From Haloplanus sp. CK5-1 (lineage in GTDB: Archaea > Halobacteriota > Halobacteria > Halobacteriales > Haloferacaceae), in assembly GCF_037201915.1 (NCBI RefSeq), contig NZ_CP147505.1, positions 1,488,001-1,552,000 of the forward strand: a DNA stretch of 64,000 nucleotides, read 5' to 3'. The notes beneath the pieces are model-generated. The model worked only from the letters and a program-made list of their open reading frames with translations, was not told the origin of the DNA and made no database searches. Of the stretch, positions 1 to 64,000 are shown piece after piece. The translations under genes and the position numbers were made by a program. Position 1 is the first letter of the stretch. Every line of letters begins with the position of its first letter.

Positions 1-1929
1 ACAGGTCGCACACGCTTCGAGATGATCCGTACAGAACGGGTCGTCACACAGGTCACAGCGGTCGGTGTGAGTCGGGCAAACGAGGCCGTCACACTTCATA
101 CAGACCGCCGAGTCGGTGGTACAGACGATCTCGTCACAGATTCGACACTCACCACGGTCGGTCTCACAAATTTCCTGACCGCAGGTTCCACACGCCGCCA
201 AGTGTTGGGTCCCGAAGGAATCCGCACAGATCTCACACTCGTTGCTGTGCGTGTCACACAGCGCCTCACTGCAACCTGCGCAGTCGACAGCGTGGTCGGT
301 ACAGATCGTGTCCCCGCAGGTGCCACAGGTCGTGGAGTCCGTTGCACAGACGCTGCGGTCACAGGTGGCACACGTGGAGAGGTGGGCGCTCCCGAAGTGG
401 TTCATGCAAATTTCGCATTGCTCGACTGCTTCGGCACAATGATGCCCGCCACACCCGTCACAGGCGACGGCGTCGTCGTGACAGCGAGTATCACCGCACG
501 TCTCACAGGTCACTCGGTCGTCGGGACACAGTTCGACGTCACAGGCGGTACAGGACCGGAGATGGGTCTCACAGATCGTGTCCGTACACTCGTCACAGGT
601 GTCGGAGTGAGCGTCGCAGTGGAGGTCCCCGTCGACACGGCACCGGTGGAGGTGCGAGTCACCGTGGAACGTCCCACAACTGGCACACGCCTCACCGCAG
701 GCCAAACACGTCGCCTGCTCAGTCTTCGCACACGTTTCGGTGTGGCTCGTACACACCGCTCGGCCACACTCGTCGCAGACCGAGCCACATCGGTGACATT
801 CGACGCGACCGCACAACTCGCAGGCTGCGACCGGTGTCTCACAGTTCGGACAGCCGGTTTCACCGCACTCCGTACAGACGTTCAGACAGCCAGCACAGAC
901 GACGCTCCCACATGTGCACACTTGGGGCCGGGTCGTTCGATCGAACGAGGTCTCACACGTCGCACACCCGAATTCGATCGTTTCCCCCGTTGCAGGTGCA
1001 TATCGAGCCGACGCGGTCCCGGAGCGTTCACCGTCGCCGATCGAGAGTCTGAGGGTGCCGACATCGTGGGAGAGGAGCGTCATCCCGACGAGGGAGATGT
1101 TCACGGTGACGTCGTGTCGGTCGACCATGTCCTCGATCTCGTCCCGCTCGCGTTTGTCGAACGATTTCCGTCGTTGACGGAGCGCGGCACCGTGGAGTTC
1201 CTCACCGAGTTCGTCCCGCCGTTGGTCGTACAGCTCACTGATTTCCTCGGCCCGAGTTGCTGCGGCCTCGGTCGCTTCGTTTAGTAATTCGGCTGCATCG
1301 GCTTCGATACGCCGTTCGATTTCCTCGATGGCCGTGGCGTATCGCTGTTCAATCGTCTCAGCTGCTGGGTCGATGTCGGCCGGTTCGTGGGATCGGCTGA
1401 GCGAACTGGCGTGTGCCAGTAACCGGTCGGTGAGGGCTGGTTGGGGACTGCCGTTTGCAAGGTCGAGCGTGACGGTTTCGAACCGTTCTCGGTGAAACGA
1501 CGAGACACTCTCCATCTCGATCAAAAAATGGAACGCGACGGCGTCAGCGGTCTGTTCGGGGTCGAACTCCTCGATCGTTACTGTCGTTTCGGAGACGTCG
1601 AGCACGTCGGGCAGCGTAACCTGCATATCCGCCGCTGTGAGGTACAGTTTCCCGATCGAGATATCCTCTTTCACCAGTTCGAGTAACTGGTTGAACGCGA
1701 GGGAGCCGGGTTGAACGAGCAGTTCGTCACGACCCGGTTGCTGATCTTTCGGATCGAACACGACGGCGACGTCACGGGACTCGGCGAGATTCCGGAGCGG
1801 TTCCGGGAGTGTGACGTGCCACGAATCCGCGTCGCGTCTGTTGACGTCGCCGCCGTACGCTTCGATCGTCGTCGCAGTGAATCGACGGACCTCCAACCGA
1901 TTGAGCGTCCCGACGTCGTCGACGCTCAT
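1..1929 (-). CDS. Cysteine-array protein next to SNF2 helicase (C-terminus outside window)
   Basis: The reverse strand is open for 643 codons from an ATG at 1929 to the window edge, so the C-terminus is missing. Residues 1 to about 320 have no cysteine clusters and include a charged, probably coiled-coil stretch around 195-260. From about residue 320 the protein is an unbroken array of short zinc-finger-like units, mostly CxxC followed by C-x2-H/D and another CxxC (for example CDECGRAVCTSH, CDLCDDPFCTDH). The start overlaps the stop of the SNF2 helicase by four bases (ATGA), so the two are translationally coupled. I infer a zinc-binding scaffold or nucleic-acid/protein-binding partner of the helicase. 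I recognise no named family. Confidence 0.85.
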   Translation of the reverse strand, partial: MSVDDVGTLNRLEVRRFTATTIEAYGGDVNRRDADSWHVTLPEPLRNLAESRDVAVVFDPKDQQPGRDELLVQPGSLAFNQLLELVKEDISIGKLYLTAADMQVTLPDVLDVSETTVTIEEFDPEQTADAVAFHFLIEMESVSSFHRERFETVTLDLANGSPQPALTDRLLAHASSLSRSHEPADIDPAAETIEQRYATAIEEIERRIEADAAELLNEATEAAATRAEEISELYDQRRDELGEELHGAALRQRRKSFDKRERDEIEDMVDRHDVTVNISLVGMTLLSHDVGTLRLSIGDGERSGTASARYAPATGETIEFGCATCETSFDRTTRPQVCTCGSVVCAGCLNVCTECGETGCPNCETPVAACELCGRVECHRCGSVCDECGRAVCTSHTETCAKTEQATCLACGEACASCGTFHGDSHLHRCRVDGDLHCDAHSDTCDECTDTICETHLRSCTACDVELCPDDRVTCETCGDTRCHDDAVACDGCGGHHCAEAVEQCEICMNHFGSAHLSTCATCDRSVCATDSTTCGTCGDTICTDHAVDCAGCSEALCDTHSNECEICADSFGTQHLAACGTCGQEICETDRGECRICDEIVCTTDSAVCMKCDGLVCPTHTDRCDLCDDPFCTDHLEACATC

Positions 1930-3255
1930 GCGCTCTCACCGAACTCGAAGCTGTCGAACACACCGCGGTTAAACTCGTCCATTTTCTCCGCGGCTTCGGT
2001 GTTTTCTTCGAGGTCAACCGCCATATCCTCGAAGTTGTTTTCGAGCTCGACTTTGGAATCGGCGTGGCGTAACTGCTCGAAGACTTCGCGTTCGAAGTCC
2101 GAGCCGGATTTCTCCATGCGTGAGAGGATGTCCCGGAGCCCACCGATCGATTGATTGAACAGATCGATCTTCCCGAATAGTTTGTTCAGGACGTGTTCCT
2201 CGATCGTGCCCTCCAACGCCATGTTGAACACGTGGACCTCACGCTCCTGCCCGATGCGGTCGACTCGCCCGATTCGCTGTTCGACCTTCATCGGGTTCCA
2301 CGGTAGGTCGTAGTTCACGAGGACGTTACAGAACTGCATGTTCCGTCCCTCACTGATCGAATCAGTGGCGACCATGATGCCGCCCTCGTCTTTGAACTGT
2401 GCGACTTTCCGCTCCTTTCCCTTGCTGGAAAGGTCCCCGTTGACGATGTGGACCGGCAGATCCAGCCCACGAATACTGTCGGCGATCGCGTCTTGGGTCG
2501 GACGGAACTGTGTGAACACGACCGCTCTGGTCGTTCCGATCTGGTCCTGAATCGTTTCGATGATGTGGCGCAGTCGTTCCTGCTTCGTCGTCCGATCGAT
2601 GTCGTCGACGATCGACTGGATGTCCCGCAACGCGTTCCGTTCGCTTCGCGAGAGAACCTTATCGTTGTCAGCCAGCCACCGGTCGATCGTCTTATCGACC
2701 GCGTACGGGCTCGAAACGACCTCTTTCTGCAACGTGAACAGGACGAGGTGCCGGGCGTCGTCGCTGGAGTAGTTCGACCGGACGTAGTCCGTAACGGCGT
2801 CGTACAACTCGGTTTCCGTCGTCGACGGTTCGAAGACGCTCGTGTGGACGTTCCGGTTCGTGAAGTCGATTTTCGTCTCTTCACGCCGGTTCCGAATCAT
2901 CACGCGATTGAGCTTCTCCTGTAGTTCTTCGCTCCGTTTGATCTGGGCGTCGTCGCTGTCGACGACGTACCGCTTATCGAACTGTTGCTTGGTGCCGAGC
3001 ATCCCGGGTCGGATGAGATCAATGATGTTGTAGAGGTCCGAGATGTCGTTTTGAATCGGTGTCGCAGTCGCGAAAAATGCCTCCCCGTAACTGAGTTCGT
3101 CGATCAGTTCGTACCGCATCGTGTCGGCGTTGCGGACGTAGTGTGCTTCGTCGAGGACGACGACGTCCCACCGCCGTGAGAGAACGTCGTCCCTGTTCGT
3201 CTTCGACTTGGCAGTGTCGACGCTCGCGATGATCTTGTCGTGCGCATCGAACCCG

Positions 3256-4700
3256 CATCTGTTCTAGTTTAGTGGCGGTCAAAGCCGAACTCACCTCGTT
3301 CAACCTGCTCACGTAACCGATCTCTGTGTGGATTTGGATTTCGTGCCACCCATAACAACAGCTCGTCCAGATCTGGCAGTTCGTAGCCCAACTCGACCAT
3401 GAGGTACAGCTGGATCAGATGAGCGTGGCGTTCGACGGCTAGCGAACAGCGACGGCGGGGGAGCCGCGACGCCGACGAGTCGGCGTCTTCGGCGGCTTCG
3501 GCCTCTCGTTGTCTTGCCTCAAGCGACCGTAACTCATCCACGATTACACGACTCATCAGCAGCGAAATTGCCGCCATGATGATCAGCGCCTCGATGATGT
3601 AGGCGTCGGTCGTGTTGATCTCATCCAAGCCGAACCGCGACTTCAGCTCCTTGAACAGCAGTTCGACCTCCCAGCGCGCCCGATAGAGCTGCGCAATATC
3701 GGGCGCGCTATAGTCGTCTTTGCCGAGATTCGTCAGGTAGAGGTGGTACTCTTCGGTCTCCTCGTTGCGCAGGCCGACCAGTCGAAACGTCCGGGTCGCG
3801 CTGGCGCCCGACCCTCCCTTGCGCTCGAATGAGAGCGTGATGCGGACGTCGATCTCCTGTCGCTGCAGGTCGTCGAGGACGGCCTGCAGCGACTCCCCTT
3901 CGAGTGGGATACTGTTGCCCCGCCACGTCCGCAGTTCTTCGACGATCTCGAAGTTCGCGTTTTCCTTGACGCGGGAGACGAACCAGCCGCCGTTCTGGTC
4001 GATGCGGTCGAACAGCCAGAAGTCGTAGAAGCCCAAATCGAGCAGTATGAGGGCGTCAGCTACCCACTCTCCGGTGGGTAGCTGACTCCGGTCGTGAGTA
4101 GTTCCGTCGGTTGTACGGAACCGGGTTGGAAGGCCGGTGGAGAGTGACTCTGTGAGGTGGAGCTTCAGTTCAGCCTGGTCTTCGCCAGTTGCTGCGTAGA
4201 TATCAGCGGCGTCCTGGTACAGCGAAACGATAGTTGCGTCGGCAATGAGGACGTCTCGAAAGCGTTCGAGACGTCCGTTCAACTCGGCTCGTCCGGTATC
4301 GAGATTTTCGATGGCGTCATCGAGAATCTCTCGAAGGAGTGCAACGAAACCCGGTTCGAACCAGTCGTGGAACGCCGCGTAAGAGAGTTCCTCGCAGTCA
4401 GCCATCTCGACGTAGCGTTCGAGAAATGCCTGGAGAGAGCGGTCTGATCCAGCGGCGAAACCGAACGAGAGCGTGTAGAATAGCGCAACGATGTCGAACT
4501 TCCGCTCTCGTTCGACAAGTGATGTTGCGCGAGCGCGCTCGCGCAACTCGTCGGAGGGAAACGCTCTTTGAATCCGGTCAACAATCACCGAATCCGGTGG
4601 GGTATAGGTCACACTTCCCACCGGATTCCTCAACCGGGTAGTTGCAACGATATCCAATCAACAGACGGCGGTTGGATTCTTCGCTAAACTAGAACGCATG
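3256..4700 (-). mobile_element. ISH8-like insertion sequence (IS4 family)
   Basis: The element is 1,445 bp, with imperfect terminal inverted repeats (CATCTGTTCTAGTTTAG on the left; the right end read inverted differs at two positions). It is flanked by a perfect 10-bp target duplication ATCGAACCCG at 3246-3255 and 4701-4710. The 10-bp duplication and the single transposase gene fit the ISH8 group. The clean duplication says this was a recent simple insertion into the SNF2 gene. Confidence 0.92.
3269..4657 (-). CDS. IS4-family (ISH8-like) DDE transposase
   Basis: A 462-residue transposase that fills its insertion sequence. The DDE catalytic core is visible: first Asp in LIADATIVSLY, second Asp in LILLDLGFYDF, and the family signature Y-(2)-R-(3)-E-(6)-K in YRARWEVELLFKELK. 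Length and signature match the ISH8 group. The protein appears intact, so the element may still move. Confidence 0.93.
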   Translation of the reverse strand: MDIVATTRLRNPVGSVTYTPPDSVIVDRIQRAFPSDELRERARATSLVERERKFDIVALFYTLSFGFAAGSDRSLQAFLERYVEMADCEELSYAAFHDWFEPGFVALLREILDDAIENLDTGRAELNGRLERFRDVLIADATIVSLYQDAADIYAATGEDQAELKLHLTESLSTGLPTRFRTTDGTTHDRSQLPTGEWVADALILLDLGFYDFWLFDRIDQNGGWFVSRVKENANFEIVEELRTWRGNSIPLEGESLQAVLDDLQRQEIDVRITLSFERKGGSGASATRTFRLVGLRNEETEEYHLYLTNLGKDDYSAPDIAQLYRARWEVELLFKELKSRFGLDEINTTDAYIIEALIIMAAISLLMSRVIVDELRSLEARQREAEAAEDADSSASRLPRRRCSLAVERHAHLIQLYLMVELGYELPDLDELLLWVARNPNPHRDRLREQVERGEFGFDRH

Positions 4701-5345
4701 ATCGAACCCGTAAAAATCCTCGTCGTAGTTACAAACGAAATCCAGTCCGAATTTCTCTTTCAGTTCCTTCTGCCATTGTGGGGCTAGCTGTGCAGGGGTC
4801 AGGATGAGGAAACTGTCTCGGGTGTCGCGGAAATCCATCTCCTTGAGGACCATCCCAACCTCGATGGTCTTCCCGAGTCCGACTTCGTCGGCGAACAAGG
4901 CCCCGCCGCTCATCTTGAACAGTGCGCGGTGGGCGGCCTGCAGTTGGTGGTCCAGCAGTTTGATCTGGTCTTTGATCTCCTCAACAGAGAGTAACTCCTG
5001 TTGCCCTTGCGCGATTTCGAACTCACGTGCGTGGACGTTGAGGAGATGCCCCGTCACGTTTGCAGTGTCGGTAGAAAGTGCGTCTACAGCGACCGACGGA
5101 TCGTCGACGGAATACGATAGCTCCGGAGCGATTCCGGAGTCCGACACCTCTTGAGACATCGATACTCTTCAATCTGGTACGAAGATAATAAACATCCCGT
5201 TGCCATTCCATGACCTGATAATCGAACCAATAATAATTTGACATGTGCTCGAGTACGTGGTCACTCCTCAAGCCCGTCGCCAGACATATATCTCTCGCTC
5301 TGAATCCATCATAAAACGGTCCCCTCTGACCGCCACCAGTTACCG

Positions 5346-6230
5346 ATGACAATAAATTACGATCCCGGAGAGAAGTGGACCGAGCATTATCGTGGCTATC
5401 GACTCCGGACGAACCCGGACGGTGATGTCTGGTGGCAGGCATACCAGGGAACCGACCGATTGTACTTGGAGCCGACCCCCGAAGGGCTCGTTGAGTCACT
5501 ACTCGAACTCAAACGCCTTGGCGGCCGGATCCGGATAACCGAAGGTAATGACGTACTCACACGGGCCGAAGAGGACGACGGATACGAAACGTATTGGATC
5601 GGGACGTTCGACCTCGACGGGGAGTTGGTCCCGCCGGAGGACCCGGAGTTCAGTGTTCCGGTACAGCCTGATGGGTTGGCTCCCGGTGACTTCTGGCCGA
5701 GCGTATACGACGGTGCAAAATACTCGTTCGGCCCCGGTGTCGAACGAATCTGGTGGGATAACCCACAGACCCACAAGCGACATCCAGTCCGGAAATCGCT
5801 CTCGGGGGACTTGGTGACGACGCTGTCGCGGTACAAGCCACAGGGTGGGTCCTTGCGAGTCACACCGTGGAACGACGTCCTGACACTCGTGGACCTAGAC
5901 AAACTCCCGTCAGAAACCAGGACCGAATTCGAGTCACTCCCGCGGGTGGTGAAGAACCTCATCGCGCTTCGGCGCGACCGTGGCGGCGTCCAGAAGCTTC
6001 CGATTTACGCCGGGAAAGCTGAGACCACGCCGTTCGCTGTCGACGATCCGCCATCGCTGACCGATCCATTCGACGACGGGAGCGGCGGGGTCGATAGCTG
6101 GCTCGACTCGCTCGGTGACACGTCGCAGACGGATGTCGAGAACCACACTGTTGGTGGCTCGGATGCTGACGCAGACCCAGCAGATGAGTACGACACCGAT
6201 ATTCCAGACGATGATCCCTCCGAGTGGTGA
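5346..6230 (+). CDS. Unknown protein with an internal duplication, paired with SF2 helicase
   Basis: A 294-residue acidic soluble protein that I do not recognise. The N-terminal two thirds hold two related segments, each ending in a GG-(R/S)-(I/L)-R-(I/V)-T-x2-NDVLT motif (about residues 15-75 and 135-180). Both contain WW or similar aromatic pairs shortly before. The C-terminal 80 residues are Asp/Gly-rich and look disordered. The stop overlaps or abuts the start of the 963-residue helicase, so it is the first gene of that operon and probably its partner. The 186-bp gap to the divergent SNF2 gene probably holds both promoters. Confidence 0.75.
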   Translation: MTINYDPGEKWTEHYRGYRLRTNPDGDVWWQAYQGTDRLYLEPTPEGLVESLLELKRLGGRIRITEGNDVLTRAEEDDGYETYWIGTFDLDGELVPPEDPEFSVPVQPDGLAPGDFWPSVYDGAKYSFGPGVERIWWDNPQTHKRHPVRKSLSGDLVTTLSRYKPQGGSLRVTPWNDVLTLVDLDKLPSETRTEFESLPRVVKNLIALRRDRGGVQKLPIYAGKAETTPFAVDDPPSLTDPFDDGSGGVDSWLDSLGDTSQTDVENHTVGGSDADADPADEYDTDIPDDDPSEW

Positions 6231-6232
6231 GT

Positions 6233-9115
6233 ATGGGGCGACGTTTTCCACCACCGCTGTTCGGTGTCGAAGAACCCGAAGCCAGAGCACGGTGCTTCGT
6301 CAACATTGCTATCGCCGCGACTGAACCTCTGGAGAAAGCGGAAGTCGTTCGTCGTGCTCGCTCACAATTACTGAAACCAGATGGAGAGCGATACTCAGAG
6401 CAGTATCTTCGCCGTATCGTCTCGACGTACATCCAACTAGGAGTCCTCCGACAAACGAAGGAGGGAGTCACGGTGTACGAGTTCGCCCACGACTGGCGAT
6501 CGGGGGAGTTGGGGTTCGAGACGTTCCTCTGGTACGGCGTCAAGCAATCGTGGGCGCTCGAAGGCTCCTTCCCCGAAGGTATCGAGGGGTTGTACAGCAT
6601 TCACCACGTCGTCAAACAGGCTGGTGAGCCGGTACAGCGAGGGACGATCCGGACGCGTCTCGGTGAACAGTACGGGTACGAGTTCAACGAGGAGGGCATC
6701 CGCGGGTATCCGCTGCTGTTAGAGAGTATGGGGGCATTGCACGACGGTGAGAACGGGTACGAAACGACGACTCCCGAGACGTTCAGTGAGCGGTTCCGAA
6801 ACGCTGATATTCTGTGGCAGTTCGAGCAGTGGCTCAAGCGGGAAGGCCCGAACACAACCCCACCCTCAGAGCGAGTGAAACGTGACCTCGCGAAGTACTA
6901 TATGTACCGTGAATCCGGTGGGCACGGCCAACACCGGCAACTTCTCGATACAGCTAGGCGAGAGTACCTCGACGAGGCGGTGCTGACGGATACGTCGGAA
7001 CCGAGGCTCAGACGATCGGCGACGTACGTCGAACAACGGCGGCATCGACGAAACCTCCGAGACACGATCTGTACGGAATTCGAGTCGTTCTCCCCACAAG
7101 ATCTCGCCGGTCTATCGACGGCGATACTCGAACAGATCGCCGAGGCCGACACCGAGGCCGCAGCGATTCGAGCGAAAACAAGCGCCGGGAGCGGGTTCTC
7201 ACGGGCCACGCTTGAAGCGATGGTGCCAGATCGACCGGCCTACACGTTCCCCGAAGGGTTCGACCTGTACGACTGGCAGACGGAAGCCGCGACGCGGTGG
7301 TTCTCCGACGAGACGACTGGCCCCGAACGCGGTATCGCACAGGTGGTGACCGGTGCCGGGAAAACCGTGATGGCACTCGAAGTCGTGCGTCAGTGGCTCG
7401 CCGATCACCCGGATGGAGTGGTGACGGTCGTGGTCCCGACGAAGGTACTCATGCACCAGTGGCTCGAAGAACTCGTCGAAACACTCGGTGTCCCCGCCGG
7501 CGACATCGGCTGGCTCGGCGATGGACACAAAGACGGATTCGAGGACGGATATCGGGTACTCGTTTCGATCGTCAATTCTGCGGTCAAAGACGGGTCGCTG
7601 TCACAGACGGTACGAAACGCCGACGTCACCGACCATCTGCTCATCGCCGACGAATGTCACCGCTATACTGGCGACACCTTCTCCAACGTGTTCGACTGTC
7701 ACAGAACAGCTAGCTTAGGACTCTCTGCGACCCCACTGTCCGACCCGACCGCTGATGAACGGAGCCCTGAAGACGAACTGTTGGTTGCGAACCTCGGCGA
7801 GATCTACTACGACCTATCGTACGACGAAGGCCAACGCCGTGGTCTCATTCCCGACTTCCGAATCAATTACGTCGGGTTCGAACTCACTGACGACGAGCGG
7901 ATGGCGTACCAGCGGTTAACCGATGCCGTGGTTGACGCCGTCACCGATATCGAGCAGCAATACCAGAACCGGTTATACGAGCTCAGTGGGAGCTTCTCAC
8001 GGAAACTACAGATCATTCGGAACGATGCCGACAGAGCAACCCCAGCGATTTCGGATTATTTCAAATACACACAGGAGCGACGGGAACTGGTGGCTGACGC
8101 GGTCGCTCGGCAAGCCGTAACGCTAGACCTGTTGGAAGATAGTGTGGACAACGAGCAGAAAGCGATCGTGTTCCAGGAGCGAATCGAGCAGTTGGAGCGG
8201 ATGGTCGCCCCGAAAGAGACACGCGGCCGTGACGCACGGACTGGCGAACTTTCGGAGACGGATGTCGACCGCGCGCAACTCTACGACCGCTACCCGGCAT
8301 TGAAACGAATCGACGAGAAACTAGAAGAGTTGTTCTTTACGGCGAGTTACCGCCCCGTCATGTATCATTCCGGACACCGAAACACGGTGTGGAACGACTT
8401 TGCCATCGAATGGTTCAGCGACGACGGGTTTGCAAACGTCATGCTGAGCGTCAAGGCGCTTATCGAAGGTGTCGACGTGCCGTCCGCTGATCTCGGCATC
8501 GTCCGTGTCTCTTCCGGGAGCGTCAGACAACGCATCCAAACGCTCGGCCGTATCCTTCGGACCGGCGAGGATCCAGACAAGCGAGCAGAGTTGTTTGTGC
8601 TCTACGCACGTGACACGGTTGATGCAAATATCTTCGAGCGATACGACTGGCGGAACGAACTTTCACAGGCTGAGGTCCGTCATCTCACGTGGGAAACCGA
8701 AGAGGATGCGATCACCGGTCATCTCAGATCTGCAACTGACGGCGAAATTCCTGATCCTCCGACGAGTCAAACCATCCCGGACCCTGCGGAGTTGGAACAG
8801 GGCGATCCGTACCCGGGGCCGAGCGACGGATTCGAGTTCAGTGTCGATGCTGAAGGCCGTCCGTTCACTAGTACACGAGACAGTCGAACGTTCATCGAGT
8901 CGGCGAGCTACCAAGACGCCGCCTCGTTCATCCAGGAGGCGAAAGGCGGTGGGAGCGTGACAGTCAACGAGGCAAACCATGCAGTGACCTATCTTGGCGA
9001 CTCGCTCGTCTTCGTCGGTGTTGTCGATGACCCCACAGAGATCGAATATGAACAAAATACCGCCGGTGGGTTAACCGACGACTCGGGGTTCTCTTTAGAT
9101 GACATGGATAGGTAG
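6233..9115 (+). CDS. Large XPB/UvsW-like superfamily-2 helicase
   Basis: About 960 residues. A 350-residue N-terminal region without clear motifs (possibly winged-helix and adaptor segments) precedes a DExH helicase core: YDWQTEAATRWF, Walker A VTGAGKT (about residue 371), DECH box (about 472), LSATP (about 497), then ALIEGVDVPSADLG and RQRIQTLGRILRTGED as motifs V and VI (about 765-780). The core order and DECH box resemble XPB/Rad25 and UvsW-type helicases. I chose ATG 6233; GTG codons at 6224 and 6227 overlap the previous stop and are possible. The pairing with an unknown small protein and a downstream nuclease is typical of defence loci, but no known system is matched exactly. Confidence 0.88.
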   Translation: MGRRFPPPLFGVEEPEARARCFVNIAIAATEPLEKAEVVRRARSQLLKPDGERYSEQYLRRIVSTYIQLGVLRQTKEGVTVYEFAHDWRSGELGFETFLWYGVKQSWALEGSFPEGIEGLYSIHHVVKQAGEPVQRGTIRTRLGEQYGYEFNEEGIRGYPLLLESMGALHDGENGYETTTPETFSERFRNADILWQFEQWLKREGPNTTPPSERVKRDLAKYYMYRESGGHGQHRQLLDTARREYLDEAVLTDTSEPRLRRSATYVEQRRHRRNLRDTICTEFESFSPQDLAGLSTAILEQIAEADTEAAAIRAKTSAGSGFSRATLEAMVPDRPAYTFPEGFDLYDWQTEAATRWFSDETTGPERGIAQVVTGAGKTVMALEVVRQWLADHPDGVVTVVVPTKVLMHQWLEELVETLGVPAGDIGWLGDGHKDGFEDGYRVLVSIVNSAVKDGSLSQTVRNADVTDHLLIADECHRYTGDTFSNVFDCHRTASLGLSATPLSDPTADERSPEDELLVANLGEIYYDLSYDEGQRRGLIPDFRINYVGFELTDDERMAYQRLTDAVVDAVTDIEQQYQNRLYELSGSFSRKLQIIRNDADRATPAISDYFKYTQERRELVADAVARQAVTLDLLEDSVDNEQKAIVFQERIEQLERMVAPKETRGRDARTGELSETDVDRAQLYDRYPALKRIDEKLEELFFTASYRPVMYHSGHRNTVWNDFAIEWFSDDGFANVMLSVKALIEGVDVPSADLGIVRVSSGSVRQRIQTLGRILRTGEDPDKRAELFVLYARDTVDANIFERYDWRNELSQAEVRHLTWETEEDAITGHLRSATDGEIPDPPTSQTIPDPAELEQGDPYPGPSDGFEFSVDAEGRPFTSTRDSRTFIESASYQDAASFIQEAKGGGSVTVNEANHAVTYLGDSLVFVGVVDDPTEIEYEQNTAGGLTDDSGFSLDDMDR

Positions 9116-9438
9116 ATCTTCACAGTTTACTGACGCCTGGGTGTACCGCTGCATCGATGCCACAGATATTCGACTTCTACAGTACAACCCGGACTGTGAG
9201 TTTGAGATGCCGTCCGGCTGGGGGTACTACATGTACGCAACTGCGGACGACGGCGAACGCGTTCACTGCCCACATCCCGGAGAGATGAGGCGCGCGAGAA
9301 GTGATCGGGGAAGATACTTCGCAAGAGGGAATAGACCGCCGTCTGGATGGTTGTCGCCGAGGACACTGGCGCGATAGCATAGCTGTCGAGCTGTCCCTGA
9401 TTAAATAGTCTAGCGCAGCAATCGGTACAAGAGAACCA
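9116..9438 (+). other. Intergenic stretch with a possible short gene remnant
   Basis: A reading frame from 9099 to 9377 starts inside the helicase end. It encodes a protein-like stretch (YRCIDATDIRLLQ, YYMYATADDGERVHCPHPGE) followed by low-quality residues. It may be a truncated hypothetical gene or chance. I see no RNA gene or mobile end here. Confidence 0.3.
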
Positions 9439-9708
9439 ATGAGAGTCACCGGGAACACGGTCTACGAACACGATTCACAGGGTGAAGTGCTCGTCATTGA
9501 TATCCACCACGTATTCGACGAATACGATCTTGAAACTGGAAGCGGCGAGCTTCACTCGCGCGTTGTTCGATACACCTCGAACTGGGATGGCTACGGCCCG
9601 ATGCCGGGAAGCATCCAAGTAACGCCAACGGACGACTTCCGAGAGCAGGTTGGTGACCAGCTCAGAACGTTCGAACCGCTTGAACCGCAGACTAAAACAG
9701 ACGAGTAG
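9439..9708 (+). CDS. Small hypothetical protein
   Basis: An 89-residue protein with predicted beta-strands (VLVIDIHHVF, SRVVRYTSNWDGYG) and no recognisable family. The ATG at 9439 follows an AT-rich stretch with a TATA-like element near 9405, so leaderless transcription is plausible. It lies between the helicase and the HNH nuclease genes, on the same strand, and may belong to the same locus. Confidence 0.6.
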   Translation: MRVTGNTVYEHDSQGEVLVIDIHHVFDEYDLETGSGELHSRVVRYTSNWDGYGPMPGSIQVTPTDDFREQVGDQLRTFEPLEPQTKTDE

Positions 9709-9759
9709 CGCGTACCACGCAGGTATTTTATTGACTAATCGACGTAATGCTGTGGTATC

Positions 9760-10803
9760 ATGACACACGCGTTTCGGGTCGGGCAGCAATACCGCGACAC
9801 TGGTAGTTACCGCAACCCGGGGGACCAGTTCCTGCGGTGGATCCGTGGCCCGCTCGACACTGGCATCAAGAATACCGGCGGCATCCGTGATCTCGGTGCG
9901 GACCGGTCTGATATCCCTGCTGCGCTCGTGCTCGTCTCCAACGACAGCGGCATCTCCCAGCACGACGATCCGTGGGAGGACATGCTCGCCGTCAACGCCG
10001 GCTACATCAGTTACTGGGGCGACGCAAAGGCCTCAAAGCCCTACGATAAATCCGCGCAGAACCAGAAAATCAAGGCCGCCTTCGACAACGCTGCAGCCGG
10101 TCGGCGCGAAGACGTCCCGCCCGTCCTCGTGTTCCGCAAACCCGAATCAGGCGTCGTCGAATTCTGCGGGCTCTGCGTCCCCGACCACTTCGAAGTCCAC
10201 GCATACCAGGCCGATGACGGGACCCAGGTCCCGAATTACCAGTTCCACTTCTCGATCCTCAACACCAACGCCGTACCCGTCACGTGGCTGCACGACCGCG
10301 CCCAGCAGAACGACGACAGCGAGGCACCGTCCGTCTGGCAGCAGTGGCTCCAGACCGGAGAGGTGGCCCAGTGGCCGACCGGAGAATCCCTTGATTCGAG
10401 TGGCCGTATTCGCCGCTACGAAACATCTGAAATCACCGTGAGCGACGCCTTCCGGGCGGACATACTCGACCGCTACGACCACGCGTGTACCCTGACCGGA
10501 ATTCGAGAAGATGAACTGCTTGATCTCGCACATATCCTCCCACGAAATCAACACCCAGAACTCGCCGAACATCCGGAAAACGTTCTCGTATTGAACTCAC
10601 TGCACCACCGCGCGTTCGACGCCGCGCTGTTTACCATTGACAGCGACTACCGCATCCAAGCAAGTCCCGCATTCGACCCAGCCCATCCGTTCCTCCGCGA
10701 AACGATTCTTGACCGGCAAGGCGAACAACTCTCGTTCCCACCCACTGTAGAGATCCGTCCATCCTTCCTCGAAGAACTCAACACTGGCCTCTCGTGGTTA
10801 TAG
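9760..10803 (+). CDS. HNH endonuclease with SRA-like reader domain (probable type IV restriction enzyme)
   Basis: A 347-residue protein. Residues 1 to about 185 resemble the SRA-like N-terminal domain of AspBHI/MspJI-type modification-dependent enzymes: a conserved stretch with YWGDAK, then VPPVLVFRK and VVEFCGLCVP. Residues 225-310 are an HNH_2-type nuclease: CTLTGI, DLAHILPRNQHPE, ENVLVLNSLHHRAFD, with the catalytic His in LAHILP and the second His pair in LHHRAFD. I infer cleavage of DNA bearing modified cytosine or another base modification. Reader assignment is by remembered similarity and less sure than the HNH domain. It sits directly downstream of the helicase operon, in line with a defence island. 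Confidence 0.8.
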   Translation: MTHAFRVGQQYRDTGSYRNPGDQFLRWIRGPLDTGIKNTGGIRDLGADRSDIPAALVLVSNDSGISQHDDPWEDMLAVNAGYISYWGDAKASKPYDKSAQNQKIKAAFDNAAAGRREDVPPVLVFRKPESGVVEFCGLCVPDHFEVHAYQADDGTQVPNYQFHFSILNTNAVPVTWLHDRAQQNDDSEAPSVWQQWLQTGEVAQWPTGESLDSSGRIRRYETSEITVSDAFRADILDRYDHACTLTGIREDELLDLAHILPRNQHPELAEHPENVLVLNSLHHRAFDAALFTIDSDYRIQASPAFDPAHPFLRETILDRQGEQLSFPPTVEIRPSFLEELNTGLSWL

Positions 10804-10885
10804 TTCACCCAAACAATCTGGGGCGGCTAGACTCGGTTTGTATAGAGTCCCGACCTGTCGCCGATGCTGACTCGACCCACACGTC

Positions 10886-12607
10886 TCAGTCAAGACGTGA
10901 AATCGCCCATCCTGCTCGCTCGCGCACTGTCTCGTCCAGATCGTTCTCTTTCACTTCTACAAGCGTCTCGATAGGCACGCTCACGTACGCGTTCCCGATC
11001 AAGGAGCACACGTTCGCCCGGACCTCCGGGCTCGGATCCTCCAACGCGGCCTCCAACCGGTCCTGTTGTGCTCGAATCGCAGCGGGATCGACCTCACCTG
11101 CTCGCTGGAGCGCTATGGACGCGTTCACCCGCGCCTGAATATTGTTATCCTCCAACCGCGCGGCGATCTGATCAGCGTACTCGATCACGACCGTCGGGTG
11201 TTCCTGCGCGAGGTCACCAAGCAGCCCGATCGCATTATTTCGAACGCGTTTCGCGTCGGTGTCCAGTACCGTCACTAGCTCGTCCACGATAGGCTCAGCG
11301 GCGTCCGGGTAGTCCGACGCAATCTTCCCGAGCGCCGCTAACGCATTCGTTTGCACCGTCTCATCCTCACTCTGCATCGCCTCGATCAAGGCAGCACTCG
11401 CGGGGAACACTTCTTCGGGATGGGCTTCTGCAACGCAGGAGAGTGCGTACACCGCGTAACTCTGTGTTGCCGCTGTCTCTGCGGTCGCCGCTGCTTCCAG
11501 GGCGGGAACTGCATCGAGAACGCTCGCCGGACCAGCGTCCGCCAACTCCATCAAGCAGTGCGTCGCGGCTGCCTGGTACATTGAGTCCTGACTCGCGTAC
11601 GCTGACAGGTCTCTCACGTGATCGTTCAGCACCGCTGGGTCGTCTGTCGCGGCTTCGTGAAGTGCTTGGAGCGCCGCTCGGTCGAGCGCCGACGGCTCGT
11701 CAGCTAATAGCTCGAACGTTGCATCGACAGCGAGTGCCCGAACGTCGTCGCAGTGCTCTAACGTGATTATCGCCAGAAGGAGCGCTTCATGGCGATCCAC
11801 ATTCGCCGGGTCCGCGGCCGCATCAGACAGCATCGTTTGGAGCAGTTCCTCATCGACCGACGCAGGGTCCTCTTCAAGTTGCTTTCGCACCGCCGCGAAC
11901 GCCGCCTCCGCGAGTGGGTCAGCGAGGCGTTCGTACGAGACAAGATGCAACGCCTCAATCTCGGGGAGTCGAACGGAGAACCGTTCGTCGTTTCCGACAG
12001 TCTCGAACCAGAACGCTGGTGGGCCTTTCAACGGCGTCATCGACGGACGATCCGGTTCGAAATGTGTGACGAGATGCGTCTTCTGTTTACCATCCGTCCG
12101 GTGTGTGAGCTCGAATACGCATCCCTCTTCGAGGATGTCTCGAACTGCGTCACCAGATTCAAACCCGCCATCCGGACTCAGATCAGTCGAAGGCGGTGCT
12201 GACAGTCCGAGTTCTCCTTGCCGGACATACTCAACGAAATCCCACGCGTGGTAGTGCTCCCAGCCATCGACATGCCCCAAATCGAGATCATCAACAGCGA
12301 TGTACCCCTCGGCGTCCGGGAACAACTCCGCAAGAATCCGGAGACGCTCCTCGCGTTCAGGCCACCACTCGTAGTACCCGTACTCGTCCTGTTCGCCGAG
12401 CGCATCAACGTGTCCGTCACGCTGCCGAATCGACTCCACCGTGCCCGGAATGTCAGCTTCCTCTACGAGATCCTGATTCCCGATCGCCCAGACTTCGTGA
12501 CCAGCCTTGTGTGCCCAGTACTGCACCCACTCCAACGGCACCGCTTCTCGCCGAGGATGCGGATTCACGTCTACCGTCCAGTCTCGGTCGAACGCCAACA
12601 CGTGCAT
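10886..12607 (-). CDS. HAD-like phosphatase domain fused to HEAT repeats
   Basis: A 573-residue protein. The N-terminus has the HAD motif I, DxDxT, as FDRDWTV (residues 6-12), with a DD pair in YIAVDDLDLG near 100. From about residue 235 to the end there are repeated two-helix HEAT-like units (for example QTNALAALGKIASDYP, RVRNNAIGLLGDLAQEHP). Function unknown; the HAD domain could be a phosphatase and the HEAT array a protein-binding surface. The start codon overlaps the upstream ADP-ribosylglycohydrolase stop by one base (TAATG), so the two are translated together and probably act on linked substrates. Confidence 0.82.
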   Translation of the reverse strand: MHVLAFDRDWTVDVNPHPRREAVPLEWVQYWAHKAGHEVWAIGNQDLVEEADIPGTVESIRQRDGHVDALGEQDEYGYYEWWPEREERLRILAELFPDAEGYIAVDDLDLGHVDGWEHYHAWDFVEYVRQGELGLSAPPSTDLSPDGGFESGDAVRDILEEGCVFELTHRTDGKQKTHLVTHFEPDRPSMTPLKGPPAFWFETVGNDERFSVRLPEIEALHLVSYERLADPLAEAAFAAVRKQLEEDPASVDEELLQTMLSDAAADPANVDRHEALLLAIITLEHCDDVRALAVDATFELLADEPSALDRAALQALHEAATDDPAVLNDHVRDLSAYASQDSMYQAAATHCLMELADAGPASVLDAVPALEAAATAETAATQSYAVYALSCVAEAHPEEVFPASAALIEAMQSEDETVQTNALAALGKIASDYPDAAEPIVDELVTVLDTDAKRVRNNAIGLLGDLAQEHPTVVIEYADQIAARLEDNNIQARVNASIALQRAGEVDPAAIRAQQDRLEAALEDPSPEVRANVCSLIGNAYVSVPIETLVEVKENDLDETVRERAGWAISRLD

Positions 12608-13515
12608 TACGCCACCTCCACGAGTTGCTCGGCCAGCGTTTCGAGTTCGTCGGTCTCATCGATAGCACCCAGCCATCGATCCGGAAGCTGTGACGCCCCA
12701 AACCGCGCCCCAGCGACTGCACCCGTAATCGCGCCAATCGTGTCCGTATCACCGCCGCGGTTCACGGCCGTCACAATCGCTTCCTCAGCACTGTCTGCGA
12801 ATAACCCGTCGTGAAGTGCCGTCTGCAGCGAATGCACGACGTATCCCGACGTCTCCAGCTTGCTGGGAGAGTCACCATGAGCGAGCGGTCGGAGTGCCGC
12901 CACGAGCTCATCAGATGCGTCCGCACCGACGTAGTCAAGTGCGTCCTGCAACGGCGTATCCGCATCGTCAAGGAGGCCAGCCACTGTGAGATTCAGGATC
13001 GCACAGCCACCAGTACATCGTGGGTCAGCGTGCGTGATCTGCGAGGACTGTCGACTTACCTCGACGAGTCGGTCCCAGTCATTCACGTATGGGATGACGA
13101 GTGGTGGACACCGCATCACGCTCCCGTTACCTGCGTTCTGACCTTCTCGGCTCTGCTCCCACACATGCTGGCCTGCCTCGTCCCATTGGTCGCCGTGTTT
13201 GAGACGGCTGAGCGACCGCATCGTCATCCGGCCGATATCGAACGGCCCGCTATCGTACCACGCGACGAACCGATCAGCGACATCCGTCGGATCGAACGTT
13301 TGGTATTCTACCAGGCTTCGTGCGATGCACAGCGCCTGCTCGGTGTCGTCCGTGATCGTCCCAGCGGGCTGGTTCCACGTTCCGTGCCCGACCATCTCGT
13401 CGAGCCGTCCGTGCTCAGCACTGATTTCCGACACAGACGTAAACTCGACTGGCCGGCCAAGCGCATCCCCACACGCTAGCCCAAGGAGGACACCACGTGC
13501 CCGATCCAAATCCAT
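12607..13515 (-). CDS. ADP-ribosylglycohydrolase (DraG/ARH family)
   Basis: A 302-residue protein with the whole family signature: GLACGDALG near the start, the metal-binding TDDTE (about 55), GNGSVMR (about 130), HADPRC (about 160) and GGDTDTIGAITGAVAGA (about 255). Family members remove ADP-ribose from protein side chains or cleave related ADP-ribosyl compounds using a dinuclear metal centre bound by the Asp residues seen here. All ligand motifs are present, so it should be active. It is the first gene of a two-gene unit with the HAD-HEAT protein. Confidence 0.92.
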   Translation of the reverse strand: MDLDRARGVLLGLACGDALGRPVEFTSVSEISAEHGRLDEMVGHGTWNQPAGTITDDTEQALCIARSLVEYQTFDPTDVADRFVAWYDSGPFDIGRMTMRSLSRLKHGDQWDEAGQHVWEQSREGQNAGNGSVMRCPPLVIPYVNDWDRLVEVSRQSSQITHADPRCTGGCAILNLTVAGLLDDADTPLQDALDYVGADASDELVAALRPLAHGDSPSKLETSGYVVHSLQTALHDGLFADSAEEAIVTAVNRGGDTDTIGAITGAVAGARFGASQLPDRWLGAIDETDELETLAEQLVEVA

Positions 13516-13558
13516 ACGTCACTCAAGAACTACCGCTGAGAAAAATGTAGGGTGGGAG

Positions 13559-13828
13559 TCACTCGCTAGGGTTCGTTCCGGTACGGAGGTTTTCTCGATA
13601 CTCGGCCCACGCTTGATACATTTCGATCCGTTCTTTCTCCGTCATCGTGTCGTGCTTGTCCGCGTCGTAGAACGGGAGTTCGTCCTTTTCGGGCATCTTC
13701 ATGAGTCTCCCGAGCGGGTAGAGTTGCTGGTAGTAATTCTCCAGCACCCATTCTTCGCCGTGTTCGTCGACAGCTTGCTGGATGTACGAGGCGGCTTCCG
13801 GATACTCATCGGCGAGTGTCTCAGTCAT
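13559..13828 (-). CDS. Small hypothetical acidic protein
   Basis: An 89-residue charged protein, no cysteine pairs or membrane segment, rich in aromatic residues (WVLENYYQQLYPLGRLMKMPEKDELPFYD). It lies 43 bases upstream of the ADP-ribosylglycohydrolase gene on the same strand and may share its transcript. I do not recognise the family. Confidence 0.6.
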   Translation of the reverse strand: MTETLADEYPEAASYIQQAVDEHGEEWVLENYYQQLYPLGRLMKMPEKDELPFYDADKHDTMTEKERIEMYQAWAEYRENLRTGTNPSE

Positions 13829-13879
13829 TCGGAGTCGTTTGGTGGGGATTGCTGGGGTCTGTGCGTCTGCAGACCGGAT

Positions 13880-14236
13880 TCAGGCGTTCGTGAATTCAGT
13901 GAGCGAGTGGGTTGGACTGTCTCGGTTCCACTTGCCGATCTGGATGAGCTCGAACGTGTCTACGGGCTCGTCAAGTTCGTTAGCGAGCTGGGTCTGAACT
14001 GCAGTGGAGAGGCTGTCGACCGGGATTGCGGTGAGTGCGTGCTGGGTGAGGACGTAACTGGTTGCAAGACTCGTCGGGGCGACGACGATGACCTCTGATC
14101 CATCGACGTCGTCGAGCGCGATCTGGGCATCTCGGTACTGGAGGACTGCTGCATCCAGTTCATCGACGGGGAAGAGGCAGCCAGCAGCACCGTATTCGAT
14201 ACTCGCCCCCGCCGATTCAAAATGCCCTTTAAGCAT
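13880..14236 (-). CDS. Small hypothetical protein
   Basis: About 118 residues from ATG 14236 (a TTG at 14242 would add two). A compact soluble protein with alternating hydrophobic strands (SEVIVVAPTSLATSYVLTQHAL) and an acidic C-terminal half. It is co-directional with the next genes down to 10886 and separated by about 50 bases. No family recognised. Confidence 0.55.
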   Translation of the reverse strand: MLKGHFESAGASIEYGAAGCLFPVDELDAAVLQYRDAQIALDDVDGSEVIVVAPTSLATSYVLTQHALTAIPVDSLSTAVQTQLANELDEPVDTFELIQIGKWNRDSPTHSLTEFTNA

Positions 14237-14350
14237 AATCAAATAGTGATATATGTCCTATAGACATTAATTTTGTGGTGGATTGGCACTTCCCCCCCCC
14301 CTTCACTCTTCACCCTCATTTTGACTACCCTCGGCACCTCACCGATCGAT

Positions 14351-15184
14351 ATGCCCCGCGAGCTCTACGACTGCACCGCAGCCGAACTCGCTACCCACTC
14401 TGTCGAGCACCTCCAACATGATACGCTACCAAGCACCGCTGCCGAGTGGCTCGCTGAGAACGGCTACGACGCCGCCCCGGTCTACACGAACGACGACCCA
14501 ATCGGATTCATCCACAAAGACGACGTCACAACCAACGACGACGGCAACACCCTCGACGACCACCTCACCCCGCTGACCATCGACTACATGATCAGCGGCG
14601 ACACCTCGTTCACCGACGTCCTGTCCGCACTCATTGAGAACCCAGTCTACTTCCTCGGCGGCCCCAACCACGTCACCGGCATTCTCACCCGCGCCGATCT
14701 CAACACCGCCCCAGCACGCATTTACCTCTTCGACCGCATCACCTACCTCGAAGAACACCTCCGCGAACTCATCCTCGACAAGAAACCAGACTGGAAAACC
14801 ACGCCCGTCACCGCAGACGAACTCGACGACATCCAAGACCGGTACGAAGACGCACAAGCCGCCAACGTCGCGTTAGCCGAACTCCACTACGCACAATTCT
14901 CCACGCTCGAAGCCATCGTCACCAGCGTCGAAGCCTGCTGGCAAGCGTGCAGCTTCTCGACGAAAGGCGGTGCAGACTCCCAACTTCACGACGTCACTGA
15001 CCTGCGCAACGACGTCGCCCACGCCAACCTCCTCGTCGAGAACACTGACAGCAACGAGTTTCTCAGCAGCGGCCGCACCACAGAAAACCTGTATGACACT
15101 CTCGAAACCATCAACCAAGTCCTCACGAACTTGCAGGAGGCCGGATACGCCCCAGAAACAGTAGAGGCACACCGCACGGTGTAA
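14351..15184 (+). CDS. CBS-pair protein with a HEPN-type RNase motif
   Basis: A 277-residue protein. ATG 14351 (MPRELYDCTAAEL) is chosen because the open frame upstream is low-complexity. Residues 5-120 form two CBS-like units (AAEWLAENGYDAAPVYTNDDPIGFIHKDDV; TSFTDVLSALIENPVYFLGG..VTGILTRADL), which usually sense adenine nucleotides. The helical C-terminal half carries RNDVAH (about residues 219-224), the classic RNxxxH active-site motif of HEPN ribonucleases, in DLRNDVAHANLL. I infer a nucleotide-gated RNase. No separate antitoxin gene is obvious next to it. Confidence 0.78.
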   Translation: MPRELYDCTAAELATHSVEHLQHDTLPSTAAEWLAENGYDAAPVYTNDDPIGFIHKDDVTTNDDGNTLDDHLTPLTIDYMISGDTSFTDVLSALIENPVYFLGGPNHVTGILTRADLNTAPARIYLFDRITYLEEHLRELILDKKPDWKTTPVTADELDDIQDRYEDAQAANVALAELHYAQFSTLEAIVTSVEACWQACSFSTKGGADSQLHDVTDLRNDVAHANLLVENTDSNEFLSSGRTTENLYDTLETINQVLTNLQEAGYAPETVEAHRTV

Positions 15185-15228
15185 CCCGGTCCGAATCGCG
15201 CTCTTCACCTACCAATACGACTCAACTA

Positions 15229-15308
15229 TAGTAGCCTTTGTAAGTCATCACACACCTGATCGCATGACTGCGTTCGATCAGGTGTGCGGACAGTTACAAA
15301 CGCTACTA
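15229..15308. repeat. 80-bp palindromic MITE, copy 1
   Basis: An imperfect inverted repeat with arms of about 34 bases around a short core, ends TAGTAGC / GCTACTA, bounded by TA on each side. Two further copies lie at 24166-24245 and 47118-47197; this copy is in the opposite orientation. The ends share TAGTA with the IS630-family elements at 17219 and 20305, so a MITE moved by that transposase is likely. Confidence 0.85.
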
Positions 15309-15376
15309 TAGGACTACTCGTAATCGGCGGCATCATCTAACCAGTCGCAATTTTCCGCCAGGCTGCGGGGTTGGTG

Positions 15377-16327
15377 TTACGAGACTCCGTATTGCTCTTT
15401 GAGCGCGATATATTCGTCCTTCTTCGGGAGGATGACTGGCAGATTATCTGTCCTGTCGAAGTCACCTTGAAGTGGCCGATACAACGCTTTCACAGTAGGT
15501 TCCAGGTCGTACCACCGCGCGGTCTCGACGAGTGTCTCCTGATCGATATCCTCCGCCTCGATCAGCAGCATCGAATAACTGACGCGCCGGGATCCACTAT
15601 CCAGAAGGAGCGTATGACACACGACTTCAGCAGGCGTTAGCTCCTCGTCTGGAGCATACCAGAACGGAGGCTCGCCGGCGAGGAAAAACTGTAGACCATA
15701 CGCTGCAAACCGACCCAGTCCGGTCATCTCCCAGTCCGGAGCTGTTCGGAGTGCGTCCGTATCCTCGTCGGTCTGCACGCGAACGAGGGATCGCTTCGGA
15801 TCACACCACGCGATCGTGGCGCTGGGGGCGATTTCCCGGGCTCGAGCTCGATGTTCGTGCTCTACAGTAGCCCGAGCGAACGCCAACAGCGGCGAGACTT
15901 CGTCACGAAGGGCGTACTTCGAATCGGATCTGGAGAGTAGTGCTCGGTGCTTGAGCGGCGATAACGCGCTGTGGACACCTTGTCGGGTGATTCCGAGTCG
16001 GTCTGCGATATCTGCGATGTGTCGTGGTCTATCGAGATACCAACACACGCGGAGTGTGGCTGGGGAGAGCAGTTCCGTCCAGTCTACGTGGCTGAACTCC
16101 GACTGGAGCGTTCGATACGCTTCGGTGACGGGATGTTCCGCGATGCGGACTCGACGCTGATTGCTGGGACCACGGGTTTCTGTGAGCAATCCCGCTGCGA
16201 GCAATTCGTCGAGTACGTCGTACAGATGTTCTCGTGAATATCCGGTTTCGGCCGCGAGTTCCGCCGGTGTTGCTTCACGGCCGGTACTCAGCGCGTCAAG
16301 CACGGCGAGTCCGGCCTTCGAAATCAT
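15377..16327 (-). CDS. Two-domain winged-helix transcription regulator
   Basis: A 316-residue protein (ATG 16327; a TTG seven codons upstream is open). Two helix-turn-helix regions are seen: TPAELAAETGYSREHLYDVLDEL (about residues 20-42) with a wing, and a second IADIADRLGITRQGVHSALSPL near 110. The C-terminal half is mixed alpha/beta with conserved acidic patches and ends in LPVILPKKDEYIALKEQYGVS. Likely a haloarchaeal DNA-binding regulator. It is monocistronic, transcribed from a TATA box 25 bases upstream. Confidence 0.8.
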   Translation of the reverse strand: MISKAGLAVLDALSTGREATPAELAAETGYSREHLYDVLDELLAAGLLTETRGPSNQRRVRIAEHPVTEAYRTLQSEFSHVDWTELLSPATLRVCWYLDRPRHIADIADRLGITRQGVHSALSPLKHRALLSRSDSKYALRDEVSPLLAFARATVEHEHRARAREIAPSATIAWCDPKRSLVRVQTDEDTDALRTAPDWEMTGLGRFAAYGLQFFLAGEPPFWYAPDEELTPAEVVCHTLLLDSGSRRVSYSMLLIEAEDIDQETLVETARWYDLEPTVKALYRPLQGDFDRTDNLPVILPKKDEYIALKEQYGVS

Positions 16328-16348
16328 CTGGGTCTTTCTAAACCCCAA

Positions 16349-16358
16349 CTATATAAAT
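16349..16358 (-). promoter_or_regulatory. TATA box of the winged-helix gene
   Basis: On the reverse strand TTTATATAG lies about 25 bases before ATG 16327. That spacing places the transcript start at the ATG, so this is a leaderless gene, and it supports 16327 over the upstream TTG. Confidence 0.6.
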
Positions 16359-16371
16359 ACGATTTGGGATT

Positions 16372-16956
16372 TTACTTGACGACTGCTTCGTCCCGGACCA
16401 GTTCTGCGAGCGCGTCCTCGAGCGACCCGTGGAACTGCCAGCTCGCCTGCTCGAAGGCCTCGTCGGTCGGGCCGTCCCAGCGGGGGAACGCAGAGTGACC
16501 GCTCACTTTAACTGTCCACTCGGTCGGCTCGTCGAACGGGTTCGCCGTTGGGAGTTCCACGACGTAGAGGTATTCCTCGTCGCCGTGGATGCCATCGGCC
16601 GGATTCTCGACGCCGTGGCCCAGCAGGAACAGCGGCTGGTCGAGATGCTCCATGTTGGCCGGCTCAAGGAGGTCAGCAGGCTGAGCCGCGTCGATCGTTC
16701 GCTCTGGGTCGCCATCCAGATAGAGCTCGACCGTCGAGAGCTTGTCGAGGAACACGAAGGTCGCCGCCGTGTACCCCGGTCCGCGCTCTGCGCGGGTCGC
16801 ATCGAGAAGCTCTTTCAGCTGTGTCAGATCCCGGAGGACGCTCCCCGGATAGCCGTCCGAATGCCGGTACACCTGCGCAACGCGGTCGACGCTGCCATCT
16901 GTCTCACCGGTCTGTTCGACTCGTTGGACGAATCGGAGTTGACTCCGTGTCGACAT
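16372..16956 (-). CDS. Haloarchaeal hypothetical protein
   Basis: A 194-residue protein starting MSTRSQLRFVQ at 16956; the frame continues upstream but those residues are arginine/cysteine-rich and not protein-like. It has an N-terminal half with a predicted long helix (SVLRDLTQLKELLDATRAERGPGYTAA cut short here) and a C-terminal half rich in beta-strands (YLYVVELPTANPF). I know no function. Confidence 0.65.
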   Translation of the reverse strand: MSTRSQLRFVQRVEQTGETDGSVDRVAQVYRHSDGYPGSVLRDLTQLKELLDATRAERGPGYTAATFVFLDKLSTVELYLDGDPERTIDAAQPADLLEPANMEHLDQPLFLLGHGVENPADGIHGDEEYLYVVELPTANPFDEPTEWTVKVSGHSAFPRWDGPTDEAFEQASWQFHGSLEDALAELVRDEAVVK

Positions 16957-17227
16957 CAGTACTCGCCGGCGTGTGTGCGCCGGCACCCATCGCCGGCGCA
17001 GAAACAACACTACGCAGTCGTAGACTGCGTGAGGCTCACTACGTTGACTCAATAAACATCCAATTCCTGATAAAATCCATCTACTAAATCCAGAGCAAAA
17101 GTTCAGCATATCATCAATACGAGAAAGTGAGCTATCAGAACAATACACAAGGGCCTCGGGAATAGTTTCTTCAAATATGCCTGGTGGGGAATGGGCCCGG
17201 AAGACTATTCCGGAGCTATAGTAGGCA

Positions 17228-17719
17228 TTAGAAGTAATTGCTTATTTTAGGAACAGAGAGTTTGTCGAGAGCGGTGTCGATCGCTGTTGTTAGCTCATCA
17301 AGCGAGTCAAAAAAGCGGTTGCTCAGAGCCTTTTGCAGCTGTCTCCAGCATTCTTCGACTGGATTCAACTCCGGTGAATACGAGGGTAACGTCACGAAGG
17401 CGAGGTCGTCACGGGCCGCTAGGTCCGTGACGGCCGACGCCTGGAAATACGGCGCTCCGTCCAACACGACGATCAAGTCATCTTCGAATTCTTTACATAA
17501 TGCTAAAATGAAATGCTTTGCGTGTTCGGCCGTGACGTACTCGGTAAATCGAGAGAAGAAGCGATCACCGTCCTCGGTGATCGCGCCCAGCAGACACGTC
17601 CAATCACGTTGGCCTGAAAGCTCGACCGAGGGCCGCGTGCCGCGCGGAAACCACGCGGCACGCGGCTCAACTTGCACGGATTTCTTGGTTTGGTCAATAC
17701 AAACTACGGTGGCGTCCAT
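17228..17719 (-). CDS. IS630 transposase, catalytic part (orfB, copy A)
   Basis: Encodes the DDE domain: Asp in VVCIDQTKKS, Asp in VVLDGAPYF and Glu in NPVEECWRQL. It is in the -1 frame relative to orfA and overlaps its end by 16 bases; a run of seven A (CTC AAA AAA AGC in orfA) is the likely slip site, giving a fused protein. Copy A has Leu (VVLDG) where copy B has Ser. Confidence 0.88.
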   Translation of the reverse strand: MDATVVCIDQTKKSVQVEPRAAWFPRGTRPSVELSGQRDWTCLLGAITEDGDRFFSRFTEYVTAEHAKHFILALCKEFEDDLIVVLDGAPYFQASAVTDLAARDDLAFVTLPSYSPELNPVEECWRQLQKALSNRFFDSLDELTTAIDTALDKLSVPKISNYF

Positions 17720-18240
17720 TTCCCGCCGCTTTTTTTGAGCTCGTCGTGGAACGCTTCTTGCTCGTCTTCGTCAGCCTCGGCGGCTGAACGGCGTGGTTTT
17801 TGATAGCTCAATCCCGCTTCTTTCAGCAACCGCCGACAACTCGGGAGTGAATACTCAACGCCGTACGTTTCTTCGAGATACTCTTGGGCAAGCGCCGGCG
17901 TCCACGCCGGCGCGTCGATCCCGACCTTTTCAGGTGGATCGTGAACGGTTTCCTCGAATTCTTCTTGCTGTAATTCTGAAAGTTTACGTTTTCTCCCAGT
18001 TCGTTTATCGTCAGACACGGCTTGCTCAAGCGACTCGTCGGTGTCGAGTCGCTTGAGCCAGCTGTAGATGGTCCGTCGCTGAACGTCGTACCACTCAGCT
18101 AGCTCGGTCTGCGTTACACCATTCTTGTACGCACTTGCCGCTAAGAGCCGTTGTGTCGGCTTCTTTTCGTCCACGTTGTCGAGAGCGTCTTGCAATTCCT
18201 CGACGGAGATCTCGTCGAGATGATCCACTACCACCCACAA
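17704..18240 (-). CDS. IS630 transposase, DNA-binding part (orfA, copy A)
   Basis: A 178-residue protein with a helix-turn-helix (GVTQTELAEWYDVQRRTIYSW) followed by a second winged-helix region (LAQEYLEETYGVEYSLPSCRRLL). It begins with GTG or an internal ATG-free start, and ends after the frameshift site. Identical in sequence to copy B. Confidence 0.86.
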   Translation of the reverse strand: MWVVVDHLDEISVEELQDALDNVDEKKPTQRLLAASAYKNGVTQTELAEWYDVQRRTIYSWLKRLDTDESLEQAVSDDKRTGRKRKLSELQQEEFEETVHDPPEKVGIDAPAWTPALAQEYLEETYGVEYSLPSCRRLLKEAGLSYQKPRRSAAEADEDEQEAFHDELKKSGGKWTPP

Positions 18241-18273
18241 CAGTCTCCGAGCAAAAAATTCTAACGGTTACTA

Positions 18274-18410
18274 TAATCATTGGCTCGTTGAACGTCTCTC
18301 GGGCACCGGCAACCGGATCCCAGCAACTTCGAGAGCCGACAGAGGTTGGTTACGAGGCTCCGTACTGTCGCTGATTGCGGGTTCCGACGAAGCCTATCCG
18401 AGAAACTTCT
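18274..18410 (+). repeat. Dispersed repeat R, truncated copy
   Basis: Matches the right part of the repeats at 23690-24160 and 50800-51415 (shared words ATCATTGG, AACTTCGAGAG, GGTTGGTTACGAGGCTCCGT). It begins exactly at the IS630 copy A border, so the left part is missing here. Confidence 0.7.
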
Positions 18411-18725
18411 GATGAGTACGATTTTCATTGACGCATTGGGTTCTTATATGATCCTTGGACTGCTTTGGATGTATAAACCGCTCCGTGACGGCCTGACTCG
18501 ACTGCAGAAACCTTTCCTTTCACAAATCATAACAATGAAGCATGCGCGACTCACGCGACAGGGCGATTCTGTGGCTTGGCAGCCTGAAGCGCGCTATCGC
18601 TCCTGTGGTCGGAGTCGTCTTGATGGTGGTTCTCGTCATCGTACTCGCTTCTGTTATGTCTGCCATGGTAGCCTCGTTGGGAGACCGGTTAGAGGAACCC
18701 GAATTAGATGACAGTGTCATAGTGT

Positions 18726-19298
18726 TTAGTTCAAATCTTTACCGGTGAGATACGGCCAGATGTTCGGTTCGGTGATCGCGCTCAATCCTCGTGGAATGCA
18801 TTCTTTCAGCGTCGAGAGATCTGGCATAAGGCGATACTTGAACCACTCTTGCAATTGGTCCCAGCACCCTTCGACAGCGTTCAATTCGGGAAGTTTCGAC
18901 GGGAAGTACCACACTTCGAGATCATCCCCTCGCACGCACGAGACCGAACTGTCTCCGACAGTTTCGGTCTCGCGCTCACCACTCACGTGCTCCCACAGAT
19001 CCCTCGCGTAGAAGTAACCCGCTCGATCCAGAAACACCACTAACTCCTCACCGAACTTGTCTTTCAGCGCTTCTAACAGCCGAATCCCGTGGTTCCGTGT
19101 GAGATTCTCTTCTGTCCAGCAGAAGAAGCTGTCACCGTCGTCGGTGACAGCGCCCAGCACCGTCACTGAATCCCACGCTGTTGCAACCTCTATTGTCGGG
19201 TTTGAGCCAATTGGGTAGAAGCCACGTCGCTGAACAGTTCCGACGTGCTTGGTGAACTGATCGACAACAACGACAGTTTTCTCGGTTAGTTCGGGCCG
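18726..19298 (-). CDS. IS630-like transposase, catalytic part (orfB, copy F)
   Basis: The frame runs from the slip site near 19299 with no start codon needed: EKTVVVVDQFTKHVG (first Asp), VVFLDRAGYFYA (second Asp), LNAVEGCWDQL (Glu). An ATG-initiated internal start exists at 19166 but would lose the first Asp, so expression as an orfA-orfB fusion is expected. Confidence 0.82.
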   Translation of the reverse strand, partial: RPELTEKTVVVVDQFTKHVGTVQRRGFYPIGSNPTIEVATAWDSVTVLGAVTDDGDSFFCWTEENLTRNHGIRLLEALKDKFGEELVVFLDRAGYFYARDLWEHVSGERETETVGDSSVSCVRGDDLEVWYFPSKLPELNAVEGCWDQLQEWFKYRLMPDLSTLKECIPRGLSAITEPNIWPYLTGKDLN

Positions 19299-19801
19299 TT
19301 TTTTTCGACTGTCTCCTGAAACTCAGTTTTCTCTTCAGGGTCGGCTTCATGATGTTGAGGCCGTGCTGTCCGCAAGGACAGCCCGGCCTCTTTCAACAAG
19401 TCATACGCGTAGGTTTCGTGGTATTCGACGCCGTATTCCTCTTTGGCGTGATGAAGCAAGAGTTTCGCTGACCACGCTTGCTGGTCGTATCCGAGTTCGG
19501 TCGGCGGCTGTTGCAACTGCTCGAACAGTCGCTCACGATCTTTGCCCTCGATTTTTGCTGGACCTCCTGGTCGAGGAGCGTCGTAAGGTGCCTGCTCGAT
19601 CGGTTCTTCCTTGAACCGATCGAGCCAGTTGCGAATCGTTTTCTCGACAACACCGTGGCGGTCAGCCAGTGTATCCAGTTGATCGCCCTTCTTGCGCCCG
19701 ATCGCCGCGAGAACACGTTCTCGCGGCTTCCCTTCGTCGATCTGGTCCTTGAGATCGTAGAGTTCTTCGAGCGTGATATCGTCAAGCCGACCCATTACCA
19801 A
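19286..19801 (-). CDS. IS630-like transposase, DNA-binding part (orfA, copy F)
   Basis: 171 residues with a helix-turn-helix (TLADRHGVVEKTIRNWLDRF) and a second winged-helix segment. It ends just after seven consecutive A residues (coding-strand positions 19305-19299), the likely -1 frameshift site joining it to orfB. Confidence 0.82.
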   Translation of the reverse strand: MVMGRLDDITLEELYDLKDQIDEGKPRERVLAAIGRKKGDQLDTLADRHGVVEKTIRNWLDRFKEEPIEQAPYDAPRPGGPAKIEGKDRERLFEQLQQPPTELGYDQQAWSAKLLLHHAKEEYGVEYHETYAYDLLKEAGLSLRTARPQHHEADPEEKTEFQETVEKNGPN

Positions 19802-20337
19802 CGCCAGCGTCTCTATCGGTAAAACAGTTCCCTAGACACTATCAATCCATGGAACGACGAGGATGCGCTGCTTGCCCCTGAAGATGCGACTGCGGGAGCT
19901 GAGGATATTCGATACCGTGTGGTGTTCGAGATTCAGGACTCGGATATGGAGGGCGACTCGCTGAACGAAGTGCGTATCACCGTAGACGGGGTTGACGAGA
20001 GTATGTTCACGGGAGTCAGCAAGGGAGATATCGAAGCGTTCGAGGTAGAGAAGACGGACGGAACAGTTCTCGATATCGAAGGCGATGTTGAGGATGACAG
20101 CAACTGGGCGATTCAGGAAGGCGGGAGTGAAATTGAAATAACGCTTTCAGGAAGCGGTTACTCCAATCCCTCGACCGGTGACACTATTACCATCATCTTC
20201 GACGGCGTTGACAATCCAAACGACCCGGGCACATACGATATCAGTGTGACACTGAATCAGGACGGAGACAAACAATCCGGTGAGCTGAAAATCATAGAGA
20301 CATATAGTAACCGTTAGAATTTTTTGCTCGGAGACTG

Positions 20338-20874
20338 TTGTGGGTGGTAGTGGATCATCTCGACGAGATCTCCGTCGAGGAATTGCAAGACGCTCTCGAC
20401 AACGTGGACGAAAAGAAGCCGACACAACGGCTCTTAGCGGCAAGTGCGTACAAGAATGGTGTAACGCAGACCGAGCTAGCTGAGTGGTACGACGTTCAGC
20501 GACGGACCATCTACAGCTGGCTCAAGCGACTCGACACCGACGAGTCGCTTGAGCAAGCCGTGTCTGACGATAAACGAACTGGGAGAAAACGTAAACTTTC
20601 AGAATTACAGCAAGAAGAATTCGAGGAAACCGTTCACGATCCACCTGAAAAGGTCGGGATCGACGCGCCGGCGTGGACGCCGGCGCTTGCCCAAGAGTAT
20701 CTCGAAGAAACGTACGGCGTTGAGTATTCACTCCCGAGTTGTCGGCGGTTGCTGAAAGAAGCGGGATTGAGCTATCAAAAACCACGCCGTTCAGCCGCCG
20801 AGGCTGACGAAGACGAGCAAGAAGCGTTCCACGACGAGCTCAAAAAAAGCGGCGGGAAATGGACGCCACCGTAG
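20338..20874 (+). CDS. IS630 transposase, DNA-binding part (orfA, copy B)
   Basis: Same 178-residue protein as in copy A, with helix-turn-helix at about residues 42-62. The end overlaps orfB by 16 bases; seven A at 20842-20848 form the probable -1 slip site. Confidence 0.86.
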   Translation: MWVVVDHLDEISVEELQDALDNVDEKKPTQRLLAASAYKNGVTQTELAEWYDVQRRTIYSWLKRLDTDESLEQAVSDDKRTGRKRKLSELQQEEFEETVHDPPEKVGIDAPAWTPALAQEYLEETYGVEYSLPSCRRLLKEAGLSYQKPRRSAAEADEDEQEAFHDELKKSGGKWTPP

Positions 20875-21350
20875 TTTGTATTGACCAAACCAAGAAATCC
20901 GTGCAAGTTGAGCCGCGTGCCGCGTGGTTTCCGCGCGGCACGCGGCCCTCGGTCGAGCTTTCAGGCCAACGTGATTGGACGTGTCTGCTGGGCGCGATCA
21001 CCGAGGACGGTGATCGCTTCTTCTCTCGATTTACCGAGTACGTCACGGCCGAACACGCAAAGCATTTCATTTTAGCATTATGTAAAGAATTCGAAGATGA
21101 CTTGATCGTCGTGTCGGACGGAGCGCCGTATTTCCAGGCGTCGGCCGTCACGGACCTAGCGGCCCGTGACGACCTCGCCTTCGTGACGTTACCCTCGTAT
21201 TCACCGGAGTTGAATCCAGTCGAAGAATGCTGGAGACAGCTGCAAAAGGCTCTGAGCAACCGCTTTTTTGACTCGCTTGATGAGCTAACAACAGCGATCG
21301 ACACCGCTCTCGACAAACTCTCTGTTCCTAAAGTAAGCAATTACTTCTAA
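20859..21350 (+). CDS. IS630 transposase, catalytic part (orfB, copy B)
   Basis: 163 residues with Asp (VCIDQTKKS), Asp (VVSDGAPYF) and Glu (NPVEECWRQL). It differs from copy A at two residues that I can see (Ser for Leu before DGAPY, Val for Ile near the C-terminus), so both copies look functional. Confidence 0.88.
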   Translation: MDATVVCIDQTKKSVQVEPRAAWFPRGTRPSVELSGQRDWTCLLGAITEDGDRFFSRFTEYVTAEHAKHFILALCKEFEDDLIVVSDGAPYFQASAVTDLAARDDLAFVTLPSYSPELNPVEECWRQLQKALSNRFFDSLDELTTAIDTALDKLSVPKVSNYF

Positions 21351-21385
21351 TGCCTACTATAGCTTCCGGAGCGAACCGGTCAGCG

Positions 21386-23131
21386 CTATCGGTCGGTATC
21401 GGTTGACCGGTCTTCAGCGACCCCGTTTTTCCGACCGAATTCGGCGGGGTCCGGTGTCGGAAACAGCAACTTCACCGCAGTTCCGCCCGATTCACGCCCG
21501 GTAAAGACGATTTTCCCACCCAGCTTTCTCATAATCCATCGGATCGTCCACAGGCCAATACCGGACGAATGTTCAAGCGACGTCTCCTGGCCGGATTCAA
21601 TCACAGTTCGCTCCGCTTTGGGAATCCCGGGACCATTGTCGAGAACGGCTATTTCTAACGGATATTTTTTTGCCGATCGGCGGGTGACCCGGACCCGTAC
21701 CGTCGGGGTCTCGCTGTCGTTGTGTTGTATCGCGTTTGTGATGAGGTTCCGCAGCGCAACTCGTAATTCGTTCCGTGTTGCAACGACCGCGATTTCCTCC
21801 GGTCCCTGGTAACGATACTCAACAGCTTGTTCTGGCATAACACGTTCGAATATCTGTCTTGTGAGTGCTTCGATCCGGATTCGTTCTATGGCTCCGCTAT
21901 TGGAATCTGGTATTTGTTGTGACTTCCGCACTTTTTCTGATGCTTCCACCAATTCCTCACCAGTCTCAGCGATGGTATCTAGATGTTCCATCACGGCTGG
22001 GTCGTCAACTTGGGTCCGAACGACATCGTTCCGCCCCAGAATAACGTTCATATCGTTACGAAGGTTATGCCGCAAGAGTCGATTGAGGACTTCAAGACGC
22101 TGATTTTTGACGGTGCGATCCGTTACGTCTCTGAATACGATGGTGTACCCGACCAAATAATCGTGTTGATCGGTGAGGTCCGAAATAGTGGGATCGAAGA
22201 GGAACCGTCCCGATGCGGACTTGATTTCGACAGTAGTGCGGTCACGCAACCCCTCGAGACCGCTGCCGACCAAGTCGGTGATGTGGTTATCCACAGCGTC
22301 CTGTTCGTGACCGAAGAGTCGACTGGCAGAGCGGTTTAGCTCGATTACTTGGCCTTCCGAATCGGTGATAACTACCGCGTCGTTAAGCTCCCCGATTACG
22401 GTTGTCGGTCCGATATTTCCGGCTGCTGGGACCCGATCGAAGAGGGCTGCTGGCCCGACAAGTGCAATCGCCGTGACGGTTCCGATACCGAACCCGACTG
22501 CGATCGTCCCACTGAAAAGAAAAAACGACGTTGATTGGAGCTGTAGCGCGAAAAGGACGGAAACCCACGGTACCGTACCAAATATGCCCAGAACAGTTCC
22601 CGTCGTAGAATCGAGATGGGGGTAACGCCGAAACGACCAGAGGATGAGACCGGTTCCGGTAAGTACGAGTCCCCCGGCATACAGAACCCCCATCCACTGG
22701 CTCAACTGTATCACGGTCCCGATGACGGCAGCCAATTCGCCGGCATCGGTCCGTGTTGCGGATCCAAACCACGGAAACGCCTGCCCAGCGAAAATGATAA
22801 TCGTCGCAGCGAGCCCGATCACAACTGGAATCGCGAGAATCCCCGATACCAACGTGGACGTGAGTCTCTCGTACCCGAGATAATCGAAAGAAAACAGTAC
22901 CCACGGGAGTGGGACTAACATGGCAACGGAAACTGTTGTTCCAAGAATAAACCCCGGATCGCCGGCCGCAAATCCCAGCGAAATAACGAAGCTGCCGGTC
23001 CCGAGCGTTCCGGCAGCAACTGCGAATCGGTCTACGGCAGGTGAGTCGATACGACGCCACGCAACAACCGCTGTTCCCCACAGTGCCAGAGACACGAACA
23101 AAAATATAGCAGTAAAAGCCTCAGAGACCAT
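21386..23131 (-). CDS. 7TM sensor histidine kinase with PAS domain
   Basis: A 581-residue membrane kinase. Residues 1-230 hold about seven hydrophobic segments (the histidine-kinase 7TM N-terminal type common in haloarchaea). A PAS domain spans about 243-345 (DAVVITDSEGQVIELNRSASRLFG). The phosphoacceptor is His355 in RLLRHNLRND. The ATPase domain has the N-box LRNLITNAIQHN, G1 DNGPGIP and GIGLW. All boxes are intact. No response regulator is adjacent, as is usual in this group. Confidence 0.92.
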   Translation of the reverse strand: MVSEAFTAIFLFVSLALWGTAVVAWRRIDSPAVDRFAVAAGTLGTGSFVISLGFAAGDPGFILGTTVSVAMLVPLPWVLFSFDYLGYERLTSTLVSGILAIPVVIGLAATIIIFAGQAFPWFGSATRTDAGELAAVIGTVIQLSQWMGVLYAGGLVLTGTGLILWSFRRYPHLDSTTGTVLGIFGTVPWVSVLFALQLQSTSFFLFSGTIAVGFGIGTVTAIALVGPAALFDRVPAAGNIGPTTVIGELNDAVVITDSEGQVIELNRSASRLFGHEQDAVDNHITDLVGSGLEGLRDRTTVEIKSASGRFLFDPTISDLTDQHDYLVGYTIVFRDVTDRTVKNQRLEVLNRLLRHNLRNDMNVILGRNDVVRTQVDDPAVMEHLDTIAETGEELVEASEKVRKSQQIPDSNSGAIERIRIEALTRQIFERVMPEQAVEYRYQGPEEIAVVATRNELRVALRNLITNAIQHNDSETPTVRVRVTRRSAKKYPLEIAVLDNGPGIPKAERTVIESGQETSLEHSSGIGLWTIRWIMRKLGGKIVFTGRESGGTAVKLLFPTPDPAEFGRKNGVAEDRSTDTDR

Positions 23132-23519
23132 GCTTCAAAATACCCGCCGCGTTCTGGGCGCAACTATTTTGTTATTATTGTCAGTGTAATAGCGATTCCC
23201 GCTCCCAGTTGCAGTCCAGATTGTGGTCGATTTTATAATGTCGGTGGTGCCGATTTTGGGTTCCTCACCGTCGGCATCCATAGATCCTAGATGAATCAAT
23301 TGTTACTCTGCCGACCGTACCATCTCATACACGAAAGAAAAAGTTGTGTGTATGCAGCGTTGCTGCCATTGTTCGTGGGTCGCGAGCGGCCGGCGCTTTT
23401 GATGGGGCATGTCGATGCTGTTGGAACACTTGGTTGAAGACGTTCAGACGACTTATACGCAATGACCACACCCCCAAAGAGGCCCCCGCCATTGCTATAC
23501 AACAGCGACATGCGGGTTG

Positions 23520-23651
23520 TAGATCTCTCACTTCGAGCGCGTCGACCTTCTCTTCGATCGCCGGCCGCGTGCCCTCGCTCCAGTTGATCTCCGGGTGCCG
23601 CTCCATTCACTCTTTGAGGGTATCGTCCACGTTGACCGTGATCGAAGGTAT
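23520..23651 (-). pseudogene. Decayed vapB-like antitoxin gene
   Basis: Reads as IPSITVNVDDTLKE, stop, MERHPEINWSEGTRPAIEEKVDALE, which matches the intact VapB at 36284-36514 almost residue for residue. The start codon is ATA instead of ATG and an Arg codon has become TGA. Both relic and intact gene are followed, upstream on this strand, by a copy of dispersed repeat R. Confidence 0.82.
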
Positions 23652-23659
23652 GAACAGAA

Positions 23660-24163
23660 TACTATAGAATCACAGGATACTGTGTTTTTCGATGCAGTCA
23701 GAACCCCCCGATTTCGACCGTTTCAGGCCCAACAAGGGCCTTCGTTCACCGACCGACCGAGCGCCTGCAGCGCCTATCGCCGAGTTCTCGGTCGTAATCG
23801 CACGACAACAGCCGGGTAATCGTCGATGTCACCGTCTCTGAGTGCACTGCCGCTGATTTCGTTCGGTCACCGAACGATTCCGACCGACGGCGGTTCCGTC
23901 CTCTGGTTCGCTGCCTCTACGGCGTGGTACACGGCCTCTAATCATTGGCCCATTGAACGTCTCTCGGACACGAGCAACTGGATCACAGCAACTTCGAGAG
24001 CTGACAGAGGTTGGTTACGAGGCTCCGTACTGTCGCCGAGTGAGGGTTCCGACGTAGCGTATCCGAGATGTCTCGGGTAGTACCCGAAAACGAAGTACCC
24101 AGATCGTGATTCTATCGTTGGATCTACTGGTAGTTATTGACACGGAGGTTCCAGATCGAGAAC
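23660..24163 (+). repeat. Dispersed repeat R, copy 1
   Basis: Non-coding DNA related to 25610-25990, 36530-36810, 50800-51415 and, in part, 18274-18410. Shared words include ATTTCGACCGTTTCAG, CTTCGTTC, TTTCGTTCGG, ACGATTCCGACCGACGGCGG and AATCATTGG. All copies lie in the same orientation. No reading frame is kept between copies. Confidence 0.75.
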
Positions 24164-24165
24164 TA

Positions 24166-24245
24166 TAGTAGCGTTTGTAACTGTCCGCACACCTGATCGA
24201 ACGCAGTCATGCGATCAGGTGTGTGATGACTTACAAAGGCTACTA
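24166..24245. repeat. 80-bp palindromic MITE, copy 2
   Basis: Same element as copy 3 in the same orientation. It lies in the right end of repeat R. The equivalent place in the 50800 copy (near 51393-51405, ACTACTAGTAGACAC) has no MITE and one TA, so it is an empty site. Confidence 0.85.
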
Positions 24246-24248
24246 TAG

Positions 24249-24553
24249 TAGACACAAATCTGGGAGCACTGGCAATCAGAGCCGATTCTCCGAATCGAAT
24301 CCCACGCTGTTTGATATGATTTGGAGACTTGCTGAATACAGAGCGCAACGACATGCCCGACAAGGTCGTCAGTGACAGATCGAAGTCAGTCAGGAAGTGA
24401 CCGATACTGACCACGACCGCCGGACCGAGTGTGAACGAATGGAACAACGGCGTGACTACCTCGATGAATTATAGTGTGGCGACAATCATAGAGAAGATAC
24501 AGAATAATTTTCTTTGGGAAACATATTTTATCTATCGGCGCAAAACGCCTCGC
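24249..24553. other. Intergenic with an IS-like terminal word
   Basis: Contains TTGCTGAATACAGAGCGC at 24329-24346, repeated at 37617 and (one change) at 51486. The rest has no gene I can support. A TATA-like stretch near 24518-24530 probably serves the next gene. Confidence 0.4.
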
Positions 24554-25093
24554 ATGGGAACGGATTCTGGCCAGCCGAACGGAGATCCCGGGGCAATTAC
24601 AGAGGCACGTGAAGACTGGAAGAGTTCAACCACCGCGTTAGAACGCGTCCAGCAAGTCGTCGAACAGACGACGACGCCGAAAATTGCGGGCGAAATCGCC
24701 GAGGAAGCACTCGTGAGTGAACCGACCGCTCGGAAGCATCTCAAGTCGCTGGTTGAGGTAGGTACGGCGGCCGCGACTGAGGAGGGTGGTGCGACGAAGT
24801 ACGTCCGGAACGAGGATACGCTTCTGTACCAGCGGATTCGAGAGTTGGCGGCGGAACACAGTCGCAAAGAGCTGATCGAGAGCATTCAACGGATGAAACG
24901 CCGTATCAAGAAATTCGAGGACGACTACGACGCAGCGTCGCCGGAGGACCTCGCAACCTCGCTAGGAAGCGACGCGTCAGAAGGCGCCTGGGAGGCGGTG
25001 TCCGAGTGGCAGACGACGGAACGGAACCTGCATATCGCCCAGGCCGCAATCAACTACGGTCGGGCTCGCGATCTCGGTGCGGCGACGCAGTAG
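24554..25093 (+). CDS. HTH protein, probable TumA-like antitoxin
   Basis: 179 residues (ATG 24554; the upstream extension is not protein-like). An N-terminal winged helix-turn-helix (TPKIAGEIAEEALVSEPTARKHLKSL) with a wing, then charged helices (RKELIESIQRMKRRIKKFEDDYD). It is followed after four bases by a TumE-like gene on the same strand, an arrangement common in haloarchaea for HTH antitoxin plus DUF6516-type toxin. TATA-like AACATATTTTATC lies about 30 bases upstream. Confidence 0.7.
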   Translation: MGTDSGQPNGDPGAITEAREDWKSSTTALERVQQVVEQTTTPKIAGEIAEEALVSEPTARKHLKSLVEVGTAAATEEGGATKYVRNEDTLLYQRIRELAAEHSRKELIESIQRMKRRIKKFEDDYDAASPEDLATSLGSDASEGAWEAVSEWQTTERNLHIAQAAINYGRARDLGAATQ

Positions 25094-25097
25094 ACCG

Positions 25098-25538
25098 ATG
25101 GCGGACGACATCTCCGGGCCAATTGGCCCAGTCGACTATCCGATTCTCCAGCAGATTCGCGATTTGCTCTTGGAAGAGGAACCACTCGTCGAATCCACGA
25201 CGTTTGATTACCCGATGAATCCGACCGAACTCATCGTCGAATTCTCGGCGGGATTGGACTCTCCGGGGCGCATGGAGATCACGTGGTGGAAACGTGGCGC
25301 ATACCGCTATCACTATACTGAGCCTGCTGGCGTCGATTTCCGCTTCGATAACCATCCGAAAGAAGGCACTCCAAACGCGCATTTTCATCCACCACCGGAC
25401 GCTGGGACACCAGAGCCGTCGTTTCTCGCCGGCGTGACCCAACCGCAGATCGTCACCAGGGCCGTCATTGCTCGCTGGCGCGGAGCAATGGTCGAGGATC
25501 AGAATATAGGATCTCTCAATTCCGAAGGTGATCGGTAG
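25098..25538 (+). CDS. TumE-like (DUF6516) putative toxin
   Basis: 146 residues starting MADDISGPIG. The middle carries YRYHYTEPAG, FRFDNHP and an HFHPPP segment, comparable with the YHW..G.L.FRYDN.PHH..FPHH pattern of the TumE family, proteins proposed to act as toxins with a DNA-binding TumA partner. Four bases separate it from the HTH gene. Assignment is by motif memory, so moderate. Confidence 0.65.
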   Translation: MADDISGPIGPVDYPILQQIRDLLLEEEPLVESTTFDYPMNPTELIVEFSAGLDSPGRMEITWWKRGAYRYHYTEPAGVDFRFDNHPKEGTPNAHFHPPPDAGTPEPSFLAGVTQPQIVTRAVIARWRGAMVEDQNIGSLNSEGDR

Positions 25539-25609
25539 CCGGACAATTATGTACCGTACCTTTACAGATTTTATTACGTACAATACTGGTTGCCGAAAAA
25601 GCCGAGACC

Positions 25610-25990
25610 GATGATGTCCACTGGGTGATCGATGGAGTTTGCATCATCTTTTCTACGAGCCCGTGGGGGCATTCGTACGACCGCGATATCTTCCAAGCGG
25701 TGTATGCAGCACCCCTCGATTTCGACCGTTTCAGGCCCAGCAAGGGACTTCGTTCGTTGACCGACCGAGCGCCTGTAGCGCCCATCGCCGATTTCTCGGT
25801 CGTAATCGCACGACAGCGTCGGGGGTTATCGTCGATGTCATCGGCTCTGAGTCCAATGCCGTTAATTTCGTTCGGTCACTGAACGATTCCGATTGACGGC
25901 GGGTTCGTCCTCTGGTTCGCTGCCTCTACGGCGTGACGCATGGCTGCTAATCATTGGGTGGTTGAACATCTCTCGGTTACGAGCAACTGT
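25610..25990 (+). repeat. Dispersed repeat R, copy 2
   Basis: Related to the other R copies; shares with the 50800 copy an extra left segment (TCTACGAG.. and TACGACCG.GA.ATCTTCC). The right part after AATCATTGG is shortened or diverged. Bases 25991-26210 show no gene. Confidence 0.72.
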
Positions 25991-26210
25991 CCCCCCAGCA
26001 AAACGAGAGTCAGTGGGCTTGTCTACAGGAACCCCACACTGCCGCGGGTTAGCCGGGCCGATCACATGAGTTCCGCCGATGTGCTAACTGCAAGGACTGT
26101 AACAACGACTGACACAGCGGGATTCTGGGATTAATCGTGAATGCGACTAGCCCCTTGACGGAACGATTTCCGAGGTGTAGACTCCCGAGAGGGTAGCAGG
26201 ACTTCCCGCC

Positions 26211-28448
26211 TCAGAATAGCCGTTCGAGGAGGCCACGGTCGCGGTGTTTCTCCGCGAGCAGAACCGAACACTCCACGTCGTCGATGACGTCCAATACGAG
26301 CGATCCGGAGACGAGTCGACGGAGGAGCCCTTCTTCGGTCGCACCGAGGAGCAGAAGCGTCGCATCGTCCGCAGCGTTCCGGATAGCGGTCTCTATGTCA
26401 CCAGATTTGACCAGTCGGTTGGCATCCTCCAAACCGTTGTCTACTGCCCACTCCCTGAGGAATTTCTCGCCTGTGTCGCGGTCCTCCGCGACGTTGAGCA
26501 ACGTCACCTCGGCGTCGAACTCCGACTGAAGGTATCGTGCGATAGTGGCCGAGAGCTCCGAGTCCGGGCCACCGGCCGTCGGGAGTAGAACCCGCGAGGG
26601 ATCGAACCCGCGGTCCCGAAGAATCAGGAAGTCACAGGGGACTGCTTCGGTGAGTTCGTCGATCGCCGACTCCGCCCGTCCAGGGGAGCCATGCGACTCA
26701 GGCCCCCAGCCCATAACGACGAGGTCGGCGGTGTGGGTTCTGGCGGCATCGAAAATGGCCTCGTATGATTTGTGCGATAGGATGGTGTGTGTTTCGACGT
26801 CGACACCGAACGTTTCGGCGTCTTCGCGGGCGTTGTCGAGCAGGTGCTGTGAACTCTCGTCGATGTCGTCGGATCGGTCGGCGGCGGCCGCCAGCGCCGT
26901 TTGGTCGGGCACCGTGACGATATGAGTGGCGACGACGGTGCCACCGCGCTGTTTGGCGACGGCGCTGGCGAGCGTGATGAGTTCCTGTTGGTGTGCGGGG
27001 TTGGCCAAGGGCACCATCACGCGGTACTGCCCCCCGTCCGGCTGGACGCCAGCGGCGGCGCTGACGGCCGCGTCGGGCATCTCTCTCGAGCGCGAGATGA
27101 TGTATTTCGAGAGGATGCCCTGTTTTTCCGTTCGCGTCCGAGCGTAGAGGAAATACCACAGTATCGCCGCTACTGCGATGCCGAACGACAGGATCAGTGC
27201 GTCACTGGCGACGAAAATCAGTAGCGCAAAGGAAAGCACGACGCCCAAGATCGGCAGTATCGGATACAACGGAACGACGAAATCCGGGGTGTACTCCTCG
27301 GGAGCGACGTAGCGCATCACGATGAGCGCCAAATTCAGCAGGCCGTAGATGATGAGGTGTAATCCGGACGCGGCCCCGGACAGCAGCGTCAGATCGCCGA
27401 CGACGATGAACAGGAGGATGAGACCGCCAGTGATGCCGATAGCGCGGTAGGGGGTTCCGAACCGCTCGTGTATTTGATTGAGTGCCGGCGTGACGATACG
27501 GTCACGGCCCATCGCGAAGTTGATCCGCGAGGAGGCGAGGATGGAGGCGTTCGCACTCGAGGCGGTCGCGAGGAGGCCACCGAACAGCAGGGCACCACCC
27601 ATCACGGCTCCCTGGATGTAATCGCCCACTTCGACGACGGCGATGGGGTTCTCGGCGTCGGAACTGATGATATCCGCGATGAATCCCGGGGGAACGGCAG
27701 CGCTCATAATCACCAAGACGAACGCGTAGATAACCGTCACGATGACGACGCTGCCGATGACCGCCCGCGGGAGGTTCTTGCCGGGATCTTTGATCTCCTC
27801 GGCGACGCTCGTGATCTGGACGAAGCCGAGATAGGAGACGAAGATGAGACCCGTCGTCTCCAAGGTGGTGACCACGTCCGTCGCGGCCGGGAGGTTCGAC
27901 GGTTCGGCCCGGAGCGTCCCGAGGAACGTGAACACGGTGAGGATCACGACCAACAGGACGACGATGATGTTCTGGAGTCGCCCCGTCTCCTTCGCGCCGA
28001 CGTAGTTGACGAGGATGAAGAAGGCACCCCCGACGAGCGCGATTATCTTCACGACGGTGATCGATACCGGGCCGGCACCGACACTGCCCGAGAGACCGAA
28101 GATACGGGCGATGTACCGGCCGAACCCAACCATGTAGAACGCGCTGGCGAACGCCAGTCCAAGCCAGTTGGCCCAGCCAGCAATCGACCCGAACATCGGT
28201 CCCAGTGCGTGGTTGACGTAGTAGTAGGCCCCGCCCGAGCGGGGCATCGCAGTCCCGAGTTCGCTGGCCGACAGCGCCGTGAACAAGGCGATAACGCCAC
28301 CCAAGACGAACGCCACGGACGCTAGCGACCCGGCCTTGAGGATGGCTTCACCCGGCAGAACGAAGATACCCGCACCGATCATCGTCCCGACGCCGATGGT
28401 CAGGGCTGCGAGCGGTCCGAGGTCTTTGGCGAGGTCTTCCTCGCTCAT
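26211..28448 (-). CDS. APC-family amino-acid transporter with two C-terminal UspA domains
   Basis: 745 residues. Residues 15-440 are an APC-superfamily permease of about 12 membrane helices, with the GAGIF signature in TMIGAGIFVLPG (helix 1). Residues 470-610 and 620-740 are two universal-stress-protein domains (LVVMGWGPESHGSPGRAES and LLLLGATEEGLLRRLVSGS correspond to the nucleotide-binding G-x2-G-x9-G(S/T) region). UspA tails may gate transport by nucleotide. ATG 28448 overlaps the stop of the upstream uspA gene by four bases. Confidence 0.92.
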   Translation of the reverse strand: MSEEDLAKDLGPLAALTIGVGTMIGAGIFVLPGEAILKAGSLASVAFVLGGVIALFTALSASELGTAMPRSGGAYYYVNHALGPMFGSIAGWANWLGLAFASAFYMVGFGRYIARIFGLSGSVGAGPVSITVVKIIALVGGAFFILVNYVGAKETGRLQNIIVVLLVVILTVFTFLGTLRAEPSNLPAATDVVTTLETTGLIFVSYLGFVQITSVAEEIKDPGKNLPRAVIGSVVIVTVIYAFVLVIMSAAVPPGFIADIISSDAENPIAVVEVGDYIQGAVMGGALLFGGLLATASSANASILASSRINFAMGRDRIVTPALNQIHERFGTPYRAIGITGGLILLFIVVGDLTLLSGAASGLHLIIYGLLNLALIVMRYVAPEEYTPDFVVPLYPILPILGVVLSFALLIFVASDALILSFGIAVAAILWYFLYARTRTEKQGILSKYIISRSREMPDAAVSAAAGVQPDGGQYRVMVPLANPAHQQELITLASAVAKQRGGTVVATHIVTVPDQTALAAAADRSDDIDESSQHLLDNAREDAETFGVDVETHTILSHKSYEAIFDAARTHTADLVVMGWGPESHGSPGRAESAIDELTEAVPCDFLILRDRGFDPSRVLLPTAGGPDSELSATIARYLQSEFDAEVTLLNVAEDRDTGEKFLREWAVDNGLEDANRLVKSGDIETAIRNAADDATLLLLGATEEGLLRRLVSGSLVLDVIDDVECSVLLAEKHRDRGLLERLF

Positions 28449-28876
28449 GTCTCGTCCTCGCGAGGAAGAGCGATGACTGGGCGATCCGCCTGGGTCACCA
28501 GTTTCAGCGAAATGTCGCCGGAGAGGAACTGCATGAGTCGATTCCCGCCGCGGGAGCGGAAGGCGATGGCGCTGGCACCGACCTCGTCGGCCGCGTCGAA
28601 GATTTCGACGGCCACGTCCCGCCCGTAGGCAGTGTGTTCGTCGGCGTCGGGGAACACCGACCGGACGGCAGCGTACGATTTCGCGGCCAAGTCCTCGGAC
28701 TGTTCGACCGGTGTCTTGTCCGGCACGCCACCGCCCTTCTCTACGACGTGAAGAGCGGTCACGTGGGCCGGCCCGTAGGGTTCGAGTTCCTTCGCCGTCG
28801 CCAACGCGTCGGCTTCGTGAGCGACGGGAAGAAGGACATGAGCGAGGATGTCTTCGTCGTCGGTCTCACTGTTCAT
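28445..28876 (-). CDS. UspA-type universal stress protein
   Basis: 143 residues from ATG 28876 (a GTG at 28894 would add six). Usp fold with VLLPVAHEADALATAKEL at the start and ASAIAFRSRGGNRLMQFLSGDISLKLV at the end, the position of the nucleotide-binding loop. The coding end overlaps the transporter start (ATGA), forming a two-gene operon and suggesting a joint role. Confidence 0.88.
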   Translation of the reverse strand: MNSETDDEDILAHVLLPVAHEADALATAKELEPYGPAHVTALHVVEKGGGVPDKTPVEQSEDLAAKSYAAVRSVFPDADEHTAYGRDVAVEIFDAADEVGASAIAFRSRGGNRLMQFLSGDISLKLVTQADRPVIALPREDET

Positions 28877-29026
28877 GGTAGTGAATTTATCCACTATCTG
28901 TTAAGCGTGTGTACTCCGTCTCGGGTTGCCTGCGGGGAGGCGCCAGTAACGGCCCGGGCGCCCCAGCGGTTTGATTCGCTCGATTCGCTCGGCTCTTTTA
29001 ATAGGCTTCCGGAACACAAGTCCGAT

Positions 29027-29527
29027 ATGACCGTCTACGAGAGTGACCTTCCCGGTGTCGGGAAGAAATTCGAGATCGAAATCGGGGACGGAGAGCGGCT
29101 CGTCATCGTCACGCACAACACCGGCAAACGGGAGGTATTTCTCAAGGCCTCGGAGGGTGCTGACTCCGAGAAACTGTTCGAACTTCCCGACCGCCTGGCT
29201 CGTACCATCGGGACGATTCTGGAGGGTGCGTATTTCCAGCCGGTGCAATCCGAACAGGTCGAGACGATGCTCGCAGAGGGGACGTTTCTGGAGTGGTACA
29301 ACGTCGACGACGGGGCGGAGATCGCCGGCCAAACGCTGGCCGACGCACGTGTCCGTGAGCGGACGGGAGTGTCGGTTGCTGCCATCGAACGATCCGGGTC
29401 AGTCGTGCCATCACCACGAGCGGATACGGTTATGGAAGTCGGTGATACACTCGTGGTCATCGGTTCTCAGGAGGATTTACACGAGTTCGATGTACTCGTC
29501 TCTAACGACGCCGCTAGTCCCGAGTGA
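29027..29527 (+). CDS. KhtT-like regulatory subunit of K+/H+ antiporter (RCK_C/TrkA_C)
   Basis: 166 residues from ATG 29027. The N-terminal half is a small domain (MTVYESDLPGVGKKFEIEI) and the C-terminal half a TrkA_C domain (EIAGQTLADARVRERTGVSVAAI, MEVGDTLVVIGSQEDLHEF). Size and domain order match KhtT, the subunit that in Bacillus binds c-di-AMP and controls the KhtU antiporter. The KhtU-like gene follows after 32 bases. The ligand here is inferred only. Confidence 0.85.
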   Translation: MTVYESDLPGVGKKFEIEIGDGERLVIVTHNTGKREVFLKASEGADSEKLFELPDRLARTIGTILEGAYFQPVQSEQVETMLAEGTFLEWYNVDDGAEIAGQTLADARVRERTGVSVAAIERSGSVVPSPRADTVMEVGDTLVVIGSQEDLHEFDVLVSNDAASPE

Positions 29528-29545
29528 CTCCATGGCGAACGAACT

Positions 29546-29553
29546 GGAGGTGA
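29546..29553 (+). promoter_or_regulatory. Shine-Dalgarno site for the antiporter gene
   Basis: GGAGGTGA ends six bases before GTG 29560 and decides that start. Such a strong site fits a second gene in an operon, where leaderless initiation is not possible. Confidence 0.65.
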
Positions 29554-29559
29554 CGTGGC

Positions 29560-30789
29560 GTGGCGAGTGAGGTGGCGCTTTTCGAAGTCGGGGTGTTGTT
29601 TGCCGCGGTTGCACTCGTCGGTGGTATCGCCAGCCGGCTTCGCCAGTCGGTCATCCCGTTCTATATTGCAACGGGCATCCTGCTCGGTCCGTACGTTGTC
29701 GGCCGACTCACCCCCTACGCGCTCGAAGCGACCGAGTTTGTCGAACTGGGTGCTGAACTCGGCATCGTGTTTTTGTTGTTCTTTCTCGGACTCGAGTTCA
29801 ACCTCAACCGCCTGCTAGCCAATCGGAGTCGTATCGGTAAAGCCGGTACAGTCGACCTTGTCGTCAACTTCGGTGGTGGGCTGGTACTCGGATTCGTCCT
29901 CTTTCGGGCATTCCTGCCAGCGTTTCTGGTCGCGGGAATCGTCTACATTTCCTCATCAGCCATCATCACGAAGTCCCTCATTGACCTCGGGTGGATCGCC
30001 AACGACGAGGCCGAGCCGATGCTTGGCACGCTCGTCTACGAGGACCTCGTCATCGCGGTGTATCTCGTCGTCGCCTCGGCACTGTTGTTAGGGGGTGGTG
30101 ATATCGGAGCGGCCGCGCAGTCGATCGGAGTCGCACTGGGCGTCATCCTCGTCTTGTTGGCAGTCGTGTGGTTCGGGACACCGTTCTTCCAGCGAGTGCT
30201 CGACGCTGACTCGCACGAATTTATCGTGCTTCGAGCCGTCGGAATCACCGTCCTCGCTGCCGGTGCAGCACTCGCGCTCGGCGTCAGTGAGGCGGTCGCC
30301 GCCTTCTTCATCGGGATGGCCTTCTCCTCGACCGAACACGTCGAACAACTGGAGCGGCTCCTTGAGCCGATTCGTGACCTCTTTGCTGCCGTCTTTTTCG
30401 TTTGGATCGGCCTCGTGACCGATCCCCTGGTGTTCGCGGGCGTTCTCACGCTCATCCTCGTTGCGGTCGTGGTAACAGTCCCGACGAAGCTGGTGAGCGG
30501 GTATCTCGGCGGTCGGATGTACGACCTGGATATCCGTCAGTCGACGCGAGTCGGACTCGGAATGACTACCCGAGGCGAGTTCTCGCTCATCATCGCGACG
30601 CTGGCACTATCCGGTTCAGGAACCACGCTGACTGAGACGGTCGCCCAGACGATCTATGCATTTGCCGTCGGCTACGTCCTGGTCATGAGTATCGTCGGAA
30701 CGATGCTGATGCAGTATTCGACTCCGATCGAGGAGGCTATTGTCCCACGACTTTCGAAGGTTTTCTCTGATTCTTCCGTTGAGAATTGA
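29560..30789 (+). CDS. KhtU-like CPA2 K+(Na+)/H+ antiporter
   Basis: 409 residues, about 12 membrane helices, CPA2 family: FFLGLEFN in helix 3, GTLVYEDLVIAV carrying the helix-5 acidic pair region, TTRGEFSLIIA in the cytoplasmic side. It lacks an RCK tail, as in KhtU, whose regulatory subunit is separate. The GTG start is supported by a strong Shine-Dalgarno site. Likely role is K+ (or Na+) efflux in exchange for protons. Confidence 0.9.
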   Translation: MASEVALFEVGVLFAAVALVGGIASRLRQSVIPFYIATGILLGPYVVGRLTPYALEATEFVELGAELGIVFLLFFLGLEFNLNRLLANRSRIGKAGTVDLVVNFGGGLVLGFVLFRAFLPAFLVAGIVYISSSAIITKSLIDLGWIANDEAEPMLGTLVYEDLVIAVYLVVASALLLGGGDIGAAAQSIGVALGVILVLLAVVWFGTPFFQRVLDADSHEFIVLRAVGITVLAAGAALALGVSEAVAAFFIGMAFSSTEHVEQLERLLEPIRDLFAAVFFVWIGLVTDPLVFAGVLTLILVAVVVTVPTKLVSGYLGGRMYDLDIRQSTRVGLGMTTRGEFSLIIATLALSGSGTTLTETVAQTIYAFAVGYVLVMSIVGTMLMQYSTPIEEAIVPRLSKVFSDSSVEN

Positions 30790-30807
30790 TCGGAAGTATC
30801 CACTATT

Positions 30808-31359
30808 TCACTCCGATGGGCGCCACACACCACCTAATTCGTCGCGCTTGTAGTCCTCGTAATTCCCATCCTGAAAAATCGACACGCGGCCATTTTCCTC
30901 GCTGAGTGTGACAGCCGCGACCACCTCTGAACGAACTGAGACCTCGATAGCGCTCAGATGCTTCGTCCCCATCCAGTCGGCATACTCGATCGTATTGCCC
31001 TCCCCGACGTCACTCTGGCTTTTGATCCGAACCATCTGCTCTTGGATGGTACCGTCCGTGCTGATGATAACAGCACCACCGCGTGTGAACCCAACGTTGC
31101 GTGCCGCCTCAACGAATCTATCGAGATCTTCCGATACGACTCGACAGGTTTCGGTTGGCCATCTATTCTCGCCCAGCGAGTCAGCATATGATCCGGAGTG
31201 GACTCCAGTTACGATAACGAAATACAATCCTGGACCGCGGACGTGCTCTTCCTCCCACCGGTCGAAGCTAAGGCTGATGCTCTCGACCGCATACATCAGA
31301 AAATCAGTCAGCTCTCTCACTGTGGTGTACTCGACTCGTAATGGATCCGGATCTGCCAT
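30808..31359 (-). CDS. Diadenylate-cyclase-like (DisA_N) protein with altered catalytic motifs
   Basis: 183 residues. The middle and end follow the DAC/DisA_N fold: GPGLYFVIVTG, GGAVIISTDG (94-103), GTKHLSAIE (131-139), LSEENGRVSIFQDG (152-165). Active enzymes have DGA and TRHRAA at these places; here they are GGA and TKHLSA, so the metal-binding Asp and the phosphate-contacting Arg are changed. I infer loss or change of cyclase activity, perhaps a c-di-AMP or nucleotide sensor. It converges with the KhtTU-like operon, whose bacterial relatives are c-di-AMP targets. Confidence 0.75.
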   Translation of the reverse strand: MADPDPLRVEYTTVRELTDFLMYAVESISLSFDRWEEEHVRGPGLYFVIVTGVHSGSYADSLGENRWPTETCRVVSEDLDRFVEAARNVGFTRGGAVIISTDGTIQEQMVRIKSQSDVGEGNTIEYADWMGTKHLSAIEVSVRSEVVAAVTLSEENGRVSIFQDGNYEDYKRDELGGVWRPSE

Positions 31360-31592
31360 TGGAGTTCGTGTCCAACGTTCACTGGGCTGGTGTAATAAGA
31401 CCGCCCGGTCACGAATTCACACCGAGGTCACTCCTGTTTCGTCGGGTATTTTCGGGTACTGTAGCGCCTTTACGCCGTCTAGTAGGGGCGTACCGCACTC
31501 GGGGGGAACCCATCATGAATCGTGATAGAAGTCATTGTGGTTTGGATTCGTGGTAGACAGGTCGGCTGAACACCGAAATCGACATCCGAGTG

Positions 31593-32246
31593 CTACCCAC
31601 GCATGAGATTCAATACCTCGTCAACGACACCGGACTCGACGGCGAGGATATAGCGCTCGCCCGGCTCTAGAATCGTATCGGCCCCCGCGAGCTCTTCACG
31701 GTCTGCGGTCGAGATTAGGAGACTGCCCGTTGGAAGAGCAACCTCGTCGAGACGTCGCCCCGCAACGGGTGACGATTCGGCGACAGTTACCTCGATGATG
31801 TCGAGGTCGGCGGTCGGATAGATCAGTGTCCGGATGTCCTCACCGGTGAGCATATCCGCCGCGTGGTCGCCGCCGAGATGCTGTGGCAGAACGGTCGCAT
31901 CAACCACCTCGCCGTATTCGTGACCGGTTTGTGTCTCGGCGCGGGCGAGCGTTCGAACTGATGGAGCGAGTTGTTGAGTCTCCATACAGATTGCCAGATT
32001 CGTCCCCGTCTCGTCGGTGAGTGCTGCGATAGCATCGGCTCGGTTCAGGTCCGTCTGTTTCAGGATCGAGGGGCGCGTGGCATCGCCATGGATGACGGGG
32101 CCGAGGTAGGCATCCGACAGTTCTTCGACACGCTCCGCGTCGGACTCGATCAACACCACCTCGTGGCCTTGGTCCGCGAGGTTCTCGGCCGTCTGTAGGC
32201 CAACCCGTCCCCCACCGGCGACTACGAACCGTTTGGTTTCGGTCAT
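31593..32246 (-). CDS. TrkA-type K+ uptake regulator (RCK_N + RCK_C)
   Basis: 217 residues. Rossmann fold VVAGGGRVG at the start with the acidic LIESD after strand 2, GDATRPSIL, and a TrkA_C domain from about 140 (PVAGRRLDEVALPTGSLLIS, EPGERYILAVES). It binds NAD(H) or ATP in the family and controls K+ transporters. Its closest relative in view is the gene at 33919 (same length, same LNLMRG end). Confidence 0.9.
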   Translation of the reverse strand: MTETKRFVVAGGGRVGLQTAENLADQGHEVVLIESDAERVEELSDAYLGPVIHGDATRPSILKQTDLNRADAIAALTDETGTNLAICMETQQLAPSVRTLARAETQTGHEYGEVVDATVLPQHLGGDHAADMLTGEDIRTLIYPTADLDIIEVTVAESSPVAGRRLDEVALPTGSLLISTADREELAGADTILEPGERYILAVESGVVDEVLNLMRG

Positions 32247-32458
32247 GGTTTGCTACTTCGGACCGTGTTGTCTTCAACCACTACCCCGATTCTTTCGTAT
32301 CTGGAATGTGGTTGCTGGGCGCGATCGAGAGCTCTTATAAGGACTTATCAAATACCAGTTCGATTCCTGCACTGGGGGAATCCCCCCGGTAATAAAGTGG
32401 GCCAAACAGATCACCGGAAGCGTACGATGTACGACGAGCGAAACGGCGGTTGTAAGTA

Positions 32459-33913
32459 ATGAGCGGGAGTCAGACTCGCGCTCCAGAGGCCGAACTCGGG
32501 CTGCTCGACGCGACGATGATCGGGATGGGGGCGATGATCGGAGCCGGCATTTTCGTTTTGACGGGGTTGGCTGCCGAGATCGCTGGTCCGGCCGCGATTC
32601 TCGTCTTCGCGCTGAACGGGGTCGTCACCGCGTTCACCGGTCTTTCGTATGCCGAACTCGCTGCCTCGATCCCCAAAAGCGGCGGCGGGTACGCCTTCGT
32701 CCGGGAGATCTTCGACGACCTGCCCTCGTTCATCATGGGTTGGATGCTCTGGTTCGCCTATATGATCGCGGGAGCCCTGTACGCGCTCGGCTTCGCGCCG
32801 AACTTTCTCGAATTACTGCACGTCTATGGGATCGTCCCACCGCCGGGCCAGGTGGGTGCTGTCGCACTGCCAGTCGTCGACGCGGCGGTCCCACTCGCCT
32901 TTCTGCTGGCGTTCGTGGCGGTCCTCGGACTGGTGGCACTCAACGCCGTCTCGACGGCTGCCAGCGGCAGTGTCGAGACGATCTTTACGATCATCAAGGT
33001 GAGCATCTTGGTAGTCTTCGTCGCGTTCGGGCTCTCCTCGCCGATGTTCTCCAGCGCCGAGTTCCAGCCACTGTTCCCCGAAGGAAGCGGGGCGGCCGCG
33101 ATACTCCCAGCGATGGGGCTCACGTTCATCGCCTTCGAGGGGTACGACCTCATCACCACCGTCACCGAGGAGGTCAAGAATCCACGTGAGAACATTCCGA
33201 AAGCGATCTTCCTGAGCCTCGTCGTGACCGTGATTGTCTACTTGGCGGTCGTGACAGTCGCTATTGCAACGCTTGGAGCCGACGGGCTCGCGGATGCCGG
33301 CGAGGCGGGGATCGCCGCGGCGGCGACGTCGTTCATGCCGACCGGACTACCGATCATCCAGAACGGGGGCGCGCTCATCGTCTTCGGGGCGGTCTTTTCG
33401 ACACTGACTGCGCTGAACGCGGTCGTGATTGCCTCTTCGCGGGTGGCGTTCTCGATGGGACGCGAAGGACAGTTGTTGCCCTCGTTCGGTCAACTGCACC
33501 ACCGCTACGGGACGCCGTTCGTGGCAATCCTCGCCAGCGCGGTGGTCATGCTCGGGTCGGTGGCATTGCCGACCCAGAGTGCCGGCAACATGTCGAGTCT
33601 GTTCTTCCTGCTCTCGTTTATCATCGTCAACATCGCCGTGATCAGGCTTCGCCGCGAGCGCCCGAATATGAACCGCCCCTACGAGATGCCGTTCTACCCG
33701 GCACCCCCGCTGATCGGCGTCGCTCTCAACCTGATCTTGGCCGGAGTGCTCGTAGAGTACCTGATCCGGACGGATCCACTGGCGCTGGTCCTCAGCGCGG
33801 CATGGATCCTGCTCGGAGGGATAGCCTACTTCGCACTCAACCGACTGCGAGCGCAACCGAATCGTGGCCCGACAGACGCCGACACCGAAATCACACCGGA
33901 GGCTGAAGACTGA
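32459..33913 (+). CDS. APC-family amino-acid permease
   Basis: 484 residues with about 12 hydrophobic helices and the motif MIGAGIFVLTGLAAE in helix 1. It lacks a cytoplasmic domain, unlike the transporter at 26211. Substrate not predictable. It is followed after five bases by a trkA-like gene, so the soluble protein may be its regulatory subunit rather than a K+ one. Confidence 0.88.
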   Translation: MSGSQTRAPEAELGLLDATMIGMGAMIGAGIFVLTGLAAEIAGPAAILVFALNGVVTAFTGLSYAELAASIPKSGGGYAFVREIFDDLPSFIMGWMLWFAYMIAGALYALGFAPNFLELLHVYGIVPPPGQVGAVALPVVDAAVPLAFLLAFVAVLGLVALNAVSTAASGSVETIFTIIKVSILVVFVAFGLSSPMFSSAEFQPLFPEGSGAAAILPAMGLTFIAFEGYDLITTVTEEVKNPRENIPKAIFLSLVVTVIVYLAVVTVAIATLGADGLADAGEAGIAAAATSFMPTGLPIIQNGGALIVFGAVFSTLTALNAVVIASSRVAFSMGREGQLLPSFGQLHHRYGTPFVAILASAVVMLGSVALPTQSAGNMSSLFFLLSFIIVNIAVIRLRRERPNMNRPYEMPFYPAPPLIGVALNLILAGVLVEYLIRTDPLALVLSAAWILLGGIAYFALNRLRAQPNRGPTDADTEITPEAED

Positions 33914-33918
33914 CACAC

Positions 33919-34572
33919 ATGACCAGCAATCTCGACATCATCGTCGCTGGCGGCGGGCGAGTCGGCTTCCAGACAGCCGAGATACTTGCCAACCGTGGCC
34001 ACGACGTAACGATCATCGAACCCGACGAGCGAATCGTCTCGGAAATCGCCGACGAGTGGATCGCGACCGTCATCCAAGGCGATGCGACCAACCCCGACAT
34101 CATCGAACAGGCTGGCATCGAGCAAGCCGACGCGATTGCGGCCCTCACGGGTGAAACCGGGCTGAATCTCGCGGTTTGTCTGGCCGCTTCGGAGTTGAAT
34201 CCCGGAATTCGGACAATAGCGCGCATCGACCGCGCGGCCGGCACGGCCTACACCCGGTTCGTCGACGCGGTGCTCTTCCCCGAGCGGGCCGGCGCGCGCG
34301 TGGCGGCAAACGAGATCGTCGGCAGCGATGTCCAGACGCTGGCAGACGTGACCGGCGACCTCGACATTATGCTCGTTCGCGTCGCAGAGGGGGCCCCGGC
34401 CGCCGGAAAACAACTGACTGAAGTCCGATTTCCGGCCGGAACGTTAGTTGTCTCCGATGACGAAGGCCATCGAATCGCCCGCCCCGACACGATGTTGACC
34501 CCCGGCAACCGTTACGTCGTTGCCGTTGAACCGGACGTTGCCGACGAAGTGATGAATCTGATGAGGGGATGA
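33919..34572 (+). CDS. TrkA-type RCK protein paired with permease
   Basis: 217 residues: IIVAGGGRVGFQTAE with the second-strand acidic IIEPDE, GDATNPDII, then TrkA_C (AAGKQLTEVRFPAGTLVVS, TPGNRYVVAVE). A paralogue of the 31593 gene. Spacing of five bases after the permease stop makes translational coupling likely. Confidence 0.9.
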   Translation: MTSNLDIIVAGGGRVGFQTAEILANRGHDVTIIEPDERIVSEIADEWIATVIQGDATNPDIIEQAGIEQADAIAALTGETGLNLAVCLAASELNPGIRTIARIDRAAGTAYTRFVDAVLFPERAGARVAANEIVGSDVQTLADVTGDLDIMLVRVAEGAPAAGKQLTEVRFPAGTLVVSDDEGHRIARPDTMLTPGNRYVVAVEPDVADEVMNLMRG

Positions 34573-34586
34573 TGAACTCCAGCCGG

Positions 34587-36272
34587 TCAGTTCTCGGACT
34601 CGATCGGTGAGACATCAAACTGCTTTCTAAACTGTTGTATCGCTTCGTCGGAGCCGACGAGGACGATGTGCTCGGTCCCCATGAACTCCCGCTGTGGGTC
34701 AACCGTGGTGGTGAGCCCGGATTCGTCTTCGATGGCGATGACGCGACACCCCGTCTTTTCGTAGATGCCTGACTCGGCGAGTGTCGACCCCGAAATCGGT
34801 GTTGCTGGGGCGCGGAGGAGCCGAATCTGGCTCGCTGGTGCGAGGACGTCCTCGCCGCGGAGTTCCCTGGCGACCATTCGAGCACTCACCCGTGGAACGG
34901 ACAGCACGTAGTCCGCGCCAGCACTCAGCGCCTTCCGGGTCGCACCGGTATCACTCACTCGGGCGAGAATCTCGATATCGCCATTCAGCGACCGTGCTAA
35001 CACTGTTGTCAGTAGTGTTGCAGAATCATCCGGAAGTCCGATAATAATTGCACCGGCAGTCTCGATCCCTGCCTCTTCCAAGATTTCGTCCGATCTGGAG
35101 TCGCCTACGACATCCACGTCCTCGCGGTCTTCGATATCGATGGTCACGACATCGAGTTCTTCCTCGGAGATAAACTCCCGTGCGGCTTTACCAACTTCGC
35201 CCTGTCCGGCAACGATGATGCGCTCGTGGTTCCGGAGCATGCGGGACGGCTGAGTGAAGTCACTGAACGCCTCCAGCGCATCGTGTGCGCCTGTGAGGAG
35301 CAGTACCGTATTCGAGCGGATGATTGCGTCCGGATCGGGGGGGAGCTGTAGTTCCCCATCGATCCATGCACCGATGATGTTAGCTCCCGTTTCTTCTCTG
35401 ATTTTCGAGTTGCGGATTCGTGTTCCGATCAGTCGGTTTTCCTGGTGGATCGGTACCTCTGTAACTTCTAATTCACCCCCAAGCTTGATCGTATCCGTCA
35501 ACTCCGATTTGAACGAAGAGACTGCTTTCTCGGCGAGTCGCTGTCCGAGCACCCCATGCGGGGACAAGACGGTATCCGCACCCGTATCTAACAAGATGTC
35601 TCGCATATCACTGTTGTCGGTCAGCGTAATGATGTCGATATCCGAATCGAGTGACCGTACGGTCAGGATCGTGTTGACGGTTGCATCCCCAGTATCCGTG
35701 ATGACTGCTCGTGCCGTCTCGATGTTGGCTCGTTCGAATGCCGACGCGTCCTGTGGAGAGCCGTGAATGACCGAATACCCGTCGTCGGACAGTTCCTTGG
35801 CGTTCTCTTCGGACGAGGAAATCAAGACGTAGTCGATATCGAGTTCCCTGAGTTCATCGAGGAGTACGGCGGAGTCACGCCGGTATTCACAGATGATAAC
35901 GTGGTCGGATTTGGGAGAGAGCCGGTTGTCGAGGTTGACTTCGGCCCCCGTGAACAACGGGATGATGATGAGCCTGAGGGTGAAGAACCCGATCGCGATA
36001 CCGGAGATCTGCGTTCCAGCAACAAACAAGAACATCAGCGGATGACTCCACAGCCCGGAGTCCTGTCCGTATCCGGTCGTGGTCATCGTCTGGACGACGA
36101 ACTCGAACGAAGCGAATATCGACTGATGGACGCCCTCCAACCGTGACAGTGCAACGTTGTACGTGACCGTGTACACAGCAATCAGTGCAGCTAGCCCGGT
36201 GAGATAATAGACGACAATCCGATCCCGACGAGAGAGCTGAATATCGGACAGGCGTTCTGGAAGATCAGGCAT
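34587..36272 (-). CDS. Two-helix K+ channel with two RCK units
   Basis: 561 residues. Two membrane helices (about 19-40 and 80-105) flank a pore loop with TTTGYGQ (64-70), the K+ selectivity filter. Then two RCK_N/RCK_C units: the first begins HVIICEYRRDS and lacks the glycine loop; the second has IIVAGQGEVGKAA. Layout is that of MthK-like or Kch channels with tandem RCK domains. The orphan vapB gene ends 11 bases upstream of its start on the same strand. Confidence 0.9.
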   Translation of the reverse strand: MPDLPERLSDIQLSRRDRIVVYYLTGLAALIAVYTVTYNVALSRLEGVHQSIFASFEFVVQTMTTTGYGQDSGLWSHPLMFLFVAGTQISGIAIGFFTLRLIIIPLFTGAEVNLDNRLSPKSDHVIICEYRRDSAVLLDELRELDIDYVLISSSEENAKELSDDGYSVIHGSPQDASAFERANIETARAVITDTGDATVNTILTVRSLDSDIDIITLTDNSDMRDILLDTGADTVLSPHGVLGQRLAEKAVSSFKSELTDTIKLGGELEVTEVPIHQENRLIGTRIRNSKIREETGANIIGAWIDGELQLPPDPDAIIRSNTVLLLTGAHDALEAFSDFTQPSRMLRNHERIIVAGQGEVGKAAREFISEEELDVVTIDIEDREDVDVVGDSRSDEILEEAGIETAGAIIIGLPDDSATLLTTVLARSLNGDIEILARVSDTGATRKALSAGADYVLSVPRVSARMVARELRGEDVLAPASQIRLLRAPATPISGSTLAESGIYEKTGCRVIAIEDESGLTTTVDPQREFMGTEHIVLVGSDEAIQQFRKQFDVSPIESEN

Positions 36273-36283
36273 TGGTAGGTCGC

Positions 36284-36514
36284 CTACACCGATTCCTCGT
36301 CGATGCGCTCGCGTCCGCGCTCGTTGATCTTGTCGGCGATGTCCCGCACGTCGCTCTCGGTGAGTTCGCTCTCGCTCGTGAGTTCGTCCATCACTTCGAG
36401 CGCGTCGATTTTCTCCTCGATTGCCTGCCGGGTGACCTCACTCCAGTTGATCTCCGGATGCTGCTCCATTCGTTCTTTGAGGTTGTCGTCCACGTTGACC
36501 GTGATCGAGGGCAT
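36284..36514 (-). CDS. vapB: VapB-type antitoxin without a toxin gene
   Basis: 76 residues. MPSITVNVDDNLKERMEQHPEINWSEVTRQAIEEK (cut here) is the typical haloarchaeal VapB N-terminal ribbon-helix-helix-like domain, with an acidic tail that normally binds the PIN toxin. No vapC lies beside it: the K+ channel gene follows. A decayed copy is at 23520-23651. Confidence 0.82.
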   Translation of the reverse strand: MPSITVNVDDNLKERMEQHPEINWSEVTRQAIEEKIDALEVMDELTSESELTESDVRDIADKINERGRERIDEESV

Positions 36515-36529
36515 ACAGAAACCTATTGG

Positions 36530-36810
36530 ATTACAGAATACTGTGTTTTTCGGTGTGTCCCGTACCTCTCGATTTCGACCGTTTCAGTCCCAGCAAGGGG
36601 CTTCGTTCGCCGAGCGAACGAACGACTGCAGCGCCCATTCGTTCTCCGAACGATCCAAATCCGACAGATCTCGGTGGGTCGCTTATAAAATGACACCCGG
36701 CACGCGGGTTTGATTTCGTTCGGTTATGAAACGATTCTGAAACGCGGCGGTGCTGTCCTGCGGTTCGCTACATCTAAACGGGGCGAGGAGGGGCATAATC
36801 ATTGGGCAAT
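36530..36810 (+). repeat. Dispersed repeat R, copy 3
   Basis: Diverged copy with CTCGATTTCGACCGTTTCAG, GATTTCGTTCGGTTATGAAACG and AATCATTGGGCAATTGAAC. As at copy 1, it directly precedes a vapB gene. Bases 36811-37189 hold no gene I can support. Confidence 0.65.
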
Positions 36811-37189
36811 TGAACCGAACAGAGGATGTTGGTGCGTGATCCTGTTCGGGTGTCGTGGAACGGCCAAAATAAGATCGAGGTGGAGAACGCGAATCTTTCA
36901 CCCACGTTCTCACAGTGTCTCGAAATAGGCTGGTATAAATGGTGGCCAACGGAGCAACCCCCGCTGGTCGGGTCTATCGGCAGGCGTCTTCCGCCAGCTA
37001 CCACGCGCACAAAGGTGCCGCTCCGGTAGTTACAGACGCTCCATTAGAAAGCGAGTGATCATCCCACGCTACTATATTCGGTGTGTTGCGGGCTCTGTTG
37101 AGGCGAATACGGCCCCGTCAAGTCGAGGGCCCACCTGTTCTGACACCAATCGAGCTTTGGCGTTGACTTGCACCACCGTCGCCGAGTCC

Positions 37190-37534
37190 TCAAACGCTGT
37201 CTCGAACCTTGTCCATCTTGCACTGAACGCAGAGATCGTCGAAGACACAACCAACACTATCGTACGGACAGACGTGCTCTTCAGTCTCGACCGAAAGTCG
37301 ACGTTTTTGTTGTCGCCACTCTATCTCCCAGTCGTCGATCGACATCTCCGCCGAGGTAAACACGATATCACCCTCGCGGTTCTCGATCTTCGCGACGACT
37401 CCCGACTCGAGTTCGTCCTTCACGATCGCGATTGCCTCCTCGTACGACGAGCAATCACGGCGCTCACGGCTATTATCTAACAGAACGACAGTGATCGACC
37501 GATCTGTCGTCTCGGTTGGGCCGAGTCCGGACAT
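37190..37534 (-). CDS. Hypothetical protein with C-terminal cysteine cluster
   Basis: 114 residues from ATG 37534. An N-terminal half with SITVVLLDNSRERR and SYEEAIAIVKDELESGVVAKIEN, and a C-terminal four-cysteine cluster (CPYDSVGC..DDLCVQCKM), likely one zinc site. Unknown family. It lies downstream of, and on the same strand as, the nickel transporter gene. Confidence 0.65.
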   Translation of the reverse strand: MSGLGPTETTDRSITVVLLDNSRERRDCSSYEEAIAIVKDELESGVVAKIENREGDIVFTSAEMSIDDWEIEWRQQKRRLSVETEEHVCPYDSVGCVFDDLCVQCKMDKVRDSV

Positions 37535-37649
37535 CACTACAAGAGATCGCGAAGGAAGCGGATATAAATTCGATGGGATCTGTTGAATCCCCAGTTGGTG
37601 ATACGTTTCAGAAGTCGTGCTGAATACAGAGCGCGTATCTGTCGGACTC

Positions 37650-38453
37650 TCAGAACACGCCGATGATGAAGCCGAACCCCATGATGATCAGGACAGTTGC
37701 AGAGAACACGGGAAGATACGGCGTGTACTGCTTGACCGTCTCCTCGTAGTGTTCGTATCCCCCGATAAGGAGCATCGTCAGCCCAACGATACCGATGAGA
37801 ACCGTCGACGCGTAGGCACTCATCAATTCCAGACAGTAGGCCGAACCGGCACACAGTGCGATAATCTCGAACTCCTCCTCATGTGCGAAGCCAAGCAGGA
37901 ATGCGAACCATGCGATGCCGAGGAGTCCACGGTCGGTCGCTTCGTCAAGACGCCCATGCGAATGTGAGTGACCGCCAACGAACGGAACATATTCCTTCAA
38001 CCGGGCAAGTAGCCCACCGCGGTCGTTGTGCCCGTCCTCGTGACCGTGTGTATCGTCATAATGACGGTGATCGTGGCCATTTCCGTGGTCGTGACCGGCC
38101 TCATGGCCGTGCCCATGGCGGTATTCGCGGATTCCGAGTAGGATGAGCAGGATCCCAGCGACGATACTGACGGGGCCGCCGAGGAATACGCCGCTAACCA
38201 GTTCAATTGGCTCGTTGACTTGTGTGAGATTGAATTGGCCCTTCGCGTAGAAGAACACCGCAACCATAGCGAGACTACTGATGAGATGCCCAACCCCGAG
38301 AATAAAACTCGCCGCGAAGCCGTAGAGCCACCTGTTCGTCTGGTCGAGGGCATACGACGCGGCAACCGGCCAGCCGTGGCCCGGTTCGATACCGTGGATG
38401 GCTCCGAGAGCGACCGCCCCGACGAGCAAGCCCAGTGCCTCTGTGTGTAACAT
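37650..38453 (-). CDS. NicO/RcnA-family nickel (cobalt) transporter
   Basis: 267 residues with six or seven hydrophobic helices. Helix 1 has GAIHGIEPGHGW, the HxxxPGH-type signature of NicO/RcnA proteins. A cytoplasmic loop at about 110-155 is extremely rich in histidine (HGHGHEAGHDHGNGHDH), the metal-collecting loop; a second helix motif FLLGFAHEEEFEI is also typical. Direction of transport (uptake or efflux) is not settled by sequence. Divergent from nikR, which probably controls it. Confidence 0.9.
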   Translation of the reverse strand: MLHTEALGLLVGAVALGAIHGIEPGHGWPVAASYALDQTNRWLYGFAASFILGVGHLISSLAMVAVFFYAKGQFNLTQVNEPIELVSGVFLGGPVSIVAGILLILLGIREYRHGHGHEAGHDHGNGHDHRHYDDTHGHEDGHNDRGGLLARLKEYVPFVGGHSHSHGRLDEATDRGLLGIAWFAFLLGFAHEEEFEIIALCAGSAYCLELMSAYASTVLIGIVGLTMLLIGGYEHYEETVKQYTPYLPVFSATVLIIMGFGFIIGVF

Positions 38454-38558
38454 CTATTGTTGAAACGTCGGCCAACAGCGTGGAAAATAGTTGTTAATAC
38501 GCGATTCGGGGAGACATCATACTGGGGACTCTTCACCTACCACGACAAGAGATCGGGT

Positions 38559-38951
38559 ATGCGGACGAGTTTCAACATCCCGGACCGCGTCGTCGAGGAG
38601 TTCGACCGAGTCTGGCAAGACGAAGGCCTCGCTAACCGCTCGCGAGCTGTCCGCGAAGCCATGCAGGAGTACATAGAGGCGCACTCTCGACTCGAAGAGA
38701 CGACTGGCGAGGTGGTCGCGCTGGTCGGATTCGATTACCGGCACCACGAAGTGATTCGGGAACTCCACAGCGTCCAGCACGAGTACCAGGACGTGATTCT
38801 CAATACCAGCCATACCCACCAAGGGAAGTGGTGTCTCGAATCGCTGTTCTGTCGTGGCCCCATCGAACGAGTCCGTGCACTCATCTACGAGCTTCGGGAT
38901 TTCGACGGTGTGAACCGAGTAAAGTCGATGCTCATTCGTGACCGCGCCTGA
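38559..38951 (+). CDS. nikR: NikR nickel-responsive repressor
   Basis: 130 residues from ATG 38559. N-terminal ribbon-helix-helix (MRTSFNIPDRVVEEFDRVW) and C-terminal ACT-like nickel domain. The four nickel ligands of E. coli NikR have equivalents: His74, His85, His87 and Cys92 (SVQHEY, SHTHQGKWC). It is divergent from the NicO transporter with 105 bases between. A single TCATAC half-site occurs at 38518-38523, but no full palindrome. Confidence 0.9.
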   Translation: MRTSFNIPDRVVEEFDRVWQDEGLANRSRAVREAMQEYIEAHSRLEETTGEVVALVGFDYRHHEVIRELHSVQHEYQDVILNTSHTHQGKWCLESLFCRGPIERVRALIYELRDFDGVNRVKSMLIRDRA

Positions 38952-38989
38952 ATCTGGAGTTTTGAATGTGAATGTCGTTTTGGCTCGGT

Positions 38990-39170
38990 TCGGGGTCGCG
39001 TTAAGTTAGAGGATGAGGCGTTCGAGTTCTGAGTGTCTATGGCAGAATTCGACCGTCTCAACGGATGTATCGAGTGGATCGACTTGTCGTTCAAGGGTGA
39101 CGGCCGGTCCGTCTTCGAAGTTGTTGGGTTCGTTCCTGTTACTGAGACCGTTTGGGAGGGCCGTGAGTAG
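38990..39170 (+). mobile_element. IS6-family remnant
   Basis: Begins GGTCGCGTTAAGTTAGAGG, the right end of the IS6 element at 39324, and encodes a relic transposase start MAEFDRLNGCIEWIDLSF. Similarity is lost after about 100 bases. This is an older insertion of the same type than the complete copies. Confidence 0.75.
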
Positions 39171-39323
39171 TCAAAATATTGAAAGCGATGGATGCGACTG
39201 TTCCATCGGGAACGGCCTCTCCGAGCTACCCATGTCGAAGGACTCCGATGAGCTGGAAGAGGAAGTGGAGATCGTCGGGGACTACGATCCCGAAATAGAG
39301 GAACTTCTGAGGGCTGCGAAAAG

Positions 39324-40014
39324 GGTCGCGTTAACTTTGGCGTGAGTTGTGCCGGACGGCGAGGGCTTTGAGCCACGATTCTGCTGTCTGCGGTTCGACA
39401 TGTCTGAAACTAGTTGCGAACGATGAGGTTCGTTGTTCTATCTCCCAAAAGACACGTTCGATGGCATTCCGATTCCCGTGTGAAATCATCTGGAATCGGT
39501 ACCCATCTTCGTCGAGGACGTTCACTAGATAATCGGCGTCATCGACGAGAAATTCGACGCCATCTAGCCGATATTGCCGATGCAGCTCGGTCAGAAACCA
39601 TCGCGTCGTCTGTTTCGTCGTCGCTGGAAACAGCCTGAACTGCAGGATTTCGTTCGTTTGGGGATCGACGGCACCGTACAGCCAGTAGTCGTCGCCGTTG
39701 ATGCGGATCACTTTCTCGTCGACCGCGAGTTGATCCGCACTCACCGTCGAAATTTGCTGTAGATCGGCCTTGTGCACCCAGTTGTGAACCGCGACGTGAC
39801 TACGTTTGACTCCCAACTCATCGAGAAACTGACTGGCATCCCTTGTTGACATACCTGCGAGATGACACCGGATACCCACTTGAATCGCCCACTCGGGAGT
39901 CCGCTTTCGCTCCACAAACGACAAGTCGATCCACTCGATACACTTGCTGAGGCGTTCGGATTCTGCCATAGACACTCAGAAATCGAACGCCTCATCCTCT
40001 AACTTAACGCGACC
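39324..40014 (-). mobile_element. IS6-family element, copy C
   Basis: The element is 691 bp with ends GGTCGCGTTAA and an 8-bp target duplication GCGAAAAG at 39316-39323 and 40015-40022. The duplication size is right for IS6. Same length as copy E at 54516. Confidence 0.93.
39331..39969 (-). CDS. IS6-family DDE transposase (copy C)
   Basis: 212 residues from ATG 39969. DDE residues in LAVDEKVIRI, FLVDDADYL and ERVFWEIEQR; helix-turn-helix at MSTRDASQFLDELGVKRSHVAV cut short. Nearly identical to copy E, with a few changes (DLQQIS versus ELQPVS). Confidence 0.92.
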   Translation of the reverse strand: MAESERLSKCIEWIDLSFVERKRTPEWAIQVGIRCHLAGMSTRDASQFLDELGVKRSHVAVHNWVHKADLQQISTVSADQLAVDEKVIRINGDDYWLYGAVDPQTNEILQFRLFPATTKQTTRWFLTELHRQYRLDGVEFLVDDADYLVNVLDEDGYRFQMISHGNRNAIERVFWEIEQRTSSFATSFRHVEPQTAESWLKALAVRHNSRQS

Positions 40015-40204
40015 GCGAAAAGCGACCGGAGCTATTTCGACGAGACCGAGGGATCTCGCGGGGCCCACCTCGAACTGCTGGTAACGGATCCAATAATGTC
40101 CCGATTAACGGATGCCGACCCCGAAGAATTCGACGGATATCACGAAGACGACTGAGCCTCCTCCCCTAAAGGGGTGAGATTCGGCGTTAACTCCCGTTTT
40201 AGCC

Positions 40205-40720
40205 TCTGATGAGCCAAAAGAATACCCTCCGTCCACGTTCAGCGTCCCGCTGTTCAAGCGCACGCCTACGAGTGCGTCCGTCGTCCGCGGGTTGGTTGCG
40301 ACGGAGATACCGCACGCCGATGTTTTTCGCGGTCGCCAGACTACGTCTGGCTGGCAGCCGGAACTCGGGGATTTCTGGCGACGGCGTTGTAATCGGCGTG
40401 GTTCTCGTACCCGCACTGCAAGCACTCGAACTCCTCGCTGTCGCGGTCATCAGTGTGGGTGAATCCGAAGAACACTGCCGCGACGTGTTCTCTGGGTCAC
40501 CTGCTCGACCGCGATGCCGTCGGCTTGTACTCTATGTAGTCGTACAAGCGGTCGAACGCCCATTCGTCTCTCCACGACGCGCCCGTCGCTCGCGGATGTC
40601 CGTCGAGCCCTCGAAACACTTCCCGCGTAGCCCGCACGGGTGGCGGGATTCCCGCACTGCAGAAGCCCCTGTGGAAACGATGATAGCTGAGGGTCCATGA
40701 CGCGGGCTAAGCGACGCACC
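40205..40720 (-). pseudogene. TnpB (IS200/IS605) remnant
   Basis: Broken frames on the reverse strand match the C-terminal end of haloarchaeal TnpB: KADGIAVEQV, a [18 protein letters not shown]-like zinc and RuvC segment in one frame, and LATAKNIGVRYLRRNQ, VGVRLNSGTLN in another. Frameshifts and missing N-terminus show it is dead. No matching omega-RNA or partner TnpA is seen. Confidence 0.75.
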
Positions 40721-40732
40721 CGGAGTAGTCAC

Positions 40733-41155
40733 GTGGTCGCTTCCGAGTTGGGTTCCGGTGGAAGGCCAGCGTCTTGGGGTGTTGGTTGATCGCGATTCGC
40801 GAGGCGTTCCCCGCCGTAGACGACCACCAAGAGAACGGCAACCAATACGAGTGGGAGGGCACCTGTAACTTCGGCGAGCTGTCCTCAATGGGCCGATCGT
40901 CTCAACGGATATGCGGTTCCTGAGATCCCAGAGATCCAGCACACCGATCCGCGCGATCTCGAATAGTGGTCGAGTAGGTCCCCTCGGCACGTGGGCGGGA
41001 TCAACGTCTGAGTCGCGCTTGGTTGGATTGATTGAGCGCAGAGGACGCGATAGAGGTTCTCCAAGGAAGAATTTAATTCTCTTTACGATTCCCAGTGTCG
41101 CTTCTGGGACTCGAGAGACCACGCAAGTGCGACCCGCGTCACCCTCACCCGCCAC
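40733..41155 (-). pseudogene. Frameshifted membrane-anchored protein remnant
   Basis: One frame gives RIKFFLGEPLSRPLR and RIGVLDLWDLRNRISVETIGPLRTA. Another frame then gives a single membrane helix and acidic tail (ALPLVLVAVLLVVVYGGERLAN). A stop lies just upstream of the second part, so a frameshift divides it. I recognise no family. Confidence 0.4.
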
Positions 41156-41305
41156 GCTTCTCCAGCGCCAACTCTACTCGATAAACAACCTGCTTCCCAA
41201 GAACGATTCAGTAACAGTCTGAGAGTTAATTCCGAACTCCGTGTGGTCTTATTCTTCCCATAACTTACCTGTCTGGCGACTCAACCGTTCTGTATACCTC
41301 TTAGT

Positions 41306-41725
41306 ATGCCTCCAGTAGATGCTACTCGGTCGGCTCCTGACGACATCCAAGGCCATCCACCCATCCAGTGTGAGGACTGTGAGTCCGCTCTCCACAGCCG
41401 CGACGACAGTGTTTCATTCCTGCTTCTGGATCAGCTTACCATCCCTATCATCGGTTGCGGCGACCACGTCGACCAGTTCGTTTCTATCTGCGAACTCACT
41501 ACTACTGGTAGAGCAGACATCATAGAGCATCGACCGGCTGGAGGTATCCACTGCCCCAGCTGTCAGCTCGCACACTACAATCTCCATCAACCAGTAATTC
41601 CGATCCAAACTGGAGCAGTCGCCCTCATGGCCTGCTCACAGCACCAAGCAGAAGTCTTCAACCGCTTCCAATCAGGGCTGGAAACACAGCAACAGCTGAC
41701 ATCCTCCATCGACACATCACTATAG
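41306..41725 (+). CDS. Hypothetical protein with cysteine pairs
   Basis: 139 residues. CEDCESALHSRDD near the start, then GCGDH, HCPSCQLAHYN and ACSQHQAEVFNRF, all spaced as in a zinc-binding protein. Codon use is like the neighbours and no related gene is nearby. Function unknown. Confidence 0.65.
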   Translation: MPPVDATRSAPDDIQGHPPIQCEDCESALHSRDDSVSFLLLDQLTIPIIGCGDHVDQFVSICELTTTGRADIIEHRPAGGIHCPSCQLAHYNLHQPVIPIQTGAVALMACSQHQAEVFNRFQSGLETQQQLTSSIDTSL

Positions 41726-41866
41726 GCTGAGAAACTCAGTCGCCCAGTATAATTTGAGTTTATTGGTGTGGTTGTGATGATTTGCCCTGTCAAACGCTCG
41801 TGTCGTAAAGAGCATTTTGTACTCGAATGCGAAAGGCCAAACGTCGCTCTCCCATACCATCAGTTA

Positions 41867-42067
41867 ATGAGTGAGTCAGAAGACACGGTTGCGAGGCCAA
41901 AAATATCCGTTGCAGTTGTAGATAATTCTCACACGAACGAAATCCCCGACAATATTGACTCCGAACTATATACGACAACGAGACCAGAATCATCGTTGGT
42001 TGAGTTTGAGGCGGATCCTGACGGCGAGCTGGCAGAGGCACTCAGGCGGAACGGATTCGATGTGTGA
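41867..42067 (+). CDS. Small HalX-like acidic hypothetical protein
   Basis: 66 residues from ATG 41867 (the frame upstream is not protein-like). Very acidic, ending PDGELAEALRRNGFDV. Contains one beta-rich core (ISVAVVDNSHTNEIPDN). No family recognised despite the halophile-like composition. Confidence 0.5.
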   Translation: MSESEDTVARPKISVAVVDNSHTNEIPDNIDSELYTTTRPESSLVEFEADPDGELAEALRRNGFDV

Positions 42068-42236
42068 ACTAACCGACTGTTGATCGCTTATTATTGAACA
42101 GCTCTGAAAGATTTCTTTGAACTGTTAGAACTCCTTTCGGTCATCAGCCTGTATAGATAGCGTCAGCTCGGACAGGTGATAGTCTGAAGAATTGAGATTG
42201 TTGTCTGTCGCTATGAACGACAGTTGTGTCTCAGTA

Positions 42237-42443
42237 TTACTGCCGGACGACGCCTGCCGCGCGAGGCCCTTTGGGCGAGGACTCGATGTCGAACTCGACC
42301 TCAGTACCTTCCGTCAGATCCTCACCGCCAACGTCTTCCATGTGGAAGAAAACGTCTTCGTCGTCGTCGAGGTCGCCGTCGTCAGTCGAAATGAAACCGT
42401 AGCCGCCAGTGTCGTTGAAGAAGTCAACCTTACCGTTTGCCAT
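42237..42443 (-). CDS. Cold-shock domain protein
   Basis: 68 residues, a complete cold-shock OB fold with RNP1-type GGYGFIST and RNP2-type VFFHMED. It matches haloarchaeal CspA in length apart from an acidic insertion DDGDLDDDED in a loop. It binds single-stranded nucleic acid in the family. Confidence 0.92.
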   Translation of the reverse strand: MANGKVDFFNDTGGYGFISTDDGDLDDDEDVFFHMEDVGGEDLTEGTEVEFDIESSPKGPRAAGVVRQ

Positions 42444-42961
42444 TACATACGAACACAGGGTTGTGCGAGGGATAACCCTTCCGAGGGCCGGGGTACCACG
42501 ACTGATACATTCGAAGATAAAATAAGCAGTCGTTTCACAGCAAACTTGATCCTGAAATCTGCCAAACTTACTGACCAATTTTTCTCCTTGATAATTCGGA
42601 ATAATCAATTTCGCAACAGTTTAGAGTATCGTAGAACCGTTCATATGATGTTATTTTCACAGGATTCGAGAATAAATCACCTATCATATTGCGCCTGCGT
42701 ACTGATCGCCGAGTTTCATACTAATTGACACTAGGTTCCGATCACCGTGCGGGATACAGCGCGCGAATGCAGCACTGATAGTGTCTCTCACGAGCAGTTA
42801 TCGGCGTATCGGCTGGGGGCGTTTCTCCCGGCCGGTCTGGCACGGTATCGTTGAATCCCTCGTGAACGACACTATCACTCGAAACCACCCAGTCGGGACC
42901 CACCAGTCGAGACCACCCAGTCGGGACCAAGGTTATCCGTCCGAGACTGTAATTCATAGAC
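42444..42961. other. Intergenic with short direct repeats
   Basis: ACCACCCAGTCGGGACC occurs at 42884-42900 and again at 42912-42928, with a related CACCAGTCGAG between. The remaining 400 bases are AT-richer and hold no gene I can support. Confidence 0.5.
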
Positions 42962-43450
42962 ATGAACAGTAACGGAGAGGCGGACCTATCGGACGCGTTT
43001 GACGACAGTCTAGAGAACGTCCCGAAGTCTGTCGACCGGGCCGCCCTCGAGCGGATGCAAACAGTGGCGTATGTCCTCGACGATAGTATCCGTGTGCCGG
43101 GCATGGACTACCGCGTCGGTCTCGACCCGTTGCTGGGTTCGATTCCGGTCGTAGGAGACATCGCCAGCGGCGCGTTCTCGCTGTACATCGTACTCGAATC
43201 GGCTCGGCTCGGTGTCGGATACACGACATTGGTGGCGATGATTGCGAACGTCTCGCTAGACGTGGCCGGAGGCATGATTCCGTACGCTGGCACCGTTTTC
43301 GACGCCGTCTGGAAGGCCAACAAGCGTAACCTCGAACTCGTGATCGAGGACCTCACCGACGACGACAGCAACAGCGGCCACGCCGAGGACGAATCATCGG
43401 AGAGTGAGAGCGGGGGCGTCGAGATCGAGGTCGAAACCCCAAGTGCCTGA
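42962..43450 (+). CDS. DUF4112 membrane protein
   Basis: 162 residues. The DUF4112 core is seen: LDDSIRVPGMDYRVGLDPLLGSIPVVGDIASG, a membrane helix, NVSLDVAGGMIPYAGTVFDAVWKANKRN (quoted in parts). Two helical hydrophobic segments and a Glu/Ser-rich tail. Function of the family is unknown. Confidence 0.85.
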   Translation: MNSNGEADLSDAFDDSLENVPKSVDRAALERMQTVAYVLDDSIRVPGMDYRVGLDPLLGSIPVVGDIASGAFSLYIVLESARLGVGYTTLVAMIANVSLDVAGGMIPYAGTVFDAVWKANKRNLELVIEDLTDDDSNSGHAEDESSESESGGVEIEVETPSA

Positions 43451-43517
43451 ACAGGTGATTCTGCGGCATAGCCCATGTTGTCAGTGCTGAATTAATCCTC
43501 TGAGGGCACCGTAGAAA

Positions 43518-43541
43518 GGGGTGTTCCGCCGGGAACACCCC
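43518..43541. terminator. Strong hairpin inside the IS1182-like end
   Basis: GGGGTGTTCC and GGAACACCCC form a perfect 10-bp stem with a 4-base loop, just inside the left end and beyond the transposase stop. It could stop transcription out of the element. No T-run follows closely. Confidence 0.5.
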
Positions 43542-44723
43542 GCCCCAATCACCAGTGAATATCTCACCGGAAGCGAGCCGTCACCACAGAAGATCTAGCT
43601 GACAGCGACAAACAGAATTGTCTGCCCGACTATCCCGCCGATTTCTCTTGCTTCGCCTCCGATTCCAAGAATCCGGAGGCTCGCTTCAGGTTTCTCCCGA
43701 TAGCTTTCGCTATTGACCCGTTTTTCACCTTGATTTTTCCTGCGAACTTCGTTTTCTCCCCGTCTTTGTGATACATCTCGTTGATCAACGACTCAGCGCC
43801 GGCACGTAACTTCAGAAACTCCTGTTCAGCCGGGTCATCTAACCGCTTGCGTCGCTGCGCAATTTCTACCCGCCGTTCTCTGAAACCGTAGCTATAGTGT
43901 TTCTGTTGTTCCTTGACGAAACAGCTCTCTCTGTGCGGACACTCGTCACAGAACTCCTTCTCCATCTTTCCAGAAATACGACCGGTTTCGTAGTGGTTCT
44001 GGTCGAATGGTTCGTGTCCGGCAGGACACGCAACCATTCTCGTCCCGTCCCACTCCGGCGCAGCCAGCGACATCTTTTCCGCTCCAGGCCGTTGACCGAC
44101 GATTCCAGAGAAGTGCTGCGTGATCTCCTGATCACGGCAGCGCTTCTCTACTTCCTTGTGCGTGTACCCGCCATCCACGAGCAGGTCACGTAACCCAGTC
44201 TCAGTTGAGAGGGTCGTTACGTCCTCGTCAAGGAGGTCGCCGTCGTCCGTGTTGTTGGTATCGACCCGAACCGCAGTGATGAGTCGGAATGGATTCTCAC
44301 CATTGCACGTCTCCGCTACATTCGCCTTGTATCCGTGATAGTCCTCACCGTTCTTCGAGCGGTAGGTTGCGTCCTCATCGTGAGGGTTTTGCATCGTGCC
44401 ACTGTCGATCTCGTCGGGCTCTTTCAGCCCGACGTGATCGGACTGGTCATCGGCGTTTTCTCCGGATGAGCCTGTGTTTTCTTCATTTTGTTCAGTGTTG
44501 GTACTCTCTTCGGGAGAGGTGTACGTTCGGAGTGGTTGCCAGTCCGGTGACGAGTCGTCACCGGGCTGGCGTTGGTCAGCAGAATCGTCCTCATCATCGT
44601 CATCTTCGAGTTCAGCAATGCGATAACACTGTTCGTCGAGAACCTGCTGAAGATGAGCAAAGCTCTCCAACTCGGCGTATTCATCGTCATCTTCGAACCG
44701 ATCAACAAGCCACGCGGTATGCT

Positions 44724-46234
44724 CGCTAGTTGTCCACTCTATCGATAGCGCCGGTGGCAAGAGTCCGGTTTAACACGATAAGAAGGCCGAAACGAGACGA
44801 ATTCCACTCCTGACGCTGCACCGAGTTAGAAAAATATCAAATACTTGGCTGTTGTCCGCTGTGGCAGTTATTTCGACGACCGTCAAAAGATAGCTGTCGC
44901 TGTTCGCCAGCCTCGCTTCAGCCGAAGCGAGGCGGCTCAGCCGAGTCCGTGCTCGTATCCTGGTGGTAACCCTTCACTGTTTGTCCGATGCTTTTGCTTC
45001 CAGCCGAGCTCATCGTCTAACACCTGCTCGATCCCGTGGAGAAACCCATCACTGAACGTGAAATCTGTCGGGAGTGCTCGCCCGCCACGCCGTGGCCGGG
45101 CGAGCACTGCCCATTGCAACACGAGCCACAACTGCTCCAACAGGAACCCGACACCCACGTAGAAGAGCCGAATTATCGTCGATGGCGTCGTTGTCAAAGC
45201 ACGCGCTTCGCGGAACTTCTCATAGCTCTTCTCGATCCGTGACCGATGGTTGTAGACCTGCGCCACTTGCTGCGGCGTGCGGTCTTCCAGACCGTACGCC
45301 GCGTAGCCCGTTTGTTTGAGCCCTGATTTTCCACGATCACCGTTCTGGTAGGTGACGTTCACTGCCAGCGGATACGTCTGTTCGTACTCTTTGTCTTCAC
45401 AGACCGTCTCTTCTGTCATATGCGAAGCAGTGACAGCAAGTTTCTCCCGGAGCGAGTCTTTCCGGGTTATGACCGGAAAGACTGGCGGTGCTGTCTCCCG
45501 AAGAACACCGATTAACTCCCCGACGAAGGCGTCTCTGTCCATGAGGATCTGGTCGGTCTCGAATGGATATGTCTCGACGCGGGCGAGCACGCGCTCGACC
45601 GCGTCGGCCTTGCTGTCCTCGCCATCAACTGGTTCAACTGCCAGTGTTAGTGGCTTTCCCTGCGCGATGACGAACGCAGTACAGTACCGGTGACACTTCG
45701 TGGTTCCGTCCCGTGCTTCCATTCTCCTGAACTCGTCCTCGTCGTCTGGATGACCGTGGAACGGATTGTCCATGAAGTCCAGACAGATGGTTCTCGACCC
45801 GCCGCGGTCGAGAACCGTCATTGCCACCAGTGCGAGGATATCGTTGACAGCATCGAGCATCGGCTCTTTCTCCAGGGTGTGCAACCAGTCCATCACTGGC
45901 TCGCGGTTTGGCGTGTCCTCAGTATTCGTTGTGACGCCGTTGACTGAGGTTGTGTCAACAGCAGCTCGTAAGACGACTTCCATGATCTCCTCGGAATCGA
46001 GGCCAGAGCCCTCGATTCCTTCCATCGGTATCAGCTCAAGCAACTCCATGCTAAGAGACTTCAACTGGCTGTTCGAAATGTACTCGTCCGGATCTGTGAG
46101 GATGCGTTTGAGTTTTGGTAGCCTCATCACGCATCCATCCGGACGGCGGCTGAATCAGGCGACTGATTCAGTCGCGTCATTCTGATCACTACGTGTCAGC
46201 AACTGGTCTCTTGAGCCAGAGTGGACAACTAGCG
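44724..46234 (-). mobile_element. ISH3-like element, copy D1
   Basis: The element is 1,511 bp with terminal repeats CGCTAGTTGTCCACTCT and its inverse. The 5-bp target duplication ATGCT is at 44719-44723 and 46235-46239. Inserted in the IS1182-like transposase gene. Confidence 0.93.
44937..46130 (-). CDS. ISH3-family transposase (copy D1)
   Basis: 397 residues. DDE core: Asp in ICLDFMDNPFHG, Asp in ILMDRDAFVGEL and Glu in YNHRSRIEKSYEKFREARA. N-terminal third carries SLSMELLELIPMEGIEG. Complete, about 95% like copy D2 by eye. Confidence 0.92.
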   Translation of the reverse strand: MMRLPKLKRILTDPDEYISNSQLKSLSMELLELIPMEGIEGSGLDSEEIMEVVLRAAVDTTSVNGVTTNTEDTPNREPVMDWLHTLEKEPMLDAVNDILALVAMTVLDRGGSRTICLDFMDNPFHGHPDDEDEFRRMEARDGTTKCHRYCTAFVIAQGKPLTLAVEPVDGEDSKADAVERVLARVETYPFETDQILMDRDAFVGELIGVLRETAPPVFPVITRKDSLREKLAVTASHMTEETVCEDKEYEQTYPLAVNVTYQNGDRGKSGLKQTGYAAYGLEDRTPQQVAQVYNHRSRIEKSYEKFREARALTTTPSTIIRLFYVGVGFLLEQLWLVLQWAVLARPRRGGRALPTDFTFSDGFLHGIEQVLDDELGWKQKHRTNSEGLPPGYEHGLG

Positions 46235-47117
46235 ATGCTCAGCGAGTGTTTCCATGGTTGCTGGAATCTCGCCTGGTTCAAGCTGGTAGGACAGTTCCAA
46301 GTTATCGGTGTCTGCGAACTCGTCGATACCAGCGGGCAACTCCTGTACGATCTCCTCAGGGAGATCGCACAGGAAGTTGTGGAGAACTTTGGCGAAGAGA
46401 TCAACACGGGAGAGTTGCTTGATGTTCGCCTCGATAAACGTTGAATCCATCCGCTGCGTACTGGCATCGATCTCAAACTCTTCTTGGAAATAGTTGCGAT
46501 GATCTTCGAAAACCTCGTGTAACAGATCCTGACCAGTCTCTTCTTCGTGTTCCATCAACCGCCGGCGGAAATTGGTGAACGTCTTTTGGCAGATGTTGTC
46601 GCCGAGTGTTTCTTTCCCAAGTGCGTTTCTGACGCGAAAATCGAAGATATAGGCGTATTCAAGTTCTTCGTCAGAGAGACCAAGCAGGTGTTTGATAATC
46701 TCCAGTGAGACAAGCTCATTGACGGGCTTGTTCGGACGGCTATACCCGTCGTGGTATAGCCGCTCGAACTTTGTTTCATCTATCTGAGTAAATATATGTT
46801 GATGAAAATGAGTTGACCAGTGATTTTGTAATTTCTCTTCAATACTGGTAGAAAGGTTCTTTACAGGCGAAAATAGCTTTTCCTGTTGATACTCGTTATT
46901 TTCTTTAAACACGTTATCAACCAGTTTATTGATTTAACGGGACGCTGATGTAAATAACCTATGAAAATTATAGATCAAAGTTAGAGCAGAGTTATCCAAT
47001 GAATTCTAGTCACTTATCGACTACCCTTTCTACGGTGCCGTCATCCTCTGTATCGGTTACGCCATTTCTGGCAGATGGCCGATACGTATCTGCTGCATCA
47101 ACGGAGCGGAACTACTA

Positions 47118-47197
47118 TAGTAGCGTTTGTAACTGTCCGCACACCTGATCGAACGCTGTCATGCGATCAGGTGTGTGATGACTTACAAAGGCTACTA
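47118..47197. repeat. 80-bp palindromic MITE, copy 3
   Basis: Flanks read ACTAC-TA on the left and TA-GCAG on the right. The related stretch near 50686-50696 reads ACTACTAGCAG with no MITE, so it is an empty site with one TA. Sequence otherwise as copy 2 with one change in the loop. Confidence 0.88.
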
Positions 47198-47234
47198 TAG
47201 CAGTCCTCAAGTGTTGTGACCGCACACCGAGCAA

Positions 47235-47643
47235 TTACTCGTAGTAACTCAACCGTTCGACAACCTCGGCGAAGGCGACGTTTTGCCGTACATTGGTAAT
47301 CTCAATGTTGACTCGCTCACTCTCTTTCGTATCAGGGACAATCACGACGAAGCCACGTTCGACCCGAGTGATACCATCACCCTGTTCGCCGATATCCTCA
47401 ATTTCGACCTCCCGAGTCTCACCTTCCTCAACTGGTGGTTCCAACGGCTCGCGCTGCTGTGATTCCGTTTCAGTCTGGTCGGTCTGTTCCGGCTCGCTCT
47501 GTGTGGGAGACGACACGATACGTTTCTCCTTGCTGTAGACCTCCCAGTTGCAGTTCGCGCTCGGGAACGTCGATCACATACGAGCCGTCCCGTTCCACAA
47601 TCGAAGCTGAAAACAGACATTCGAGTTCTTCAGAAATCTCCAT
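47235..47643 (-). pseudogene. TRAM-domain protein gene with a frameshift
   Basis: From ATG 47643, MEISEELECLFSASIVERDGSYVIDVPERE is the usual start of haloarchaeal TRAM proteins, but the frame stops at 47470. The next frame supplies the rest: EDIGEQGDGITRVERGFVVIVPDT and AFAEVVERLSYYE, the TRAM RNA-binding fold. A one-base shift near 47515 joins them. The downstream part could still be made from a GTG at 47516. Either a mutation or a sequence error. Confidence 0.75.
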
Positions 47644-47711
47644 TAGTTGGCCTCTCAGCAGGGTAATAGAGCAGAACACTTGATTCTACTGTCGAACGCC
47701 GTCCTGAATGC

Positions 47712-47864
47712 TCACTCGGGACTTACGACGTCATCGCAAACCAGACACTCTGCCCAGATTCCAGCCGTCGCATCGTCTTTCTCATATTCAACTAAGATAT
47801 GTACAGCAAAAATATTCTCATCACACTCCGGACATCGCCCGTGTTTCGGAGTATTGTCGGTCAT
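47712..47864 (-). CDS. Tiny zinc-ribbon protein (DUF7837-like), copy 1
   Basis: 50 residues: GRCPECDENIFAVHILVEYEKDD then GIWAECLVCDDVVSPE. Two CxxC pairs make one zinc site. A paralogue at 52949-53098 is about 70% identical. It is divergent from another tiny zinc-ribbon gene at 49469, with an ISH3-like element now between. Confidence 0.78.
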   Translation of the reverse strand: MTDNTPKHGRCPECDENIFAVHILVEYEKDDATAGIWAECLVCDDVVSPE

Positions 47865-47956
47865 CAGGGGTAGGAGAGAGTGTGTGACGAGTTCCCCTCC
47901 AACTGGGCGTAGAGATATCTCTCGGAGTATGCTTTGTGTGGAACAGTACCTATGAT

Positions 47957-49468
47957 CGCTAGTTGTCCACTCTGGCTCAAGAGACCAGTTTCTGACACGT
48001 AGTGATTAGAATGACGCGACTGAATCAGTCGCCTGATTCAGCCGCTGCCCGGATTCCTGTGTGTGATGGAGTTCCCAAGACTCAAACGCATCCTCACAGA
48101 TCCGGACGAGTACATTTCGAGCAGCCAGTTGAAGTCTCTTAGCATGGAGTTGCTTGAGCTGATACCGATGGAAGGAATCGAGGGCTCCGGCCTCGATTCC
48201 GAGGAAATCATGGAAGTCGTCTTACGAGCTGCTGTTGACACAACCTCCGTCAACGGTGTCACGACGAACACTGAGGACACGCCAAACCGCGAGCCAGTGA
48301 TGGACTGGTTGCACACCTTGGAGAAAGAGCCGATGCTTGATGCTGTCAACGATATCCTCGCACTGGTGGCGATGACGGTTCTCGACCGCGGCGGGTCGAG
48401 AACCATCTGTCTGGACTTCATGGACAATCCGTTCCACGGTCATCCAGACGACGAGGACGAGTTCAGGAGAATGGAAGCACGAGATGGAACCACGAAGTGT
48501 CACCGGTACTGTACTGCGTTCGTCATCGCGCAGGGAAAGCCACTCACACTGGCGGTTGAACCAGTTGACGGCGAGGACAGCAAGGCCGACGCGGTCGAGC
48601 GCGTGCTCGCCCGCGTCGAAACATACCCATTCGAGACCGACCAGATCCTCATGGACAGGGACGCCTTTGTCGGGGAGTTAATCGGTATTCTTCGGGAGAC
48701 AGCACCGCCAGTCTTTCCGGTCATAACCCGGAAAGACTCGCTCCGGAAGAAACTCTCCAAGGCCGCGTCACACATGACCGAAGAGACGATTTGCGAAGGG
48801 AAAGAGCACGAACAGACGTATCCACTGGCGGTGAACGTTACCTATCAGAACGGTGACCGCGGAAAGTCTGGTGTGAAAGCGACAGGATACGCGGCGTACG
48901 GTCTGGAAGACCGCACGCCCGCGCAAGTCGCTACGACCTACAACAAGCGTTCACGGATAGAGAAGAGCTACGAGAAGTTCCGAGAAGCGCGTGCCCTGAC
49001 AACAACGCCATCGACGACAATCCGGCTGTTCTACGTGGGCGTGGGGTTTCTGTTAGAGCAGTTGTGGCTCGTGTTACAGTGGGCCGTGCTCGCCCGACCA
49101 CGGCGGGGCGGGCGAGCACTTCCGAAAACATTCGCGTTTGGTGACGCGTTTTTGCACGGGATCGAACGGGTGTTAGACGACGAACTCGGCTGGAAAGAGA
49201 AGTACCGGACTAACGGAGAAGGACTGCCAGCAGGATACGAACACGGACTCGGTTGAGCCGCCTCGCTTCGGCGAAGCGAGGCTGGCGAACAGCGACAGCT
49301 GTCTTCGGAGATCAGTCTGAACGACAACTACAGCCAAAACAATCCAGATTTGTGACTCTTCCTCAACTCTCCGTGGCGTCAGATGTGTACTTCGTCTCGT
49401 ATCAGCGTCCTTACCGTGTTAGACCGGACTCTTGTTGCCGCCGCCATCAAGAGAGTGGACAACTAGCG
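47957..49468 (+). mobile_element. ISH3-like element, copy D2
   Basis: The element is 1,512 bp with the same terminal repeats as D1. The target duplication ATGAT is at 47952-47956 and 49469-49473. It lies between two divergent tiny zinc-ribbon genes, with the right duplication supplying the start codon of the gene at 49469. Confidence 0.93.
48063..49256 (+). CDS. ISH3-family transposase (copy D2)
   Basis: 397 residues with the same DDE residues as D1 (ICLDFMDNP, ILMDRDAFVG, RSRIEKSYEKFREAR). Complete; small differences in the middle and the C-terminal 40 residues show the copies are not from one very recent event. Confidence 0.92.
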   Translation: MMEFPRLKRILTDPDEYISSSQLKSLSMELLELIPMEGIEGSGLDSEEIMEVVLRAAVDTTSVNGVTTNTEDTPNREPVMDWLHTLEKEPMLDAVNDILALVAMTVLDRGGSRTICLDFMDNPFHGHPDDEDEFRRMEARDGTTKCHRYCTAFVIAQGKPLTLAVEPVDGEDSKADAVERVLARVETYPFETDQILMDRDAFVGELIGILRETAPPVFPVITRKDSLRKKLSKAASHMTEETICEGKEHEQTYPLAVNVTYQNGDRGKSGVKATGYAAYGLEDRTPAQVATTYNKRSRIEKSYEKFREARALTTTPSTTIRLFYVGVGFLLEQLWLVLQWAVLARPRRGGRALPKTFAFGDAFLHGIERVLDDELGWKEKYRTNGEGLPAGYEHGLG

Positions 49469-49675
49469 ATGATGAGTGTAGTCGCCAAAACTAATTCACT
49501 CGCACCCTCACTCCCAGTGGTGAGCATTCGGACAGTACTTACTCGACTACTCGGCGACACCGGGCCGACTGTCGTAGTCGAGTGCCGTCAGTGCGGGACG
49601 ACAGTTACTCCCGAAGCGGAAATCTGTCCTGAGTGTGCCGCGACCGAATTCTGCTGGTACGAAATTCCCGAATGA
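49469..49675 (+). CDS. Tiny zinc-ribbon protein next to ISH3 element
   Basis: About 68 residues: RTVLTRLLGDTGPTVVVECRQCGTTVTPEAEICPECAATEF (in parts), two CxxC pairs 13 residues apart and a WYEIPE end. The ATG comes from the 5-bp target duplication of element D2, so the coding frame survives but its old promoter now lies 1.5 kb away. A related gene with a stop codon is at 52636-52791. Confidence 0.72.
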   Translation: MMSVVAKTNSLAPSLPVVSIRTVLTRLLGDTGPTVVVECRQCGTTVTPEAEICPECAATEFCWYEIPE

Positions 49676-49836
49676 ACAGCTTCGTTGGATCCTTGGTAGG
49701 CAGGACTTCTCAAAAGCCGACTAAACGTACAGTGCACATCTCGCATTCCGCCTCTGAGGAGGCTTGTAACAGTAGTTGTGATATGATTTCTTTATTCAAA
49801 ATCGGGGAGACAGAATTACTGTCCCGAGGAAAACGA

Positions 49837-49844
49837 CTATATCT
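49837..49844 (+). promoter_or_regulatory. TATA box of the vapBC operon
   Basis: CTATATCT lies 21 bases before ATG 49865, consistent with a leaderless transcript. The palindrome that follows it sits between this box and the start codon. Confidence 0.6.
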
Positions 49845-49863
49845 TTCCCACTCCAAGTGGGAA
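49845..49863. promoter_or_regulatory. Perfect palindrome before vapB, probable operator
   Basis: TTCCCACT-CCA-AGTGGGAA, an 8-bp inverted repeat with a 3-base spacer, ends one base before ATG 49865 and overlaps the transcript start expected from the TATA box. AbrB-type VapB antitoxins usually repress their own operon, so this is the likely binding site. Confidence 0.65.
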
Positions 49864-49864
49864 T

Positions 49865-50149
49865 ATGACGAAGGTAGATTCAAAGGGGCGAATCGTCCTC
49901 GCAAAGGAGGTGCGCGAACGTCTCGGTATCACCCCCGGGACAGAAGTAGACATCCACGAAGAAGACGGAAAAGCAGTTGTTGAACCTGAAGACAACCCTG
50001 AACAGATTATCGAACGCATGGAACAACTCATCACGGAAACGTCATCCGAGCGGGGAGAGACGAGACCAATTGAAGACGGGGCTGATCCCATCGCCCAGAA
50101 GCACGGAGACGCGGTTCGAAGAGGCGCGGAAGAACCCAGCAATGGGTGA
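49865..50149 (+). CDS. vapB: AbrB/SpoVT-fold VapB antitoxin
   Basis: 94 residues. The N-terminal 45 form a swapped-hairpin AbrB domain (TKVDSKGRIVLAKEVRERLGI). The C-terminal part is acidic and helical, the toxin-neutralising half. The stop overlaps the toxin start by eight bases. An unrelated fold from the vapB gene at 36284. Confidence 0.9.
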   Translation: MTKVDSKGRIVLAKEVRERLGITPGTEVDIHEEDGKAVVEPEDNPEQIIERMEQLITETSSERGETRPIEDGADPIAQKHGDAVRRGAEEPSNG

Positions 50150-50609
50150 TGCTGATGGCCCGTATCTGTTCGATGTCGGCGTAATCGCCCTCGCACACAC
50201 CGAGGCACCGGGGTGTGAGTCTGCGCTCTCGTATGTTCGAGAGGCCATCGCTGGTGATATCGATGCCGTTGTGCCGTATCCTACCCTATTCGGAGCACAC
50301 ACCGTCCTGACGACATACTACGGGCGTTCAAACGCAGCCGCATCTCGCCTTCTTCAGAATTTCATGGACGCGAAGAGAATCCATTGGTACGACGGGGTAC
50401 CCGAGGACGTCGTTCGCGGAGGGTTATCTCGAGCGAGTGAGGTGAACGTTGGTGGCTGGGATGGGTACTACGCTCAGGTAGCGATCGACGAAGGAGTGAA
50501 TACTGTGTTGACGGTCGATGATGACTTCGAACGGATTGATGCATTCGATACCGAAGTCATCCTCTCAGCCGACGAATTTAGCGAGCTGAACAGGTTTCTT
50601 GACAACTGA
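50142..50609 (+). CDS. vapC: PIN-domain toxin (VapC type)
   Basis: 155 residues from ATG 50142, inside the end of vapB. PIN-domain acidic residues Asp11 (YLFDVGVI), Asp107 (GGWDGYYAQVA) and Asp126 (LTVDDDFERID) are present. The usual second acidic residue near 45-50 is not evident (VPYPTLFGAH), so activity is uncertain. Likely an RNase neutralised by the preceding antitoxin. Confidence 0.85.
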   Translation: MGDADGPYLFDVGVIALAHTEAPGCESALSYVREAIAGDIDAVVPYPTLFGAHTVLTTYYGRSNAAASRLLQNFMDAKRIHWYDGVPEDVVRGGLSRASEVNVGGWDGYYAQVAIDEGVNTVLTVDDDFERIDAFDTEVILSADEFSELNRFLDN

Positions 50610-50799
50610 TTCCAGCTTTCAGTCTGAACAACGAACCCGTATTACAAACTACTAGTACGCACCTGCAAGATCGCTGAGAGTGGACTACTAGCAGTTCTCG
50701 GGTGTGGTGACCGCACACCGAGAGAGTGACGTGCCCGAAAACGGCGTTCCATATCGAGGACCTACTAGTAGATACACATCCACAGAGCGTGGACTGCCG

Positions 50800-51415
50800 T
50801 GGTTATATCGATGACATCCACCGGGCGATCACTGGAGTTCGAACCATCCTTTCTACGAGCGCGTGGGGAACTGCCGTACGACCGTGACATCTTCCCAGCA
50901 GTGATTTTCAATGTGTTCAGTACCCTTCGATTTCGATTGTTTCAGGCTCAGCAAGGGGCTTCGTTCACCGACCGAACGAGCGCCTGCAGCGCCCATCGCA
51001 GAGTTCTCGGTCGTAATCGCCCGACATCGACGGGGTAATGGTCGGTGTTACCGTCTCCGCATGCACTGGCGTTGATTTCGTTCGGCTACCGAACGATTCC
51101 GACCGACGGCGGTTTCGTCCTCTGGTTCGCTACCTCTACGGCGTGGTGTACGGCCTCTAATCATTGGGTCGTTGATGTCTCTCGGCTGCAATCAACTGGG
51201 CCCCAGCAGCATCAAGAGCTGGGAGTGGTTGGTCACGGGCCACGGTACTATTGCTGATTGAGGCTTCTGACGAAGCGCATCGAAGAAATTCTCGGTGCCC
51301 TACGCCGATGGTATCCTGAAAACGAAGTAATCGGATTGTAGTTCGGTCGTGGGATCTACTGTCAATTGTTAATTATGGGCGTTCCACATCGAGAAACTAC
51401 TAGTAGACACCCGTC
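50800..51415 (+). repeat. Dispersed repeat R, longest copy
   Basis: Shares the R words (ATTTCGATTGTTTCAGG, TTTCGTTCGGCTACCG, AATCATTGGGTCG). Bracketed by a direct repeat of about 40 bases (50760-50800 and 51391-51432: CTACTAGTAGA, AGAGCG.TGG, CCGTGG). No reading frame is shared with other copies. Between 50610 and 50760 there is no gene. Confidence 0.72.
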
Positions 51416-51558
51416 TGCAGAGCGCTGGCTACCGTGGTCGATGCGCTAAATTGAATTCCTCAATCTCTGATAATATTTTGAGGGGTTGCTGAATGCAGAG
51501 CGCGTATCTCGTACACAGTGTCCTTCACAATTATGTAATATCAGAAATAGACAAAGCT

Positions 51559-52515
51559 ATGAACCCCAACAGATATCCGGCTATATCCAGAGCAAAAGAG
51601 CGGGATACGACGTTTCTTGTGGTCGAACTGCTGGCCAGCAGTTCTGAGTTCAGAACATGGTTTTTCGACCAATTAGTCGCCAATCCCGCTGAGGCTCAGT
51701 TTCTTGGTGTGATGCGATCAGTCGAAACGCACGGACGAGAGACCGACATCAGAGTTGAATTCGATACTGATGGGACGAGGCACCTTGCGCTCGTTGAAAA
51801 CAAGCTTGATGCAGCATTCGGTGAACGGCAAATATCCGACTACTACCAGCGTACGGACCAGTACGTGCAAGAAGGGCGATGTGACAGAGCAACAGTCGTC
51901 TTGCTTGCACCAGCGAATCGGGCAGATGCAGTAACGCGAGACCGGTTCGATCACACGATTACTTACGAACAAATACGCGATCAGTTGAGGAAGGTACCAC
52001 ACGACAGTACGCCATTCGCCGAAGAGGTTTTCCGCATCGCACTCATTCAGGAAGGAGAGACAGATAAGTCGAATCTAATGGCCACTCTCACCGAACAACT
52101 CAAACCAGTACTGCAGGAGATCGCCCCGCACCTCGAGCTCGAAGCAACAGAAAACCGAATTCGAATTAAATCCAGCGACCCGGAGTTTCCATCGATTGTC
52201 TGGTATGAAATTCGGGCCAAGTTTAGCGCTCTCGGGACAATCGCCCCGGGTATCCGAGTTTCGACAGATGATAGTAATGAACTGCGTGCGATCCACCAAG
52301 TTCTCGAATCGCAGTACGATGATTTGCCGCTTGATAGCTACCGTGTGGAACTCGCAGACAATCATCGAAAGAAGCAGGGGATGGTTGAATGGGTCTTGGA
52401 AGTTCCAGGAGACCCAGAAGCCATTTCAGATGGCCAGATTCAGCAAGTAGTGAACGCAATGCAGACGATTATTGAACACTATCATGACTCACTCCGAGAT
52501 GTGGTCTCGGAGTGA
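51559..52515 (+). CDS. PD-(D/E)XK nuclease superfamily protein
   Basis: 318 residues from ATG 51559; the ATG at 51493 lies in a repeated word and is less likely. The nuclease core is at residues 50-110: RETDIRVEF with the Asp, then LALVENKLDAAFGERQISDYY giving E-x-K. Rest of the protein is helical then alpha/beta, as in PDDEXK_4 proteins of unknown role, often in defence islands. No methylase partner is seen. Confidence 0.8.
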   Translation: MNPNRYPAISRAKERDTTFLVVELLASSSEFRTWFFDQLVANPAEAQFLGVMRSVETHGRETDIRVEFDTDGTRHLALVENKLDAAFGERQISDYYQRTDQYVQEGRCDRATVVLLAPANRADAVTRDRFDHTITYEQIRDQLRKVPHDSTPFAEEVFRIALIQEGETDKSNLMATLTEQLKPVLQEIAPHLELEATENRIRIKSSDPEFPSIVWYEIRAKFSALGTIAPGIRVSTDDSNELRAIHQVLESQYDDLPLDSYRVELADNHRKKQGMVEWVLEVPGDPEAISDGQIQQVVNAMQTIIEHYHDSLRDVVSE

Positions 52516-52635
52516 GCATCTGCCGCACAATTGCTTCGACAGGTCGGAGTGGAGCAAACAAAACTGTCGTGCCGAACTTAGCCTCTATATTCAGCAAGGG
52601 CATCGTCTCAGTTGCCGAGAATTTCGACAGGATCC

Positions 52636-52791
52636 CTATTTAGGTATCTCGTAACAACAGAAATCCGTCGCCCCGCACGCTGGACACGAGTCGATCTCCG
52701 GAGAGACGGCCAGCCCACAGTGACGGCACTAAACGATGACCATTGAGTCGGTCTCAAAGAGTACTCGAGTGAGTACCGTTCGAAGACCCAT
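52636..52791 (-). pseudogene. Tiny zinc-ribbon gene with an in-frame stop
   Basis: Reads MGLRTVLTRVLFETDSMVIV, TAG, CRHCGLAVSPEIDSCPACGATDF, CYEIPK. Position by position it matches the 49469 gene (RTVLTRLLGD..VVVECRQCG), whose Glu codon is here TAG. It is divergent from the zinc-ribbon gene at 52949, the same arrangement as around 47712 and 49469. Confidence 0.78.
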
Positions 52792-52948
52792 CGTCCGAAA
52801 GTCAGCCGCAAGCGAATTAGTTGTGGCGACTGGTCGGAATTCACAGACGGCGGTGCATCGTCAATACGATGCCACACAAGGCTTACACCCACTCATTGCC
52901 CTACGCTCAGTTGGAAGGGATATGTCACACGCTCCCTTCCCTCCCCTA

Positions 52949-53098
52949 ATGACCAGCGATGCACCACTCGGACGCTGTCCGAAGTGTGATGAGGATCTCT
53001 CTAGTGCATACGTCTTGGTCGAATACGAGAGAGACGACGGAACGACAGGGATTTGGGCAGAATGCCCGATCTGTGACGAAGTCGTGAGTCCTCAGTAA
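52949..53098 (+). CDS. Tiny zinc-ribbon protein (DUF7837-like), copy 2
   Basis: 49 residues: GRCPKCDEDLSSAYVLVEYERDDGTTGIWAECPICDEVVSPQ (quoted in parts), two CxxC pairs 25 residues apart. Close relative of the gene at 47712-47864. The upstream 150 bases also match that locus (CACACAAGGC, ACGCTCAGTTGGAAGGG), so a whole divergent unit was duplicated. Confidence 0.8.
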   Translation: MTSDAPLGRCPKCDEDLSSAYVLVEYERDDGTTGIWAECPICDEVVSPQ

Positions 53099-53457
53099 GG
53101 ACTTACAGCGATGAGCGACGATCGTGGAAGTTACCCCACTAATCAGCGTTAACAAGAAGAACATCTCGAGTGGGCTCAAATAGATTTAGCAACGCTTGAT
53201 GATCCTTAGATAGCTCACACCATATGCATTAAGAGAACCAGTCTCAACTACTGTTTCTGCGTCGGAAGTTGAGACTACAGCGGGTATAGCGGGCCTATAA
53301 TGCGTGGTATCGTCCGAATCGATAAGCAGAATCTGCTTCAGATCGCTTTCTGAATGGGCGTTCTTATCTTTTTGGCAACTATTCCAGCGGATTTCCGAGA
53401 CTCTGGATAGTGTCGCCACTCAGACGCTGCGCTCTCACGGAGAGAGACCCCCCCTCG
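53099..53457. other. Intergenic, no supported gene
   Basis: A weak 77-residue frame on the reverse strand (53186-53419) has no motif and poor codon bias for this genome. I see no repeat or RNA signature. Confidence 0.35.
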
Positions 53458-54182
53458 CTATCCGATTCCGGTTTCCTTCTTCACCAACGTTAGCGTGTTA
53501 TCTACTGTCACGATGGGCGAGTGCTCGTATTCACCGGTCAACTGCACCTGTACTAGCAGATCGACCGCCCGCCAGATCGAGTACAAGAGGCACGCGAACG
53601 CAAAGTAGAAGAACCGCAGCCCGAAGTGCTTCGAGGTTGTCGCGCCCATGAACCGCTTGATCGATTTGTAGCCGCTCTCAATCTCCCACCGGTAGCCGTA
53701 CCCAGTAAGGAGCCCGCTATTCTGATTCGTCATGAACACCGAATACTGCTGATGATCGGTGTGTTCGGAGTTCTCTTTACGTCGGTAGATCAGCGTCGTC
53801 GAGTGCCACTCGTTGTCAACGAGATGCAGTTTTCGATCAGTCTCGTACCGGTCCTTTCCCCGCTTGAGAAGGCGCTTGGCTTGGGCCTTCTCGCTGGTCT
53901 GCATCTGTTTCGGAACAACGTAGGAGAGCCCGCGTTGATCCAGCATCTCCAGGATGTGCTGGCTGTCGAACTCGCGGTCCATCAGCACGTTATCGACGTG
54001 AACAGCCGCTTCAGCCGAGTCCAAGAGATCTTCGACGATCTCCTTGCGCGAATCTCCTTTGCGTACTGGCCGGGCGTCTAACACGATCGGGACAGCATTC
54101 CCGACCATCTGAACTGTCGCCCACTGATACGCGTACTCGTCGGTTTTCTCCTTCGTCCCAATGAAATCCGCACTCATCATAT
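53458..54182 (-). pseudogene. C-terminal part of a DDE transposase
   Basis: About 240 residues of an IS4-superfamily transposase: VLMDREFDSQHI (Asp), GYGYRWEIESGYKSIKRFM (Glu with Y-R-E-K type signature), FAFACLLYSIWRAVD. The N-terminal part and element ends are missing. The frame runs straight on from an alcohol dehydrogenase remnant, making a chimeric reading frame. Confidence 0.78.
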
Positions 54183-54513
54183 CGGTGATGTATACTGCTT
54201 CCTCGTCGGTCACGTTCTCCGGGATTCGGGCCATGTTCGCGTCGGCCTCATTCACATGGGCGTATTCGGGAAACGTCCCGTCTTTGACGTTCGCGTACTT
54301 CCACCCGCCGAGAGCCTGGTTCGACTGCGAGGGATGACCATCCTGGGCAGCAAGCGAACCCTAGTCTGGAGTGATCGCGCCGGCGGCGACTCGGTCACCC
54401 GCCTCATATTCATCCACGTCGTCTCCTACTGCGTCCACGATCCCGACCACTTCGTGCCCGAGCGTCAGACTCTCCCGCTCGCCGATAGCGCCGTGAAGGG
54501 TATGCACGTCTGA
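54183..54513 (-). pseudogene. Zinc alcohol dehydrogenase fragment
   Basis: Reads SDVHTLHGAIGERESLTLGHEVVGIVD, DRVAAGAITPD, TAG, GHPSQSNQALGGWKYANVKDGTF, EYAHVNEADANMARIP. These are the consecutive conserved segments of medium-chain alcohol dehydrogenases (GHE zinc ligands, GDRV, HVNDADAN). A Trp codon has become TAG, the N-terminus is cut by the IS6 copy E and the C-terminus by the transposase piece. Confidence 0.8.
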
Positions 54514-54515
54514 CG

Positions 54516-55206
54516 GGTCGCGTTAAGTTAGAGGATGAGGCGTTCGATTTCTGAGTGTCTATGGCAGAATCCGAACGCCTCAGCAAGTGTATCGAGTGGA
54601 TCGACTTGTCGTTTGTGGAGCGAAAGCGGACTCCCGAGTGGGCGATTCAAGTGGGTATCCGGTGTCATCTCGCAGGTATGTCAACAAGGGATGCCAGTCA
54701 GTTTCTCGATGAGTTGGGAGTCAAACGTAGTCACGTCGCGGTTCACAACTGGGTGCACAAGGCCGAGCTACAGCCGGTTTCGACGGTGAGTGCGGATCAA
54801 CTCGCGGTCGACGAGAAAGTGATCCGCATCAACGGTGACGACTACTGGCTGTACGGTGCCGTCGATCCCCAAACGAACGAAATCCTGCAGTTCAGGCTGT
54901 TTCCAGCGACGACGAAACAGACGACGCGATGGTTTCTGACCGAGCTTCATCGACGATATCGGCTAGATGGCGTCGAATTTCTCGTCGATGACGCCGATTA
55001 TCTAGTGAACGTCCTCGACGAAGACGGGTACCGATTCCAGATGATTTCACACGGGAATCGGAATGCCATCGAACGTGTCTTTTGGGAGATAGAACGACGA
55101 ACCTCATCGTTCGCAACTAGTTTCAGCCATGTCGAACCGCAGACAGCAGAATCGTGGCTCAAAGCCCTCGCCGTCCGGCACAACTCACGCCAAAGTTAAC
55201 GCGACC
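54516..55206 (+). mobile_element. IS6-family element, copy E, without target duplication
   Basis: The element is 691 bp with ends identical to copy C. Left flank GTCTGACG and right flank CCCCGACT differ, so there is no 8-bp duplication. IS6 elements can rearrange DNA by cointegrates, and this copy marks the change from mixed accessory DNA to GC-rich core DNA. Confidence 0.92.
54561..55199 (+). CDS. IS6-family DDE transposase (copy E)
   Basis: 212 residues from ATG 54561. Same catalytic residues as copy C (LAVDEKVI, FLVDDADYL, ERVFWEIERR). Intact and probably active. Confidence 0.92.
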   Translation: MAESERLSKCIEWIDLSFVERKRTPEWAIQVGIRCHLAGMSTRDASQFLDELGVKRSHVAVHNWVHKAELQPVSTVSADQLAVDEKVIRINGDDYWLYGAVDPQTNEILQFRLFPATTKQTTRWFLTELHRRYRLDGVEFLVDDADYLVNVLDEDGYRFQMISHGNRNAIERVFWEIERRTSSFATSFSHVEPQTAESWLKALAVRHNSRQS

Positions 55207-55692
55207 CCCCGACTCGTGGCGTCGTCGACGGCTCGCTCCGGGGAGGTCGGTGTTCGATCTACAGCGGTCTCACTCTTTCGTCGGGACCACGCGGACGACC
55301 GAAGCGAGGCCACGGTGGAACCGTCCCGTCCCCGACGAACACGAAACTGGCTTCACCCTCCCCGCGGAGGGGTGTGCCGTGGAGCTCCCCGTCGTCTCGA
55401 TCGATTCGGCGACGCGGCTCGGCGTTCTCGCCCCCGAATTCTCGGGTGCCGTGAGGATGGACCTCCTCCGAGACGACGTCGTCCGTACACTGCTCGACCG
55501 TCCGGATATCCGTCGGGTGTCCGGTCGTGGCGTCCTCGATCCGACCGATTCCGGGCTCGATTCGGCGGTGGCCGGTCCACCGTCGACATCGATTTTGCGA
55601 GCGGCGCGATCCACTATCGCACTGCACCGCCCGAGTCGACGATGGTGGCTACCGATGGTGCAGTCCGGTCGCTGGCAGCCACCCACCGATAG
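55207..55692 (+). pseudogene. Truncated, frameshifted gene at the island edge
   Basis: One frame gives DEHETGFTLPAEGCAVELPVVSIDSATRLGVLAPEF and RMDLLRDDVVRTLLDRPDIRR (quoted in parts). After about 55575 another frame gives VDIDFASGAIHYRTAPPESTMVATDGAVRSLAATHR. Both are protein-like, so a frameshift in a gene whose 5' end was removed by the IS6 event is likely. Family not recognised. Confidence 0.4.
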
Positions 55693-55812
55693 GTTCGGGC
55701 TCGCCCCACCGTCGGGGCGCCCGTCTGTGGAGGTGAGACCCGAGTGGGCGCGACCCGAGTGGTGTCCATCCGACCGAAAAGGTGACCACGCCGGCGTCCC
55801 TCCGGCCGGTCG

Positions 55813-56418
55813 ATGGACGACGGGATGGAACAGACGCCCGGTGGATTCGGTGGCGTCGCGACCGACCCCGAGGCGCTCTGCTACGACGGCGAGCGGGTCG
55901 TCGAGCGCGCACCGCTCGGGTCCGGGTGGGCCGCCGTCACCACCCACCGGGTGCTGGCGTACAACCCCGCCACCGATGGCCGGCGGTTCGAGGCGGTCGA
56001 CCGACCGAACGTGTGCGGGATCGACGTCGACGCTTCGGGCGACCCCCGGTATCTACGGTGGGGGCTGCGCGCCGCCCTCTACGGTCTCGTCGGTCTCGGC
56101 GGCGGCGTCGCCCTCCGCGCGCTGAACGTGGCGAGTACGTTGTCGGTCGGGGAGACGGCCCGCGACGCGCCGGTCGGGGGCGTCCTCGCGGTGACCGACG
56201 CCATCGCCGGCGCGGTCGCGACGCTCGCGACGCTCCTGATCGTCGTCGGTGTCTCCCTCCTCGTCGTCGCCATCGGACTCCTGGGCCGGTACCTCCGGAC
56301 GCGCGACCCGGCGCTGGTGGTCGACCGCTTCGGCGACGACCCCGTCCGACTGCCCGCGCCCCGAACCGACGGCGAACGGGCGGCGTCGACGCTCTCGGCC
56401 GCGCTGACGGAGCGGTGA
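55813..56418 (+). CDS. Membrane protein of unknown function
   Basis: 201 residues. N-terminal soluble domain of about 75 residues (YDGERVVERAPLGSGWAAVTTHRVLAYNP) resembling PH-like surface domains, then two or three hydrophobic segments (LYGLVGLGGGVALRAL, VATLATLLIVVGVSLLVVAIG in parts) and a soluble tail. First intact core gene after the island border. Confidence 0.75.
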   Translation: MDDGMEQTPGGFGGVATDPEALCYDGERVVERAPLGSGWAAVTTHRVLAYNPATDGRRFEAVDRPNVCGIDVDASGDPRYLRWGLRAALYGLVGLGGGVALRALNVASTLSVGETARDAPVGGVLAVTDAIAGAVATLATLLIVVGVSLLVVAIGLLGRYLRTRDPALVVDRFGDDPVRLPAPRTDGERAASTLSAALTER

Positions 56419-56462
56419 GGTGGACCAATGATATATCCCGCCCCACGGCGTACGCACCGGAG

Positions 56463-57260
56463 ATGGACGTCAGGCGGCTCCTCCGTGGTCGGATCGACGA
56501 CGACCGACTGGACCGGGTGGTCGCCGAAATCGCCGCGCGGTACGGGCGCGAGGACCCTTCGGTCCGCTGTCTCGACGCCGACAACTGGCTCTCGACACCC
56601 GTCGTCCTCGACGAAGACCTCTTCGTGAAGGTCATCTCCCGGCGTAACTCGCTGGTCCACGCGCTCATCACCACCGGCCGAAACCTCGGCGTCTTCTCCG
56701 CGGGGACCGAGGGCTTCTTCGAACACTTCGGGACGCCGTACGGGATGGCCGCCCACGAACTGGCGGCGACCGAGGAGATGCGAGAGATCGGACTGAACGC
56801 ACCGGAACCGCTCGAAGCGCTCGAAATCGACGGGCTCGGGGTCGTCGTCCTCGAGTACCTCCCGGAGTTCCGACCGCTCGACGAACTCGACCGGAAGACC
56901 GAACGAGCGCTCGCACCCGAACTGTTCGGCGCGCTCCGGACGCTCCACGACCACGGCCTCGCACACGGGGATCTACGGGCCGAGAACGTCCTCATCCTCG
57001 ACGGCGACCTCTACTTTATCGACGCGACGAACGTGGGCGAGGAGGGCGCCGACGCCGCCCGGTCGTACGACGTCGCCTGCGGCTTGGCGGCGCTCGAACC
57101 GCTGATCGGTGCTGGCCCCACCGTCGAGGCGGCCACGACGGCGTACACGACCGAAGAGCTACTGGCTGCGCTCGACTTTCTGGACTTCGTCAACATCCGG
57201 CCGGATCACGACTGTGACGCGGCGGCGCTGAAAGGCGAGATAGAGAAGCGAGCGGCCTGA
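56463..57260 (+). CDS. RIO-like atypical serine/threonine kinase
   Basis: 265 residues from ATG 56463; the open frame upstream lies over another gene. Kinase motifs: VKVISRRNS region with the ATP-contacting Lys in LFVKVIS, catalytic loop HGDLRAENVLI, and metal-binding Asp in YFIDATNVG. The DFG is replaced by IDAT, as in RIO/Bud32-like kinases. Likely protein or small-molecule kinase in the cytosol. Confidence 0.85.
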   Translation: MDVRRLLRGRIDDDRLDRVVAEIAARYGREDPSVRCLDADNWLSTPVVLDEDLFVKVISRRNSLVHALITTGRNLGVFSAGTEGFFEHFGTPYGMAAHELAATEEMREIGLNAPEPLEALEIDGLGVVVLEYLPEFRPLDELDRKTERALAPELFGALRTLHDHGLAHGDLRAENVLILDGDLYFIDATNVGEEGADAARSYDVACGLAALEPLIGAGPTVEAATTAYTTEELLAALDFLDFVNIRPDHDCDAAALKGEIEKRAA

Positions 57261-57433
57261 AACGGAAGGGTGGACGGGAGCCGAGGGTGGACCACCCTGC
57301 CGGGCGAAGGCGGTCCGTGCCGCGGCGGGCGACGACGTGGTGGAGTCGAATGTGCCGAGTCTCGACGAGAAAAGCGTCGATGCGTCGGCACCGCAGGGTA
57401 GTCGCCTCGCATTCATAAAGCCACCGAACCCGG
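57261..57433. other. Convergent intergenic region
   Basis: Convergent space of 173 bases between the kinase gene and the amidase gene. No gene or clear terminator hairpin seen. Confidence 0.5.
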
Positions 57434-58243
57434 TCACTCCCGCCGGTCGCGGAGCGCGGGGAACTCCTCGCGAACCGTGGTGACGCGGTCGGGGTCCACG
57501 TCGCCGACGACGAGTGTCGGATCGTCGCCGGCGCTCGCGACGGCCGTCCCCCACGGATCGTAGAGGGTCGACCGCCCCAGGAGCGTCTCGTCGTCGAACG
57601 CCGCCGCGCCGTTCGTCGCCGCGACGTAGGTCAGGTTCTCGATGGCCCGCGCCCGCCCCAGCGTCTCCCAGTGCTCGACCCGCGGGTAGGGCCACGCGCT
57701 CGGCACGCAGACGAGCGTCACGCCCCGGTCGGCGAGGCGGCGGTAGAGTTCGGGAAATCGGAGGTCGTAACAGGTCGACATCCCGACGGTGATGCCCTCG
57801 AAGTCGACGGTCGAGAGCGTCTCGCCGGGCGTGAGCAACTCCGTCTCGGTCGATCCGTAGCCGAAGAGGTGGTGTTTCCGGTAGACGCCGCGTCGGACCC
57901 CCTCGCGGTCGTAGAAGACACAGGTGTTCGCGAGACCCGTCTCCGCCGGCACGTCGACCCCGGCGGCGGCACTGGCCTCGAGGTCCTCGACGTGACTCCC
58001 GGCCACCAGTCCAACGCCGTGGTCGGCGGCGAGGTCCGACAGACGGGCGAAGGTTGGCCCGTCGAGACCCTCGGCATCGCGGGCGTAGGCGTCGAACGCG
58101 AAGTAGCCGACCGTGAACAGTTCCGGCAGGACGACAAGGTCGACGCCGCGGTCGGCGGCGTCGGCGACGGCCGCCGCGGCCCGGTCGAGGTTCTCCGGGA
58201 CGTCGCCGGCCTCCTGATCGAGTTGGGCTAGTGCGACCTTCAT
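57434..58243 (-). CDS. Carbon-nitrogen hydrolase (nitrilase superfamily)
   Basis: 269 residues from ATG 58243 (MKVALAQLDQ), with the catalytic triad Glu in VVLPELFTVGY, Lys in YRKHHLFGYG and Cys in STCYDLRFPELYR. Family members hydrolyse amides (for example omega-amidase). Specific substrate not predictable. Stop overlaps nothing; the upstream START-like gene ends one base before its start. Confidence 0.92.
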   Translation of the reverse strand: MKVALAQLDQEAGDVPENLDRAAAAVADAADRGVDLVVLPELFTVGYFAFDAYARDAEGLDGPTFARLSDLAADHGVGLVAGSHVEDLEASAAAGVDVPAETGLANTCVFYDREGVRRGVYRKHHLFGYGSTETELLTPGETLSTVDFEGITVGMSTCYDLRFPELYRRLADRGVTLVCVPSAWPYPRVEHWETLGRARAIENLTYVAATNGAAAFDDETLLGRSTLYDPWGTAVASAGDDPTLVVGDVDPDRVTTVREEFPALRDRRE

Positions 58244-58244
58244 C

Positions 58245-58670
58245 TCAGGCCGGGAGTTCGAGGTCACGTCTGAGTGCCGATTCGAGGTTGTCCAGTTCGG
58301 TGTCGAGGCGGCTCTTGAAGAACCGCTCCACGCCGGGGAGTCGACCGTCGACGACGAACTCGTTGTGGAGGCGACAGCCCGTCGCCGTCTCCTCGATGCG
58401 GTGTTCGCCGGTCACGCGCATCACGCTCGACCGACCCACGAACTTGACGTAGGTGGGCTCCTCCACCTCGATGTCTTCGGTCTCGACGGTCACGGTGCGG
58501 TCGATCACCGGCAGGTCCAGATCGATCTCCCACGTCGCCCGGGTGCCGTCGACCTCGTAGTCGTGGACGACGCTGATCGACTGGGCGCGCTTGCCGGGGT
58601 CGGAGATGAACGCCCAGACGCGGTCGGGGGGTGTCTCGAACTCGAACGTCCGCTGGACACGTACGGTCAT
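58245..58670 (-). CDS. START-like (SRPBCC) domain protein
   Basis: 141 residues from ATG 58670. Polyketide-cyclase/START fold: RTFEFETPPDRVWAFISDP, VEEPTYVKFVG, GCRLHNEFVVDGRLPGVERFFKS. CoxG-like. Its stop is next to the nitrilase start (one base), so the two are probably one operon. Confidence 0.85.
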   Translation of the reverse strand: MTVRVQRTFEFETPPDRVWAFISDPGKRAQSISVVHDYEVDGTRATWEIDLDLPVIDRTVTVETEDIEVEEPTYVKFVGRSSVMRVTGEHRIEETATGCRLHNEFVVDGRLPGVERFFKSRLDTELDNLESALRRDLELPA

Positions 58671-58707
58671 ACGTTGGGGTCCCGTCGAACCATGAAAAAC
58701 TGCGGGG

Positions 58708-58932
58708 TTACCCCTGCGTGACGCGCCACGTCGTCGACCGGGCACGCCCCCACTTTTCGATCTCGACGTCCTCGGACTTCTCCGCCAGTCTGGGGAGTCG
58801 GGAGCCGACCTGCTTGGCGGTCAACCCGATGGCGTCGGCGATGTTCTTCGCGCGGAAGTAGCGCTCCCCCCGAGAGACGCTGTCGTGGAGGTACGCGAGG
58901 ATTCGCCGCTCCTCTTCGGTCAGAGAGGTCAT
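58708..58932 (-). CDS. DUF7123-like small winged-helix protein
   Basis: 74 residues: EEERRILAYLHDSVSRGERYFRAKNIADAIGL (quoted in part) and GRARSTTWRVTQG. A wHTH-like fold typical of the haloarchaeal DUF7123 family, of unknown function but very conserved. Confidence 0.82.
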   Translation of the reverse strand: MTSLTEEERRILAYLHDSVSRGERYFRAKNIADAIGLTAKQVGSRLPRLAEKSEDVEIEKWGRARSTTWRVTQG

Positions 58933-58984
58933 CGTTCACCGTCGGTAGGGGATTCACCGTCTTAACTCTTTCAAGCCGTCCCCG

Positions 58985-59167
58985 TCAGGCGTACGCCTGA
59001 ACGGCGACGACGGCGACGATGGCCGCGGCGATGGCGACGGCGAACCCCCACGCTTTCCCCAACTGCCCGGGCGCGAACACCATCGCCAGCGCCCCGGCCA
59101 CCGCCAGCAACGAGAAGAGCACCCCGAACCCGACACCCTTGTCAGTCGTGACGACGTCGTGTGCCAT
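58985..59167 (-). CDS. Small two-helix membrane protein (DUF7525-like)
   Basis: 60 residues from ATG 59167 ([11 protein letters not shown]). Two hydrophobic helices: [20 protein letters not shown] and [20 protein letters not shown]. Haloarchaea-specific small membrane protein, unknown role. Confidence 0.75.
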
Positions 59168-59262
59168 ACGACTCCGTTCGCCGGTGTCCACTTAGCTCAT
59201 TCGACTGCCTCGAATCCCGGAACCGGAGCCAACGATTAAGCGCCGGCGACCGTACGGCCGGT

Positions 59263-60408
59263 ATGGACTTCACCCTCTCCGAGGAGGCTCGTCGGATCCG
59301 GGACATGATCGCCGAGTTCGTCGACGAGGAGGTGGTACCCGTCGCCGCGGAGATCGACGAGACCGACGAGTTCCCCGTGGACCTGATCGACGAGATGGCC
59401 GACCTCGGCCTCATGGGGATGCCCTTCGACGAGGCGTACGGCGGTGCGGGCCTCGACTACCACGCCTACGCCGCGGGACTGGTCGAGATCAGTCGCGGCA
59501 GCGGCGGCCTGGGCACCATCGTCGCGGCCCACACCAGCCTGGCCGGTGGAATGCTCGATTCGTTCGGCTCCGAGGAGCAGAAAGAGCGGTTCCTGACCCC
59601 GCTGAACGAGGGGCGTGACATCGGGGCCTTCGCCCTCTCCGAGGCGGAGGCGGGAAGCGACGTGCCCGCGATGGGGACCGAAGCGCGACGCGACGGCGAC
59701 GAATACGTCCTTGACGGCGGGAAACTCTGGATATCGAACGGGTCGGTGGCCGACACCGTCGTGGTGTTCGCGAAGACCGACCCCGAGGCGGGGCAGAAGG
59801 GCATCTCGTCGTTCGTCGTCCGTCCCGAGGAGGACGACGGCTTCCACGTCGAGGGGACTGAACACAAGTTGGGTGACAAGGGGTGTCCGACCGCGGAACT
59901 CCGCTTTTCCGACCTCCGAGTGCCGGCCGATCGGCGACTCGGCGCGGAGGGCGAGGGGTTCGTCCAAGCGCTGAAGGCACTAAACGCCGGCCGGATCACC
60001 ATCGCCGCTCGCGGCGTCGGCATCGCGCGGGCGGCGCTCGACGAGGCCCTGACCTACGCCGACGAACGCGAACAGTTCGGCCAACCCATCGGCGAGTTCC
60101 AGGCCATCGGCCACAAACTCGCCGACATGGACACGAAAGTCGAGACGGCGCGACTCCTGATGCACCGGGCGGCCGACCGGAAGACCCGCGGCGAGCGGTT
60201 CGTCAAGGAGGCCGCACAGGCCAAACTCCACGCGAGCGAGGTGAGCCGCGAGGTGGCAAACGAGGCGATCCAGATCCACGGCGGCTACGGCTACACGACG
60301 GACTTCCCGGTCGAGCGGTTCTACCGCGACGCCAAACTCAACGAGATATACGAGGGGACGAGCGAGGTGTTGCGAAACACCATCGCGGACGAACTCCGGG
60401 TCCGGTGA
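59263..60408 (+). CDS. Acyl-CoA dehydrogenase
   Basis: 381 residues from ATG 59263. FAD family signature: [54 protein letters not shown] with the catalytic Glu in the last segment. Carries out alpha,beta-dehydrogenation of acyl-CoA in beta-oxidation or branched-chain degradation. Substrate range not predictable. The KaiC-like gene is convergent just beyond. Confidence 0.93.
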
Positions 60409-60412
60409 CCAC

Positions 60413-61939
60413 TCAGTTCCCGTTCTCGTTCCCGTCCCCGTCCACGCTCGGGGACTCGCGCTCCAGTGGCGGGTCCTGCACCCGGAGGTACGGCGGGTCG
60501 GAGACGTACTCGACGAGCGACGTGGTGCCGACGAAGCCACACGGCGACTTCTTCAGGCGGACGTACTGGAGGCCGTCGTCCTCGATCCAGGTGTGGAGCA
60601 CCTGTTCGGCGGAGTCGCGGTGGAACGCCGCGACGGTGTCGTCGACGACGGCGGGGTTCGTGACGTGGACGAGGCGGTCCTGTCCGTCGAGGAGCGTCGA
60701 CTCGGCCCTGTAGCGGACCGTTCGCGCACCATCGGCCCCGAACGAGTGGACGACCGCGTCCGCGTTCAGGAGCGTCGAGGTCGTCCGGTCGGTTCGGCCG
60801 CCGACGTCGGCGAGCAAGTCGGCGAACTCGGCGGCCGTCCCGGGCGTGGCGTGGACGTTGGGGAGCGACTCGTCCCACCCGCCGATGGCGTCGATCACCG
60901 ACAGACGGCCGTCCTCGAGCAACGCGTCGAGCGCGTGACCGCGATCCTCGAAGAGCGCGGCGACGCGGGACTGGCCGAGTTCGATCGTCGGAACGAGCGT
61001 GATGGCGTCGCCGCGGTCGACGGCGTCGGCGAGGATCGTCCCGAACAGCGCCATCAGGTTCGCCTCGCCGTCGTGTTCGAGGAGGACGCCGGCCCCGCAG
61101 ACGGGACCGCCGCCACACAGGGCGTCGAGCCCGTCGATACCGAGTGGACGGTGGGTGTGTGTCTTCAACACCGGCGGCTGTGACCGCCGTTCCGGGCCGA
61201 TCCGGAGGCCTTCGTCCGTGAACTGCACCTCGGCGCGGCGGCGGTCGTGTCGGACGCCACGCATCTTCGTCACTTCGATCGAGAGGTGGGGATCGTCCAC
61301 GATCCGTCGCCGCGAGAGTTCGATCACGCCGTGGGTGGTGAACTGCAGGGCGTCGCTCAGCGAGTCGGACGACCGGTGCTCGGCGGTGAACAGCGTCGTC
61401 GCGCCCACGTCGTCGGAGAAGTAGCGGATGAGGTCGAGGACGGACCGCCGGAACTGTTCGTCGCCCTCCGCGATGACCGACAGTCCCGACACGCTGTCGA
61501 ACACCACGCGGTCGAACTGACCGTACCGAGCGAGATAGTCCCGGATGTACTCGGCAGTGAAGGGGGCATCGAACCCGCTCCCGAACGGGGTCGGATCGCC
61601 GTCCTCGCCGAGCGTCGTGAGCGTGAGTCGCTGTTCGTCGCTCTCGACCGGTCGCCCCGGTTTGGCGTGGATCGACGCGAACGCGAGTGAGTCGTGATCG
61701 AGGTCGAACGCGAAGCCCGCAAATGAATCCCGAAGTTCGCCGATCGTCTGCTCGGTGCTGATGTAGAGACAGTCGTCGCCCTCCGGGAGCCCGGCCTGGA
61801 GAAACTGCATGCCGAGCGTGCTCTTGCCGGTGCCCGGCCCGCCGGTCACGAGCACCGACCGCTTCCGGGGGAGACCGCCACCGATCATGGCGTCGAGGAT
61901 CGGTGCACCGGTCCCGACGCGGGACGTGTCGGTCGACAT
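60413..61939 (-). CDS. KaiC/RadA-like ATPase
   Basis: 508 residues. The N-terminal half is a RecA-fold ATPase with Walker A GGPGTGKST (about 33-41), Walker B FDRVVFDSVSG and a KaiC-like arginine segment. The C-terminal half is related but its Walker A is degenerate (LLEHDGEAN). Haloarchaeal KaiC-like proteins of this kind are probably regulatory, sometimes linked to signalling. Not a circadian claim. Confidence 0.88.
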   Translation of the reverse strand: MSTDTSRVGTGAPILDAMIGGGLPRKRSVLVTGGPGTGKSTLGMQFLQAGLPEGDDCLYISTEQTIGELRDSFAGFAFDLDHDSLAFASIHAKPGRPVESDEQRLTLTTLGEDGDPTPFGSGFDAPFTAEYIRDYLARYGQFDRVVFDSVSGLSVIAEGDEQFRRSVLDLIRYFSDDVGATTLFTAEHRSSDSLSDALQFTTHGVIELSRRRIVDDPHLSIEVTKMRGVRHDRRRAEVQFTDEGLRIGPERRSQPPVLKTHTHRPLGIDGLDALCGGGPVCGAGVLLEHDGEANLMALFGTILADAVDRGDAITLVPTIELGQSRVAALFEDRGHALDALLEDGRLSVIDAIGGWDESLPNVHATPGTAAEFADLLADVGGRTDRTTSTLLNADAVVHSFGADGARTVRYRAESTLLDGQDRLVHVTNPAVVDDTVAAFHRDSAEQVLHTWIEDDGLQYVRLKKSPCGFVGTTSLVEYVSDPPYLRVQDPPLERESPSVDGDGNENGN

Positions 61940-62038
61940 AGTGCCCGACTGTTGCCCCGAGCGAGTGATAACTACTAGGGTCTCCAGTCGGGGGGCGTCG
62001 ATCGGAACTTTCGACAGGCCGGGACTCCAGGGGACGGT

Positions 62039-62305
62039 ATGTCAGAGACGGACGGCGACGTCACCGCGCGGTACTACGAGACGGCAGAGGAGCGGGTGCT
62101 CGCGTTCGAGCGGGGGGAGCGGACGGCGGCCCTCGCCCAGAACAGCGACGGCTACGCGATGGTGATGGTGCGGCCGAGCGCCGACGGTGACGAACTGGAG
62201 CGGTACTACGGCTTCGACATGGCGCTCGACCACGCGGCGGAACGCCTGGGTGTGCGGGTCGGCGACCTGCCGGTGCCCGAGGCGGCGAGCGACATGGGGA
62301 TGTAA
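62039..62305 (+). CDS. DUF7111-like small protein
   Basis: 88 residues: YYETAEERVLAFERGERTAALAQNSDGYAMVMV (in part), ending VPEAASDMGM. Small haloarchaeal protein, beta-rich, unknown function. One base separates its stop from the convergent archaetidylserine synthase stop. Confidence 0.75.
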   Translation: MSETDGDVTARYYETAEERVLAFERGERTAALAQNSDGYAMVMVRPSADGDELERYYGFDMALDHAAERLGVRVGDLPVPEAASDMGM

Positions 62306-62306
62306 C

Positions 62307-62984
62307 CTACGTCCAGTAGAACCGCGGGCCGAGCGTGAGGTACGCCAGGGACAGAAAGAGGAGGGCGAACGCGAACGCCTCGCCCGGGCGTCCCCGGAGA
62401 GCGATGGCGAGGACCTGGACCGCCCCCATCACGACGGCGTCCTGTGGGTGGAGGTCGGGATACGTGACCTGTGTCACCATGAGCGCCGCGAGCACGCCGG
62501 AGAGCGCGACCAGGAGGGTCGGACCGACGAAGCCGGCGAGGACGCCCGCCGCGAGGATCGTGGCCGCGAGCGTCGATGGCACACCCTTGGTCTCGGACGC
62601 GTCGCTGTCGTAGGCGGTGTAGAGTCCGAGGCGGGTCACCGCCATCGCGACGTAGACGGCGGGCAGGAGGAGGCCCAGAACGTACGCGACGGGGTCGTCG
62701 GCGAACGTCCAGGCGTCGGCCGCCCGGGAGGCGATCAGGAGGGCGGGGGCGACGCCGAAGGAGGCCACGTCCGCGAGCGAGTCGAGGTACGGGCCGGCGA
62801 GCGTCCCGCCACGTTTCCGGGCGACGACACCGTCGAGGCCGTCCGCGACGGCGGCGAGGAGCAGAATCCGGGCGGCCAGACCCGCGTCGCGCGTGGCGAC
62901 GAAGGCGGCGACGAAGCCGAGCATCGCGTTGCCGACCGTGACGGCGTCGGCGAGACCGAGTCGCCCCACGAACCGCGGTTGCAT
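62307..62984 (-). CDS. pssA: Archaetidylserine synthase (CDP-alcohol phosphatidyltransferase)
   Basis: 225 residues from ATG 62984. CDP-alcohol phosphotransferase motif complete: DGVVARKRGGTLAGPYLDSLAD, that is D-G-(2)-A-R-(8)-G-(3)-D-(3)-D. Six to eight membrane helices. Makes archaetidylserine from CDP-archaeol and serine, and in haloarchaea supports archaeosortase-dependent protein sorting. No sortase gene in view. Confidence 0.9.
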   Translation of the reverse strand: MQPRFVGRLGLADAVTVGNAMLGFVAAFVATRDAGLAARILLLAAVADGLDGVVARKRGGTLAGPYLDSLADVASFGVAPALLIASRAADAWTFADDPVAYVLGLLLPAVYVAMAVTRLGLYTAYDSDASETKGVPSTLAATILAAGVLAGFVGPTLLVALSGVLAALMVTQVTYPDLHPQDAVVMGAVQVLAIALRGRPGEAFAFALLFLSLAYLTLGPRFYWT

Positions 62985-63081
62985 ACTCCCTCCGTCCACC
63001 ACCGAGGATTTACGTCTTTATATCGCCCGATTCGACCGCCGAACCACGCCGCATTTATCCGTCGCGGACCGACGTTCGGCT

Positions 63082-63498
63082 ATGCGCAGACGCCGCGTTC
63101 TCGCGACGCTCGGAGCGGGGTTGGCCGCCACGAGCGCTGGCTGTGCCGCCGCCGGGTCGGGCGGTACCACCCAGGGTGACGTGGGGATGACCTCCGAGGC
63201 GTTCGAACCCGCTACGATCACGGTGCGCGTCGGCGACGAGGTGGTCTGGTACAACAACAGCGCGCGCGCTCACTCGGTCACCGCCTACGAGGACGCCATC
63301 CCCGAGGGAGCGGACTACTGGGCGACCGGCGGCTACGACTCCGAAGACGCCGCCCGCGAGGCGTGGAAGGGCCTGAACGGCGCGCTGGAGAGTGGCGAGA
63401 CCTACAGCCACCGGTTCGAGGTCCCCGGCGAGTACGGCTACTTCTGCATCCCCCACGAGCGGGCGGGGATGGTGGGGACCGTCGTCGTCGAGGAGTAG
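63082..63498 (+). CDS. Halocyanin-type blue copper lipoprotein
   Basis: 138 residues from ATG 63082. Twin-arginine-like start MRRRRVLATLG and lipobox TSAGC make it a lipoprotein exported by Tat. Blue-copper fold with ligands His in ARAHSVTAY, then Cys, His and Met in GYFCIPHERAGM. Electron carrier at the outer face of the membrane. Confidence 0.9.
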   Translation: MRRRRVLATLGAGLAATSAGCAAAGSGGTTQGDVGMTSEAFEPATITVRVGDEVVWYNNSARAHSVTAYEDAIPEGADYWATGGYDSEDAAREAWKGLNGALESGETYSHRFEVPGEYGYFCIPHERAGMVGTVVVEE

Positions 63499-63567
63499 CC
63501 ACTCGCGCTCGGCACTGTTCGGTCCGGACCGCAGCCAAAAAGTCCGCCAACCGCGGGTGTCGCGTCC

Positions 63568-64000
63568 TCAGTTCTCGTCGACGGCGACGTCCTCTTCGTC
63601 CACGTCGACGGAGGCCTCTTCCTCGGCGGCGACCTCTTCGGGTCGCGCTTCGAGGGTGAGTTTCTGGATCTCGACCCGACGGAGCGGGTAGATCGTCTTG
63701 GCCTCGCCGTAGATGGCCGAGGAGAGTCGGCCCTCGACGGTGCCCTCGACGAAGGAGATGAAGTCGCGTTCGGCGGCGGCCTCCCGGACGAGGTCGATCA
63801 TGACCCGCCGGATGGCCTGCTCCTGACTCCGGTCGGCCTTCTTCGTCGTGAAGGCGACGGGCTGGACGCGGACGCGGTAGTCGTCCGTCGTCAGCACCGT
63901 CACCGTCGCGTCGACCTTCGACGCGCCACGGCGAACGAGGCTCCGCAGGTAGTCCCGCGTGAGTTCGTGCTTGACGAACTCCGTGTAGGCGGAGTCCGAC
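63568..64000 (-). CDS. rps3ae: 30S ribosomal protein eS1 (S3Ae), C-terminal part
   Basis: Runs off the right edge, so the N-terminus is missing. Typical C-terminal half: RDYLRSLVRRGASKVDATVTV, DYRVRVQPVAFTTKKADRSQ, RVEIQKLTLEARPEE and an acidic tail. The internal ATG at 63903 is not the start. Component of the archaeal small ribosomal subunit. Confidence 0.95.
   Translation of the reverse strand, partial: SDSAYTEFVKHELTRDYLRSLVRRGASKVDATVTVLTTDDYRVRVQPVAFTTKKADRSQEQAIRRVMIDLVREAAAERDFISFVEGTVEGRLSSAIYGEAKTIYPLRRVEIQKLTLEARPEEVAAEEEASVDVDEEDVAVDEN

Follow-up and report, generated by a model that had tools for sequence, protein, structure and literature searches.

A haloarchaeal CBS-HEPN protein with a conserved divergent partner gene, distantly related to the anti-phage protein DS-11

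The window analyzed here, a stretch of 64,000 nucleotides from Haloplanus sp. CK5-1, contains a gene (14351..15184, +; ATG at 14351, stop at 15184) that encodes a protein of 277 amino acids, hereafter P0001, consisting of a pair of CBS domains followed by a HEPN domain. The ATG at 14351 is conserved among the homologues, so the upstream TTG at 14273 is unnecessary as a start. The gene is present in a single copy in its own genome and is under purifying selection, with a dN/dS of 0.23 in the comparison with its closest relative. Next to it, in divergent orientation, lies the gene for a 118 amino acid protein, p120 (13880..14236, -; read from the ATG at 14236). The two start codons are separated by an intergenic region of 114 bp (14237..14350) with conserved AATATATG and CATTAA..TTGTGGTG blocks, which are found in close relatives only and hint at shared regulation of the two genes. 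Further along the minus strand are the genes for a small conserved protein, p89 (13559..13828, -), which had no match in Pfam, PADLOC or PHROG, and for a DraG-like ADP-ribosylglycohydrolase (12607..13515, -; Pfam PF03747, E-value 2.6e-79). Both are frequent neighbors of p120, and the order p120, p89, ADP-ribosylglycohydrolase recurs in the nearest relatives.

The left 54 kb of the window have a GC content of 0.56, as against 0.69 at the right end, and contain several transposase-like genes as well as a PbeA-like helicase (6224-9115, +) and an AspBHI-like (AspBHI-N) methyl-directed restriction-type enzyme with an HNH domain (9760-10803, +). This part of the window looks like a genomic island that carries defense genes. 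At about 54000-56000, the GC content climbs from about 0.52-0.56 to 0.69, perhaps marking the island boundary. A two-ORF transposase-like gene is present in two almost identical copies in inverted orientation (17228-18240, -, and 20338-21350, +), which enclose a short stretch with another transposase-like gene pair (18726-19801). Near the left end, the C-terminal part of an SNF2-type helicase (1926-4657, -) is immediately preceded, on the same strand, by a transposase-like gene, and this helicase is perhaps disrupted.

The central proposal of the initial annotation, that the gene at 14351-15184 encodes CBS domains fused to a HEPN motif, is borne out by the Pfam CBS match, the AlphaFold2 model and the match to the HEPN fold. 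The CBS pair occupies residues 8-118, approximately (14372..14704, +). The first CBS domain is recognized by Pfam PF00571 over residues 12-60, with a score of 26.2 bits against a cut-off of 24 (E-value 1e-5), and the second is visible in the structure model only. The model of the complete protein, built with AlphaFold2 from the family alignment (pLDDT 89.3, pTM 0.84), aligned with solved CBS pairs over residues 6-134 with Z-scores of 8-9.4. A PDB sequence search with P0001 alone gave no match of note, and the same search with the family profile retrieved essentially CBS entries only.

The HEPN domain spans approximately residues 119-263 (14705..15139, +). When the whole model was submitted to VIA-align, a realignment of the candidates produced by Foldseek, the CBS domain filled the list with CBS-containing entries, and the C-terminal domain was therefore modeled alone (AlphaFold2, pLDDT 85.7). 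Foldseek with this domain-alone model yielded no significant match, to HEPN or any other fold. In the VIA-align comparison, the 12 best PDB entries were all HEPN proteins, with Z-scores of 6.6-8.6, values that are modest for a helical domain when they lie at 7-8.6. The best match was PbAbiF (Z 8.6 over 134 residues at 3.6 A), and AF_0298 (Z 8.0), the MntA-HEPN toxins and Csm6 also belonged to the top 12; unrelated helical proteins came after the HEPN entries, at Z 6.1 and below. Among the relatives, Pfam HEPN families were matched weakly, RiboL-PSP-HEPN being detected in 8 of 28 (best E-value 0.0013). The structure prediction that had been suggested as a check, made here for the monomer, thus returned HEPN topology, and a fold lacking it, which the initial annotation named as the outcome that would speak against the assignment, is not what the 12 top VIA-align entries and the weak Pfam matches indicate. 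The fold assignment rests on VIA-align, the motif and the family profiles taken together.

The catalytic-type motif, RNDVAH, extends from R219 to H224 (15005..15022, +), exactly where it had been placed originally. In the structural model, the long helix 205-223 stops at RNxxxH, the expected helix end for a HEPN motif. When the residues of P0001 are shuffled, 1.8% of the resulting sequences contain an RNxxxH string, so that the presence of the motif alone could be due to chance; its invariance among the homologues could not. In the alignment of 28 homologues, which reaches down to 29% identity, R219, N220, V222, A223 and H224 never vary, and positions beside these residues, such as 221 and 225, are variable. 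If P0001 behaves like other members of the HEPN superfamily, two protomers would share a composite active site and cleave RNA.

The closest functionally characterized protein of this kind is DS-11, which on its own constitutes a CBS-HEPN anti-phage system in E. coli; both the Y157A substitution, at a predicted adenine contact, and mutations of the HEPN catalytic residues abolish this defense (PMC13092281). DS-11, which originates from DefensePredictor, is represented by the NCBIfam equivalog model NF053863 (DS11_antiphage), with a curated cut-off of 260 bits. P0001 scored 20.4 bits against this model (E-value 2.2e-4), below the cut-off, and 24 of the 28 homologues matched it similarly weakly. 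The alignment starts with residue 16 of P0001 opposite model position 83, leaving positions 1-82 unmatched, as the haloarchaeal protein begins at the CBS pair. Because both the score and the N-terminal region fail, P0001 falls outside the DS-11 equivalog. An E. coli protein from a fetched locus scored 404.9 bits, over the cut-off; its Tyr157 sits in the sequence HDYSQLPV in the first CBS domain and, judging from this match, the protein presumably shares the published DS-11 numbering. In the alignment of P0001 with this protein, Tyr39 (14465..14467, +; within NGYDAAPV) lies opposite Tyr157, and R219, N220 and H224 align with the HEPN catalytic residues.

All 28 homologues carry an aromatic residue at the position of Tyr39 (25 tyrosines, 3 phenylalanines). 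Control by adenine nucleotides, as proposed in the initial annotation, thereby acquires a plausible site at the CBS pair, given that the corresponding Y157 of DS-11 is needed for defense in E. coli (PMC13092281). Profile comparison of the P0001 family with DS-11-like haloarchaeal proteins aligned 210 columns across both domains with 97.6% probability. In the phylogenetic tree, the P0001 clade is separated from the DS-11-like clade with support of 98/99, and the branches of a bacterial sequence (L164) and of group D are long, so that their placement in the same tree is unsure. P0001 and DS-11 thus agree in the order of their domains, with the CBS pair ahead of a HEPN domain that carries RNxxxH, and in the aromatic residue at the adenine-contacting position, and differ in that P0001 belongs to a separate clade and lacks the N-terminal extension of about 110 residues. 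Sequence comparison accordingly places the P0001 clade as a distant, separate branch of the CBS-HEPN kind to which DS-11 belongs.

The initial annotation was aware of no published system made up of this protein alone, a statement that can be upheld in neither of its parts. DS-11 is such a one-protein system (PMC13092281), and Anantharaman et al. had first drawn attention to CBS-HEPN fusions in 2013 (PMC3710099), proposing for them ligand (nucleotide)-controlled RNA cleavage or stability. The CBS-HEPN and CBS-HD-HEPN fusions in the relevant passage of that paper display the same combination as P0001 and are bacterial; the passage describes no partner gene, unlike what we find in the P0001 clade. 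Here, the CBS-HEPN protein is accompanied by the conserved divergent p120, in contrast to the one-protein DS-11, and this partner argues for a two-gene form rather than a one-protein system.

Several other systems bear comparison. Residues 117-230 of P0001, in its C-terminal half, match the PADLOC candidate PDC-M34B weakly (E-value 0.0024), as do 23 of the 28 homologues (best E-value 8.7e-7). The partner component of PDC-M34 had no match in p120, p89, the ADP-ribosylglycohydrolase, a HEAT protein or the flanking genes, and we found no mention of PDC-M34 in the literature searched. As in the CARF-HEPN proteins Csm6 and Csx1, a nucleotide-sensing type of domain precedes the HEPN RNase domain, in agreement with the Csm6 fold match, but in P0001 this domain is a CBS pair rather than CARF, and no CRISPR genes were recognized among the neighbors searched. 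PbAbiF, to which the HEPN domain aligned best in structure, is a HEPN protein with a noncoding RNA antitoxin, whereas the conserved neighbor of P0001 is a protein-coding gene. AbiF is not known to contain a CBS pair. The locus also resembles type II toxin-antitoxin systems, in that the small partner gene is kept whenever the CBS-HEPN gene is intact (35 of 35 genomes).

At a permissive threshold, 68 of the 391 genomes sampled from the class contain homologues of P0001, and an intact CBS-HEPN gene of the P0001 clade is present in 35 of the 391. Additional homologues reside on several haloarchaeal plasmids, giving a patchy distribution across chromosomes and plasmids. No relatives were found in viral contigs and phage records, and P0001 is therefore not obviously virus-borne. 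Among bacteria, where sampling was confined to one phylum, a relative was present in 1 of 245 genomes. One apparent relative (L010) was discarded, the match lying in a signal-peptidase-like protein, as identified by eye.

The partner gene shows a markedly asymmetric pattern. Every one of the 35 sampled genomes in which a CBS-HEPN gene of the P0001 clade is intact possesses p120, and 28 genomes possess p120 without an intact CBS-HEPN gene of this clade, counts for which the Fisher test ignores phylogeny and linkage. At 35 of 37 intact loci, p120 is adjacent; the remaining two loci have it at distances of 2 and 8 kb, and a genome that does not belong to the sample (L004) has it about 12.6 kb away. 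In one genome (G313), the adjacent p120 is broken, though the genome has a second, intact copy. The divergent pair is retained in subclades where the CBS-HEPN proteins are only 45-48% identical and the p120 proteins 36-47% identical, and also in a third subclade in which p120 is recognizable by profile only. Several genomes that lack an intact CBS-HEPN gene retain a fragment of it beside p120. On the plasmid pHTIA of Halorhabdus tiamatea (L158:3983-4669, 4666-5772), an IS630-family element, ISHti6, removes the 3' end of the CBS-HEPN gene, and the divergent p120-like gene next to it is intact. At two loci (L085 and L089), p120 adjoins a DS-11-like CBS-HEPN gene from the other clade; with the more distant CBS-HEPN groups, no p120 was seen. 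The p120 family is a previously unreported partner, and the protein could be assigned to no known family. Its identification with a known antitoxin or regulator finds no support in Pfam, PADLOC, PHROG or PDB.

Haloarchaea encode additional CBS-HEPN groups. DS-11-like proteins occur at loci L080-L089 and on pHMA155 of Haloarcula marismortui (L156:6001-6768), with scores of about 95-120 bits for the best of them, under the cut-off of 260; at L085 and L089, these genes adjoin p89 and the ADP-ribosylglycohydrolase in addition to p120. Proteins of about 480-500 amino acids (L044-L050; for example, L045:4314-5822, +, and L050:4270-5682, +) carry a methyltransferase-like domain in addition to the CBS pair and HEPN domain, an arrangement of which we found no description in the literature consulted. 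Their N-terminal domain matches PADLOC mad2 (E-value 2.5e-14) and Pfam Eco57I (E-value 3e-4). In another haloarchaeal group (L051-L056 and L059), the CBS region is poorly recognizable, the HEPN-like motif is RNxVMHAN, and the placement in the tree is unsure. At three loci (L131, L139 and L145), p120 without a CBS-HEPN gene is situated beside PIN-type toxin-antitoxin-like pairs, as judged by eye.

By analogy with DS-11, the most likely role of P0001 would be that of an abortive infection-type effector of haloarchaeal genomic islands. P0001 would dimerize through its CBS and HEPN domains, and the HEPN active site would be held or switched by an adenine-containing ligand that occupies the CBS pair and contacts Y39. 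If this ligand changes during infection, cleavage of host or viral RNA might be released, such that growth stops. We propose that p120 serves either to restrain the RNase or to license its trigger, since in this sample p120 is kept without this RNase, and the RNase is never present without p120. We consider it probable, with some reserve, that P0001 is a CBS-gated HEPN RNase that halts growth upon a virus-induced change in an adenine ligand under the restraint or license of p120.

The asymmetry that leads us to this proposal would be expected of a restrained toxin and also of a CBS-HEPN gene that is optional cargo of a p120 island, and the association of p120 may reflect linkage within a shared island. 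Such an arrangement, in which p120, p89 and the ADP-ribosylglycohydrolase constitute the real conserved unit and CBS-HEPN is exchangeable edge cargo with no functional link to p120, would account for the 28 genomes in which p120 occurs and an intact CBS-HEPN of the P0001 clade is lacking, for the PIN-type toxin-antitoxin, restriction, metabolic or transporter-like genes that adjoin p120 in such genomes, and for the order of the three genes, which is often kept. We nevertheless hold it to be doubtful, given that p120 stays by CBS-HEPN across the 41-48% subclades, where p89 and the ADP-ribosylglycohydrolase are mostly absent next door, and is also found beside the DS-11-like CBS-HEPN of a separate clade at L085 and L089.

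Another explanation keeps the CBS-controlled HEPN RNase and assigns it to the control of RNA or ribosomes under stress or starvation (energy charge) instead of virus defense. It draws on the sensing of adenine nucleotides by CBS pairs, the binding of archaeal CBS proteins to ribosomes (SriA-D entries) and the nucleotide-controlled RNA stability put forward for CBS-HEPN by Anantharaman et al. (PMC3710099). The patchy presence (intact in 35 of 391 genomes), frequent decay, and location on plasmids and in islands with restriction genes make it unlikely, as does kinship with defense proteins, of which DS-11 is validated and PDC-M34B a candidate. Finally, the HEPN domain could be catalytically silent and bind RNA or nucleotides only, as inactive HEPN families exist according to the same source (PMC3710099), but R219, N220 and H224 are invariant in 28 sequences in which positions 221 and 225 vary, and we regard a silent domain as highly improbable.

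Returning to the CBS-gated RNase, the wider formulation that we advance tentatively is that of a haloarchaeal two-gene immune module, in which p120 would control a CBS-gated HEPN RNase, effectors from two clades would be interchangeable, and a virus-caused change in adenine nucleotides would be sensed. Defense by CBS-HEPN proteins in bacteria was demonstrated only recently, and the haloarchaeal proteins of this type are varied, comprising several distinct groups, one of them fused to a methyltransferase-like domain. The analysis points to p120, a previously unnoticed protein family, as a candidate regulator or antitoxin, and the diverged archaeal branch, with its conserved partner, would provide an independent model for identifying the trigger ligand.
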